Positions 1 through 64,000 of a stretch of DNA of 64,000 bases are shown piece after piece. The stretch spans positions 17,936,267 through 18,000,266 of the forward strand of contig NC_134509.1 of the NCBI RefSeq assembly GCF_027942865.1. The letters run 5' to 3'. The DNA is from Odontesthes bonariensis (taxonomy: Eukaryota; Chordata; Actinopteri; Atheriniformes; Atherinopsidae). Under the pieces are notes generated by a model. That model worked only from the letters and a program-made list of their open reading frames with translations. It searched no databases and was not told the origin of the DNA. Position numbers and translations under genes: made by a program. Positions within the stretch are counted from its first letter, which is position 1; each line of letters begins with the position of its first letter.

Positions 1-429
1 CCAAGATGTTTCTGCTTGGTCATGATGATTCAGCAGAAGGTTGGGTAACGTGACACTTTGTCTCCTGAGACCTGAAATCAATTTGTGGAGTTAAACAGTC
101 AGAGATCCAAGTCTTCCAATAAATCACCATGTCTGATGGCATTCTCAGTATGTTAGGGTAACTTCATCTATAATTCCTTCATCACATGGCGCTCTGTAGT
201 GTCTGCTTGAATAATCTAAAAAAAAAAGTTCAGACTTGATTTGAATCCAGAGTCATTAACTATGTGGGGAAAACATGCTTTAAAGTCATTGAACTCTTTA
301 TAAATCACACGTGTGCTTTGTAATCTGTGCACATTGAAAATTAATCAAAATGTGGGAACGTCTCATCTCTTGCTGCTGTTCTGGATTTGATTTCTCTGAT
401 TTGATGAGGCAGAAACAGTTTCTAAGCAG

Positions 430-1110
430 CTTTAAAGTGAATATCTGGTCTGAGCTCCTTTATCCTCCAACACTGCCTGAACCCTCTCAGATGAGCTTTC
501 TGTCCTTTCTTTAAGGAGTCTTCAGAAATCGTTCTCCAGGATTCTTGAAGGACATGCCAAAGCTGCTCTTTGGATGTTGGCTGCCTTTTGTTCCGTTCTC
601 TGCCAACATGATCCCACACTACTTCAGTAATGTTGAGCTCCGGGCTCTGGGGAGGATTCATCCCTCCATCAGACCTGCTGCCACTGATTTTCAGTCCACT
701 TCTTGTGTCCTTTGGCACAGCTCAGCCTTTTCTCCCTGTTTCCCTTCCTTAAGAACGGCTTCTTGACAGCCACCCTTCCATGGAGACCATTTCTGATGAG
801 GCTTGGGCCAACAGATGATGGATCAGCTGAAGGTCCAGATGCATCTCTCAGCTCCTGTGTCAGGTCTTTGCTGGATCTTTTTCCTCTTAAGGACATTACT
901 TTCAGATCCTGTTCATCTGCTGTAGATAGTTCTTTAGGCCTGACACTTGTTCTTTTGTCCTCCACTTGTCCAGTTTCCTCAAATGTTTTAAGGACACACT
1001 GCACACCATGCTGAGATATGCCAAGTTTTCAGCAAACAGCTCTTTGGGAATCACCTTGTTGCTGCAGAACTATAAAGCAGCTGCACATCAGCTTCTGTTC
1101 TGTATTATCG
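430..1110 (-). mobile_element. Degenerate Tc1/mariner transposase remnant
   Basis: Two minus-strand fragments match Tc1-family transposase. The right one (about 669-1004) reads like the N-terminal half, with motifs such as TFEETGQVEDKR, SLIRNGLHGRVAVKKP and KKWTENQWQQV. The left one (about 422-600) reads like the C-terminal end, with KRQPTSKEQLWHVLQESW. The middle, which should carry most of the DDE catalytic core, is missing, and the frames do not join. No intact terminal inverted repeats were found. It is a dead copy. Confidence 0.8.
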
Positions 1111-2051
1111 GCTGCTTGTAATTGAACCATCTGGAGAGGCAAAGGCTCCATCCAGAGATGACCAAACTGAGACTCTTTTTGTCAATCTGTCTCAAAGTGC
1201 ATTTCAACCTGAACGTTTCTTCACAGCTAATTCTCGTCAGTGGTTATCTATCATCTGCTTTGGTGTGATCAGGTGGTGGCCGCTAACTTTAAACCAAACT
1301 CAGAAGTCATCGTAGAGTTGAAATGTGGCTAAATCTTCAGCTGTTTCGAGTCAGAATATTTGAGTATTCTTTTCTTCTGTTGAAGCAGCGATTGCTGATC
1401 ACTGGAACAACAAACATGTTTGCAGCGTTGGGAACAACTTTTGACCAGTTGGTCAGACATTTGAGTGTTGGGCCTCCTGAAGACGAATTAACATTTATAC
1501 TCTGTGACCTGAATTTGGTCTTTAAGAGGAAGGAAAAATGTTAAGCACAGTTGAGCGAAACTATAGTTTTCCTACTTTAACAGGCTTGGATGATCTCCTC
1601 TCGCCAATGATCCTGCAACTGGCCAAACTCTGTTCGAATTAAAGATGGGAATCGTAACTCTGTTCCTAACAGCAGTCGGTAAATGGCTGGTGCTGGATAT
1701 CCATAGACGGGTTAGTTGTCAGTTCCTTGAGCTCCACTGCAGGTCCTGGAATCCCCTTGGTAGACGGCCAAATAAAAGCTGTCACAGGACCTGCTTGTGT
1801 GACTGCTTCATGCTTTAATGTAAATGATTTTCCTTTTAATACAAAATCTAACATTTTGAGTTTGAATGTTCAGAGGTTTTTCTCACAGTACGTATCCTGT
1901 TGGAAGTGTCTGTGGAAATGGAAGCTTTCAGAGGGCACAGCCAAGTTTTCATGAAGGCGAACAATGATTAATGTTGCGACTGGACCAGGTTTCATAGACT
2001 TGGATTCCAGCTGAGAGCAGAACCTTTCAGGTCTGATCAACATTTAAAACC

Positions 2052-2228
2052 TGGTAGTGTAGTGGGTTAAGCAGCCGCCCCATGTACAGAGGCTATAGTC
2101 CTCGCTGCAGCTGGCCCCGGTTCGAGTTTTGCATTGGACGGCCCTTTGCTGCATGCCACTCCCCCTCTCTCTGCCCCCTACTTCCTGTCTCTCTTCAACT
2201 ATCCTGTCCATTAAAGCCCCCAAAAAAA
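2052..2228 (+). mobile_element. tRNA-derived SINE
   Basis: The head contains an A-box-like GTAGTGGGTTAAGC and a B-box-like GGTTCGAGT about 60 bases apart, as in a tRNA-derived RNA polymerase III promoter. A pyrimidine-rich body and a short A-rich end (AAAGCCCCCAAAAAAA) follow. The same family lies on the minus strand at 16052-16237 and 43829-44023. The family name is not assigned. Confidence 0.8.
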
Positions 2229-2402
2229 CCTGAACAGAACTTCCTTCTGAGGTGAGACTTTGACACGTGGCTTCTTCCTGCTACCAAAAGGACGCAGTAA
2301 AGTTAACATGCAGGTTTAAAATGTTTTGAGGTCGGACTTGTTCTCGATGGCTTCTGAGTGCATGAGGAGCAGCTAACGGCTGCTCTTTGTCTCCTCTCTC
2401 AG

Positions 2403-2565
2403 GAACCGGATGGCGCTGCTGCCCAGTCAGGCCTTCTACCTGCTCATCAACAACAGCGGGCTGGCCAGCATGTCCCTCACCATGGCTCAGGTGTACAAAG
2501 ACCACCAGGACGAGGACGGCTTCCTCTACATGACGTACGCCTCGCAGGAGATGTTCGGACACTGA
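2403..2565 (+). CDS. map1lc3c: Terminal coding exon of LC3-like autophagy modifier (map1lc3c-like)
   Basis: The exon starts after an acceptor AG at 2401-2402 and runs to TGA at 2563-2565. It encodes RNRMALLPSQAFYLLINN, later SMSLTMAQVYKDH and DEDGFLYMTYASQEMFGH. This is the C-terminal half of the ubiquitin-like ATG8/LC3 fold. LC3 is cleaved by ATG4 after the C-terminal Gly and conjugated to phosphatidylethanolamine on autophagosomes. The conserved FG is present, with a single His after it to be removed. The FYLLINN and MTYASQEMFG wording fits LC3C better than LC3A or LC3B. Earlier exons must lie upstream of the window. An AATAAA follows at 2687. Confidence 0.88.
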
Positions 2566-2686
2566 CGTTCGGCTTTATTTTATTCATTGTTCCACGCTGC
2601 TGTTCTGAATCTGCTGTAAATACAAAATATTTTTATGTTGTGATATTTGTTCCATGTTTGTTAGAATTTTACGACGTTGATCCAGT

Positions 2687-2692
2687 AATAAA
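2687..2692 (+). terminator. Polyadenylation signal of the LC3-like gene
   Basis: AATAAA lies 122 bases after the stop codon, at the end of an AT-rich 3' untranslated region. The distance and lack of another gene suggest it serves the LC3-like transcript. Confidence 0.65.
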
Positions 2693-2699
2693 CATCATG

Positions 2700-3976
2700 T
2701 TGAGTCTTAATGAGTGAACTCTGCTGTATTTAAACTGGAAGCTGCTGCAGTTGTTGGATAATGTGGATGTTTGGAGTTGAATGCACGTTTGTTTTCCAGT
2801 CTGAATCTGGGTATAAGTATCTTACATGTTGAGTTTGCAGCACCTGAAGAAGCTGTGGACTCATCACCATCCTGGAGTTAAAACATTAACTAAAGTCTCC
2901 TTTTGATAATGAAGTGAAACCACAGCTCCTGGAAGGAAAAACCATTTAAAGTAACAAGAATTTGGAGAAACTTTGCTTTCTGGCTCCCCCTATAGGTGCC
3001 ATACAATGTAACACCACTCCCATTAAAAACAAATCTGAGCCTTTGTGTTATGTTGAAGGGCCACAAACACATTAAGACTTTAAAACAAAATTATGTGACT
3101 CTGGGCTAACCCATAGATGTGGGGTGCAGCTGGGCTCAGGAGGCCTGGTGATGGAAGCTGCTGCGGAGGATGCTTGGCGACGTGGGGGGGAAAAAGCCAC
3201 ACTATCAAAGCCGTTGAATGTATTGGCTCTGTCCACATACTCAGTGTTCCCGCGGAAGTTAATGTAGTCTGGTGCTGACCCTCCTATCCATTTCTTCTTC
3301 CCCCAGCATTACAGCCCAGTCTGTGACATTAAAATAAATGTTGCTTCAGTTGATCATATTAAGTTTCCAAAAATGAGGTCGTGACAACCTGAATGTACCA
3401 ACAGCAAAGTTTTTCTTTCTTTCCCCTGAGGCACAGGTATATTCTACGATGTCAGTTAGACAAAAAGCAAATGTCTTTTTATCAAAGATCGGAGATTGAA
3501 GGTAAATAAAGTGTGACCTGCCAGCCTGGAGGTGTGTGGCCTTCCCCTGTGAGGCTGTTGGAAAAGGAAGTGAAAGCAGGGGGTTTACTGAGGGGAGCTG
3601 GGGGTGTGGCTTCCTGGAAAGGAAACAACCGAATGCTCGAGAAGTTCTGTTCCACAAATGAAGGACTAAAGGAGTTCAGGTGTGAGATCCCCTACAACCG
3701 TTCTGCAGGTGGTGCCTGAAGTCACTCTGAACTGCATGTTCAGCACAAATCTTTGCATGTGAAGAAGAGAAATGAAACATTGTGAGCAACGGTGATGAAG
3801 CTGATGCTTTGGAGCAGCTGTCACAGGTCTGTCCTGGAGTTCTCTGACCGTCAGCTGCTTTAATTTGTCTGATGTGGGAGTCGGTTCCGAGCCCACAACT
3901 GACTAAACTAGTCTCTTGTTCTTTCACAGATGATGTTCAGAGGGGTTTTTGGTTTTGCACTTTGTGCAAATCAAAA
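2700..3976. other. Intergenic spacer, nothing recognised
   Basis: This spacer lies between the LC3-like 3' end and the start of the tandem array. The short open frames have no recognisable product. It is not repeated upstream of gene copies B and C, so it marks the single-copy edge of the array. Confidence 0.6.
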
Positions 3977-4204
3977 GAAAGAGGAAGGAAATATAACTTC
4001 ACGGCTCTCCTTCTGCCTTCAGCTCACTGCAGACACACAGGGAGCTTATCTGTACAGACGTCTCAGTCTATCGTGAGTTCAAATGTTTATTCTTCATCAT
4101 CCGTGCACATCTTGTTACATGATTGTTGCTCATTACAAACATCACTGAGCTGCTGACATGTTTTATTGTGTGTGAGGAGTCCTAGACAGACGAGAGGAGC
4201 AGCC

Positions 4205-4259
4205 ATGAGTTTAACTGCAGCGCTGAGTGGATTTCTTGTCGTCCTTCTCTCGGTGTCAG
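4205..4259 (+). CDS. Copy A exon 1: signal peptide
   Basis: It encodes [19 protein letters not shown], a short N-region followed by a hydrophobic core. It ends in phase 1 at a GT donor (GTACCG). The same 55-base exon is at 31119-31173 and 55626-55680. Confidence 0.85.
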
Positions 4260-7200
4260 GTACCGTATGTCTACATTTACCTTCACTGGAATCAGAGAGA
4301 CCAACGTGGGCCAACATGGAGTCTGTAAACTGGAACTTCATTAAAATGCTGGATGTTTTTATCCAAGTTAAACAGTGATTTTACTTTGATGGATTCTTCA
4401 TAACTGAACAAACTTTAGTGTTGTTAAACAGTCATTTCTGCCTGCAGCTTAATGAGCTGATTCAGACTCTCTGAAGCTGAGACTCTCTGTTCCTGATGGT
4501 GGAGATCATGAGGTTTCCATGCTCTGTGCAGATAACACAAGACAGTTTAGTTTTTACTCTACAATAGATGCTGTCAAGTGTTTCCTGTAAACTTTATGCT
4601 TTACATTTATCTGACTCTCACATTTAACTCAGCAACAAGTCGAAGGCAGAGAGAACAAACGGGCTAAAATAAGCAGAAAGAGTGTGATAATAAAACTCTT
4701 CCTCTTTCTCTGCTCAGTAAACTGAATCAGAGTTCTCTGGTTCACCACATCTCTGTTCCTTCACTGCATCCTGACACTCTATGATCTCCTCCCTCAGAGC
4801 AGATTGAGACTGACTGTGGAGAGCATGTGTTCATCTTCCAGTCTTCATCACACTGACCATGTGGAGCTGAGGGACCACTTTGTGTTTGGTTCCTGAGGCT
4901 GTTCGTTCTGACTGTGGGCTCTGATGTGCTCTGTGTTACAGCGGTTCAGGGTCAGAGTGACTGGAGTGTGACTTACAATCGTACATCGATCTGTGCTGTG
5001 AAAGGATCAACAGTGGAAATCAGCTGCACCTACACCCATCCATACGGAACATATTATAAAGTTATAAAAAGTTTCTGGTTCAGGGAAGGTGATGATAAAG
5101 CTCCTGTGGATCTGAGGACAGACTCGGACTACACAGGTCGTGTTCAGTATCTCTTTACAGGGAAAGTCTGCTCTCTGAGAATCACAGACCTGAGAGAGAG
5201 CGACTCAGCTCAGTACAAGTTTAGATTCATAACAAACCAACAAGTTGGAAGTTTTACTGGTTCACCTGGAGTCTTTTTGTCTGTCTCAGGTAACATTTTC
5301 TCTGAATCATCATTTGGCTCCAGATGCTTTTTGCATGTATGTAAGAACATAAATGACATTTCTGTTGTTTCTTCATGTGTTCAGCTCTCCAGGTGCAGGT
5401 GATCAGATCATCAGAGTACAAATGGGGTTATTACTGGGCAGAACTGAAATGTCACAGCAGTCGTCTGTCTGATCATCGTTCCTATGTCTGGACCAAGAAT
5501 GAGCAGATAATTCGGAGAGGAACATCTTTTCCTATTTCAACCTCATTTTATCCTGCAGACAGAGTTTCCTGTGCTGTAAAAGGATACAAGGAGTGTCCCT
5601 CTCCATCAGTGTGTGAGTTCACTCAACAGTCTTCCACCAACATTTCACCATCTGGATGAGCCTTAAACATATTGTACTGCAGCCTAACTTGTAGTTAGCT
5701 GCTGATTTAAGAAGAGACAGTTTTATTCAGAACTGGGTGTCAAACATGTCTGGATGTTCAGGAGATTCTAACCACCAACGACACAGAAAACCACCTTTAA
5801 GGTTTCAGATGCTTCCACAGACATAAAAAACTCACGTTATTAGATGTTAAATGAGTTCATGCTTTCTTCTACAGATGCTCCAAAGCTTCCCTCTGTGTCA
5901 GTGAGTCCCTCTGCTGAGATAGAGGAGGGCAGTTCAGTGACTCTGACCTGCAGCAGTGATGCTAACCCAGCAGCTCAATACACCTGGTACAAGGAGAAGA
6001 ATAATATTAAACTTCTCAATAAAGACTCACAGCTCTTCTTCAGCTCCATCCAGTCCTCTGACTCTGGACAGTATTACTGTTCAGCTACAAACCAGCTGGG
6101 GTGGAAGCGGTCAGGATACAGACGTATTGATGTGAAATGTGAGTAAAAGAAATGAGATTCATGAACATGTTTCCTTCAGCTCTGTCTGTTTAACACTGAC
6201 ATTCTGCTGCTGGACTTCACTGAGCAGCTGAAAGAGGAAGTTTTATTCCCAGTTGGCTCCCAGAGATAAATTCAGGAGATTCAAACCATCAGAGATCCTG
6301 AAAACCACCTCAAAGTTACACATGACTGAACAAACATGAGCACACATTAATCCAACCTGTGTCTCCTAGAAATGATGTTTCTATGCTGCTGATTTAATGA
6401 GTCAAACACATTTAGAAGCCTAATGTGGCAACATTCAGTGGATGGTAGGAAGGTCAACGTCTTTGTTCCCCTCACAGTTAAATTACAGAACAAACACCAC
6501 AAACCATTAAATGATCTCTGTGACAGTAAATCTGAAGAAGAATGTTCACAAAAGAAAACATCAAACACACATTGATCTCTTAGTTTGGACTCACCAAGAC
6601 TGTAATTTCAATAACTGTATTGATCCAGCTCTGAATATCAATAATCAGTCAGACCATCGCTGCAGACTTTCAGACACATTTCAGACATGTTTGTGTGATA
6701 TAATCTGACTGTGGTTACCTTCACAGATGTGGAGAAACGTTTAGTCCAGATGTGGCAGCAGCTGCAGTCAGTTTGATGAATTATGGAGACAGAAGTTTAT
6801 CTTTAAAGGATTTGATTTCTGCTCTTCTTCACTGCTCATTTAGCTCAGACTTTACTCATGTTAAAGACACACTGTGGACTTTTGCAGCTCTCTGTGCATC
6901 AGGAAGAGACTGGAAAGGAGGGTCCAATGCATTCACTAAATCACATCCAGATCATATTACAGTTTAACATACACATCATCTTCTAAAGAACATTTCATGT
7001 TTTCTCCTGCAGATGCTCCAAAGCTTCCCTCTGTGTCAGTGAGTCCCTCTGCTGAGATAAAGGAGGGCAGTTCAGTGACTCTGACCTGCAGCAGTGATGC
7101 TAACCCAGCAGCTCAATACACCTGGTACAAGGAGGATCAAACACTGCATCATGGAGCAGGAGGAAGCTACCGTTTCACCTCCATCAGCTCTGAGGATAAA

Positions 7201-10200
7201 GGGATCTACTACTGCAAGTGTGAGAATCAGCATGGATGGATCAACTCTTCATCTCTCTTCTTAAATGTTCAGTGTAAGTCACATGAGGCTGTTTTGTTTT
7301 ATGAAACAAAAGTCCTCCAATAATTTAGAATATTTCTAATAATTTCAGCGATGTGTTTCTGCATACATGTTCTCCAGATGCTCCAAAGCTTCCCTCTGTG
7401 TCAGTGAGTCCCTCTGCTGAGATAGAGGAGGGCAGTTCAGTGACTCTGACCTGCAGCAGTGATGCTAACCCAGCAGCTCAATACACCTGGTACAAGGAGA
7501 AGAATAATATTAAACTTCTCAATAAAGACTCACAGCTCTTCTTCAGCTCCATCCAGTCCTCTGACTCTGGACAGTATTACTGTTCAGCTACAAACCAGCT
7601 GGGGTGGAAGCGGTCAGGATACAGACGTATTGATGTGAAATGTGAGTAAAAGAAATGAGATTCATGAACATGTTTCCTTCAGCTCTGTCTGTTTAACACT
7701 GACATTCTGCTGCTGGACTTCACTGAGCAGCTGAAAGAGGAAGTTTTATTCCCAGTTGGCTCCCAGAGATAAATTCAGGAGATTCAAACCATCAGAGATC
7801 CTGAAAACCACCTCAAAGTTACACATGACTGAACAAACATGAGCACACATTAATCCAACCTGTGTCTCCTAGAATTATGTTTCTATGCTGCTGATTTAAT
7901 GAGTCAAACACATTTAGAAGCCTCATATGGCAACATTCAGTGGATGGTAGGAAGGTCAACGTCTTTGTTCCCCTCACAGTTAAATTACAGAACAAACCAG
8001 TCAGACCATCGCTGCAGACTTTCAGACACATTTCAGGCATGTTTGTGTGATCCCTGCAGAGGAAGCCCATTTTCGACCGTTTGTATCCACAATCTCGTTC
8101 TTTCGGTCACTACCCACAGCTCGTGGGTGAGGGTAGGAACGTAGATTTGACGATGCTAGCAGAACCACATCATCCACAAAAAGCTGAGACCCGATTCTGA
8201 GGTTGCCAAAACGCCCTGGCTGCACCTAGAAATTCTGTCCATAAAGATTATGAACAGAATCGTTGACAAAGGGCAGCCCTGAGGGAGTCCAACCCTCACC
8301 GGAAACACTTCTGACTTACTGCTGGTAATACGGACCAAACTCTGACACCGGTAATCCAGAGACCAAGCAGCCCCTATCTAGGGGTCCGGCACTCCATACT
8401 CCCGGAGCACCCCCCCACAGGACTTCCCGAGGGACACGGTCGAACGACCACTCTGATTCAGAGGGGGGGGGGGGCCGTTCCTACCAATCACCCCCCTCCA
8501 GGTCTCACTGTCATCGCACACGTGAGCATTGAAGTCCCCCAGCAGGACGAGGGAGTCTCCTGCAGGAGCACTCTCCAGTGCCTCCTCCAGGGACTCCAAA
8601 AAGTGTGGGTACTCTGAACTGCTGTTTGGTGCATAAGCACAAACAACAGTCAGGAACCGTCCCCCCACCCGAAGGCGGAGGGAGGCTACCCTCTCGTCAA
8701 CCGGGGTAAACCCCAATGTGCAGGCACACAGCCGGGGGGCAATGAGTGTGCCCACACTCGCTCTGCGCCTCTCACCACGGGCAACTCCAGAGTGGAAGAG
8801 AGTCCAACCCTTCTCAAGGAGACTGGTTCCGGAGCCCAAGCCGTGCTATTGAGAATGAGGAGTTGTCGTCATAGTACAGAGCCCCGCCCCTATCCGCCAT
8901 GTTGGCAGAATGCTAGCGAGAAAACGCCATTCTCTCCGTTCGTTTACATTGTATGCGTGTGTTTTTAAATCAGTAAGTTTAAACCAAGTGCGGAATTGCA
9001 AGAACATGCCTGGAAATCACTGCTGTGTGAAGAACTGTTCCAGTACCTCACATAATACGTTTGGGAAACATAGGAACAACGAAATACATTTTTTTCGGTT
9101 TCCTAAATGGATGCAGCATCAGGGAGAGCAGGTGTCTGACCTGACGAGGAGACGCCGGATTGCCTGGCTGGCTGGACCTTACTTTCGATTGCACCCCTCC
9201 GTCGATGAGAGTGTGTTCTCTGCATTTTCACTCGGGTACGTTATCTAAAAATCTCTTTATGTTGTTGTCTCTTAAAGCTACGAAGTTACTTTATGTTGTT
9301 GCAAACCCTGAAGTGCACCTGACGTTGCTGCCTAGCTAGCTAACTAGCGAACTGTTGCCTCTTCGAAAATGCTCAATTTGCAAACTGTTGCCTCTTCGAA
9401 AATTAATGTTAACTACCCCCTAATGTGGCTAATGTGTTAATGTGTACCCCTTCAGCCCTTTTGTCATACCATGAGCAGCGTTACCCTCTCAGTCTGTATC
9501 TTTATTTTGCATGTGTTCTGTGATGGGTTTGCCATTGATTGCATAGGTTTTTTTCATAAACTATTTATTCTGTTGTAGGTAAGCCATCATATGAGATGTT
9601 GGAGAACCACGCTGACTGGACAAATTCAGCTTTTTACATTCAACTGTACCTGTGCACATGCTGCTCAAATGTGAGGGTGAAAACCTAATGCCTTTAGATA
9701 AGATTGTCACTGTTTGCTGTGCCTTAACGAACATGTGCAAAAGTGTTGTTTGAGTTCATTCCTCATTGTTCATTACTTTTTAATTTGTTTGAAATAAATG
9801 TTTGAGTGCCTTGTTCATTACCTTTTAATTTGTTTGAAATAAATGCTTGAAACAACTTGATATGGCTTAACAATGTTTATTAACAGAACAGGAAAAAAGA
9901 ATAAGGGCGCAAGGTGCAGAATGCAATATACCTCTAGGAAAAGTTAACAGTGCAAAAGAACATGTGTGCATTCAGAATAAAAAGTATAAAAATTTCCAGC
10001 ATGTAAACATTGACAACAAGCAATAATAAAATAATACTGTTACTAGTGCAAAAGAACAAAGAAATACTATTCAGCACAAGAAGAGCAAAACCATGGCGTG
10101 TCAGCGGAGGGTCTGTCCACAAGCCCCACACAACTGAAGTGATACCACTGGACTGGGTAAGTGGAGGCTCACAGAGTCTCTGTGAATGCAGGACCTGTAA

Positions 10201-13200
10201 AATAAATAAAGTGAAATAAACTAAACAGTAAAAAGCATTTATTTCAAGTTACAGTCTACACTTTAGACACATTGATAATGGCTGTAATCTAACCAGGACA
10301 TGTACACCTTGCATTCAAAATGTTAATGGCTTAAATCTAACCAGGAATGTACGCCTTGCAATCACACATAAGTACCCTAGCCAACCCAGAACTGGTTTGT
10401 TCACTTTGCAGCCCCCAACACAATAACCTGCTACAGTATGTGTCGTTGGGCTAAAATCAAATGACAACTAAATACCTAAACATAAGCTTTAGCATACATC
10501 AAAACATTGGAAACGTTTGTGTACATTGAACATCTCGTTAATCTAGTGTTTACAAAACAAGTCGCAGTTAATTACGTTGTCATTTTGGTCAAGAAGTGTC
10601 TAAATGCAATGTAATTACAACACACTAAAATGCATGACAAGAACCTTACCTTTGCCATACCAACGCTGTTATCATCACCAGAGCCACCTGGAGGCTTGTA
10701 GATGGCCAAGTCCTGCACCCAGCCACAGCAGAAAGTCTCGTACAATTCCAAAGATTTGTGACTTTTAAACTCCTGCATAGTGTAGTAACTTACACCAAAC
10801 ACAAGATAATTGACTATGTCCATATATGTGCACGGAGGTAACTGGTCCAGGTCTTTGTGCCATTCTGCTGCAGGGAGCTCGTAAGGATCAATATTTTGGA
10901 TGCTGGACAGTTTCTCCAAATACCGCTGCTTTGCGCTTGTAATAAGCTTGTCCCTGCAAGGTCCCTTTTCTTTCGCCTCATCTCTCTCCATTGCTTTGCT
11001 TTCTTTCTTTCTTTTGTATTCGTCTCTGCCCTGCCGAAATGACAAATGCGGGAGGATATCCGTTAAGTTAATGGCGTTGCCCCTGGCAACCAATAGATTC
11101 TTCTGCCAACATGGCCGATCGGCCGACCGGAGTCACGTGAGTTCTCATTCTCAATAGGCGCATTCCATCTGTAGGACCCTTTGGCAGTTCCTATAACCTT
11201 TTCAGGAACGGGGACATTTTTTCCCGTATTCGGACATACAGGAACTCGGGACCATCGCCCTCAGTTCCTGTAACCATTTAGCTCCTTCTCCGAGGCTGGG
11301 TCTGTTCTGGGTTCTATAGGAACACATCTGACGGAGGTGTTTGGTGGTCGGTAGCTACGCCGCTTGTCATGTTGTGACGGCTGAAATGTTTCCTCATAGG
11401 ACACGGACACAACCTGCGGGTGTTTAATAAGTTAAACTTACACGTCGCCTCCTTTGTCTGCGGCGCTCTGCTCTCCTTCCTTCATGAAACCAAGAAGTAT
11501 CGCCTGCGCTCGATCCTGCCTCTCTCCGTGTGCTCTTCCAGCCTCGACGTTAGACGCCCGATGTGATCGTCCATGATTAATATCACCATCATGCAGACCA
11601 TGAACACGGTGGCCTCCCCGCTCTCCATATTAGCTTCTTGGTGGTGTTTTTTTCTTCTCTCCTTACTTTTCGCGGGTTTTGTTTTGTTCTGTTTTGTTGT
11701 TGAATGTGGCGCTAAAGTAACACGTCGCTGTCGCAGACGGCTGCGCCGCATCAGTCTCTATTAGGGTCCCGACTCATGTGCGAATGCAAAATGAAACAGT
11801 TCCCCTGGGGAAGGGCAGTTATTAGAACAGAATTCCAGGTGGACCGTTCCTAGAACTGCGTTCTTAGAACTGCGTTCTTAGAACTGCTCTGTCCGAATGC
11901 GGCTTATATCTAGCTGGAACCGCTCAGCCTCGTACACCAGCTCAGGCTCCTTCCCCAACAGAGAGGTGACGTTCCACGTCTCAAGAGCCAGCTTCAGTAG
12001 CCGAGGATCAGACCGCCAAGGTCTCCACCTCCGGCTGCCACCCAACTCACATTGCACCCGAACAAACACATCATCTTCTAATGAACATTTCATGTTTTCT
12101 CCTGCAGATGCTCCAAAGCTTCCCTCTGTGTCAGTGAGTCCCTCTGCTGAGATAGAGGAGGGCAGTTCAGTGACTCTGACCTGCAGCAGTGATGCTGACC
12201 CAGCAGCTCAATACACCTGGTACAAGGAGGATCAAACACTGCATCAAGGAGCAGGAGGAAGCTACCGTTTCCCCTCCATCAGCTCTGAGGATAAAGGGAA
12301 CTACTACTGCAAGTGTGAGAATCAGTATGGATGGATCAACTCTTCATCTCTCTTCTTAAATGTTCAGTGTAAGTCACATGAGGCTGTTTTGTTTTATGAA
12401 ACAAAAGTCCTCCAATAATTTAGAATATTTCTAATAATTTCAGTGATGTGTTTCTGCATACATGTTCTCCAGATGCTCCAAAGCTTCCCTCTGTGTCAGT
12501 GAGTCCCTCTGCTGAGATAGAGGAGGGCAGTTCAGTGACTCTGACCTGCAGCAGTGATGCTAACCCAGCAGCTCAATACACCTGGTACAAGGAGGAGGAA
12601 GAGTCCCCAAAAGCTTCAGGACAGAACTTCACCATCGCTGACGTCAGACTTGAACACAGTGGAAATTATTCCTGTGAAGCTCAGAACACAAGAGGAAGTC
12701 AGAACTCCACAGTTCTTCTGACGGTTGTTCCAGGTGATCTTTTATATTCAGTTAATATTTCATGTGGTTTTAATGACTGATTGGCTGTGATGAGGTCATG
12801 TGACTCGGGTCGTTTTATTTCACAGTACCTAGAAGGTGCATGACCTCCTTCCAGATAATCTTCTTATAAAGTTCACATTCTACCAAAACTGTAAATATTC
12901 TGTAAATAACTATAATTTCATCATGTTTGATTTTCATATCTGAAAATCTGTGATGCTGCTTTTCTGTAAAAACATCTATTTTTTATCCAGAAGAATCACT
13001 TCAACATTTGATCCTCCTGAAGCTTCATCCATTTTCTTTTCCCAGTTAAACTGAAGTTGTTTTTAAATATCTAATTTGAAGAACTGAGGGTTGAACAGAC
13101 TGTAAACTCTCCTGAGGTAAATGTGTGATCTGTAACCTTCAGCTGCTTATATAATATTAATTTGGCTTTTTACTGAATTATCCAAGATATGAATCCACAA

Positions 13201-16200
13201 TGAAAATAATCAGCCACATCCCAATAGTGAGAAATAAGATTTTATAATTACAGCAGGTAATGAAATATATTGTCTGATGGTTTGTGTTCCAGATTATTTT
13301 AATGTAGTCTTTGCATGTGGTCCTGTAACACTCAGTCAAGTTAAGGTTCCTCCAATGGACACGAGAACATTACATTACATTACATTACGGTCATTTTGCA
13401 GACGCTTTTATCCAAAGCGACTTACAATAAGTGTGTTCCACATCGGTAGGCAAAAGAACTTCAGGTCACAAGAAATCATAAGTGCATTTCCTTCCAAAAC
13501 CAAACAGCTAAGAGCATAACTAGTGCCAGAGTAAATGCGATAAGTTAGGTACCTAGACAAATGGGAAGACAATTTAGAAAACAAAGACAATTTAGGAAAC
13601 AAATAAGTGCGTAAGGAGCTAGGACGAAACAGGTGATGTCCTAAGAGGGCGGATCAGGGTAGTGTTTCTGTGAAGAGGTGGGTTTTCAGCCTGCGGCGAA
13701 AGATGGGCAGCGACTCAGCTGTCCTGACATCAGTCGGGAAATCGTTCCACCATCGGGGTGCCAGAACAGAGAAAAGCCGTGACCGTGTCGATCGTGCTCA
13801 GGGACCGCTGAGTGACGGGGCAGCCAGGCGCCTGGAGAGCGAAGTGGTCGGGCGGGGGTGTAGGGCTTGACCATAGCCTGGAGGTATGAAGGAGCTGTTC
13901 CTTCCACTGCCCTGTAGGCGAGCACCAGAGTCTTAAACTGGATGCGAGCAGCTACGGGGAGCCAGTGTAGAGAGCGGAGAAGGGGAGTGGTGTGGGAGAA
14001 CTTGGGGAGGTTGAACACCAGACGAGCAGCAGCTTTCTGAACAAGCTCCAGAGGTCTGATGGCAGAAGCCGGGGCGCCAGCAAGGAGGGAGTTGCAGTAG
14101 TCCAGGCGGGAGATGACAAGAGCCTGGATGAGCTCCTGTGCTGCCTTGTCGGTGAGGAAGGGGCGAATCCTCCGGATGTTGTAGAGGAGGAATCGGCAGG
14201 AACTGGTCACTGATGCGATGTTTGGCGAGAACGACAGTTGGTCGTCCAGGGTCACACCCAGATTCCTCGCGGTCCGAGTTGACGTCACCACGGAGTCATC
14301 CATGGTGATGGCCAGATCTCGGAATGGGCAGCCGTTCCCCGAGAGAAACACCAGCTCAGTCTTGTCCAGGTTGAGCTTAAGGTGGTGCATCGACATCCAC
14401 CCTGAGATGTCTGCCAGGCACGCAGCAATGCGTGCTTCCACTTGGGTGTCAGAAGGGGGAAAAGACAGAATCAGCTGGGTGTCGTCTGCATAGCAGTGGT
14501 AGGAAAAGTTATGGGAGTGGATGACAGAACCAAGAGATGATGTGTAGAGGAAGAAAAGAAGAGGACCCAAGACCGAACGTTGGGGAACCCCAGTGGTGAG
14601 CCTACGTGGCTTCGACACAGATCCTCTCAGTGTGACCTGGTAGAAGCGATCTGTCAGGTAGGATGAGAACATAGAGAGTGCAGAGCCAGAAACCCCCATT
14701 CCCTCCAGGGTAGAGAGAAGGATGTCGTGGTTCACTGTGTCAAATGCTGCAGACAGGTCCAGGGTTAGGGTTAGGGTCCAGGAGAATCAGGACAGAGGAG
14801 AGAGAGTTAGCTCGAGCAGTTTGGAGTGATTCAGTTACTGCTAGAAGGGCCGTCTCAGTTGAGTGGCCCACCTTGAACCCGGACTGGTGGGGGTCCAAGA
14901 GGTTGTTCTGGTGGAGGTAAGAGGACAGTTGTTTAGCACGTTCAAGAGTTTTGTTAAGAAAGGGTAGAAGGAATACCGGTCTGTGGGTCAAGAGCTCTCT
15001 GAAGGGTCAAGAGCTGGTTTCTTTAGAAGAGGAGTGACTCTGGCAGTCCTGAAAGCAGAAGGAAAAGAGCCTGATGTCAAAGACGTGTTAATGAGGTGGG
15101 TCAGGTAAGGAAGAAGATCAGGGGCAGCAGAATGAAGGAGAGGGGAAGGGAATGGGTCAAGGGAACATGTGGTGGGGCAGCTGGATGTTACAAGGTGAAG
15201 GACCTGATTTGCAGAGAGGGGAGAGAAGTGGGGCAGAGAGGGAGGTGAGGGAGAAGGTGGTAGGGAGGGAGGAGTGGGAGAGCGACAAGTGTGGGTGGTG
15301 TGGACAGCTGGGGGTTGAGGGAAGGAAGATCAGATATCGTTAACCTTCTTGTCAAAGAAGTCGGCGAAATCGTCAGGGAGGAGGAGGGAAGAGGGGTTTG
15401 GGGTTGGAGGAGGGCCGAGAAAGTTTGAAAGAGTTTTTTGGGGTTGGAAGCAGAAGTTTGAATTTTGTTACAGAAGAAGGCAGTTTTTGCAGCAGAGAGA
15501 GAGGAGGAAAAAGTGGAAAGCAAGGACTGGAAGGCAAGAAGGTCCTCAGGGTTTTTACTTTTCCTCCATTTGCGCTCAGCCACCATCAAGCTCCACCTCT
15601 CAGTACGCACTTAGTCCGACAGCCAAGGGGCAGGTGGAGCTGAGCGTGCAGGCCTGGAGGCGCTAGAACAGTGCCTGGTGAAGATAAGGTCCAGTATGTA
15701 ACATAAATAGTTTGTTTGATAGACCCTTAAATACGACTCTTTCTGGTGTCCTGTAAAGTACCGCCCCTACAAGCCGCAGGAGGGAAATACGACTTCTTTA
15801 AGTGTTTCCACATCAGAGCAGACGTTGTTCTCTTTCATTTAAAAAGCTACAAAGTCCTCATAAGAAGGAAGGAGGGTGGTTGGATGTAGCAGCGGCACAG
15901 ACTGCTTTCAATCATGCACCTCTATGTGAGGTGAGATCAAGACCAACATACGACAACTCTTTCCTCTTCTCTGACTTCCATTCAGTCTATAATATAGCAT
16001 CACATTACATCATCCATCCATTTGAACCTTTTTTTTTTATATATATATTTTTTGGGGCTTTTTTATGCCTTTAATGGATAGACAGTTGGAGAGAGACAGG
16101 AAACAGGGGGCAGAGAGATGGTGAAGACATGCAGCAAAGGGCCATCCGGTGCGGGACTCGAACCGGGGCCAGCTGCAGCGAGGACTGTAGCCTCTGTACA

Positions 16201-18165
16201 TAGGGCGGCTGCTTAACCCACTACGCCACCGCCCGCATCCATCTGAACCTTAACTGGGTCCGGACAGTCTAAGCAGAGATCCCCAGACCTCCCTCTGCCC
16301 AGCCTCCTCCTCCAGCTCTTTCTGGGGGATACCGAGTTGTTCCCAGGCCAACCGAGGGATACAGTCTCTCCAGCAGCTCCTGAGTCAAACTCCTCCCGGT
16401 AGAACATGTCCGAAACACCTCAGTAGGCAGGCGTCCTGACCAGATACCTGAACCACATCAACTGGCTCTTTTCGATGCAGAGGGGCAGCAGCTCCACTCT
16501 GGGCCCCTCCTGGATGACCCAGCTCCTAAGGGTGAGCCCAGCGACCCTTTGGAGGGTCATGACCATCATGACCATCGGTCAGGGTTGGAATGTAGATCGA
16601 ATGGTGAATTGACAGCTTCACCTTCTCTCTTCACCACAACAGACCGGTCCAACACCAGCAGTACTGCAGATGCTGCCCCACTCCACCTGCCAATCTGCCG
16701 CTCCTTTATACCCCTACTCGTGAACAAGACTCTAAGATACTTAAAATCCCCCACTTCAGGCAGTGACTCATCCCCAGCCTGAAGTGGGCAGAAGATTTGG
16801 GCCAACAAACTGTCATTAGGAGCATAAACGCAAGCAACAGTCAGCCCTTTCCCCGACCCAAAGGTGCAGGCAGACCACCCTTTCATCCACCAGGGAAAAC
16901 TCCAACATTTGAGCCCACAAACGGGGAGCTGCAGGTCAGCCAACCCCCGCTTCCACCTTTCACCCAGGGCAGCTCCAGAGTGGATAGAAGTCCAGCCTCT
17001 GTCCAGTAGATTGGTTCCAGATAATAACACAACATTATTTCACTGAAACACTTTTATTGTTTCCTGGTTGGCTTCAGGCAGTAACATGACTGTGTTAGGG
17101 TCAGAAAACAATCATATTTAGGAATAAAATACATTCTTTTTACCAGGCGTTCATCAGCATCATCAACACCATTTTTCTCATGCTGTTGCTCTCACGACCA
17201 CTAGAGGTCTCCTGTTCTTTGAACATAATTATAGATAGATAGATAGATAAATAGATCAATCTATCAGGGGTTGTGTTTCTTGTTTTGTGGGTCCAATGAG
17301 GACAAACCTGCTGTCAAACTCGATGACGTGTCAGAGCCTGATTCTGATCCATGTTTGTTCAGGAGCAGTACAATCTACAGCTGCTGCAGTAACTGCTGCT
17401 GTTCTGCTGCCTCTCGTCTTCCTCTCTGCCTGTCTGTGGATCCGGTGAGCAGCTCTGTTACATTATTGTTCATTAAACTCATTCAGTCATGTTCAGAGTT
17501 CATATGTTCAGCTTTCGTTCATCATCGATTCTCCTGAGCAGAACAAAGAGGACCTCCAATGGATCATCTGAGCCTGAGCTCAGAGCAGACGGCAGGGAAC
17601 AGGTGAGGACACTTGTATCATTGTGGTAGAAAACTACAACATTTGGCTTTGGACTCATTATTCTGTTGTAGAACTAAAAACTGACTCCACTGAGAAGAGC
17701 CTCCCTTTGCTGTTTGCTGTCCTTCTTTAACTTCCATGTGTTTTACCACATGTGAAGTGTGTTGGTGGTCAGGGAAAGCCAGAGGAGCAGGATGAGCCTC
17801 AGTATGCCAGCGTCCACTTCAGCAACAACCAGGCAGATCCTATGTACTCCAACAACAGAGCAGCTCAGCCTCACAGACACTCAGAGGAAGTTACTGAGTA
17901 CGCTGTTGTCAGGTTTCACAGAGTCAGTCCAGCCCCAAGGTGAGCAGCTCCTCACACTCTGACATCACCACACAGACTCATTTCTGCTGCATCTTCCTGC
18001 TCTGTTGTTACGTTTTCATCATTCATGGGATTCAATGGGAATGACATCATTTACTGCTGTATCTGCACAGTCAGCTGATTTCTCTTTTTGTCTCCCTGAA
18101 CCAGAGCTGAGGAAACCAGAGAGGATGCATCCGTGTTGTACAGCACCATCAACAAAACCAGATGA
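4205..18165 (+). CDS. CD22-like/Siglec-type inhibitory receptor, copy A (12 exons)
   Basis: Exons: 4205-4259, 4942-5289, 5385-5612, 5875-6138, 7013-7273, 7378-7641, 12108-12368, 12473-12733, 17363-17444, 17542-17602, 17773-17939, 18105-18165. The joined length is 2313 bases, or 770 residues plus stop. All junctions agree in phase (Ig exons are 1-1). Domain order is signal peptide, V-set, Ig d2, five C2 domains, transmembrane helix, and a tail with four tyrosine motifs. Siglecs such as CD22 bind sialic acid on the B-cell surface and recruit SHP phosphatases through phosphorylated ITIMs; that role is inferred from the family. The start has Kozak-like context (GCAGCCATGA) and directly opens a hydrophobic leader. 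The seventh and ninth exons follow large transposon-filled introns. Expression and splicing are not shown by sequence alone. Confidence 0.9.
4942..5289 (+). CDS. Copy A exon 2: Siglec-type V-set Ig domain
   Basis: The exon follows acceptor TTACAG and ends at donor GTAACA. It encodes a V-set domain with an A-strand Cys (SICAVKG), a B-strand Cys (VEISCTY), a C-strand [14 protein letters not shown], an E-strand Cys ([10 protein letters not shown]), DSAQY before the F strand, and YKFRF. In Siglecs the B- and E-strand Cys form an intrasheet disulfide, and an F-strand Arg binds sialic acid; both are present here. An NRT glycosylation sequon precedes the first Cys. Copies B and C lack the E-strand Cys and the sequon. 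Confidence 0.9.
5385..5612 (+). CDS. Copy A exon 3: second Ig domain (d2)
   Basis: It starts after TTCAG with [10 protein letters not shown] and contains WAELKCHSS and [17 protein letters not shown], giving the Cys pair expected of a compact C2-type domain. The donor GTGAGT at 5613 gives phase 1 and joins to YAPKLP of the next exon. In Siglecs d2 packs against the V domain and is often linked to it by a disulfide. The extra Cys in KECPS could take part, but that is inference. Confidence 0.82.
5875..6138 (+). CDS. Copy A exon 4: C2 Ig domain 1
   Basis: With the split codon it begins [16 protein letters not shown], followed by [20 protein letters not shown] and [14 protein letters not shown]. 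It ends at donor GTGAGT. The protein is identical to that of exon 6, and the following intron is also nearly identical, which shows internal duplication or conversion. Confidence 0.9.
7013..7273 (+). CDS. Copy A exon 5: C2 Ig domain 2
   Basis: The same opening as exon 4, but with the distinct C-terminal half [17 protein letters not shown] and [11 protein letters not shown], then the NSS sequon. It ends at donor GTAAGT. It is paired with exon 7 as the second member of the duplicated module. Confidence 0.9.
7378..7641 (+). CDS. Copy A exon 6: C2 Ig domain 3
   Basis: The translation is identical to exon 4 across the whole domain. It is separated from exon 5 by a short intron of 104 bases. The next intron is expanded by nested transposons (8052-12060). 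Confidence 0.9.
9006..9246 (+). CDS. THAP zinc-finger fragment of the transposon (unit A)
   Basis: From [13 protein letters not shown] the frame shows the C2CH THAP pattern: CCVKNC, then FFRFPKW and [16 protein letters not shown] domains are DNA-binding modules of several DNA transposases and of host THAP proteins. A second piece at about 9580-9688 reads [13 protein letters not shown], the usual continuation, but joining it to the first by the visible GT and AG would give a stop. I therefore do not claim an intact spliced gene. Equivalent frames are at 36804-37046 and 61311-61553. Confidence 0.6.
10650..11093 (-). CDS. First exon of YqaJ/SWIM-type transposon gene (unit A)
   Basis: It starts [19 protein letters not shown] and contains [29 protein letters not shown], and [19 protein letters not shown], ending at a minus-strand GT donor (GTAAGG). 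The SHKSLELY and GWV pattern is typical of the N-terminal part of fish proteins with a SWIM-type finger and a YqaJ nuclease domain, as encoded by ISL2EU elements. The downstream exons are absent. The frame is open across 148 codons here and in unit C. Confidence 0.55.
11157..11903 (-). mobile_element. Harbinger-like element remnant (unit A)
   Basis: The edges resemble imperfect inverted ends (GGCGCATTCC on the left, GAATGCGGC on the right). A minus-strand frame reads [19 protein letters not shown], ending [11 protein letters not shown], which is like the N-terminus of PIF/Harbinger transposases. No DDE core remains. A 14-base direct duplication (GAACTGCGTTCTTA) near the right end is present in A and single in B. 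Confidence 0.5.
12108..12368 (+). CDS. Copy A exon 7: C2 Ig domain 4
   Basis: A near copy of exon 5. Differences include Lys to Glu (AEIEEGSS), Asn to Asp (SSDADP), HQGAGG for HHGAGG, and [11 protein letters not shown]. It follows the acceptor CTGCAG just 47 bases after the end of the transposon block. Confidence 0.9.
12473..12733 (+). CDS. Copy A exon 8: membrane-proximal C2 Ig domain 5
   Basis: It opens like the other C2 exons, then diverges: [20 protein letters not shown] and [15 protein letters not shown]. Three N-glycosylation sequons are visible (NFT, NYS, NST). It ends in phase 1 at GTGATC and joins in frame to the transmembrane exon 4.6 kb downstream. Confidence 0.9.
13366..15663 (-). 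mobile_element. L2-clade LINE in intron 8 (unit A)
   Basis: A minus-strand reverse transcriptase is open from about 14735 to 13686 and reads [44 protein letters not shown] and [22 protein letters not shown] is the catalytic motif of the polymerase. Upstream pieces ([31 protein letters not shown]) are in other frames. The 3' end at the left carries the fish L2 tail (TTTATCCAAAGCGACTTAC) and an ACATT repeat. A telomere-like insertion at 14761-14778 breaks the frame. Confidence 0.85.
14761..14778 (-). repeat. Telomere-like insertion in the L2 reverse transcriptase (unit A)
   Basis: AGGGTTAGGGTTAGGGTCC sits inside the coding sequence where L2 normally reads straight from LILLD into the AFDTVNH region. 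The surrounding GGTCC is doubled. The insertion shifts frame. The same site in unit B (42538-42555) has it too. Confidence 0.7.
16052..16237 (-). mobile_element. tRNA-derived SINE (unit A)
   Basis: Reverse orientation of the family seen at 2052: B box complement GACTCGAACC near 16155, A-box complement CTTAACCCACTACGCCACC near 16212-16230. It is inserted between the L2 and the LINE fragment in intron 8. Confidence 0.8.
16241..17025 (-). mobile_element. Internally deleted LINE fragment (unit A)
   Basis: A minus-strand frame begins like an APE endonuclease ([28 protein letters not shown]) and jumps directly into reverse-transcriptase C-terminal sequence ([32 protein letters not shown]). It belongs to the same broad family as the 8052 element, with the middle lost. 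Unit B equivalent: 44030-44814. Confidence 0.75.
17231..17256 (+). repeat. ATAG microsatellite
   Basis: About six ATAG/ATAA units in intron 8, just upstream of the transmembrane exon. Also at 45020-45045. Confidence 0.8.
17363..17444 (+). CDS. Copy A exon 9: transmembrane helix
   Basis: Read in the phase set by exon 8 it encodes [19 protein letters not shown] then LSACLWIR, about 23 hydrophobic residues with no charge and a basic stop-transfer end (R, then TKRT in the next exon). The lack of a buried Lys or Arg fits an inhibitory receptor rather than an adaptor-coupled activating one. The donor is GTGAGC. Confidence 0.85.
17542..17602 (+). CDS. Copy A exon 10: juxtamembrane cytoplasmic exon
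   Basis: A 61-base exon encoding [20 protein letters not shown]. The acceptor is GAGCAG and the donor GTGAGG. The basic start is typical directly inside the membrane. Confidence 0.8.
17773..17939 (+). CDS. Copy A exon 11: cytoplasmic tyrosine motifs
   Basis: It encodes three tyrosine motifs. EPQYASV is ITIM-like with Pro at -2. DPMYSNN has a YxN core that could suit a Grb2-type SH2 domain. VTEYAVV matches the ITSM pattern TxYxxV. The donor is GTGAGC. The acceptor could instead be the AG at 17756-17757, which would add five residues in frame. Copy B has DPLYSNI at the second tyrosine. Confidence 0.82.
18105..18165 (+). CDS. Copy A exon 12: last exon with ITIM
   Basis: It completes the split Arg codon and encodes [19 protein letters not shown] followed by TGA. 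VLYSTI fits the ITIM pattern [SIVL]xYxx[ILV]. Copy B has the same sequence at 45894-45954. Confidence 0.82.
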
Positions 18166-18491
18166 ACACAACAGGAATTTCTCAGCTGAAACTTTAAATT
18201 TTTTCTCTCTTTTTAAATCTCATTTGAGCTTAAATCTAATTGTTACATGTCATACATCTGCTGTAATGTTTATAGAGAGATTTAACTCATTTCAGGGTCT
18301 GTGTCTCTGACGTTTGAGTTGTTGACTTTTTTATTCTTATTTTATTGTATATTTATCATATCTTTTGGCACTTATTTTTATTGACTTATTATTACTTCTT
18401 GTACTTATTCGGTCTTTATTGCTCTTTTGTCTTTTATCTCCTCTTCTGTACAGCACTGTGGTCCACTGTGGTTATTTTAAGGTGCTGTAGA

Positions 18492-18497
18492 AATAAA
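18492..18497 (+). terminator. Polyadenylation signal, copy A
   Basis: AATAAA in the context GTAGAAATAAAGCTGG, 327 bases after the stop codon and just before the left end of the hAT element. The equivalent in copy B is at 46281. Confidence 0.7.
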
Positions 18498-19602
18498 GCT
18501 GGATTGGATACAAACACAAAGTGTAACTTCATCTGAAAAAGCTCCAACAGTGCAGTGTTAATTTCGTCAGCTTTTTTTAATTTAGTCTTAGTCACAATGT
18601 CGAAAATCAATTTTAGTCTTAGTCAAATTTTAGTAATTTTAGTCAACACTGTACATAACAGAACTTCTCCACACATGGCGGCATGATCAATCATTATCAT
18701 GCAGGTTGTTTTGTTGTCCTTCGCGTTGTAAACGAAATGGCTCCATTCATCCAGGGGGGTATTCCACGAAGCTGGCTTAGCGGAAAGCCTGGCTTATTTC
18801 GCTACTTCTGGCTAAATTTAGCGAGAGTTCCGTTCCATAAAGGTGGCTTATTTGAACGCTCGCTGAGTAACCATGGTACTTTATGCTGCTGAACTAGCCT
18901 GGTCCCTGGCAGGCTAAAGTTGAAGCTTAGCTTAGCTGCAACTAAAAAAATGCTGAAACAGACTCCCGAAAGAAATGTTCACCAAGAATTCTGCGCTCCC
19001 GCAATCATGTCTAAAAAACGAAACAAAAACTGTGGTTATCATATCACCACTTTCACTGTCTCGAAAAATCAATCAGTCGGTGCCAGTGCAACTAAAGAAA
19101 CGCAACTATACACACGTATTGAACATGAAATTAAATGAGAGAGAACATGGTATTCATTAAAACTAATCAATACCTAACAAACATCCGATATACACCCACG
19201 TAGGACCCGACTCAGAAAAATGGGGGACAGGTAATAATGTTAATGATACAAATTATTGAAAGCTCCTTTCAAAACACTCAAGGACTGTACAAACAAGATA
19301 TTAGATAAAACGCAGGAATTAAAACATCATACCATATTAAAAATACACAGAACGGAGCAATCACTGTAGGTAAGCAAAGTTAAACGGATGGGTTTTGAGT
19401 TAAGACTTGAACAGAGGGAGAGTGTCAGTATTGCGAATGTCGGGGGGGGGGGGGGGGACCTCTGTCCTTTCAGGCTGCTGCTCCACATTTACAGTAGCCG
19501 ATAATGTAAAACAACCTACTGGCTGAAGTATTTGCATTAAGTTCATCATCTCCCTCAGGCTTCCCTAATGTTATCGGTGCACTTCACTGTACCCATGTAC
19601 GC

Positions 19603-19690
19603 ATCCAAGGCAAGGCAATTTGTAGAGCACAATTCGTACACAAGGCAATTCAAAGTGCTTTACAGCTACATCAAATCACAAGAAGGCAAT
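19603..19690 (-). mobile_element. Short LINE 3' tail
   Basis: AAGGCAAGGCAATTTGTAGA and AATTCAAAGTGCTTTACAGC are the reverse complement of the typical fish L2/Rex LINE terminus (TGTAAAGCACTTTGAATT). Only the tail remains. Confidence 0.5.
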
Positions 19691-20040
19691 AAAATCATTC
19701 CAAAAAACAAAAAAATCATTAATTAATTAATTTAAAAGTGAAGAGTGCAGATAAAATACTTTCAGGTGTCATATGCACATCTAAATAGAACTGTTTTCAG
19801 TCTGGATTTAAACATTGTCACATTGTCCAGGCCCCTGCTGGACCCGTGGAGGCTGACTTATGTAAACCGAACATTTTTCCATATCCTAAATGTACAGGTA
19901 CACTTGGGGATAATTGTCCATAGACTCTGAACTGGATTTCTTATTTTGAAAAATTCCACATCAACCCCTTTGAGTAATGCTGAGCAATGTTACATTTATG
20001 CCCTGTGAAAGCTCATCATTGACTCCTATCCTCCGTGCAT

Positions 20041-20560
20041 ACAGATGATCTGTGATGGAGGTCATTTCATTTCCGACATTGAGGCTAAATGGCCGGGATC
20101 AGTTCATGATTCTTGGATCTTCCGAGCATCCTCACTGGCACAGAGGTTTGCACAAGGCGCAAGAATTTTACTAACCCGAAGGAGTGTACTTTTGAAGTAA
20201 GGTGTAGCATAGGCAGAATTTTGGTGATCTAATGAGAGGTCAGGTGTAGAGGTCATCTTAAGGAATTTAAAGTGCTCGTCATACTTTATCATAGATAGCC
20301 ATTTAAGGCACATATTGCATCAAATTGCCAAGTCTTAACACATGTATATCCATTCAACATTTCTCTTATTCTGCAGGAGAGTTCAATGGTGTCCTGCTTG
20401 GGGACAGAGGCTATGCATGCTGGCCGTACCTCCTCACGCCATATCCTGATCCAGGAATAAGGGCATGCACATGCACATGCACATGCACATGCACATGCAC
20501 ATACACATGCTAAAACAAGGGCACGGATAGAAATGACCTTTGGCCAAATTAATTGCCAAA
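20041..20560 (+). pseudogene. Harbinger DDE transposase fragments (unit A)
   Basis: One exon-like piece reads MICDGGHFISDIEAKWPGSV then HDSWIF near 20041-20156. Another, from 20379, reads GVLLGDRGYACWPYLLTPYP. A third, RARIEMTFGQ, is near 20520. These correspond to the core of DDE_Tnp_4 transposases (HDS, GDRGY, RIEMTFG). The coding sequence is split by a CACATG microsatellite and has no full frame. It is dead. Confidence 0.75.
20464..20510 (+). repeat. CACATG microsatellite
   Basis: About seven near-perfect CACATG units inside the transposase remnant. Absent from unit B, where the neighbouring transposase sequence is also shortened. Confidence 0.85.
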
Positions 20561-20652
20561 GAAATTGCTTAAACTTCTCAGGCACCATGGCTGACTTCTG
20601 ACAGAGCCATCTTAAATTAATAGTATACTTCATATTTTATACATTTTGTCTT

Positions 20653-22445
20653 GTGGACAACTTTGCAGGCTCAAGTCTTTTCTTCGTTGCGTCCCCCAAA
20701 AAGAGCATTAAACATCTGCAGCTCATCCAGAACGCTGCTGCTGGAGTTTTAACCCGGACTAAGAGATCTGAACACATCACAGCAGCTTTAAAATCTTTAC
20801 TCTGGCTTCCAGTCAGTCACAGAATAGATTTTAAAAGCCTGCTGATGGTTTACATCTGTGATATGTTCAGAGAATATAAAGGCAGCAGAGCTCTTAGATC
20901 CAAGGACTCAGGTCAGCTGGTCCAGTCCAGAGTCCAGACTAAACATGGAGAAGCAGCATTTAGCTGTTAAGCTGCAAACTAGTGGAACAAACTGCCAGTG
21001 GAGATTAAAGGGATAATCCGGAGTAAAATGCACTTTAGGTCAATTTACGGGATGTTGGGAGTACATACGTTGAGTTGACATCAAAATTATTTAATTCTGA
21101 TGTGTTTTGAGAATTTTGATTTGACCGTTTTCAGCCAAAAGTTGTTAGCCTGGAGGAGAGTGGGGCATATGGTATCGCCGCTACAAAACACTATTTTTAC
21201 ACCTCTTCTACAGCTCCAAACAACATAACACTTACGTGGTAGTGAGTAGAGGGTCCCTAAATCCAAACAGAAGTGTCCCGAGGTCTTCATGTGGTCGGAT
21301 AGAGAGTCCAGAATGAATTTAAAACCAGCCAGTATCTTTCCGGAAATGCTCCTGCTGCAGCTGGCATCTTCAGCGTAAAGTCCGTATAGTAGAGCCGAGT
21401 GTGGAGTAACACGCTCTGGAAATTCACAATTTCGTTGCCGTTTTTTTTTACAAACATAGTCCAGTATTTCTTTCGAAAGTGAAATGAAGTTGTATGCAAC
21501 AGCAAAGCCTAGCTTACTAACAGGTTGGAATTTTATAAAATGTCACGTGACCTTACGTCTCGCGTGACCTAGCCTCCTGTTTACGGAAGACGTCTTTTGC
21601 GTGACTGGAGTGACCATCACAGAAGAAGGAGAGGTGTGTGAGCAGATTGTTGAACAAACAGCGGAGCAAACTTCTTTTGGAGTTATGGTGCGTGTTTGTT
21701 CCTATCCTGGCTTTCGAAAGAAATACTGGACTATGTTTGTAAAAAAAAAACGGCAACGAAATTGTGAATTTCCAGAGCGTGTTACTCCACACTCGGCTCT
21801 ACTATACGGACTTTACGCTGAAGATGCCAGCTGCAGCAGGAGCATTTCCGGAAAGATACTGGCTTGATTAAATTCATTCTGGACTCTCTATCCGACCACA
21901 TGAAGACCTCGGGACACTTCTGTTTGGATTTAGGGACCCTCTACTCACTACCACGTAAGTGTTATGTTGTTTGGAGCTGTAGAAGAGGTGTAAAAATAGC
22001 GTTTTGTAGCGGCGATACCATATGCCCCACTCTCCTCCAGGCTAACGACTTTTGGCTGAAAACGGTCAAATCAAAATTCTCAAAACACATCAGAATTAAA
22101 TGATTTTGATGTCAATTCAACGTATGTACTCCCAACATCCCGTAAATTGACCTAAAGTGCATTTTACTCCGGATTATCCCTTTAAACTTTCACCAAATGG
22201 AGACCTTTTTAAATCCAGGTTAAAAACATTTCTGTTCTCATGTGTCTATGCATGAAATCTGTGCGGTATCTTTGAACTTTTCTTGACTGTTGCTTGTTTT
22301 TAAATTCATTTAAATGATTTTATTTGTTTCTCTTTATATTAATTTTTGTCTTCCACTCCCTGCTGCAATGCTTTTATTTTATGTAAAGCACTTTGAATTG
22401 TTTGTACATGAAATGTGCTATATAAATAAATTTGATTTGATTTGA
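20653..22445 (+). mobile_element. LINE 3' end interrupted by fold-back element (unit A)
   Basis: The left part reads KSIKHLQLIQNAAAGVLTRT, LLWLPVSHRIDFKSLLMVY and VQTKHGEAAFSC, the C-terminal part of an L2/CR1-type LINE. The right part (22182-22445) holds its 3' end with GCACTTTGAATTGTTTGTAC, an AATAAA and a TTGAT repeat tail. It is split by the 21009-22181 element. Unit B carries the uninterrupted sequence at 48306-48752, with the 3' end deleted. Confidence 0.75.
21009..22181. mobile_element. Long-palindrome fold-back element with TTAA duplications
   Basis: The ends are AGGGATAATCCGGAGTAAAA and its complement. Inverted arms of about 470 bases (21009-21479 and 21711-22181) flank a loop of about 230 bases. 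TTAA lies on both sides (21005-21008 and 22182-22185). TTAA duplication is characteristic of piggyBac-type insertion. Unit B has a single TTAA at the uninterrupted site. The loop reads MVRVCSYPG, like the start of a THAP finger, before joining the arm. No transposase is encoded. Confidence 0.82.
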
Positions 22446-23160
22446 TTTGATCTAGTGCCTGAAAGGACTCAGTTTCTCCTGACACAGTGAGGGACCTATA
22501 CAGGGACACATATTTCCTTTGATCCTTATTGTTGTGACCTTTGAGTTAGAACTTCTTTTCATAATTTAGCATTGACACAGTAGCAGTTTAAGTCAGAGCA
22601 AGTGTAAGAAGGCTAAATGGACAGAGATGATTTATAACTTTCCACACGTTTAGGTCATGGCACCCCACTGTGAATATAAATGTAAAAAACACATTTCTAA
22701 CACGTTGCATGAACCGTACAATAATGACAAGTTTGAGTTCAAGTTGTTTTGAATTGTTTAATTATTATTACATGTTTCTCAAGCTGTGGAGAGAAAACAG
22801 AATTAAATACAGTTCACATCACGAAATTCTCCTTTATCTGAATTTATACTAACATCCCTCTCCAGTTTCATAATCTCTAGCTTGATCTTTTTTATTTTCA
22901 GTTTCTTGTATTCCATATCTAGTCTGCTGCTCTCTTTATTGGACAAACACATTTCTTCAAAGGCTACTTACCACTCTAAAATATGTTCCTGTACTTTACC
23001 TTCACTTGCTGCCAGGTACGCTTTTGGCTGTTAAGATTGCTCCTGTTGAGATGTAACAGTGAAAAAATAATATGTGGGTCACACACACGGGATAATATAG
23101 TCACAAAGTATGATGATGCGTGTCGATTATTGGGTTATTAATAAACTGAGCAGGGCCAGT
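22446..23160. other. Unassigned AT-rich sequence in unit A
   Basis: It lies inside Harbinger element 1 and is missing from unit B. No coding or repeat family is recognised. Confidence 0.5.
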
Positions 23161-23165
23161 ATATG

Positions 23166-23877
23166 CAGTGTTCTAGCTAGCGCAAACTTGCGTCACGGCC
23201 CGCTACGCTATAATTTTGGACCGCTACGCTTATTTTCAATACAGCGTAACGGCATTTTGTCTGTATTTATTTGTACAATAACGCCAGATCAATGCCATTT
23301 TCACCTTTCTGACAAACTTGACACATTATTCGCGATGGCAGCCAAGAAAGGTTGCGCTGCCTGTCAGTACAACCGCAGACGAAACTGTAGTTCGAGGCAG
23401 AGGCACTCCGCGTCCGTGGCTCCTAGAATCTCTGGTAAGAGTGCTCCGTAGCCATGGTTACTCACACACGCAGAAGCGCACACGTAAGGGGATTCGGCAG
23501 AAATCATGTTAGAATAGCTGTAGCCTATTATGTTTTTGGTTGCGTTGGTTTGTCTGTCTGTCTGTTTGTTTGTCTGTCATCAGGACAACTGAAAAGTGTG
23601 TAACTTTAATAAACATTTATTTTAATCTCTATTCCTGGTTATGTCTAAGTTTTAATGTCTTCTGACAAGGTCCGTTATGAAGGTAACACACTGCCAAAAG
23701 CAAAGATGGGAACATCTCCCATTAAGACTTTATTGTTTTTAAAGTACAATTTCTCCCTTTGGGTACCCCTAGAATGGCCAATTTTTACCCCCCCTTCCGC
23801 ACCATCCCCCCGGGCTTGGTCGCTTCGCTCCCTCGCCTACACCACTACGCTATAATTTCATCCTAGCTAGAACCCTG
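23166..23877. mobile_element. MITE-like element (unit A only)
   Basis: Inverted ends CAGTGTTCTAGCTAG (left) and CTAGCTAGAACCCTG (right), differing at one base. ATATG lies at both edges (23161-23165, 23878-23882). The CAG start suggests a hAT relative, but the apparent 5-base duplication does not fit the hAT 8-bp rule. Superfamily open. Confidence 0.5.
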
Positions 23878-24022
23878 ATATGTGTGCTGTACATCTCATA
23901 CAGAGACAATTCAGCATGCTTTATGTAAACAAATTATAACACAAAGAGGAGAGCATAAATACATGAGGACAGTAAAATATATGTCTAACAATTGACAATG
24001 GTATGAAACTTTCATAACTTAC

Positions 24023-24214
24023 GCATTCGTCTGTTTGCAGTTGTTTGCCATGCCGTTTCTTCGCTTTATTGATCGCAGCTGTATTACCATTTCTGGTGAT
24101 GACACTTTTAAAATCCTCATACAGCTCCATAAGCATTATTTGTTCAGCTGCCGAAAAAATAACAGCTCGTCTTGCTCTCCTTTTCACACAGATCTCCGTT
24201 TTTCCACCATCCAC
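24023..24214 (-). CDS. Myb/SANT-like exon of Harbinger element 1
   Basis: A 64-codon exon from MDGGKTEICVKRRARRAVIF through FSAAEQIMLMELYEDFKSVI and AKKRHGKQLQTDE, ending at a GTAAGT donor. Harbinger elements carry such a Myb/SANT-like DNA-binding partner, which helps transposase enter the nucleus and bind ends. Later exons are not seen. Confidence 0.65.
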
Positions 24215-24415
24215 TCGTCAGGGCTTCTTACGTTCCTCGTGCACTCGCATTTAGCCAGGCTATGTAAGCCTCGCTTGGATTAGCCTCACCGAGATGCAGC
24301 TAAAATATCTTCGAGGAACGACTTGAGGCTTAAATGGGAGATGGCGCTAGTTCAAACGACGCTTTCCGGCTATAGCCTGGCTTTCTTTAGCTACCTTCTA
24401 GGAACACCCCTCTGG

Positions 24416-25509
24416 CGTTGTTTTCGCCCAGCTCCAACAAACCGTATACCGGTATCCGAGCCCGACGCCATGACTGGACTGCAAAGTTGAACTAGCTACG
24501 GTTAAGTTATAGCTAGCTACCGGCTACGTTACTTGACATGGGAAGGGCCTAAACTCAACTGAACTCGACTCACTGAACTACTACTGATTGAGCCGCACGA
24601 GGCACTGTGGGACAGGCGCCGTGCAGGGACAAACAGGGCAACAGCGCGTAATCTTCTATGAAGTTCAAATGTAGTGAAGACACTGGGCTAAATTATGTCA
24701 GGCGTTAGTTCAGGGGTTAACACAAAGTTCACACTGGGGTGCCGGCCAGAACACCAACTTAAGGCCAATCAGACTTCCAGAGGAAGGAGGCAGGTTAATG
24801 ATGGTTCAGGTGATTTATTTCCCTTTTGTTGCAGGCAATAAGGTCATGTGTGTGGTTTCCTATCAAAAGAACAATAACAAATACCCAAATGAATAAAGAA
24901 TAAGCTCTTTCTCTCTAATAAAGGAGTACTGAAATTACTACATCTCCATTTGCCTCTAATTCCCACTATCACAGTCCTAAACACACTTCACCTGACTTAT
25001 TATTATTAAATACATAAACAACATCACATGGTAACATGGTAACATAACGTAACACTCACTGTAAACATCACACTAATGAGTCGGAGCGGTAACAACAGAC
25101 ATACCACGTGACATGACGTAGCCTACACTCAATCAGAGGCAGGTGAGCTAAATGCAACTAGCATACACATGGCGAGTTACACATCAAAGCAACAGAAGCT
25201 ACGGCTGCAGCAACCTGAATACATTACATAAACAATATATACAGCCATACTCACGTTTCATTTACGCACACACCACTTGCCGGGACATTAATCAACAGCT
25301 CGATCTTCCCTCTGTCGACTCATCAGAGCACACACCTGTTCGAACCGAGCACCGACAGTTACGCTACATGACCAGCAGGGGGCCGCTCCGCTCTGAACTG
25401 ACCAACACAATACATCTATGAACGTAACAAATCTCAACTTTGGAGCCTTTTCTACATCAAGAAACACTTATATTAACAATTAAAAATTAAAAATTAATTA
25501 TAAACAATT
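24416..25509. other. Unassigned stretch in unit A hAT element
   Basis: It lies between Harbinger element 1 and the truncated Harbinger element 2. No coding family is recognised. Most of it is absent from unit B. The final part (ATCAAGAAACACTTATATTA onward, about 25456) matches B at 48760-48826. Confidence 0.5.
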
Positions 25510-27400
25510 AGTAGTGCACAAATCACACTCACCACTCCACTGAAACTATCACAATTAGGCTACAATCCAAATAAAATGTTAATTAACATATCGTCACCTT
25601 CCTAAAATAATCGCCCAAGTCATTTTTTGGCATCAAAGGTGTGGTCCAAAAAATGCCTAAAGTCATTTATTTAATCTTAGTTTTTATGAAAAACAATAAG
25701 TGTTCTTATGTCAAGCATCCTTTATACTTACTGCCTGAAATTATTATTTTATGCTATAATTTAACTTTTGGGGGGAGCTTTTTGTGTTTCCTGAAAAAAT
25801 GACTTATGAGATTATTTTAGGAAGGTGACGATATTTGAAAAGATATTTGTAGCCTACTTTGATTATGAATAAGTTGAAATTGACTGGATGTGAGTGAAAT
25901 TATCTAAATGTAACTCCATGCTCCTCCACTGTTTCATTGTGTGTGTGCGTGTGTTTTTGTGTGTGCAGATTTAACATGACTGGGCCAAAACGGACATGGC
26001 AGCAAGTCAAAGTGAAATATAAGAACATCCTGCAGAATGGTAAGTCCCCTGACAAATACTTAACAAGTGTACTTTTTATTAAGAATGTGCCTGCCCACAC
26101 ATTGCCTGTACTGTGCATTAATTGGTTTAACATCTTATCATTTCAGATGGTCTGCAATGCTGACTATTTGTTCAGTAATGTTGTGGCAAAGTGGCCCGGC
26201 TCGGTCCACGACTCCCGAGTGTTTCAGAACTCAGAGATCTATCGGCGCCTATCACAAGGTGAGCCACAGAACCTCTATTGATAACCACTTTTAACACCAT
26301 GGCTGTGTTAGGAATGTCACTACTTAGGAGGTTGTGATGGTAACATTTTGTATTCACAGGTGAATTCCTGGGTGTATTGCTGGGTGACAGAGGGTATGCC
26401 TGCCAGCCTTTTCTGCTCACTCCATTTGCAGACCCTCTGGAGGCACAACTGGCATACAACCATGCCCATGCCAGAACAAGGGCCGGATAGAAATGACATT
26501 TGGCCTACTGAAGGCACGCTTTCAGTGTCTGACCCACCTGAGAGTCAGCCCAGACAGGGCATGTGATATCATTGTGGCCTGTGCTGTCCTCCACAATGTG
26601 GCCTGCCTGAGAAAGGAGAGGGCCCCCAGAGTGCCAGCTCTCATAGACTGGGACAATCCTGCCATCTTCCCGGATGACGACTGTGGTCGGCTGGTCAGAG
26701 ACCAATATGTGTTAAATTATTTTAATTAATATTGCATGTTTATTTAAGTTGGGCCTGCAATGGCAGAGGAATTTTTGTTAGGTTTTTGTGCTGTATAGGC
26801 AAGGCAATTTTATTTGTATAGGCCATTTTTACAAACCGTTTGTCTCAAACTGCATGCTTTGATTCTGTGCTTTTTGTCTTGTAGAGCACTGTGTGACTTC
26901 AGTTTTGAAAGGAGCTGATGGTTTACTTACTTTGATTCATCCTTGTTCAATAAAGGAACATCGTGGTACACTCTAATGTGTATTTATATTTATATGGTGA
27001 TGTACTTTATGTGTAGTCTGTGGGAAACTAAATTATCTAGTGGTTCATCTAAAATCATCAGTTATCTAAAATGATTGTAATTAATGATCACAAATGTTTC
27101 AATAATGATAGTGGGTATAGTTAAATGTTTTAACAATATGTTCTAGGCAGTGGAATAAATATTGGTTTCCATTTGTGGCGACCGCTGACTGAGATAAGGA
27201 ATGAGATTAAATAGATCCTGGAACTTAGCCTGGTCTGGAGCAGGCTAGCTTCACAGAATAAATCTCCATGGTAACTTACGTCTGAACATATCCCACTTCC
27301 CTCTATCCCACTTTTGTGCAACTGGATCACGGATAAGTTGATCCAGGATAGCCAACATATCCCGGCTTAATCCCTTATCCTACTTTTGTGCAACGGGCCC
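25510..27400 (+). mobile_element. Harbinger element 2, left end lost (unit A)
   Basis: The right end GTGCAACGGGCCC is kept and followed by CGG. The left end and first Myb exon seen in unit B (48995-49373) are deleted. A second Myb-like exon remains at about 25970-26040 (NMTGPKRTWQQVKVKYKN), with the transposase at 26147-26729. Confidence 0.75.
26147..26729 (+). pseudogene. Harbinger DDE transposase, frameshifted (unit A)
   Basis: Exon 26147-26258 reads MVCNADYLFSNVVAKWPGSV then HDSRVFQNSEIYRRLSQ. Exon 26360-26729 reads GEFLGVLLGDRGYACQPFLL, and after a one-base frame loss near 26482 continues as MTFGLLKARFQCLTHLRVSP to NYFN and stop. HDS, GDRGY and the RIEMTFG region belong to the DDE_Tnp_4 core. 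The frameshift and missing N-terminus make it non-functional. Unit B has the same frameshift. Confidence 0.8.
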
Positions 27401-27430
27401 CGGGTTGACGAAATTAACACTGCAACAGTG

Positions 27431-30400
27431 TTGTTGAAGCAACTGAAATGCATCCAGAGGGGTTCAGAGAACTCTTGCAGGATGGCTCCATGTAAAACAT
27501 GACAACTGTATCTGCAGCAGACTTCAGTGTCCTGCAGCAGCTGGACTTTATAGGTCTGGCGGTGGGTAGGGTAACCCCTAACCCTAACAGGATTTTCTTG
27601 ACTCAATATCTTCTTCAGGAAAAATGTAAAGATTATTCTGCTCCGGAGACAAATATTAACTATAGACCTTCCCAGAACTATTCTCCAGGCCCAGTTACAT
27701 AAAGGTCAGACAGATCTTCAGTTCTACACCAAACTCCGTGGCAGCTATCGAGTGACGGAGGGAGACACTGAGAACATTCTCACAGACCTAACCCTTCTGA
27801 CCATGTGTCACGGATCACAGCTATCTGTGAGATGCAGCTCCACACTACTGTTACTTCTACATATCCCATCGACGACCAGGTGGATTATGGGGTGTTTATT
27901 ACAGCTCTTTTTCTGCAACACAGCATACAGCACCGCAGTGGTGGGTGAAAGTTAGCGTCACAGTCTCGGGACAATCAACAACACCTGACGCAAGGGAAAA
28001 CATTTAAGCTCGTTTAGCAACATTAACAACTCTGTAAACATACTTTTTAGTCTAATAACTCCCAGTAAGCGCTCAAAACAGTTAGCAAAGGTCACAGTGA
28101 GTACATGACACAGTAAATTCTAAAGTATAAACATCTGCAACGTAATATGAAATAATTAATTTTCCCGGACCACATAGGGACGTCTTACAAAAGTAATATT
28201 ATATAAAGTCCTCTTTTCTCTGTGCTGTACCCAAGCCAACCACTACGCCAATAGATTGCGGTGTTGCACCTCTTTTTCTAAATTTAATAGGCACAAATCT
28301 ACTCTGTTACAGATGTGTTGCCATTTCAACATCATGTATTTAGATGTGTCAGAAATCTTAAAAAACCTTAAGGGCGGTGCGGAGCTTTTGAAAATTTGAG
28401 GTAAAAATGGGGCATTCTGAGGCTTTTTGATGGACCATTATGGTGACTCATGAAGTAAGGGCAAGTTACCACAGAAAATGATTTATTATTATTATTTTGA
28501 AAATTAACCGGATATTTTATTTTGTTTCTGCACACGACTTCCTGTCCCGCACGATCTGCTCTGTGCCGTGTTGCTGCGTTGTGCTCCGGCATCCGGCAGA
28601 AATATATAACAGGTTCAACATCCAACATTGAGAAATAAACGTTTCATTTTCAACTGAAGACGTCGCTGACATATCAATCGCAAAATGAATGTTGATTCAA
28701 CCGGTGGAAATTGATTGACGAGCGGTACTGACGGAGTTAACCAAACTTAAACTTTGGTTCTATGTTTCCTTGCTATCTGAGCAGTAACCTGGGCTGCAAT
28801 AAAAATATTTCCACATGAAAATGCATTTTTTTTCTCCCATTCATCTACCTCTTAAGCTGCTCTCCACCTACACTTTTAGCTTGATGTGCTCCTCTTCCAG
28901 AGACTGGTGTGACTGACTGTGTGGTAGTTACCAGAGTGGCGTCAAAAGAGCTTAGCAACACTCCCATAGACTTTTAGAGAAAGAAAGGAATGCGGAAGTC
29001 ACCTGGGTCACGGAGCCGCCGATAGTTCCGGAGACACCATCGAATGCAGTTGTTTCTGAAGTATTTTCTCCGGTACGTTGATGAAATTACAACATTTTTG
29101 GGCATTGTGAGGCATTAGCTGACTGGTCTTTAACTAATCAAGTAAGTTTTAGTTAATTAATCGTATTAACCAGCTAGTTGTAGTTTAGCTGCAAGCAAGA
29201 CGGGTTTAAACGGGTCTCAAGACATTTGCCTATTACTGTCTATTTCAGCTTTTCAAAATATTCATTTAATTTTGAAATTGTATAATGTTTGTATAACTTT
29301 CATAAAAATAAATAAACTATTATCAAACTATTAATTTCAGCCTGAATGTAAAATGTTCCGCTTCTAATAAGTTTATTTAATTTTCTTCTGATTACACAAG
29401 TTAATTCCTTCAAAGAAACACCTATTGCCATCTTTTTATTTCAGCATGACTTTGCAGCTGTGATCATGAATTTATTCATTTCTCTGTTGTTGTTGTCAGG
29501 GAGGTCAGCAGATGTGGTGGTCGCTGCTGTCATGGATCAACCTTCATTAGGACTTCAGCACATTTCTACAATGTCGAAACCCTTGAATTTGATCAAATAC
29601 AGTTCATTGTTGAAGATTAATCTACCCAACAGTATAAATAGCAGTAAAATAACTTCTTTATTAAGGCTTGTTTTACATTTTCCATGATGACATTTTATAA
29701 TAAAATGTTTGGTTGAAATCTGTTTGTTTTTGCGCAATTAACACAATTGTGTTGTCATTTAATAACAGAAAATGTTTGATTTAGATTAATATTTTAATCA
29801 ATTCATTAATATTTTACAATAGTTTTCTGACTTGAAGCACAATAAACAGGGTTACAGATGCATGTATTCAGTTCACATGAGAAATATAGAATAATTACGT
29901 CTTCTACAGAAAATAAGAATTCATCCCGGCTCATCAGTCAACGCATCTACAGCCACACATTTCCCTCCAAGTAATTTAAAGCTTCTTTAAAATGATTTAT
30001 TCAGCTCAGCTTTGCCATTCAGCTCATTTTCCATCTGACACCAGAGAGAACAGACAGACTGAATGACATCTTCTACAGATGGAGTGTTTGGGACAACAGG
30101 AGTAGATCCTGGGAAACAGACGGTAATATCATGCTCTGTTGAAAGATGTAGATCTGAAAGTAAGCTGGGCCACTGGCATGATGAAGTTTAAAGGAGGACG
30201 AGATTAGCTGTCCCCTCTACCATTAAAACGGTGATAAATGTGTCTCTACTGCTCCAAAATAGAAAAATGTTGATAAAATACATAGTCAGTGTAGTAATCA
30301 ATGCACATTATTGGTCAATATTTACAAAAAATTGCGTTATGAATCTTAAAGTTGTTGTTTTTAGGCTCCGTTCCGCTAAAACCCGTTCAAACTGACTGAC

Positions 30401-30890
30401 AGCGCTGTGACGTTGGAACCAGGTTGGAACTATTGGGGCGTGACCGGCTTGTTCAAAGAGTGTCGTAACTCTCATTTTATAAGGCTCTGGTAGTTACCAT
30501 AGCGACATTGCGTGTTGTTGATGCACTTGTGCCCAGATTCTCGAGTGCTCTACTCTTGGCTCTTCAAGTGTAAAATCACCTTACGGTTTTGTGGGAGACC
30601 AAGATCATCGTCCTGCAGTCAGTTTTGCGTGTAATTTATTTTGAGTTCATATTCCACAATTTATGCAAAAAAAAAAATAAAATAAATACAGAGGACACGG
30701 CCTCGATGTCCTCAATGGTGGTTATGGTCTTGATGATGTTAAACTGTAATATGATCTGGATGTGATTCAGTGAATGCATTGGACACCTCTTTCCAAAGTC
30801 TTCCTGATGCACAGAGAGCTGCTGTACAGCTACACGTAGTCAGTTATTGTTAAATGTTGTCAGATAATTCTCACTTCATACTAATTAAAG
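27431..30890. other. Spacer after the hAT element, unit A
   Basis: About 3.4 kb with no recognised gene. A telomere-like CTAACCCTAA patch is at 27573-27587. The rest is AT-rich with a poly-A run near 30667. This sequence forms the upstream flank of gene copy B. It lacks a 254-base block present in unit B (51668-51921). Confidence 0.6.
27573..27587 (+). repeat. Telomere-like patch (unit A spacer)
   Basis: AACCCCTAACCCTAA, two to three CCCTAA units. It is also in unit B at 51440-51454. Confidence 0.6.
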
Positions 30891-31118
30891 GAAAGAGGAA
30901 GGAAATATAACTTCACGGCTCTCCTTCTGCCTTCAGCTCACTGCAGACACACAGGGAGCTTATCTGTACAGACGTCTCAGTCTATCGTGAGTTCAAATGT
31001 TTATTCTTCATCATCCGTGCACATCTTGTTACATGATTGTTGCTCATTACAAACATCACTGAGCTGCTGACATGTTTTATTGTGTGTGAGGAGTCCCAGA
31101 CAGACGAGAGGAGCAGCC

Positions 31119-34100
31119 ATGAGTTTAACTGCAGCGCTGAGTGGATTTCTTGTCGTCCTTCTCTCGGTGTCAGGTACCGTATGTCTACATTTACCTTCAC
31201 TGGAATCAGAGAGACCAACGTGGGCCAACATGGAGTCTGTAAACTGGGGCTGAACCTCACTTTATGATATGATATGTTGAAATGGACGGATCAGAGCTGC
31301 GTGAAGAGGAACTTCATTAAAATGCTGGATGTTTTTATCCAAGTTAAACAGTGATTTTACTTTGATGGATTCTTCATAACTGAACAAACTTTAGTGTTGT
31401 TAAACAGTCATTTCTGCCTGCAGCTTTATGAGCTGATTCAGACTCTGAAGCTGAGACTCTCTGTTCCTGATGGTGGAGATCATGATGTTTCCATGCTCTG
31501 TGCAGATAACACAAGACAGTTTAGTTTTTACTCTACAATAGATGCTGTCAAGTGTTTCCTGTAAACTTTATGCTTTACATTTATCTGACTCTCACATTTA
31601 ACTCAGCAACAAGTCGAAGGCAGAGAGAACAAACGGGCTAAAATAAGCAGAAAGAGTGTGATAATAAAACTCTTCCTCTTTCTCTGCTCAGTAAACTGAA
31701 TCAGAGTTCTCTGGTTCACCACTTCTCTGTTCCTTCACTGCATCCTGACACTCTATGATCTCCTCCCTCAGAGCAGATTGAGACTGACTGTGGAGAGCAT
31801 GTGTTCATCTTCCAGTCTTCATCACACTGACCATGTGGAGCTGAGGGACCACTTTGTGTTTGGTTCCTGAGGCTGTTCATTCTGACTGTGGGCTCTGATG
31901 TGCTCTGTGTTACAGCGGTTCAGGGTCAGAGTGACTGGAGTGTGACTTACAGTCGTACATCGATCTGTGCTGTGAAAGGATCAACAGTGGAAATCAGCTG
32001 CACCTACACCCATCCAGACAGAAAAAATGATAAAGTTATTGAAGTTATAGAAAGATTCTGGTTCAGGGAAGGTGATGATAAAGCTCCTGTGGATCTGATG
32101 ACAGACTCGGACTACACAGGTCGTGTTCAGTATTTCTTTACAGGGAATGTCTGGTCTCTGAGAATCAAAGACCTGAGAGAGAGCGACTCAGCTCAGTACA
32201 AGTTCAGATTCATAACAAACCAACAAGGAGGACGTTTTACTGGTTCACCTGGAGTCTTTTTGTCTGTCTCAGGTAACATTTTCTCTGAATCATCATTTGG
32301 CTCCAGATGCTTTTTGCATGTATGTAAGAACATAAATGACATTTCTGTTGTTTCTTCATGTGTTCAGCTCTCCAGGTGCAGGTGATCAGATCATCAGAGT
32401 ACAAACGGGGTTATTACTGGGCAGAACTGAAATGTCACAGCAGTCGTCTGTCTGATCATCGTTCCTATGTCTGGACCAAGAATGAGCAGATAACTCTGAG
32501 AGGAACATCTTCTACTATTTCAACCTCATTTTATCCTGCAGACAGAGTTTCCTGTGCTGTAAAAGGATACAAGGAGTGTCCCTCTCCATCAGTGTGTGAG
32601 TTCACTCAACAGTCTTCCACCAACTTTTCACCATCTAGATGAGCCTTTAACATATTGTACTGCAGCCTAACTAGTAGTTACACAGTTGCTGATTTAAGAA
32701 GAGACAGTTTTATTCAGAACTGGGTGTCAAACATGTCTGGATGTTCAGGAGATTCAAACCACCAATGACACAGAAAACCACCTTTAAGGTTTCAGATGCT
32801 TCCACAGACATAAAAATCTCACGTTATTAGATGTTAAATGTGTTCATGTTTTCTCCTGCAGATGCTCCAAAGCTTCCCTCTGTGTCAGTGAGTCCCTCTG
32901 CTGAGATAGAGGAGGGCAGTTCAGTGACTCTGACCTGCAGCACTGATGCTAACCCAGCAGCTCAATACACCTGGTACAAGGAGAAGAATAATATTAAACT
33001 TCTCAATAAAGACTCACAGCTCTTCTTCAGCTCCATCCAGTCCTCTGACTCTGGACAGTATTACTGTTTAGCTGCAAACCAGCTGGGGCGGAAGTGGTCA
33101 GGATACAGACGTATTGATGTGAAATGTGAGTAAAAGAAATGAGATTCATGAACATGTTTCCTTCAGCTCTGTCTGTTTAACACTGACATTCTGCTGCTGG
33201 ACTTCACTGAGCAGCTGAAAGAGGAAGTTTTATTCCCAGTTGGCTCCCAGAGATAAATTCAGGAGATTCAAACCATCAGAGATCCTGAAAACCACCTCAA
33301 AGTTACACATGACTGAACAAACATGAGCACACATTAATCCAACCTGTGTCTCCTAGAAATGATGTTTCTATACTGCTGATTTAATGAGTCAAACACATTT
33401 AGAAGCCTCATGTGGCAACATTCAGTGGATGGTAGGAAGGTCAACGTCTTTGTTCCCCTCACAGTTATATTACAGAACAAACACCACAAACCATCAAATG
33501 ATCTCTGTGACAGTAAATCTGAAGAAGAATGTTCACAAAAGAAAACATCAAACACACATTGATCTCTTAGTTTGGACTCACCAGGACTGTAATATCAATA
33601 ACTGTATTGATCCAGCTCTGAATATCAATAATCAGTCAGACCATCGCTGCAGACTTTCAGACACATTTCAGACATGTTTGTGTGATATAATCTGACTGTG
33701 GTTACCTTCACAGATGTGGAGAAACGTTTAGTCCAGATGTGGCAGCAGCTGCAGTCAGTTTGATGAATTATGGAGACAGAAGTTTATCTTTAAAGGATTT
33801 GATTTCTGCTCTTCTTCACTGCTCATTTAGCTCAGACTTACTCATGTTAAAGACACACTGTGGACTTTTGCAGCTCTCTGTGCATCAGGAAGAGACTGGA
33901 AAGGGGGGTCCCATGCATTCACTAAATAACATCCAGATCATATTACAGTTTAACAAACACATCATCTTCTAATGAACATTTCATGTTTTCTCCTGCAGAT
34001 GCTCCAAAGCTTCCCTCTGTGTCAGTGAGTCCCTCTGCTGAGATAAAGGAGGGCAGTTCAGTGACTCTGACCTGCAGCAGTGATGCTAACCCAACAGCTA

Positions 34101-37100
34101 AATACACCTGGTACAAGGAGGATCAAACACTGCATCATGAAGCAGGAGGAAGTTACCGTTTCACCTCCATCAGCTCTGAGGATAAAGGGATCTACTACTG
34201 CAAGTGTGAGAATCAGCATGGATGGATCAACTCTTCATCTCTCTTCTTAAATGTTCAGTGTAAGTCACATGAGGCTGTTTTGTTTTATGAAACAAAAGTC
34301 CTCCAATAATTTAGAATATTTCTAATAATTTCAGCGATGTGTTTCTGCATACATGTTCTCCAGATGCTCCAAAGCTTCCCTCTGTGTCAGTGAGTCCCTC
34401 TGCTGAGATAGAGGAGGGCAGTTCAGTGACTCTGACCTGCAGCAGTGATGCTAACCCAGCAGCTCAATACACCTGGTACAAGGAGAAGAATAATATTAAA
34501 CTTCTCAATAAAGACTCACAGCTCTTCTTCAGCTCCATCCAGTCCTCTGACTCTGGACAGTATTACTGTTCAGCTGCAAACCAGCTGGGGTGGAAGCAGT
34601 CAGGATACAGACGTATTGATGTGAAATGTGAGTAAAAGAAATGAGATTCATGAACATGTTTCCTTCAGCTCTGTCTGTTTAACACTGACATTCTGCTGCT
34701 GGACTTCACTGAGCAGCTGAAAGAGGAAGTTTTATTCCCAGTTGGCTCCCAGAGATAAATTCAGGAGATTCAAACCATCAGAGATCCTGAAAACCACCTC
34801 AAAGTTACACATGACTGAACAAACATGAGCACACATTAATCCAACCTGTGTCTCCTAGTATTATGTTTCTATGCTGCTGATTTAATGAGTCAAACACATT
34901 TAGAAGCATCATGTGGCAACATTCAGTGGATGGTAGGAAGGTCAACGTCTTTGTTCCCCTCACAGTTAAATTACAGAACAAACACCACAAACCATTAAAT
35001 GATCTCTGTGACAGTATATCTGAAGAAGAATGTTCACAAAAGAAAACATCAAACACACATTGATCTCTTAGTTTGGACTCACCAGGACTGTAATATCAAT
35101 AACTCGGGTCGGGAATGAGATCCTTCCCCAAGTGGAGGAGTTCAAGTATCTCGGGGTCTTGTTCACGAGTGAGGGACGAATGGAACAGGAGATTGACAGA
35201 CGGATCGGTGCGGCGTCTGCAGTGATGCGGGCTCTGCACCGGCCCGTCGTGGTGAAGAAGGAGCTGAGCCAGAAGGCGAAGCTCTCGATTTACCGGTCAA
35301 TCTATGTTCCTACCCTCACCTATGGTCACGAGCTGTGGGTAGTGACCGAAAGAACGAGATCGCGAATACAAGCGGCCGAAATGAGTTTCCTCCGCAGGGT
35401 GTCTGGGCTCTCCCTTAGAGATAGGGTGAGAAGCTCGGTCATCCGGGAGGGGCTCGGAGTAGAACCGCTGCTCCTCCGCATCGAGAGGAGTCAGATGAGG
35501 TGGCTCGGGCATCTGGTGAGAATGCCTCCTGGACGCCTCCCCGGTGAGGTGTTCCGGGCCCGTCCCACTGGGAGGAGGCCCCGGGGAAGACCCAGGACAC
35601 GTTGGAGAGACTATGTCTCTCGGCTGGCCTGGGAACGCCTCGGGGTCCCCCCAGAAGAGCTGGAGGAAGTGGCCGGGGACAGGGACGTCTGGGTCTCTTT
35701 GCTCAAGCTGCTGCCCCCGCGACCCGATCCCCGGACCAGCGGAAGATAATGGATGGATGGATGGATGTATTGATCCAGCTCTGAATATAAAAAATCAGTC
35801 AGACCATCGCTGCAGACTTTCAGACACATTTCAGACATGTTTGTGTGATCCCTGCAGAGGAAGCGCATTTTCGACCGTTTGTATCCGCAATCTCGTTCTT
35901 TCGGTCACTACCCACAGCTCGTGGGTGAGGGTAGGAACGTAGATTCGACGACGCTAGCAGAACCACATCATCCGCAAAAAGCTGAGACCCGATTCTGAGG
36001 TTGCCAAAACGCCCTGGCTGCACCTAGAAATTCTGTCCATAAAAAGATTATGAACAGAATTGTTGACAAAGGGCAGCCCTGAGGGAGTCCAACCCTCACC
36101 GGTAACACATCCGACTTACTGCCGGTAATACGGACCAAACTCTGACACCGGTAATCCAGAGACCGAACAGCCCCTATCTAGGGGTCCGGCACTCCATACT
36201 CCCGGAGCACCCCCCCACAGGACTTCCCGAGGGACACGGTCGAACGACCACTCTGATTCAGATGGGGGGGGGGGCCGTTCCTACCAATCACCCCCCTCCA
36301 GGTCTCACTGTCATTGCCCACGTGAGCATTGAAGTCCCCCAGCAGGACGAGGGAGTCTCCTGCAGGAGCACTCTCCAGTGCCTCCTCCAGGGACTCCAAA
36401 AAGTGTGGGTACTCTGAACTGCTGTTTGGTGCATAAGCACAAACAACAGTCAGGAACCGTCCCCCCACCCGAAGGCGGAGGGAGGCTACCCTCTCGTCAA
36501 CCGGGGTAAACCCCAATGTGCAGGCACACAGCCGGGGGGCAATGAGTATGCCCACACTCGCTCTGCGCCTCTCACCACTGGCAGCTCCAGAGTGAAAGAG
36601 AGTCCAACCCTTCTCAAGGAGACTGGTTCCGGAGCCCAAGCCGTGCTATTGAGAATGAGGAGTTGTCGTCATAGTACAGAGCCCCGCCCCTATCCGCCAT
36701 GTTGGCAGAATGCTAGCGAGAAAACGCCATTCTCTCCGTTCGTTTACAGTGTACGCGTGTGTTTTTAAATCAGTAAGTTTAAACAGTGCGGAATTGCAAG
36801 AACATGCCTGGAAATCACTGCTGTGTGAAGAACTGTTCCAGTACCTCACATAATACGTTTGGGAAACATAGGAACAACGAAAAACATTTTTTTCGGTTTC
36901 CTAAATGGATGCAGCATCAGGGAGAGCAGGCGTCTGACCTGACGAGGAGACGCCGGGTTGCCTGGCTGGCTGGACCTTACTTTCGATTGCACCCCTCCGT
37001 CGATGAGAGTGTGTTCTCTACATTTTCACTTGGGTACGTTCTCTAAAAATCTCTTTATGTTGTTGTCTCTTAAAGCTACAAAGTTACTTTATGTTGTTGC

Positions 37101-40100
37101 AAACCCTGAAGTGCACCTGACGTTGCTGCCTAGCTAGCTAACTAGCGAACTGTTGCCTCTTCGAAAATGCTCAATTTGCAAACTGTTGCCTCTTCGAAAA
37201 TTAATGTTAACTACCCCCTAATGTGGCTAATGTGTTAATGTGTACCCCTTCAGCCCTTTTGTCATACCATGAGCAGCGTTACCCTCTCAGTCTGTATCTT
37301 TATTTTGCATGTGTTCTGTGATGGGTTTGCCATTGATTGCATAGGTTTTTTTCATAAACTATTTATTCTGTTGTAGGTAAGCCATCATATGAGATGTTGG
37401 AGAACCACGCTGACTGGACAAATTCAGCTTTTTACATTCAACTGTACCTGTGCACATGCTGCTCAAATGTGAGGGTGAAAACCTAATGCCTTTAGATAAG
37501 ATTGTCACTGTTTGCTGTGCCTTAACGAACATGTGCAAAAGTGTTGTTTGAGTTCATTCCTCATTGTTCATTACTTTTTAATTTGTTTGAAATAAATGTT
37601 TGAGTGCCTTGTTCATTACCTTTTAATTTGTTTGAAATAAATGCTTGAAACAACTTGATATGGCTTAACAATGTTTATTAACAGAACAGGAAAAAAGAAT
37701 AAGGGCGCAAGGTGCAGAATGCAATATACCTCTAGGAAAAGTTAACAGTGCAAAAGAACATGTGTGCATTCAGAATAAAAAGTATAAAAATTTCCAGCAT
37801 GTAAACATCGACAACAAGCAATAATAAAATAATACTGTTACTAGTGCAAAAGAACAAAGAAACACTATTAAGCACAAGAAGAGCAAAACCATGGCGTGTC
37901 AGCGGAGGGTCTGTCCACAAGCCCCACACAACTGAAGTGATACCACTGGACTGGTAAGTGGAGGCTCAGAGTCTCCGTGAATGCAGGACCTGTAAAATAA
38001 ATAAAGTGAAATAAACTAAACAGTAAAAAGCATTTATTTCAAGTTACAGTCTACACTTTAGACACATTGATAATGGCTGTAATCTAACCAGGACATGTAC
38101 ACCTTGCATTCAAAATGTTAATGGCTTAAATCTAACCAGGAATGTACGCCTTGCAATCACACATAAGTACCCTAGCCAACCCAGAACTGGTTTGTTCACT
38201 TTGCAGCCCCCAACACAATAACCTGCTACAGTATGTGTCGTTGGGCTAAAATCAAATGACAACTAAATACCTAAACATAAGCTTTAGCATACATCAAAAC
38301 ATTGGAAACGTTTGTGTACATTGAACATCTCGTTAATCTAGTGTTTACAAAACAAGTCGCAGTTAATTACGTTGTCATTTTGGTCAAGAAGTGTCTAAAT
38401 GCAATGTAATTACAACACACTAAAATGCATGACAAGAACCTTACCTTTGCCAGTACAACGCTGTTATCATCACCAGAGCCACCTGGAGGCTTGTAGATGG
38501 CCAAGTCCTGCACCCAGCCACAGCAGAAAGTCTCGTACAATTCCAAAGATTTGTGACTTTTAAACTCCTGCATAGTGTAGTAACTTACACCAAACACAAG
38601 ATAATTGACTATGTCCATATATGTGCACGGAGGTAACTGGTCCAGGTCTTTGTGCCATTCTGCTGCAGGGAGCTCGTAAGGATCAATATTTTGGATGCTG
38701 GACAGTTTCTCCAAATACCGCTGCTTTGCGCTTGTAATAAGCTTGTCCCTGCAAGGTCCCTTTTCTTTCGCCTTATCTCTCTCCATTGCTTTGCTTTCTT
38801 TCTTTCTTTTGTATTCTCTCTGCCCTGCCGAAATGACAAATGCGGGAGGATATCCGTTAAGTTAATGGCGTTGCCCCTGGCAACCAATAGATTCTTCTGC
38901 CAACATGGCCGATCGGCCGACCGGAGTCACGTGAGTTCTCATTCTCAATAGGCGCATTCCATCTGTAGGACCCTTTGGCAGTTCCTATAACCTTTTCAGG
39001 AACGGGGCCGTTTTTTCCCGTATTCGGACATACAGGAACTCGGGGCCATCGCCCTCAGTTCCTGTAACCATTTAGCTCCTTCTCCGAGGCTGGGTCTGTT
39101 CTGGGTTCTATAGGAACACATCTGACGGAGGTGTTTGGTGGTCGGTAGCTACGCCGCTTGTCATGTTGTGACGGCTGAAATGTTTCCTCATAGGACACGG
39201 ACACAACCTGCGGGTGTTTAATAAGTTAAACTTACACGTCGCCTCCTTTGTCTGCGGCGCTCTGCTCTCCTTCCTTCATCAAACCAAGAAGTATCGCCTG
39301 CGCTCGATCCTGCCTCTCTCCGTGTGCTCTTCCAGCCTCGACGTTAGATGCCCGATGTGATCGTCCATGATTAATATCACCATCATGCAGACCATGAACA
39401 CGGTGGCCTCCCCGCTCTCCATATTAGCTTCTTGGTGGTGTTTTTTTCTTCTCTCCTTACTTTTCGCGGGTTTTGTTTTGTTCTGTTTTGTTGTTGAATG
39501 TGGCGCTAAAGTAACACGTCGCTGTCGCAGACGGCTGCGCCGCATCAGTCTCTATTAGGGTCCCGACTCATGTGCGAATGCAAAATGAAACAGTTCCCCT
39601 GGGGAAGGGCAGTTATTAGAACAGAATTCCAGGTGGACCGTTCCTAGAACTGCGTTCTTAGAACTGCTCTGTTCGAATGTGGCTTATATCTAGCTGGAAC
39701 CGCTCAGCCTCGTACACCAGCTCAGGCTCCTTCCCCAACAGAGAGGTGACGTTCCACGTCCCAAGAGCCAGCTTCAGTAGCCGAGGATCAGACCGCCAAG
39801 GTCTCCACCTCCGGCTGCCACCCAACTCACATTGCACCCGAACAAACACATCTTCTAATGAACATTTCATGTTTTCTCCTGCAGATGCTCCAAAGCTTCC
39901 CTCTGTGTCAGTGAGTCCCTCTGCTGAGATAGAGGAGGGCAGTTCAGTGACTCTGACCTGCAGCAGTGATGCTGACCCAGCAGCTCAATACACCTGGTAC
40001 AAGGAGGATCAAACACTGCATCAAGGAGCAGGAGGAAGCTACCGTTTCCCCTCCATCAGCTCTGAGGATAAAGGGAACTACTACTGCAAGTGTGAGAATC

Positions 40101-43100
40101 AGTATGGATGGATCAACTCTTCATCTCTCTTCTTAAATGTTCAGTGTAAGTCACATGAGGCTGTTTTGTTTTATGAAACAAAAGTCCTCCAATAATTTAG
40201 AATATTTCTAATAATTTCAGTGATGTGTTTCTGCATACATGTTCTCCAGATGCTCCAAAGCTTCCCTCTGTGTCAGTGAGTCCCTCTGCTGAGATAGAGG
40301 AGGGCAGTTCAGTGACTCTGACCTGCAGCAGTGATGCTAACCCAGCAGCTCAATACACCTGGTACAAGGAGGAGGAAGAGTCCCCAAAAGCTTCAGGACA
40401 GAACTTCACCATCGCTGACGTCAGACTTGAACACAGTGGAAATTATTCCTGTGAAGCTCAGAACACAAGAGGAAGTCAGAACTCCACAGTTCTTCTGATG
40501 GTTGTTCCAGGTGATCTTTTATATTCAGTTAATATTTCATGTGGTTTTAATGACTGATTGGCTGTGATGAGGTCATGTGACTCGGGTCGTTTTATTTCAC
40601 AGTACCTAGAAGGTGCATGACCTCCTTCCAGATAATCTTCTTATAAAGTTCACATTCTACCAAAACTGTAAATATTCTGTAAATAACTATAATTTCATCA
40701 TGTTTGATTTTCATATCTGAAAATCTGTGATGCTGCTTTTCTGTAAAAACATCTATTGTTTATCCAGAAGAATCACTTCAACATTTGATCCTCCTGAAGC
40801 TTCATCCATTTTCTTTTCCCAGTTAAACTGAAGTTGTTTTTAAATATCTGATTTGAAGAACTGAGGGTTGAACAGACTGTAAACTCTCCTGAGGTAAATG
40901 TGTGATCTGTAACCTTCAGCTGCTTATATAATATTAATTTGGCTTTTTACTGAATTATCCAAGATATGAATCCACAATGAAAATAATCAGCCACATCCCA
41001 ATAGTGAGAAATAAGATTTTATAATTACAGCAGGTAATGAAATATATTGTCTGATGGTTTGTGTTCCAGATTATTTTAATGTAGTCTTTGCATGTGGTCC
41101 TGTAACACTCAGTCAAGTTAAGGTTCCTCCAATGGACACGAGAACATTACATTACATTACATTACGGTCATTTTGCAGACGCTTTTATCCAAAGCGACTT
41201 ACAATAAGTGTGTTCCACATCGGTAGGCAAAAGAACTTCAGGTCACAAGAAATCATAAGTGCATTTCCTTCCAAAACCAAACAGCTAAGAGCATAACTAG
41301 TGCCAGAGTAAATGCGATAAGTTAGGTACCTAGACAAATGGGAAGACAATTTAGAAAACAAAGACAATTTAGGAAACAAATAAGTGCGTAAGGAGCTAGG
41401 ACGAAACAGGTGATGTCCTAAGAGGGCGGATCAGGGTAGTGTTTCTGTGAAGAGGTGGGTTTTCAGCCTGCGGCGAAAGATGGGCAGCGACTCAGCTGTC
41501 CTGACATCAGTCGGGAAATCGTTCCACCATCGGGGTGCCAGAACAGAGAAAAGCCGTGACCGTGTCGATCGTGCGCAGGGACCGCTGAGTGACGGGGCAG
41601 CCAGGCGCCTGGAGAGCGAAGTGGTCGGGCGGGGGTGTAGGGCTTGACCATAGCCTGGAGGTATGAAGGAGCTGTTCCTTCCACTGCCCTGTAGGCGAGC
41701 ACCAGAGTCTTAAACTGGATGCGAGCAGCTACGGGGAGTCAGTGTAGAGAGCGGAGAAGGGGAGTGGTGTGGGAGAACTTGGGGAGGTTGAACACCAGAC
41801 GAGCAGCAGCTTTCTGAACAAGCTCCAGAGGTCTGATGGCAGAAGCCGGGGCGCCAGCAAGGAGGGAGTTGCAGTAGTCCAGGCGGGAGATGACAAGAGC
41901 CTGGATGAGCTCCTGTGCTGCCTTGTCGGTGAGGAAGGGGCGAATCCTCCGGATGTTGTAGAGGAGGAATCGGCAGGAACTGGTCACTGATGCGATGTTT
42001 GGCGAGAACGACAGTTGGTCGTCCAGGGTCACACCCAGATTCCTCGCGGTCCGAGTTGACGTCACCACGGAGTCATCCATGGTGATGGCCAGATCTCGGA
42101 ATGGGCAGCCGTTCCCCGAGAGAAACACCAGCTCAGTCTTGTCCAGGTTGAGCTTAAGGTGGTGCATCGACATCCACCCTGAGATGTCTGCCAGGCACGC
42201 AGCAATGCGTGCTTCCACTTGGGTGTCAGAAGGGGGAAAAGACAGAATCAGCTGGGTGTCGTCTGCATAGCAGTGGTAGGAAAAGTTATGGGAGTGGATG
42301 ACAGAACCAAGAGATGATGTGTAGAGGAAGAAAAGAAGAGGACCCAAGACCGAACGTTGGGGAACCCCAGTGGTGAGCCTACGTGGCTTCGACACAGATC
42401 CTCTCAGTGTGACCTGGTAGAAGCGATCTGTCAGGTAGGATGAGAACATAGAGAGTGCAGAGCCAGAAACCCCCATTCCCTCCAGGGTAGAGAGAAGGAT
42501 GTCGTGGTTCACTGTGTCAAATGCTGCAGACAGGTCCAGGGTTAGGGTTAGGGTCCAGGAGAATCAGGACAGAGGAGAGAGAGTTAGCTCGAGCAGTTTG
42601 GAGTGATTCAGTTACTGCTAGAAGGGCCGTCTCAGTTGAGTGGCCCACCTTGAACCCGGACTGGTGGGGGTCCAAGAGGTTGTTCTGGTGGAGGTAAGAG
42701 GACAGTTGTTTAGCACGTTCAAGAGTTTTGTTAAGAAAGGGTAGAAGGAATACCGGTCTGTGGGTCAAGAGCTCTCTGAAGGGTCAAGAGCTGGTTTCTT
42801 TAGAAGAGGAGTGACTCTGGCAGTCCTGAAAGCAGAAGGAAAAGAGCCTGATGTCAAAGACGTGTTAATGAGGTGGGTCAGGTAAGGAAGAAGATCAGGG
42901 GCAGCAGAATGAAGGAGAGGGGAAGGGAATGGGTCAAGGGAACATGTGGTGGGGCAGCTGGATGTTACAAGGTGAAGGACCTGATTTGCAGAGAGGGGAG
43001 AGAAGTGGGGCAGAGAGGGAGGTGAGGGAGAAGGTGGTAGGGAGGGAGGAGTGGGAGAGCGACAAGTGTGGGTGGTGTGGACAGCTGGGGGTTGAGGGAA

Positions 43101-45954
43101 GGAAGATCAGATATCGTTAACCTTCTTGTCAAAGAAGTCGGCGAAATCGTCAGGGAGGAGGAGGGAAGAGGGGTTTGGGGTTGGAGGAGGGCCGAGAAAG
43201 TTTGAAAGAGTTTTTTGGGGTTGGAAGCAGAAGTTTGAATTTTGTTACAGAAGAAGGCAGTTTTTGCAGCAGAGAGAGAGGAGGAAAAAGTGGAAAGCAA
43301 GGACTGGAAGGCAAGAAGGTCCTCAGGGTTTTTACTTTTCCTCCATTTGCGCTCAGCCACCATCAAGCTCCACCTCTCAGTACGCACTTAGTCCGACAGC
43401 CAAGGGGCAGGTGGAGCTGAGCGTGCAGGCCTGGAGGCGCTAGAACAGTGCCTGGTGAAGATAAGGTCCAGTATGTAACATAAATAGTTTGTTTGATAGA
43501 CCCTTAAATACGACTCTTTCTGGTGTCCTGTAAAGTACCGCCCCTACAAGCCGCAGGAGGGAAATACGACTTCTTTAAGTGTTTCCACATCAGAGCAGAC
43601 GTTGTTCTCTTTCATTTAAAAAGCTACAAAGTCCTCATAAGAAGGAAGGAGGGTGGTTGGATGTAGCAGCGGCACAGACTGCTTTCAATCATGCACCTCT
43701 ATGTGAGGTGAGATCAAGACCAACATACGACAACTCTTTCCTCTTCTCTGACTTCCATTCAGTCTATAATATAGCATCATATTACATCATCCATCCATTT
43801 GAACCTTTTTTTTTTATATATATATTTTTTGGGGCTTTTTTATGCCTTTAATGGATAGACAGTTGGAGAGAGACAGGAAACAGGGGGCAGAGAGATGGTG
43901 AAGACATGCAGCAAAGGGCCATCCGGTGCGGGACTCGAACCGGGGCCAGCTGCAGCGAGGACTGTAGCCTCTGTACATGGGGCGGCTGCTTAACCCACTA
44001 CGCCACCGCCCGCCCGCCCGCCCCCATCCATCTGAACCTTAACTGGGTCCGGACAGTCTAAGCAGAGATCCCCAGACCTCCCTCTGCCCAGCCTCCTCCT
44101 CCAGCTCTTTCTGGGGGATACCGAGTTGTTCCCAGGCCAACCGAGGGATACAGTCTCTCCAGCAGCTCCTGAGTCAAACTCCTCCCGGTAGAACATGTCC
44201 GAAACACCTCAGTAGGCAGGCGTCCTGACCAGATACCTGAACCACATCAACTGGCTCTTTTCGATGCAGAGGAGCAGCAGCTCCACTCTGGGCCCCTCCT
44301 GGATGACCCAGCTCCTAAGGGTGAGCCCAGCGACCCTTTGGAGGGTCATGACCATCATGACCATCGGTCAGGGTTGGAATGTAGATCGAATGGTGAATTG
44401 ACAGCTTCACCTTCTCTCTTCACCACAACAGACCGGTCCAACACCAGCAGTACTGCAGATGCTGCCCCACTCCACCTGCCAATCTGCCGCTCCTTTATAC
44501 CCCCACTCGTGAACAAGACTCTAAGATACTTAAAATCCCCCACTTCAGGCAGTGACTCATCCCCAGCCTGAAGTGGGCAGAAGATTTGGGCCAACAAACT
44601 GTCATTAGGAGCATAAACGCAAGCAACAGTCAGCCCTTTCCCCGACCCAAAGGTGCAGGCAGACCACCCTTTCATCCACCAGGGAAAACTCCAACATTTG
44701 AGCCCACAAACGGGGAGCTGCAGGTCAGCCAACCCCCGCTTCCACCTTTCACCCAGGGCAGCTCCAGAGTGGATAGAAGTCCAGCCTCTGTCCAGTAGAT
44801 TGGTTCCAGATAATAACACAACATTATTTCACTGAAACACTTTTATTGTTTCCTGGTTGGCTTCAGGCAGTAACATGACTGTGTTAGGGTCAGAAAACAA
44901 TCATATTTAGGAATAAAATACATTCTTTTTACCAGGCGTTCATCAGCATCATCAACACCATTTTTCTCATGCTGTTGCTCTCACGACCACTAGAGGTCTC
45001 CTGTTCTTTGAACATAATTATAGATAGATAGATAGATAAATAGATCAATCTATCAGGGGTTGTGTTTCTTGTTTTGTGGGTCCAATGAGGACAAACCTGC
45101 TGTCAAACTCGATGACGTGTCAGAGCCTGATTCTGATCCATGTTTGTTCAGGAGCAGTAAAATCTACAGCTGCTGCAGTAACTGCTGCTGTTCTGCTGCC
45201 TCTCGTCTTCCTCTCTGCCTGTCTGTGGATCCGGTGAGCAGCTCTGTTACATTATTGTTCATTAAACTCATTCAGTCATGTTCAGAGTTCATATGTTCAG
45301 CTTTCGTTCATCATCGATTCTCCTGAGCAGAACAAAGAGGACCTCCAATGGATCATCTGAGCCTGAGCTCAGAGCAGACGGCAGGGAACAGGTGAGGACA
45401 CTTGTATCATTGTGGTAGAAAACTACAACATTTGGCTTTGGACTCATTATTCTGTTGTAGAACTAAAAACTGACTCCACTGAGAAGAGCCTCCCTTTGCT
45501 GTTTGCTGTCCTTCTTTAACTTCCATGTGTTTTACCACATGTGAAGTGTGTTGGTGGTCAGGGAAAGCCAGAGGAGCAGGATGAGCCTCAGTATGCCAGC
45601 GTCCACTTCAGCAACAACCAGGCAGATCCTCTGTACTCCAACATCAGAGCAGCTCAGCCTCACAGACACTCAGAGGAAGTTACTGAGTACGCTGTTGTCA
45701 GGTTTCATAGAGTCAGTCCAGCCCCAAGGTGAGCAGCTCCTCACACTCTGACATCACCACACAGACTCATTTCTGCTGCATCTTCCTGCTCTGTTGTTAC
45801 GTTTTCATCATTCATGGGATTCAATGGGAATGACATCATTTACTGCTGTATCTGCACAGTCAGCTGATTTCTCTTTTTGTCTCCCTGAACCAGAGCTGAG
45901 GAAACCAGAGAGGATGCATCCGTGTTGTACAGCACCATCAACAAAACCAGATGA
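31119..45954 (+). CDS. CD22-like/Siglec-type inhibitory receptor, copy B (12 exons)
   Basis: Exons: 31119-31173, 31916-32272, 32368-32595, 32862-33125, 33999-34259, 34364-34627, 39885-40145, 40250-40510, 45152-45233, 45331-45391, 45562-45728, 45894-45954. The joined length is 2322 bases, or 773 residues plus stop, with all phases consistent. Domain order is as in copy A. Differences from A: the V domain is three residues longer, lacks the NRT sequon and has Trp for the E-strand Cys ([10 protein letters not shown]). Exons 4 and 6 are not identical to each other (CSTDANP versus [18 protein letters not shown] versus [11 protein letters not shown]). Exon 8 ends LLMVVP. The transmembrane exon has AVKS for AVQS. 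The tail has DPLYSNI for DPMYSNN. No stop or frameshift is seen, so it is probably a working paralogue. Confidence 0.9.
31916..32272 (+). CDS. Copy B exon 2: V-set domain without E-strand Cys
   Basis: It retains [28 protein letters not shown] and the Siglec-type Arg. TGC is replaced by TGG in the E strand (NVWSLRI), so the usual B-to-E disulfide cannot form. The region before FWFREGDD is [13 protein letters not shown] against [10 protein letters not shown] in A: longer and more charged. SRT replaces the NRT sequon. The translation is identical to copy C. Confidence 0.88.
35107..35767 (+). mobile_element. 5'-truncated LINE in intron 6 (unit B)
   Basis: An open frame at 35132-35749 reads [79 protein letters not shown] and ends [11 protein letters not shown]. 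This is the C-terminal region after the reverse transcriptase. It finishes with an ATGG repeat tail. It is inserted between AATAACT and TATTGATCC, a site seen uninterrupted in the first module at about 33600. No target duplication is evident. Unit C has it at 59614-60274; unit A lacks it. Confidence 0.85.
36646..38951. mobile_element. ISL2EU-like DNA transposon (unit B)
   Basis: Same inverted ends as unit A. The THAP frame is at 36804-37046, with [11 protein letters not shown] and [12 protein letters not shown]. The minus-strand YqaJ-type exon is frameshifted in this copy (see 38445-38887). Confidence 0.6.
38445..38887 (-). pseudogene. YqaJ/SWIM-type exon, frameshifted (unit B)
   Basis: The same exon as 10650-11093, but TATTCGTCTCTG in A and C is TATTCTCTCTG here, a one-base loss near 38815. 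The N-terminal [19 protein letters not shown] then continues out of frame. This is a private mutation of B. Confidence 0.75.
38951..39683 (-). mobile_element. Harbinger-like remnant (unit B)
   Basis: Counterpart of 11157-11903, with the [14 protein letters not shown] reading on the minus strand. The GAACTGCGTTCTTA motif near the right end is single rather than doubled. Confidence 0.5.
41143..43440 (-). mobile_element. L2-clade LINE in intron 8 (unit B)
   Basis: Counterpart of 13366-15663. The reverse transcriptase is interrupted by a private stop near 41739 (the Trp of HWLPVAARI becomes TGA). The telomere-like insertion is at 42538-42555, also on the reverse strand. Confidence 0.85.
43829..44023 (-). 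mobile_element. tRNA-derived SINE (unit B)
   Basis: Counterpart of 16052-16237, with an extra CGCC-rich expansion at its right edge (CCGCCCGCCCGCCCGCC). Confidence 0.8.
44030..44814 (-). mobile_element. Internally deleted LINE fragment (unit B)
   Basis: Counterpart of 16241-17025, with the same APE-to-reverse-transcriptase jump. Confidence 0.75.
45562..45728 (+). CDS. Copy B exon 11: cytoplasmic tyrosine motifs
   Basis: It encodes EPQYASV, DPLYSNI and VTEYAVV. Compared with copy A, Leu replaces Met at -1 and Ile replaces Asn at +3 of the second tyrosine. This motif therefore has the hydrophobic +3 residue needed for an ITIM-like SH2 contact while keeping YxN. Confidence 0.82.
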
Positions 45955-46280
45955 ACACAACAGGAATTTCTCAGCTGAAACTTTAAATTTTTTCTCTCTT
46001 TTTAAATCTCATTTGAGCTTAAATCTAATTGTTACATGTCATACATCTGCTGTAATGTTTATAGAGAGATTTAACTCATTTCAGGGTCTGTGTCTCTGAC
46101 GTTTGAGTTGTTGACTTTTTTATTCTTATTTTATTGTATATTTATCATATCTTTTGGCACTTATTTTTATTGACTTATTATTACTTCTTGTACTTATTCG
46201 GTCTTTATTGCTCTTTTGTCTTTTATCTCCTCTTCTGTACAGCACTGTGGTCCACTGTGGTTATTTTAAGGTGCTGTAGA

Positions 46281-46286
46281 AATAAA
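46281..46286 (+). terminator. Polyadenylation signal, copy B
   Basis: AATAAA in the same context as 18492, 327 bases after the stop codon. Confidence 0.7.
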
Positions 46287-46539
46287 GCTGGATTGGATAC
46301 AAACACAAAGTGTAACTTCATCTGAAAAAGCTCCAACAGTGCAGTGTTAATTTCGTCAGCTTTTTTTAATTTAGTCTTAGTCACAATGTCGAAAATCAAT
46401 TTTAGTCTTAGTCAAATTTTAGTAATTTTAGTCAACACTGTACATAATAGAACTTCTCCACACATGGCGGCATGATCAATCATTATCATGCAGGTTGTTT
46501 TGTTGTCCTTCGCGTTGTAAACGAAATGGCTCCATTCAT

Positions 46540-48250
46540 CCAGGGGGGTATTCCACGAAGCTGGCTTAGCGGAAAGCCTGGCTTATTTCACTACTTCTGG
46601 CTAAATTTAGCGAGAGTTCCGTTCCATAAAGGTGGCTTATTTGAACGCTCGCTGAGTAACCATGGTAGTTTATGCTGCTGAACTAGCCTGGTTCCTGGCA
46701 GGCTAAAGTTGAAGCTTAGCTTAGCTGCAACTAAAAAAATGCTGAAACAGACTCCCGAAAGAAATGTTCACCAAGAATTCTGCGCTCCCGCAATCATGTC
46801 TAAAAAACGAAACAAAAACTGTGGTTATCATATCACCACTTTCACTGTCTCGAAAAATCAATCAGTCGGTGCCAGTGCAACTCAAGAAACGCAACTATAC
46901 ACACGTATTGAACATGAAATTAAATGAGAGAGAACATGGTATTCATTAAAACTAATCAATACCTAACAAACATCCGATCTACACCCACGTAGGACCCGAC
47001 TCAGAAAAATGGGGGACAGGTAATAATGTTAATGAATTATTGAAAGCTCGTTTCAAAACACTCAAGGACTGTACAAACAAGATATTAGATAAAATGCAGG
47101 AATTAAAACATCATACCATATTAAAAATACACAGAACGGAGCAATAAATGGAGGTAAGCAAAGTTAAACGGATGGGTTTTGAGTTAAGACTTGAACAGAG
47201 GGAGAGTGTCAGTATTGCGAATACCGGGGGGGGGGCTTTGTCCTTTCAGACTGCTGCTCCACATTTACAGTAGCCGATAATGTAAAACAACCTACTGGCT
47301 GAAGTATTTGCATTAAGTTCATCATCTCCCTCAGGCTTCCCTAATGTTATCGGTGCATTTCACTGTACCCATGTACGCATCCAAGGCAAGGCAATTTGTA
47401 GAGCACAATTCGTACACAAGGCAATTCAAAGTGCTTTACAGCTACATAAAATCACAAGGCGCCAATAAAATCATTCCAAAAAACAAAAAAAATCATTAAT
47501 TAATTTAAAAGTGAAGAGTGCAGATAAAATACTTTCAGGTGTCATATGCACATCTAAATAGAACTGTTTTCAGTCTGGATTTAAACATTGTCACATTGTC
47601 CAGGCCCCTGCTGGACCCGTGGAGGCTGACTATGTAAACCGAACATTTTTCCATATCCTAAATGTACAGGTACACTTGGGGATAATTGTCCATAGACTCT
47701 GAACTGGATTTCTCATTTTGAAAAATACCACATCAACCCCTTTGAGTAATGCTGAGCAATGTTACATTTATGCCCTGTGAAACCTCATCATTGACTCCTT
47801 TCCTGCGTGCATACAGATGATCTGTGATGGAGGTCATTTAATTTCCAACACTGAGGCTAAATGGCCGGGATCAGTTCATGATTCTTGGATCTTCCGAGCA
47901 TCCTCACTGGCACAGAGGTTTGCACAAGGCGCAAGAATTTTACTAACCCGAAGGAGTGTACTTTTGAAGTAAGGTGTAGCATAGGCAGAATTTTGGTAAT
48001 GTAATGAGAGGTCAGGTGTAGAGGTCATCTTAAGGAATTTAAAGTGCTCGTCATACTTTATTATAGATAGCCATATAAGGCACATATTGCATCAAATTGT
48101 CAAGTCTTAACACATGTATATCCATTCAACATTTCTCTTATTCTGCAGGAGAGTTCAGTGGTGTCCTGCTTGGGGACAGAGGCTATGCATGCTTGACCTT
48201 TGGCCAAATTAAATACAGGTTCATTGCTGAAACTTCTCCACCATGGCTGA
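46540..48250 (+). mobile_element. Harbinger element 1, left part (unit B)
   Basis: It keeps the left end and two transposase fragments: MICDGGHF near 47818 (followed by HDSWIFRASSL) and GVLLGDRGYAC near 48160. The middle and the right end are deleted. Confidence 0.6.
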
Positions 48251-48305
48251 CTTCTGACAGAGCCATCTTAAATTAATAGTATACTTCATATTTTATACAT
48301 TTTGT

Positions 48306-48752
48306 CTTGTGGACAACTTTGCAGGCTCAAGTCTTTTCTTCGTTGCGTCCCCCAAAAAGAGCATTAAACATCTGCAGCTCATCCAGAACGCTGCTGCTCG
48401 AGTTTTAACCCGGACTAAGAGATCTGAACACATCACAGCAGTTTTAAAATCTTTACTCTGGCTTCCAGTCAGTCACAGAATAGATTTTAAAAGCCTGCTG
48501 ATGGTTTACATCTGTGATATGTTCAGAGAATATAAACCCAGCAGAGCTCTTAGATCCAAGGACTCAGGTCAGCTGGTCCAGTCCAGAGTCCAGACTAAAC
48601 ATGGAGAAGCAGCATTTAGCTGTTAAGCTGCAAACTAGTGGAACAAACTGCCAGTGGAGATTAAACTTTCACCAAATGGAGACATTTTTAAATCCAGGTT
48701 AAAAACATTTCTGTTCTCATGTGTCTATGCATGAAATCTGTGCGGTATCTTC
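48306..48752 (+). mobile_element. LINE fragment with intact TTAA site (unit B)
   Basis: It reads KSIKHLQLIQNAAARVLTRT and continues through GAGATTAAACTTTCACC, the empty site of the unit A fold-back element. It is cut off after GTGCGGTATCTT. Confidence 0.75.
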
Positions 48753-49215
48753 AACACATCATCAAGAAACACTTATATTAACAATTACAAATTACAAATT
48801 AATTATAAACAATTACATATTTTAATGTCCATTCGTCCATGGCTTGTAAATTTCGTTTTGTCTTAGTCTCATTAACGAAAACCATTTTTTATTCTCGTCA
48901 TATTTTTATTTTCTGGAAGCAATTTTGTGCGTCATCGTCTCGTCATCGTCACGGGAAAAAGGGGCGTTAACGAAATATTTTCGTCATCGTCCGGGGGCTG
49001 TTGCACAAAAGTAGGATTAAGACATCCAGGATGAATTACTTAGCCAGGTTCAAGGAATCCAAAACATGGGCGCCCAGGCTTAGTTGGTTGCACAAAGGCC
49101 AAGCCAGGATGAGCAGACACGGATTCATTAAGCCAGGTGAAAGCGATCCTGGATAAGTGCTGCACACGGCTTGCTTAAATAGACCCCACGATCATCATAG
49201 ATTCACTGATTCACC

Positions 49216-49373
49216 ATGGCAACAAGGGCGGCGTATTTCTCCCCAGCGGAGCAATAATTATTAATGGAAACCTATGAAGAGGTGAAGGAGAAAATAAAAC
49301 AAAAAGGAAATACTGCCACAGTCAAAAAACAAAGGGAGCAAGCGTGGCAAACCATTGCTGACCGCCTGAATGC
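49216..49373 (+). pseudogene. Myb/SANT-like exon with premature stop (unit B)
   Basis: The frame opens MATRAAYFSPAEQ, meets a stop (TAA) at codon 14, then continues in the same frame LLMETYEEVKEKIKQKGN and TIADRLNA to donor GTAAGT. The next exon (about 49837-49907) reads NMTGPKRTWQQVKVKYKNIL. This is the Harbinger Myb-like partner, inactivated. Confidence 0.7.
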
Positions 49374-50013
49374 GTAAGTAGTGCACAAATACACACTCAC
49401 CACTCCACTGAAACTATCACAATTAGGCTACAATCCAAATAAAATGTTAATTAACATATCGTCACCTTCCTAAAATAATCGCCCAAGTCATTTTTTGGCA
49501 TCAAAGGTGTGGTCCAAAAAATGCCCAAGTCATTTATTTAATCTTAGTTTTTATGAAAAACAACAAGCGTTCTTATGTCAAGCATCCTTTGATACATACT
49601 TACTGACTGAAATTATTATTTTATGCTATAATTTAACTTTTGTGTTTCCTGAAAAACCTGAAAAAATGACTTATGAGATTATTTTAGGAAGGTGACGATA
49701 TTTGAAAAGATATTTGTAGCCTACTTTGATTATGAATAAGTTGAAATTGACTGCATGTGAGTAAAACTATCTAAATGTAACTCCATGCTCCTCCACTGTT
49801 TCATTGTGTGTGTGCGTGTGTTTTTGTGTGTGCAGATTTAACATGACTGGGCCAAAACGGACATGGCAGCAAGTCAAAGTGAAATATAAGAACATCCTGC
49901 AGAATGGTAAGTCCCCTGACAAATACTTAACAAGTGTACTTTTTATTAAGAATGTGCCTGCCCACACATTGCCTGTACTGTGCATTAATTGGTTTAACAT
50001 CTTATCATTTCAG

Positions 50014-50596
50014 ATGGTCTGCAATGCTGACTATTTGTTCAGTAATGTTGTGGCAAAGTGGCCCGGCTCGGTCCACGACTCCCGAGTGTTTCAGAACTCA
50101 GAGATCTATCGGCGCCTATCACAAGGTGAGCCACAGAACCTCTATTGATAACCACTTTTAACACCATGGCTGTGTTAGGAATGTCACTACTTAGGAGGTT
50201 GTGATGGTAACATTTTGTATTCACAGGTGAATTCCTGGGTGTATTGCTGGGTGACAGAGGGTATGCCTGCCAGCCTTTTCTGCTCACTCCATTTGCAGAC
50301 CCTCTGGAGGCACAACTGGCATACAACCATGCCCATGCCAGAACAAGGGCCGGATAGAAATGACATTTGGCCTACTGAAGGCATGCTTTCAGTGTCTGAC
50401 CCACCTGAGAGTCAGCCCAGACAGGGCATGTGATATCATTGTGGCCTGTGCTGTCCTCCACAATGTGGCCTGCCTGAGAAAGGAGAGGGCCCCCAGAGTG
50501 CCAGCTCTCATAGACTGGGACAATCCTGCCATCTTCCCGGATGACGACTGTGGTCGGCTGGTCAGAGACCAATATGTGTTAAATTATTTTAATTAA
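50014..50596 (+). pseudogene. Harbinger DDE transposase, frameshifted (unit B)
   Basis: Two exon pieces, 50014-50125 and 50227-50596, match the unit A copy, including the frame loss before MTFGLLKACFQCL. Confidence 0.8.
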
Positions 50597-51297
50597 TATT
50601 GCATGTTTATTTAAGTTGGGCCTGCAATGGCAGAGGAATTTTTGTTAGGTTTTTGTGCTGTATAGGCAAGGCAATTTTATTTGTATAGGCCATTTTTACA
50701 AACCGTTTGTCTCAAACTGCATGCTTTGATTCTGTGCTTTTTGTCTTGTAGAGCACTGTGTGACTTCAGTTTTGAAAGGAGCTGATGGTTTACTTACTTT
50801 GATTCATCCTTGTTCAATAAAGGAACATCGTGGTACACTCTAATGTGTATTTATATTTATATGGTGATGTACTTTATGTGTAGTCTGTGGGAAACTAAAT
50901 TATCTAGTGGTTCATCTAAAATCATCAGTTATCTAAAATGATTGTAATTAATGATCACAAATGTTTCAATAATGATAGTGGGTATAGTTAAATGTTTTAA
51001 CAATATGTTCTAGGCAGTGGAATAAATATTGGTTTCCATTTGTGGCGACCGCTGACTGAGATAAGGAATGAGATTAAATAGATCCTGGAACTTAGCCTGG
51101 TCTGGAGCAGGCTAGCTTCACAGAATAAATCTCCATGGTAACTTACGTCTGAACATATCCCACTTCCCTCTATCCCACTTTTGTGCAACTGGATCACGGA
51201 TAAGTTGATCCAGGATAGCCAACATATCCCGGCTTAATCCCTTATCCTACTTTTGTGCAACGGGCCCCGGGTTGACGAAATTAACACTGCAACAGTG

Positions 51298-54200
51298 TTG
51301 TTGAAGCAACTGAAATGCATCCAGAGGGGTTCAGAGAACTCTTGCAGGATGGCTCCATGTAAAACATGACAACTGTATCTGCAGCAGACTTCAGTGTCCT
51401 GCAGCAGCTGGACTTTATAGGTCTGGCGGTGGGTAGGGTAACCCCTAACCCTAACAGGATTTTCTTGACTCAATATCTTCTTCAGGAAAAATGTAAAGAT
51501 TATTCTGCTCCGGAGACAAATATTAACTATAGACCTTCCCAGAACTATTCTCCAGGCCCAGTTACATAAAGGTCAGACAGATCTTCAGTTCTACACCAAA
51601 CTCCGTGGCAGCTATCGAGTGACGGAGGGAGACACTGAGAACATTCTCACAGACCTAACCCTTCTGAACATTGTTTCTTCACACCTTCATTCGAAGATGA
51701 TGTGCATGGCCGCACGCAGGGCCCAAAAAATACTGAGGTCATGAGTCAGAACTTCTAGGCGGGTTCGGGGGCACAGCATATCATCTCTGGCAAGGCGAGT
51801 CAAATCACCCTAGCAATTAACTTAGGCTCAGTGCCGCAACGCAAATCATCAGGCTCGTTCAGGGTCACATGGATTTAAGACCACATCTTTTCCAGGGACG
51901 TCCATGCATTGTTCAAGCAGACCATGTGTCACGGATCACAGCTATCTGTGAGATGCAGCTCCACACTACTGTTACTTCTACATATCCCATCGACGACCAG
52001 GTGGATTATGGGGTGTTTATTACAGCTCTTTTTCTGCAACACAGCATACAGCACCGCAGTGGTGGGTGAAAGTTAGCGTCACAGTCTCGGGACAATCAAC
52101 AACACCTGACGCAAGGGAAAACATTTAAGCTCGTTTAGCAACATTAACAACTCTGTAAACATACTTTTTAGTCTAATAACTCCCAGTAAGCGCTCAAAAC
52201 AGTTAGCAAAGGTCACAGTGAGTACATGACACAGTAAATTCTAAAGTATAAACATCTGCAACGTAATATGAAATAATTAATTATCCCGGACCACATAGGG
52301 ACGTCTTACAAAAGTAATATTATATAAAGTCCTCTTTTCTCTGTGCTGTACCCAAGCCAACCACTACGCCAATAGATTGCGGTGTTGCACCTCTTTTTCT
52401 AAATTTAATAGGCACAAATCTACTCTGTTACAGATGTGTTGCCATTTCAACATCATGTATTTAGATGTGTCAGAAATCTTAAAAAACCTTAAGGGCGGTG
52501 CGGAGCTTTTGAAAATTTGAGGTAAAAATGGGGCATTCTGAGGCTTTTTGATGGACCATTATGGTGACTCATGAAGTAAGGGCAAGTTACCACAGAAAAT
52601 GATTTATTATTATTATTTTGAAAATTAACCGGATATTTTATTTTGTTTCTGCACACGACTTCCTGTCCCGCACGATCTGCTCTGTGCCGTGTTGCTGCGT
52701 TGTGCTCCGGCATCCGGCAGAAATATATAACAGGTTCAACATCCAACATTGAGAAATAAACGTTTCATTTTCAACTGAAGACGTCGCTGACATATCAATC
52801 GCAAAATGAATGTTGATTCAACCGGTGGAAATTGATTGACGAGCGGTACTGACGGAGTTAACCAAACTTAAACTTTGGTTCTATGTTTCCTTGCTATCTG
52901 AGCAGTAACCTGGGCTGCAATAAAAATATTTCCACATGAAAATGCATTTTTTTTCTCCCATTCATCTACCTCTTAAGCTGCTCTCCACCTACACTTTTAG
53001 CTTGATGTGCTCCTCTTCCAGAGACTGGTGTGACTGACTGTGTGGTAGTTACCAGAGTGGCGTCAAAAGAGCTTAGCAACACTCCCATAGACTTTTAGAG
53101 AAAGAAAGGAATGCGGAAGTCACCTGGGTCACGGAGCCGCCGATAGTTCCGGAGACACCATCGAATGCAGTTGTTTCTGAAGTATTTTCTCCGGTACGTT
53201 GATGAAATTACAACATTTTTGGGCATTGTGAGGCATTAGCTGACTGGTCTTTAACTAATCAAGTAAGTTTTAGTTAATTAATCGTATTAACCAGCTAGTT
53301 GTAGTTTAGCTGCAAGCAAGACGGGTTTAAACGGGTCTCAAGACATTTGCCTATTACTGTCTATTTCAGCTTTTCAAAATATTCATTTAATTTTGAAATT
53401 GTATAATGTTTGTATAACTTTCATAAAAATAAATAAACTATTATCAAACTATTAATTTCAGCCTGAATGTAAAATGTTCCGCTTCTAATAAGTTTATTTA
53501 ATTTTCTTCTGATTACACAAGTTAATTCCTTCAAAGAAACACCTATTGCCATCTTTTTATTTCAGCATGACTTTGCAGCTGTGATCATGAATTTATTCAT
53601 TTCTCTGTTGTTGTTGTCAGGGAGGTCAGCAGATGTGGTGGTCGCTGCTGTCATGGATCAACCTTCATTAGGACTTCAGCACATTTCTACAATGTCGAAA
53701 CCCTTGAATTTGATCAAATACAGTTCATTGTTGAAGATTAATCTACCCAACAGTATAAATAGCAGTAAAATAACTTCTTTATTAAGGCTTGTTTTACATT
53801 TTCCATGATGACATTTTATAATAAAATGTTTGGTTGAAATCTGTTTGTTTTTGCGCAATTAACACAATTGTGTTGTCATTTAATAACAGAAAATGTTTGA
53901 TTTAGATTAATATTTTAATCAATTCATTAATATTTTACAATAGTTTTCTGACTTGAAGCACAAACATAAACAGGGTTACAGATGCATGTATTCAGTTCAC
54001 ATGAGAAATATAGAATAATTACGTCTTCTACAGAAAATAAGAATTCATCCCGGCTCATCAGTCAACGCATCTACAGCCACACATTTCCCTCCAAGTAATT
54101 TAAAGCTTCTTTAAAATGATTTATTCAGCTCAGCTTTGCCATTCAGCTCATTTTCCATCTGACACCAGAGAGAACAGACAGACTGAATGACATCTTCTAC

Positions 54201-55397
54201 AGATGGAGTGTTTGGGACAACAGGAGTAGATCCTGGGAAACAGACGGTAATATCATGCTCTGTTGAAAGATGTAGATCTGAAAGTAAGCTGGGCCACTGG
54301 CATGATGAAGTTTAAAGGAGGACGAGGTTAGCTGTCCCCTCTACCATTAAAACGGTGATAAATGTGTCTCTACTGCTCCAAAATAGAAAAATGTTGATAA
54401 AATACATAGTCAGTGTAGTAATCAATGCACATTATTGGTCAATATTTACAAAAAATTGCGTTATGAATCTTAGGCTACGGCTACACGAAAACGAAACGAG
54501 GTTTTTTTTGAAAACGGGTTCGAAAATTCTTGCGACCACACGGAAACGCGCTGCTGTCCAGACGAAAACGATGAAACGAGGCAGTACACACGCCACTGTG
54601 TCACGCCACACTGTGAGACAATAGAGAAGTGTTAAAATTGGCTCCCAGCGTCAACGTGTGACTGACGCAAAAACGTTTTAGCTGTAACAATGGAAACGAA
54701 ACGAGGCCGTTTTCAAACTTTCCCACTCTGGAACCCGTTTTCAAAAACTATCGTTTTGGGGTAGTGGGAACGCCGGCTCCGTGTGGCCGCGACAGTGAAA
54801 CGATAAGAAAAAGTATCGTTTACAGTGAAAAACGTTTCCGTGTAGCCGCAGCCTTAAAGTTGTTGTTTTTGGGCTCCGTTCCGCTAAAACCCGTTCAAAC
54901 TGACTGACAGCGCTGTGACGTTGGAACCAGGTTGGAACTATTGGGGCGTGACCGGCTTGTTCAAAGAGTGTCGTAACTCTCATTTTATAAGGCTCTGGTA
55001 GTTACCATAGCGACATTGCGTGTTGTTGATGCACTTGTGCCCAGATTCTCGAGTGCTCTACTCTTGGCTCTTCAAGTGTAAAATCACCTTACGGTTTTGT
55101 GGGAGACCAAGATCATCGTCCTGCAGTCAGTTTTGCGTGTAATTTATTTTGAGTTCATATTCCACAATTTATGCAAAAAAAAAAAAAAATAAATACAGAG
55201 GACACGGCCTCGATGTCCTCAATGGTGGTTATGGTCTTGATGATGTTAAACTGTAATATGATCTGGATGTGATTCAGTGAATGCATTGGACACCTCTTTC
55301 CAAAGTCTTCCTGATGCACAGAGAGCTGCTGTACAGCTACACGTAGTCAGTTATTGTTAAATGTTGTCAGATAATTCTCACTTCATACTAATTAAAG
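51298..55397. other. Spacer after the hAT element, unit B
   Basis: Counterpart of 27431-30890, plus a 254-base block (51668-51921) absent from A and a 381-base MITE (54473-54853). No gene is recognised. It forms the upstream flank of gene copy C. Confidence 0.6.
54473..54853. mobile_element. MITE with TTA duplication upstream of copy C
   Basis: Ends GGCTACGGCTACACG on the left and CGTGTAGCCGCAGCC on the right. TTA lies at both edges (54470-54472, 54854-54856). The 3-bp TTA duplication suggests a PIF/Harbinger-type MITE. The same site upstream of copy B (GAATCTTAAAGTTG, about 30346) is empty. No protein is encoded. Confidence 0.85.
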
Positions 55398-55625
55398 GAA
55401 AGAGGAAGGAAATATAACTTCACGGCTCTCCTTCTGCCTTCAGCTCACTGCAGACACACAGGGAGCTTATCTGTACAGACGTCTCAGTCTATCGTGAGTT
55501 CAAATGTTTATTCTTCATCATCCGTGCACATCTTGTTACATGATTGTTGCTCATTACAAACATCACTGAGCTGCTGACATGTTTTATTGTGTGTGAGGAG
55601 TCCTAGACAGACGAGAGGAGCAGCC

Positions 55626-58600
55626 ATGAGTTTAACTGCAGCGCTGAGTGGATTTCTTGTCGTCCTTCTCTCGGTGTCAGGTACCGTATGTCTACATTTA
55701 CCTTCACTGGAATCAGAGAGACCAACGTGGGCCAACATGGAGTCTGTAAACTGGGGCTGAACCTCACTTTATGATATGATATGTTGAAATGGACGGATCA
55801 GAGCTGCGTGAAGAGGAACTTCATTAAAATGCTGGATGTTTTTATCCAAGTTAAACAGTGATTTTACTTTGATGGATTCTTCATAACTGAACAAACTTTA
55901 GTGTTGTTAAACAGTCATTTCTGCCTGCAGCTTTATGAGCTGATTCAGACTCTGAAGCTGAGACTCTCTGTTCCTGATGGTGGAGATCATGATGTTTCCA
56001 TGCTCTGTGCAGATAACACAAGACAGTTTAGTTTTTACTCTACAATAGATGCTGTCAAGTGTTTCCTGTAAACTTTATGCTTTACATTTATCTGACTCTC
56101 ACATTTAACTCAGCAACAAGTCGAAGGCAGAGAGAACAAACGGGCTACAATAAGCAGAAAGAGTGTGATAATAAAGCTCTTCCTCTTTCTCTGCTCAGTA
56201 AACTGAATCAGAGTTCTCTGGTTCACCACTTCTCTGTTCCTTCACTGCATCCTGACACTCTATGATCTCCTCCCTCAGAGCAGATTGAGACTGACTGTGG
56301 AGAGCATGTGTTCATCTTCCAGTCTTCATCACACTGACCATGTGGAGCTGAGGGACCACTTTGTGTTTGGTTCCTGAGGCTGTTCGTTCTGACTGTGGGC
56401 TCTGATGTGCTCTGTGTTACAGCGGTTCAGGGTCAGAGTGACTGGAGTGTGACTTACAGTCGTACATCGATCTGTGCTGTGAAAGGATCAACAGTGGAAA
56501 TCAGCTGCACCTACACCCATCCAGACAGAAAAAATGATAAAGTTATTGAAGTTATAGAAAGATTCTGGTTCAGGGAAGGTGATGATAAAGCTCCTGTGGA
56601 TCTGATGACAGACTCGGACTACACAGGTCGTGTTCAGTATTTCTTTACAGGGAATGTCTGGTCTCTGAGAATCAAAGACCTGAGAGAGAGCGACTCAGCT
56701 CAGTACAAGTTCAGATTCATAACAAACCAACAAGGAGGACGTTTTACTGGTTCACCTGGAGTCTTTTTGTCTGTCTCAGGTAACATTTTCTCTGAATCAT
56801 CATTTGGCTCCAGATGCTTTTTGCATGTATGTAAGAACATAAATGACATTTCTGTTGTTTCTTCATGTGTTCAGCTCTCCAGGTGCAGGTGATCAGATCA
56901 TCAGAGTACAAACGGGGTTATTACTGGGCAGAACTGAAATGTCACAGCAGTCGTCTGTCTGATCATCGTTCCTATGTCTGGACCAAGAATGAGCAGATAA
57001 CTCTGAGAGGAACATCTTCTACTATTTCAACCTCATTTTATCCTGCAGACAGAGTTTCCTGTGCTGTAAAAGGATACAAGGAGTGTCCCTCTCCATCAGT
57101 GTGTGAGTTCACTCAACAGTCTTCCACCAACTTTTCACCATCTAGATGAGCCTTTAACATATTGTACTGCAGCCTAACTAGTAGTTACACAGTTGCTGAT
57201 TTAAGAAGAGACAGTTTTATTCAGAACTGGGTGTCAAACATGTCTGGATGTTCAGGAGATTCAAACCACCAATGACACAGAAAACCACCTTTAAGGTTTC
57301 AGATGCTTCCACAGACATAAAAATCTCACGTTATTAGATGTTAAATGTGTTCATGTTTTCTCCTGCAGATGCTCCAAAGCTTCCCTCTGTGTCAGTGAGT
57401 CCCTCTGCTGAGATAGAGGAGGGCAGTTCAGTGACTCTGACCTGCAGCACTGATGCTAACCCAGCAGCTCAATACACCTGGTACAAGGAGAAGAATAATA
57501 TTAAACTTCTCAATAAAGACTCACAGCTCTTCTTCAGCTCCATCCAGTCCTCTGACTCTGGACAGTATTACTGTTTAGCTGCAAACCAGCTGGGGCGGAA
57601 GTGGTCAGGATACAGACGTATTGATGTGAAATGTGAGTAAAAGAAATGAGATTCATGAACATGTTTCCTTCAGCTCTGTCTGTTTAACACTGACATTCTG
57701 CTGCTGGACTTCACTGAGCAGCTGAAAGAGGAAGTTTTATTCCCAGTTGGCTCCCAGAGATAAATTCAGGAGATTCAAACCATCAGAGATCCTGAAAACC
57801 ACCTCAAAGTTACACATGACTGAACAAACATGAGCACACATTAATCCAACCTGTGTCTCCTAGAAATGATGTTTCTATACTGCTGATTTAATGAGTCAAA
57901 CACATTTAGAAGCCTCATGTGGCAACATTCAGTGGATGGTAGGAAGGTCAACGTCTTTGTTCCCCTCACAGTTATATTACAGAACAAACACCACAAACCA
58001 TCAAATGATCTCTGTGACAGTAAATCTGAAGAAGAATGTTCACAAAAGAAAACATCAAACACACATTGATCTCTTAGTTTGGACTCACCAGGACTGTAAT
58101 ATCAATAACTGTATTGATCCAGCTCTGAATATCAATAATCAGTCAGACCATCGCTGCAGACTTTCAGACACATTTCAGACATGTTTGTGTGATATAATCT
58201 GACTGTGGTTACCTTCACAGATGTGGAGAAACGTTTAGTCCAGATGTGGCAGCAGCTGCAGTCAGTTTGATGAATTATGGAGACAGAAGTTTATCTTTAA
58301 AGGATTTGATTTCTGCTCTTCTTCACTGCTCATTTAGCTCAGACTTACTCATGTTAAAGACACACTGTGGACTTTTGCAGCTCTCTGTGCATCAGGAAGA
58401 GACTGGAAAGGGGGGTCCCATGCATTCACTAAATAACATCCAGATCATATTACAGTTTAACAAACACATCATCTTCTAATGAACATTTCATGTTTTCTCC
58501 TGCAGATGCTCCAAAGCTTCCCTCTGTGTCAGTGAGTCCCTCTGCTGAGATAAAGGAGGGCAGTTCAGTGACTCTGACCTGCAGCAGTGATGCTAACCCA

Positions 58601-59134
58601 ACAGCTAAATACACCTGGTACAAGGAGGATCAAACACTGCATCATGAAGCAGGAGGAAGTTACCGTTTCACCTCCATCAGCTCTGAGGATAAAGGGATCT
58701 ACTACTGCAAGTGTGAGAATCAGCATGGATGGATCAACTCTTCATCTCTCTTCTTAAATGTTCAGTGTAAGTCACATGAGGCTGTTTTGTTTTATGAAAC
58801 AAAAGTCCTCCAATAATTTAGAATATTTCTAATAATTTCAGCGATGTGTTTCTGCATACATGTTCTCCAGATGCTCCAAAGCTTCCCTCTGTGTCAGTGA
58901 GTCCCTCTGCTGAGATAGAGGAGGGCAGTTCAGTGACTCTGACCTGCAGCAGTGATGCTAACCCAGCAGCTCAATACACCTGGTACAAGGAGAAGAATAA
59001 TATTAAACTTCTCAATAAAGACTCACAGCTCTTCTTCAGCTCCATCCAGTCCTCTGACTCTGGACAGTATTACTGTTCAGCTGCAAACCAGCTGGGGTGG
59101 AAGCAGTCAGGATACAGACGTATTGATGTGAAAT
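55626..59134 (+). CDS. CD22-like receptor, copy C (partial: first six exons)
   Basis: Visible exons: 55626-55680, 56423-56779, 56875-57102, 57369-57632, 58506-58766, 58871-59134. These encode signal peptide, V-set, d2 and three C2 domains. All visible domains translate identically to copy B, including the E-strand Trp and the long loop. The next exon is expected about 5.3 kb further on, beyond the window, so I cannot tell whether the gene is complete. Confidence 0.88.
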
Positions 59135-59613
59135 GTGAGTAAAAGAAATGAGATTCATGAACATGTTTCCTTCAGCTCTGTCTGTTTAACACTGACATTC
59201 TGCTGCTGGACTTCACTGAGCAGCTGAAAGAGGAAGTTTTATTCCCAGTTGGCTCCCAGAGATAAATTCAGGAGATTCAAACCATCAGAGATCCTGAAAA
59301 CCACCTCAAAGTTACACATGACTGAACAAACATGAGCACACATTAATCCAACCTGTGTCTCCTAGAATTATGTTTCTATGCTGCTGATTTAATGAGTCAA
59401 ACACATTTAGAAGCATCATGTGGCAACATTCAGTGGATGGTAGGAAGGTCAACGTCTTTGTTCCCCTCACAGTTAAATTACAGAACAAACACCACAAACC
59501 ATTAAATGATCTCTGTGACAGTATATCTGAAGAAGAATGTTCACAAAAGAAAACATCAAACACACATTGATCTCTTAGTTTGGACTCACCAGGACTGTAA
59601 TATCAATAACTCG

Positions 59614-60274
59614 GGTCGGGAATGAGATCCTTCCCCAAGTGGAGGAGTTCAAGTATCTCGGGGTCTTGTTCACGAGTGAGGGACGAATGGAACAGGAGAT
59701 TGACAGACGGATCGGTGCGGCGTCTGCAGTGATGCGGGCTCTGCACCGGCCCGTCGTGGTGAAGAAGGAGCTGAGCCAGAAGGCGAAGCTCTCGATTTAC
59801 CGGTCAATCTATGTTCCTACCCTCACCTATGGTCACGAGCTGTGGGTAGTGACCGAAAGAACGAGATCGCGAATACAAGCGGCCGAAATGAGTTTCCTCC
59901 GCAGGGTGTCTGGGCTCTCCCTTAGAGATAGGGTGAGAAGCTCGGTCATCCGGGAGGGGCTCGGAGTAGAACCGCTGCTCCTCCGCATCGAGAGGAGTCA
60001 GATGAGGTGGCTCGGGCATCTGGTGAGAATGCCTCCTGGACGCCTCCCCGGTGAGGTGTTCCGGGCCCGTCCCACTGGGAGGAGGCCCCGGGGAAGACCC
60101 AGGACACGTTGGAGAGACTATGTCTCTCGGCTGGCCTGGGAACGCCTCGGGGTCCCCCCAGAAGAGCTGGAGGAAGTGGCCGGGGACAGGGACGTCTGGG
60201 TCTCTTTGCTCAAGCTGCTGCCCCCGCGACCCGATCCCCGGACCAGCGGAAGATAATGGATGGATGGATGGATG
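59614..60274 (+). mobile_element. 5'-truncated LINE in intron 6 (unit C)
   Basis: Identical in position and reading frame to 35107-35767 of unit B, ending in the same ATGG repeats. Confidence 0.85.
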
Positions 60275-60356
60275 TATTGATCCAGCTCTGAATATAAAAA
60301 ATCAGTCAGACCATCGCTGCAGACTTTCAGACACATTTCAGACATGTTTGTGTGAT

Positions 60357-61152
60357 CCCTGCAGAGGAAGCGCATTTTCGACCGTTTGTATCCGCAATCT
60401 CGTTCTTTCGGTCACTACCCACAGCTCGTGGGTGAGGGTAGGAACGTAGATTCGACGACGCTAGCAGAACCACATCATCCGCAAAAAGCTGAGACCCGAT
60501 TCTGAGGTTGCCAAAACGCCCTGGCTGCACCTAGAAATTCTGTCCATAAAAAGATTATGAACAGAATCGTTGACAAAGGGCAGCCCTGAGGGAGTCCAAC
60601 CCTCACCGGTAACACATCCGACTTACTGCCGGTAATACGGACCAAACTCTGACACCGGTAATCCAGAGACCGAACAGCCCCTATCTAGGGGTCCGGCACT
60701 CCATACTCCCGGAGCACCCCCCCACAGGACTTCCCGAGGGACACGGTCGAACGACCACTCTGATTCAGATGGGGGGGGGGGCCGTTCCTACCAATCACCC
60801 CCCTCCAGGTCTCACTGTCATTGCCCACGTGAGCATTGAAGTCCCCCAGCAGGACGAGGGAGTCTCCTGCAGGAGCACTCTCCAGTGCCTCCTCCAGGGA
60901 CTCCAAAAAGTGTGGGTACTCTGAACTGCTGTTTGGTGCATAAGCACAAACAACAGTCAGGAACCGTCCCCCCACCCGAAGGCGGAGGGAGGCTACCCTC
61001 TCGTCAACCGGGGTAAACCCCAATGTGCAGGCACACAGCCGGGGGGCAATGAGTATGCCCACACTCGCTCTGCGCCTCTCACCACTGGCAGCTCCAGAGT
61101 GAAAGAGAGTCCAACCCTTCTCAAGGAGACTGGTTCCGGAGCCCAAGCCGTG
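60357..61152 (-). mobile_element. LINE fragment, left part (unit C)
   Basis: Counterpart of 35850-36645, with [12 protein letters not shown] and [12 protein letters not shown]. The right part lies beyond the window. Confidence 0.8.
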
Positions 61153-63459
61153 CTATTGAGAATGAGGAGTTGTCGTCATAGTACAGAGCCCCGCCCCTAT
61201 CCGCCATGTTGGCAGAATGCTAGCGAGAAAACGCCATTCTCTCCGTTCGTTTACAGTGTACGCGTGTGTTTTTAAATCAGTAAGTTTAAACAGTGCGGAA
61301 TTGCAAGAACATGCCTGGAAATCACTGCTGTGTGAAGAACTGTTCCAGTACCTCACATAATACGTTTGGGAAACATAGGAACAACGAAAAACATTTTTTT
61401 CGGTTTCCTAAATGGATGCAGCATCAGGGAGAGCAGGCGTCTGACCTGACGAGGAGACGCCGGGTTGCCTGGCTGGCTGGACCTTACTTTCGATTGCACC
61501 CCTCCGTCGATGAGAGTGTGTTCTCTACATTTTCACTTGGGTACGTTCTCTAAAAATCTCTTTATGTTGTTGTCTCTTAAAGCTACAAAGTTACTTTATG
61601 TTGTTGCAAACCCTGAAGTGCACCTGACGTTGCTGCCTAGCTAGCTAACTAGCGAACTGTTGCCTCTTCGAAAATGCTCAATTTGCAAACTGTTGCCTCT
61701 TCGAAAATTAATGTTAACTACCCCCTAATGTGGCTAATGTGTTAATGTGTACCCCTTCAGCCCTTTTGTCATACCATGAGCAGCGTTACCCTCTCAGTCT
61801 GTATCTTTATTTTGCATGTGTTCTGTGATGGGTTTGCCATTGATTGCATAGGTTTTTTTCATAAACTATTTATTCTGTTGTAGGTAAGCCATCATATGAG
61901 ATGTTGGAGAACCACGCTGACTGGACAAATTCAGCTTTTTACATTCAACTGTACCTGTGCACATGCTGCTCAAATGTGAGGGTGAAAACCTAATGCCTTT
62001 AGATAAGATTGTCACTGTTTGCTGTGCCTTAACGAACATGTGCAAAAGTGTTGTTTGAGTTCATTCCTCATTGTTCATTACTTTTTAATTTGTTTGAAAT
62101 AAATGTTTGAGTGCCTTGTTCATTACCTTTTAATTTGTTTGAAATAAATGCTTGAAACAACTTGATATGGCTTAACAATGTTTATTAACAGAACAGGAAA
62201 AAAGAATAAGGGCGCAAGGTGCAGAATGCAATATACCTCTAGGAAAAGTTAACAGTGCAAAAGAACATGTGTGCATTCAGAATAAAAAGTATAAAAATTT
62301 CCAGCATGTAAACATCGACAACAAGCAATAATAAAATAATACTGTTACTAGTGCAAAAGAACAAAGAAACACTATTAAGCACAAGAAGAGCAAAACCATG
62401 GCGTGTCAGCGGAGGGTCTGTCCACAAGCCCCACACAACTGAAGTGATACCACTGGACTGGTAAGTGGAGGCTCAGAGTCTCCGTGAATGCAGGACCTGT
62501 AAAATAAATAAAGTGAAATAAACTAAACAGTAAAAAGCATTTATTTCAAGTTACAGTCTACACTTTAGACACATTGATAATGGCTGTAATCTAACCAGGA
62601 CATGTACACCTTGCATTCAAAATGTTAATGGCTTAAATCTAACCAGGAATGTACGCCTTGCAATCACACATAAGTACCCTAGCCAACCCAGAACTGGTTT
62701 GTTCACTTTGCAGCCCCCAACACAATAACCTGCTACAGTATGTGTCGTTGGGCTAAAATCAAATGACAACTAAATACCTAAACATAAGCTTTAGCATACA
62801 TCAAAACATTGGAAACGTTTGTGTACATTGAACATCTCGTTAATCTAGTGTTTACAAAACAAGTCGCAGTTAATTACGTTGTCATTTTGGTCAAGAAGTG
62901 TCTAAATGCAATGTAATTACAACACACTAAAATGCATGACAAGAACCTTACCTTTGCCAGTACAACGCTGTTATCATCACCAGAGCCACCTGGAGGCTTG
63001 TAGATGGCCAAGTCCTGCACCCAGCCACAGCAGAAAGTCTCGTACAATTCCAAAGATTTGTGACTTTTAAACTCCTGCATAGTGTAGTAACTTACACCAA
63101 ACACAAGATAATTGACTATGTCCATATATGTGCACGGAGGTAACTGGTCCAGGTCTTTGTGCCATTCTGCTGCAGGGAGCTCGTAAGGATCAATATTTTG
63201 GATGCTGGACAGTTTCTCCAAATACCGCTGCTTTGCGCTTGTAATAAGCTTGTCCCTGCAAGGTCCCTTTTCTTTCGCCTCATCTCTCTCCATTGCTTTG
63301 CTTTCTTTCTTTCTTTTGTATTCGTCTCTGCCCTGCCGAAATGACAAATGCGGGAGGATATCCGTTAAGTTAATGGCGTTGCCCCTGGCAACCAATAGAT
63401 TCTTCTGCCAACATGGCCGATCGGCCGACCGGAGTCACGTGAGTTCTCATTCTCAATAG
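61153..63459. mobile_element. ISL2EU-like DNA transposon (unit C)
   Basis: Same ends and content as in units A and B. The THAP frame is at 61311-61553. The minus-strand exon at 62952-63395 is open. Confidence 0.6.
62952..63395 (-). CDS. YqaJ/SWIM-type first exon (unit C)
   Basis: An open 148-codon exon from [19 protein letters not shown] to a GTAAGG donor, without the frameshift of unit B. Compared with A it ends NSVVLAK instead of NSVGMAK. It is a transposon gene fragment, not a host gene. Confidence 0.55.
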
Positions 63460-64000
63460 GCGCATTCCATCTGTAGGACCCTTTGGCAGTTCCTATAACC
63501 TTTTCAGGAACGGGGACGTTTTTTCCCGTATTCGGACATACAGGAACTCGGGACCATCGCCCTCAGTTCCTGTAACCATTTAGCTCCTTCTCCGAGGCTG
63601 GGTCTGTTCTGGGTTCTATAGGAACACATCTGACGGAGGTGTTTGGTGGTCGGTAGCTACGCCGCTTGTCATGTTGTGACGGCTGAAATGTTTCCTCATA
63701 GGACACGGACACAACCTGCGGGTGTTTAATAAGTTAAACTTACACGTCGCCTCCTTTGTCTGCGGCGCTCTGCTCTCCTTCCTTCATGAAACCAAGAAGT
63801 ATCGCCTGCGCTCGATCCTGCCTCTCTCCGTGTGCTCTTCCAGCCTCGACGTTAGACGCCGATGTGATCGTCCATGATTAATATCACCATCATGCAGACC
63901 ATGAACACGGTGGCCTCCCCGCTCTCCATATTAGCTTCTTGGTGGTGTTTTTTTCTTCTCTCCTTACTTTTCGCGGGTTTTGTTTTGTTCTGTTTTGTTG
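63459..64000 (-). mobile_element. Harbinger-like remnant (unit C, cut by window end)
   Basis: Counterpart of the left part of 11157-11903. A private one-base loss (GACGCCGATG for GACGCCCGATG, near 63858) breaks the minus-strand frame. Confidence 0.5.

Follow-up and report, generated by a model that had tools for sequence, protein, structure and literature searches.

A tryptophan at the E-strand cysteine position of the V domain in three of four tandem CD22-like genes of Odontesthes bonariensis

Introduction

A disulfide between the B and E strands is regarded as characteristic of most V domains of Siglecs, Siglec-15 being an exception, and in Siglecs this bond opens a gap between the sheets. 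For CD33, the intradomain bond has been reported as Cys41-Cys101 and Arg119 as the residue that contacts sialic acid (PMC13220637). A second bond, from the V domain to D2, has been described as C39-C167 in CD22 (PMC5624926) and as C37-C165 in MAG (PMC5150538), and according to a paper on Siglec-7 every Siglec except Siglec-15 has a V-domain Cys bonded to a Cys of the first C2 domain (PMC13299484). The V domain of Siglec-15 binds sialic acid with its sheets joined by C64-C142 instead of the usual pair, and the R143A mutation is reported to abolish binding (PMC10264397). Human CD22 carries a glycan on N101, located at the d1/d2 junction, and mutating N101 disrupted expression (PMC5624926). In the fish CD22 examined in one study, R120 is conserved whereas hardly any other human contact residue is present, and glycan-binding data on fish CD22 are described there as needed (PMC7226832).

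The main text of a paper on tilapia CD22 (PMC12837193) makes no mention of cysteine, disulfide, arginine or tryptophan. We found no description of Trp at the E-strand position in the open-licence literature, represented for most papers by the title and the start of the abstract, and the titles and abstract openings that concern Cys mutants of Siglec V domains make no mention of the E-strand Cys; a text search of the literature for four peptide strings found none of them. Here we describe a cluster of CD22-like genes in and just past a 64,000-nt window of Odontesthes bonariensis (C4:17936267-18000266, the whole stretch of DNA that was analysed) in which most copies have Trp at this position.

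Results

Judged from its exons and their predicted products, the cluster is a young tandem set of four CD22-like (Siglec-type) inhibitory receptor genes, copies A, B, C and D. Copies A to C lie inside the window (Table 1). A search of the window's own assembly (945 Mb, 187 contigs) placed D (L002) 16 kb past the window, with a V exon at C4:18016646 (80380-80727 relative to the window) that reads KVWSLRI. The closest paralogue and fifth copy, E (L003), is found at C16:5530641-5530988 and reads EVCSLRI; searching the genome with the V domain of copy B (12 matches) gave no additional close copy.

According to the gene models, the signal exon, the V, D2 and C2 domains and the transmembrane exon are open in all five copies, as are C2 exons of 261 bases each that the donor pattern had missed (two each in A, B and C, one in E). 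No copy has a gap in the tail exon, which contains PQYASV and TEYAVV (TEYAAV in C and E), and the last exon has VLYSTI followed by a stop in A to D, and MLYSTI in E, giving an ITIM-like tail; the hallmark combination of a transmembrane segment with such a tail is present in the cluster copies. Pseudogene status of the Trp copies is ruled out by these open frames and tails.

Table 1. Positions of features of copies A, B and C within the window
Feature	Position	Strand	Remarks
Copy A signal-peptide exon	4205..4259	+	Gene model; 18-letter peptide; matched in all five copies
Copy A V-domain exon	4942..5289	+	E-strand Cys codon 5169-5171; F-strand Arg codon 5223-5225; PF24518 Ig_CD22 1.8e-10
Copy A second Ig exon (D2)	5385..5612	+	Third Cys in GYKEC; gene model
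Copy A transmembrane exon	17363..17444	+	Match among copies and gene model
Copy A cytoplasmic tail exons (PQYASV, TEYAVV, VLYSTI then stop)	17731..18170 (approximate borders)	+	
Copy B signal-peptide exon	31119..31173	+	Gene model
Copy B V-domain exon	31916..32272	+	3-residue insertion in B-C loop relative to A
Copy B B-strand Cys28 codon TGC	31999..32001	+	E-strand partner gone
Copy B E-strand Trp79 codon TGG	32152..32154	+	Residue 79 in the 118-residue B frame
Copy B F-strand Arg97 codon AGA	32206..32208	+	Kept
Copy B second Ig exon (D2)	32368..32595	+	Gene model
Copy B transmembrane exon	45152..45233	+	Match among copies and gene model
Copy C signal-peptide exon	55626..55680	+	Gene model
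Copy C V-domain exon	56423..56779	+	Same sequence as B; Trp codon 56659-56661
Copy C second Ig exon (D2)	56875-57102		

Two features of the surroundings were also recorded. Upstream of the window, from about 30 kb to 2 kb (C4:17906267 to about 17934118), lies a large direct-repeat array that ends shortly before the cluster, with repeat offsets of ~1.2 kb and up and 96-99.6% identity across matches 3.5 to 10.7 kb long. Long open frames (13686-14786 and 41739-42563 on the minus strand, 35072-35749 and 59579-60256 on the plus strand) lie within receptor-gene introns, and we take these frames to resemble reverse-transcriptase fragments of retroelements.

The original prediction placed Cys on the E strand of the V domain in copy A and Trp at the same position in B and C, and reading the exons bore this out: A has KVCSLRI with a TGC codon, and B and C have NVWSLRI with TGG. 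A single base separates the codons (C at 5171 in A, G at 32154 in B and 56661 in C), and the residue is number 76 in A and 79 in B and C, in the frame opening VQGQSDWS. With D included, Trp occupies the position in three of the four tandem copies. In phmmer alignments the Cys of copy A falls on the Cys of CSLSI in CD33 and the Trp of copy B on the Cys of CTLSI in Siglec-7, while the spacing from Cys to F-strand Arg in copy A, 18 residues (C76-R94), equals that of CD33 (Cys101-Arg119), for which the strand names B and E of the Cys pair follow from alignment and strand order. In AlphaFold2 models the Cys and Trp positions lie in equivalent strands (residues 75-80 in A, 78-83 in B). The E-strand assignment is made by homology of the whole exon rather than by the short motif, which alone is not above chance in the window (3 matches, 0.97 expected, 8 of 100 shuffles reaching 3).

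The F-strand Arg is present as KFRF in A, B, C and D, and all four keep the strand-A Trp. Both members of the Siglec B-E Cys pair occur in A and E, and only the B-strand Cys in B, C and D; by their predicted proteins, copies B to D are Siglec-like receptors that fail one hallmark, this pair. The proposal that B and C keep the Arg and lose the disulfide thus holds, and extends to D: with no Cys in the F strand (YKFRF) of any of the three, a B-F bond is as impossible as a B-E bond. Copy E keeps Cys and Arg and has lost the strand-A Trp (NGSRMTY, compared with SDWSVTY).

Two genome searches (15 and 13 places, 7 shared) yielded 21 distinct V-like exons, all counts being lower bounds; seven of the 21 aligned rows (L014, L036-L039, L046 and L048) comprise the matched part of the exon only. 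L036 is the top Pfam Ig_CD22 match in the genome. At the E-strand position, the exons found have Cys in 16 cases, Trp in three (B, C and D), His in one (L009) and Arg in one (L036), so that within this set Trp is confined to the cluster. The F-strand Arg is found in 16 of the 21, including every Trp copy; the other residues are Lys in L007, Ser in L009, Gly in L013 and Tyr in L014 and L046. Paralogue E and the 16 Cys exons agree with the suggestion that the form in A came first: as read from these paralogues, Cys is the ancestral E-strand residue, and a C-to-G change gave Trp. Whether Trp might be common and ancient in fish, a possibility raised with the original prediction, could be addressed within this genome, where three of 21 exons rule out that it is common in the family; noncoding sequence differs by 1.2% between B and D. 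Outside the genome, no Trp form was confirmed in a genome-contig collection (58 pattern matches) or in viral contigs (12), neither of which is a fish collection.

The V domain matches the first-Ig family of CD22 (PF24518 Ig_CD22, cut-off 27) with 41.7 bits in A and 33.8 bits in B, and lies just under the cut-off of 26 for the general V-set model (24.3 in A, 20.6 in B). AlphaFold2 gives the Trp form (B) the same Siglec-like V fold as A, with a confidence of 88.6 for A and 90.7 for B, a measure of limited value for judging a single substitution. VIA-align ranked solved Siglecs first for both models, the V domain of Siglec-1/sialoadhesin at the top. The 50 matches listed by Foldseek are antibodies and a T-cell receptor, with no Siglec among them, and in a profile search of the PDB the polymeric Ig receptor came out ahead of CD22 and further Siglecs.

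These scores bear on whether the Trp copies are degenerating. Loss of the disulfide could destabilise this domain in the three Trp copies and leave ligand unbound, with redundancy letting the copies drift as weak or decoy receptors. The substitution does take away the sole possible intradomain disulfide, the Ig_CD22 score drops from A to B, and two other V-like exons are also without the E-strand Cys. One of them, L009 (C4:33140477-33140776, at 33.14 Mb, His), differs from B, C and D in that the B-strand Cys and F-strand Arg are gone too; the other, L036 (C6:31094650-31095012, at 31.09 Mb, Arg), retains these two residues, with another Cys five residues later. However, B, C and D are open and have their tails, the F-strand Arg is retained in each of them, and model confidence, for what it can say about one substitution, is no lower in B, and we regard degeneration as doubtful, although it deserves to be weighed.

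We also counted the cysteines that might compensate. In the gene models, V and D2 together hold six in copy A (C17, C28 and C76 in V, three in D2), five in B and C (C17, C28 and three) and five in D (two and three); E has four in V, one of them an extra Cys in YLC before strand E, and three in D2. An extra Cys before strand E occurs in L006 and L007 as well (YHC). All five copies have a Cys to spare in V (C17) and another in D2, and the latter is differently placed, with CHSSR and KEC in the D2 exons of A, B and C and CHSSC and EEF in those of D and E, which suggests that the probable V-D2 disulfide partner has moved. C17 and the spare D2 Cys could form the V-D2 bond; by subtraction, C28 would then be partnerless in B, C and D. 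It is conceivable that the unpaired C28 is reused with another chain or a D2 Cys, for example in a covalent dimer, and that Trp marks an altered disulfide architecture. The count of five Cys in the Trp copies, against six in A, and the shifted D2 positions within the family would fit such rewiring, but the B-strand Cys appears from its position to be a core residue and B, C and D have gained no new V Cys relative to A, and we consider this improbable.

Of the 21 V-like exons found, 11 have an N-glycosylation sequon, NC[ST], over the E-strand Cys. It is absent in A to E, L006 and L007, where the site reads VC[ST] in A, E, L006 and L007 and VWS in B, C and D (5163-5174 in A, 32146-32157 in B); this distribution indicates that, in this branch, loss of the glycan site preceded loss of the disulfide.

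The V exons of B and C are identical, so Trp in these two copies counts as one event, with D as the second observation, and two independent losses in B and C are ruled out. The units that contain them match at 99.8% of 17,853 aligned bases, with adjoining stretches at 99.8% (2,553 bases) and 98.7% (2,305 bases). This difference of ~0.2% over 17.9 kb aligned (window 30345-64000) points to a very recent duplication, or possibly to a haplotype kept twice in the assembly. Assembly error as the source of Trp is ruled out by three separately placed copies in two contexts (NVWS in B and C, KVWS in D).

With E as outgroup, the region 4631-6200 (A coordinates) has 31 shared-derived sites, of which 10 unite A and D, 7 unite B/C and D, and 14 unite A, B and C, three groupings that no single tree can accommodate. 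Within the V exon, the sites joining A to D are 5043-5072 (the B-C loop) and 5250, and those joining B/C to D are 5171 (Trp) and 5185 (Thr to Lys). Because of this incompatibility, pieces of the V exon have probably been exchanged between the tandem copies in short gene-conversion tracts, with a single origin of Trp. The C-to-G change and the nearby Thr-to-Lys change are common to B/C and D and not found in A, and a different derived block of the exon is common to D and A. A runs test gave p 0.002, but collapsing like neighbours within 3, 5, 10 and 15 bases gives p 0.06, 0.15, 0.46 and 0.88, and exchange is therefore argued from the incompatibility instead. Recurrent mutation at 5171 and 5185 formally stands as an alternative to exchange.

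The V exon is also changing fast. Over 4332-7997, A and B differ at 17 of 348 V-exon positions, 16 of 1024 in other exons and 30 of 2294 in noncoding sequence (V vs noncoding, p 5e-5; other exons vs noncoding, p 0.63). Nei-Gojobori counts in V are 15 nonsynonymous and 2 synonymous for A-B (p 0.38), 8 and 2 for A-D (p 1.0), and 15 and 0 for B-D (p 0.048), with p 0.66-0.83 for the three comparisons with E. The density of nonsynonymous changes in V is above that of noncoding changes in two comparisons, A-B (p 4e-5) and B-D (p 3e-5), and not in A-D (p 0.13). The D2 and D3 exons of D are 5-7% diverged from A and B, as against 1.2-1.6% in noncoding sequence, which indicates that import of older tracts contributes and that the V excess is no clean proof of selection. 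Trp could be a tolerated, neutral passenger that leaves ligand recognition as it was and travels between copies by exchange, together with changes at neighbouring sites. The shared block is indeed small, at two sites, and the V fold is predicted to be unchanged; conservation of Cys in 16 of 21 V-like exons argues the other way, as does the V nonsynonymous excess in two of the three comparisons, though not in A-D, and we give a neutral passenger very little credence.

Discussion

We lean, with modest confidence, towards a Trp V domain that is folded without an intradomain disulfide and whose ligand preference is altered rather than abolished, and we favour this over degeneration. The indole would fill core space beside the unpaired B-strand Cys, and a V-D2 bond would still tether the domain. 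The sialic-acid site on the C-C'-F-G sheet would persist with changed geometry, altering ligand preference or affinity: the Trp copies keep the Arg and the strand-A Trp, residues in contact with sialic acid in Siglecs (for this Trp by analogy), and the lost core bond would lie on the other sheet. It had been proposed that binding may be altered or lost. Loss finds no support in the open genes with their tails, the retained strand-A Trp and F-strand Arg or the unchanged predicted fold, and it is not implied by the missing bond, because Siglec-15 binds with a different disulfide; alteration is possible.

The Trp is one amino-acid replacement among many in a V exon that changes fast, and so it is most likely part of diversified ligand recognition between copies. 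The swap appears to be a modest variation on a known receptor family, one that probably loosens or retunes an otherwise intact-looking domain. More speculatively, and with low expectation, this may be a sialic-acid-type lectin V domain that works without any intradomain disulfide, with Cys and Trp E strands swapped by gene conversion to give rigid and loosened receptor versions in one fish. Copies A (Cys) and D (Trp, 8 nonsynonymous V differences in all) would form a natural near-isogenic pair for probing the role of the bond in folding and glycan specificity, and the cluster as a whole would represent a tandem immune-receptor family able to reshuffle even a core residue.

Compared with described systems, Siglec-15 has C64-C142 and C95-C104, and B, C and D can make no such intradomain pair, as their F strand (YKFRF) has no Cys beside the Arg. 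Siglec-1/sialoadhesin, the top solved fold for both models, keeps the E-strand Cys, as do copy A and the copy on C16, and B, C and D do not. From CD22 the cluster differs in the replacement of the E-strand Cys by Trp in B, C and D, in the absence from copies A to E of the sequon over that Cys (human N101), and in the position of the first V Cys, which the cluster has ahead of the turn, in strand A' (residue 17), whereas human CD22 C39 is at the start of strand B. In common with CD22 and teleost CD22-like receptors, the cluster has a V domain with the F-strand Arg and strand-A Trp and a match to Pfam Ig_CD22, followed by C2-type Ig domains, a transmembrane exon and an ITIM-like tail.
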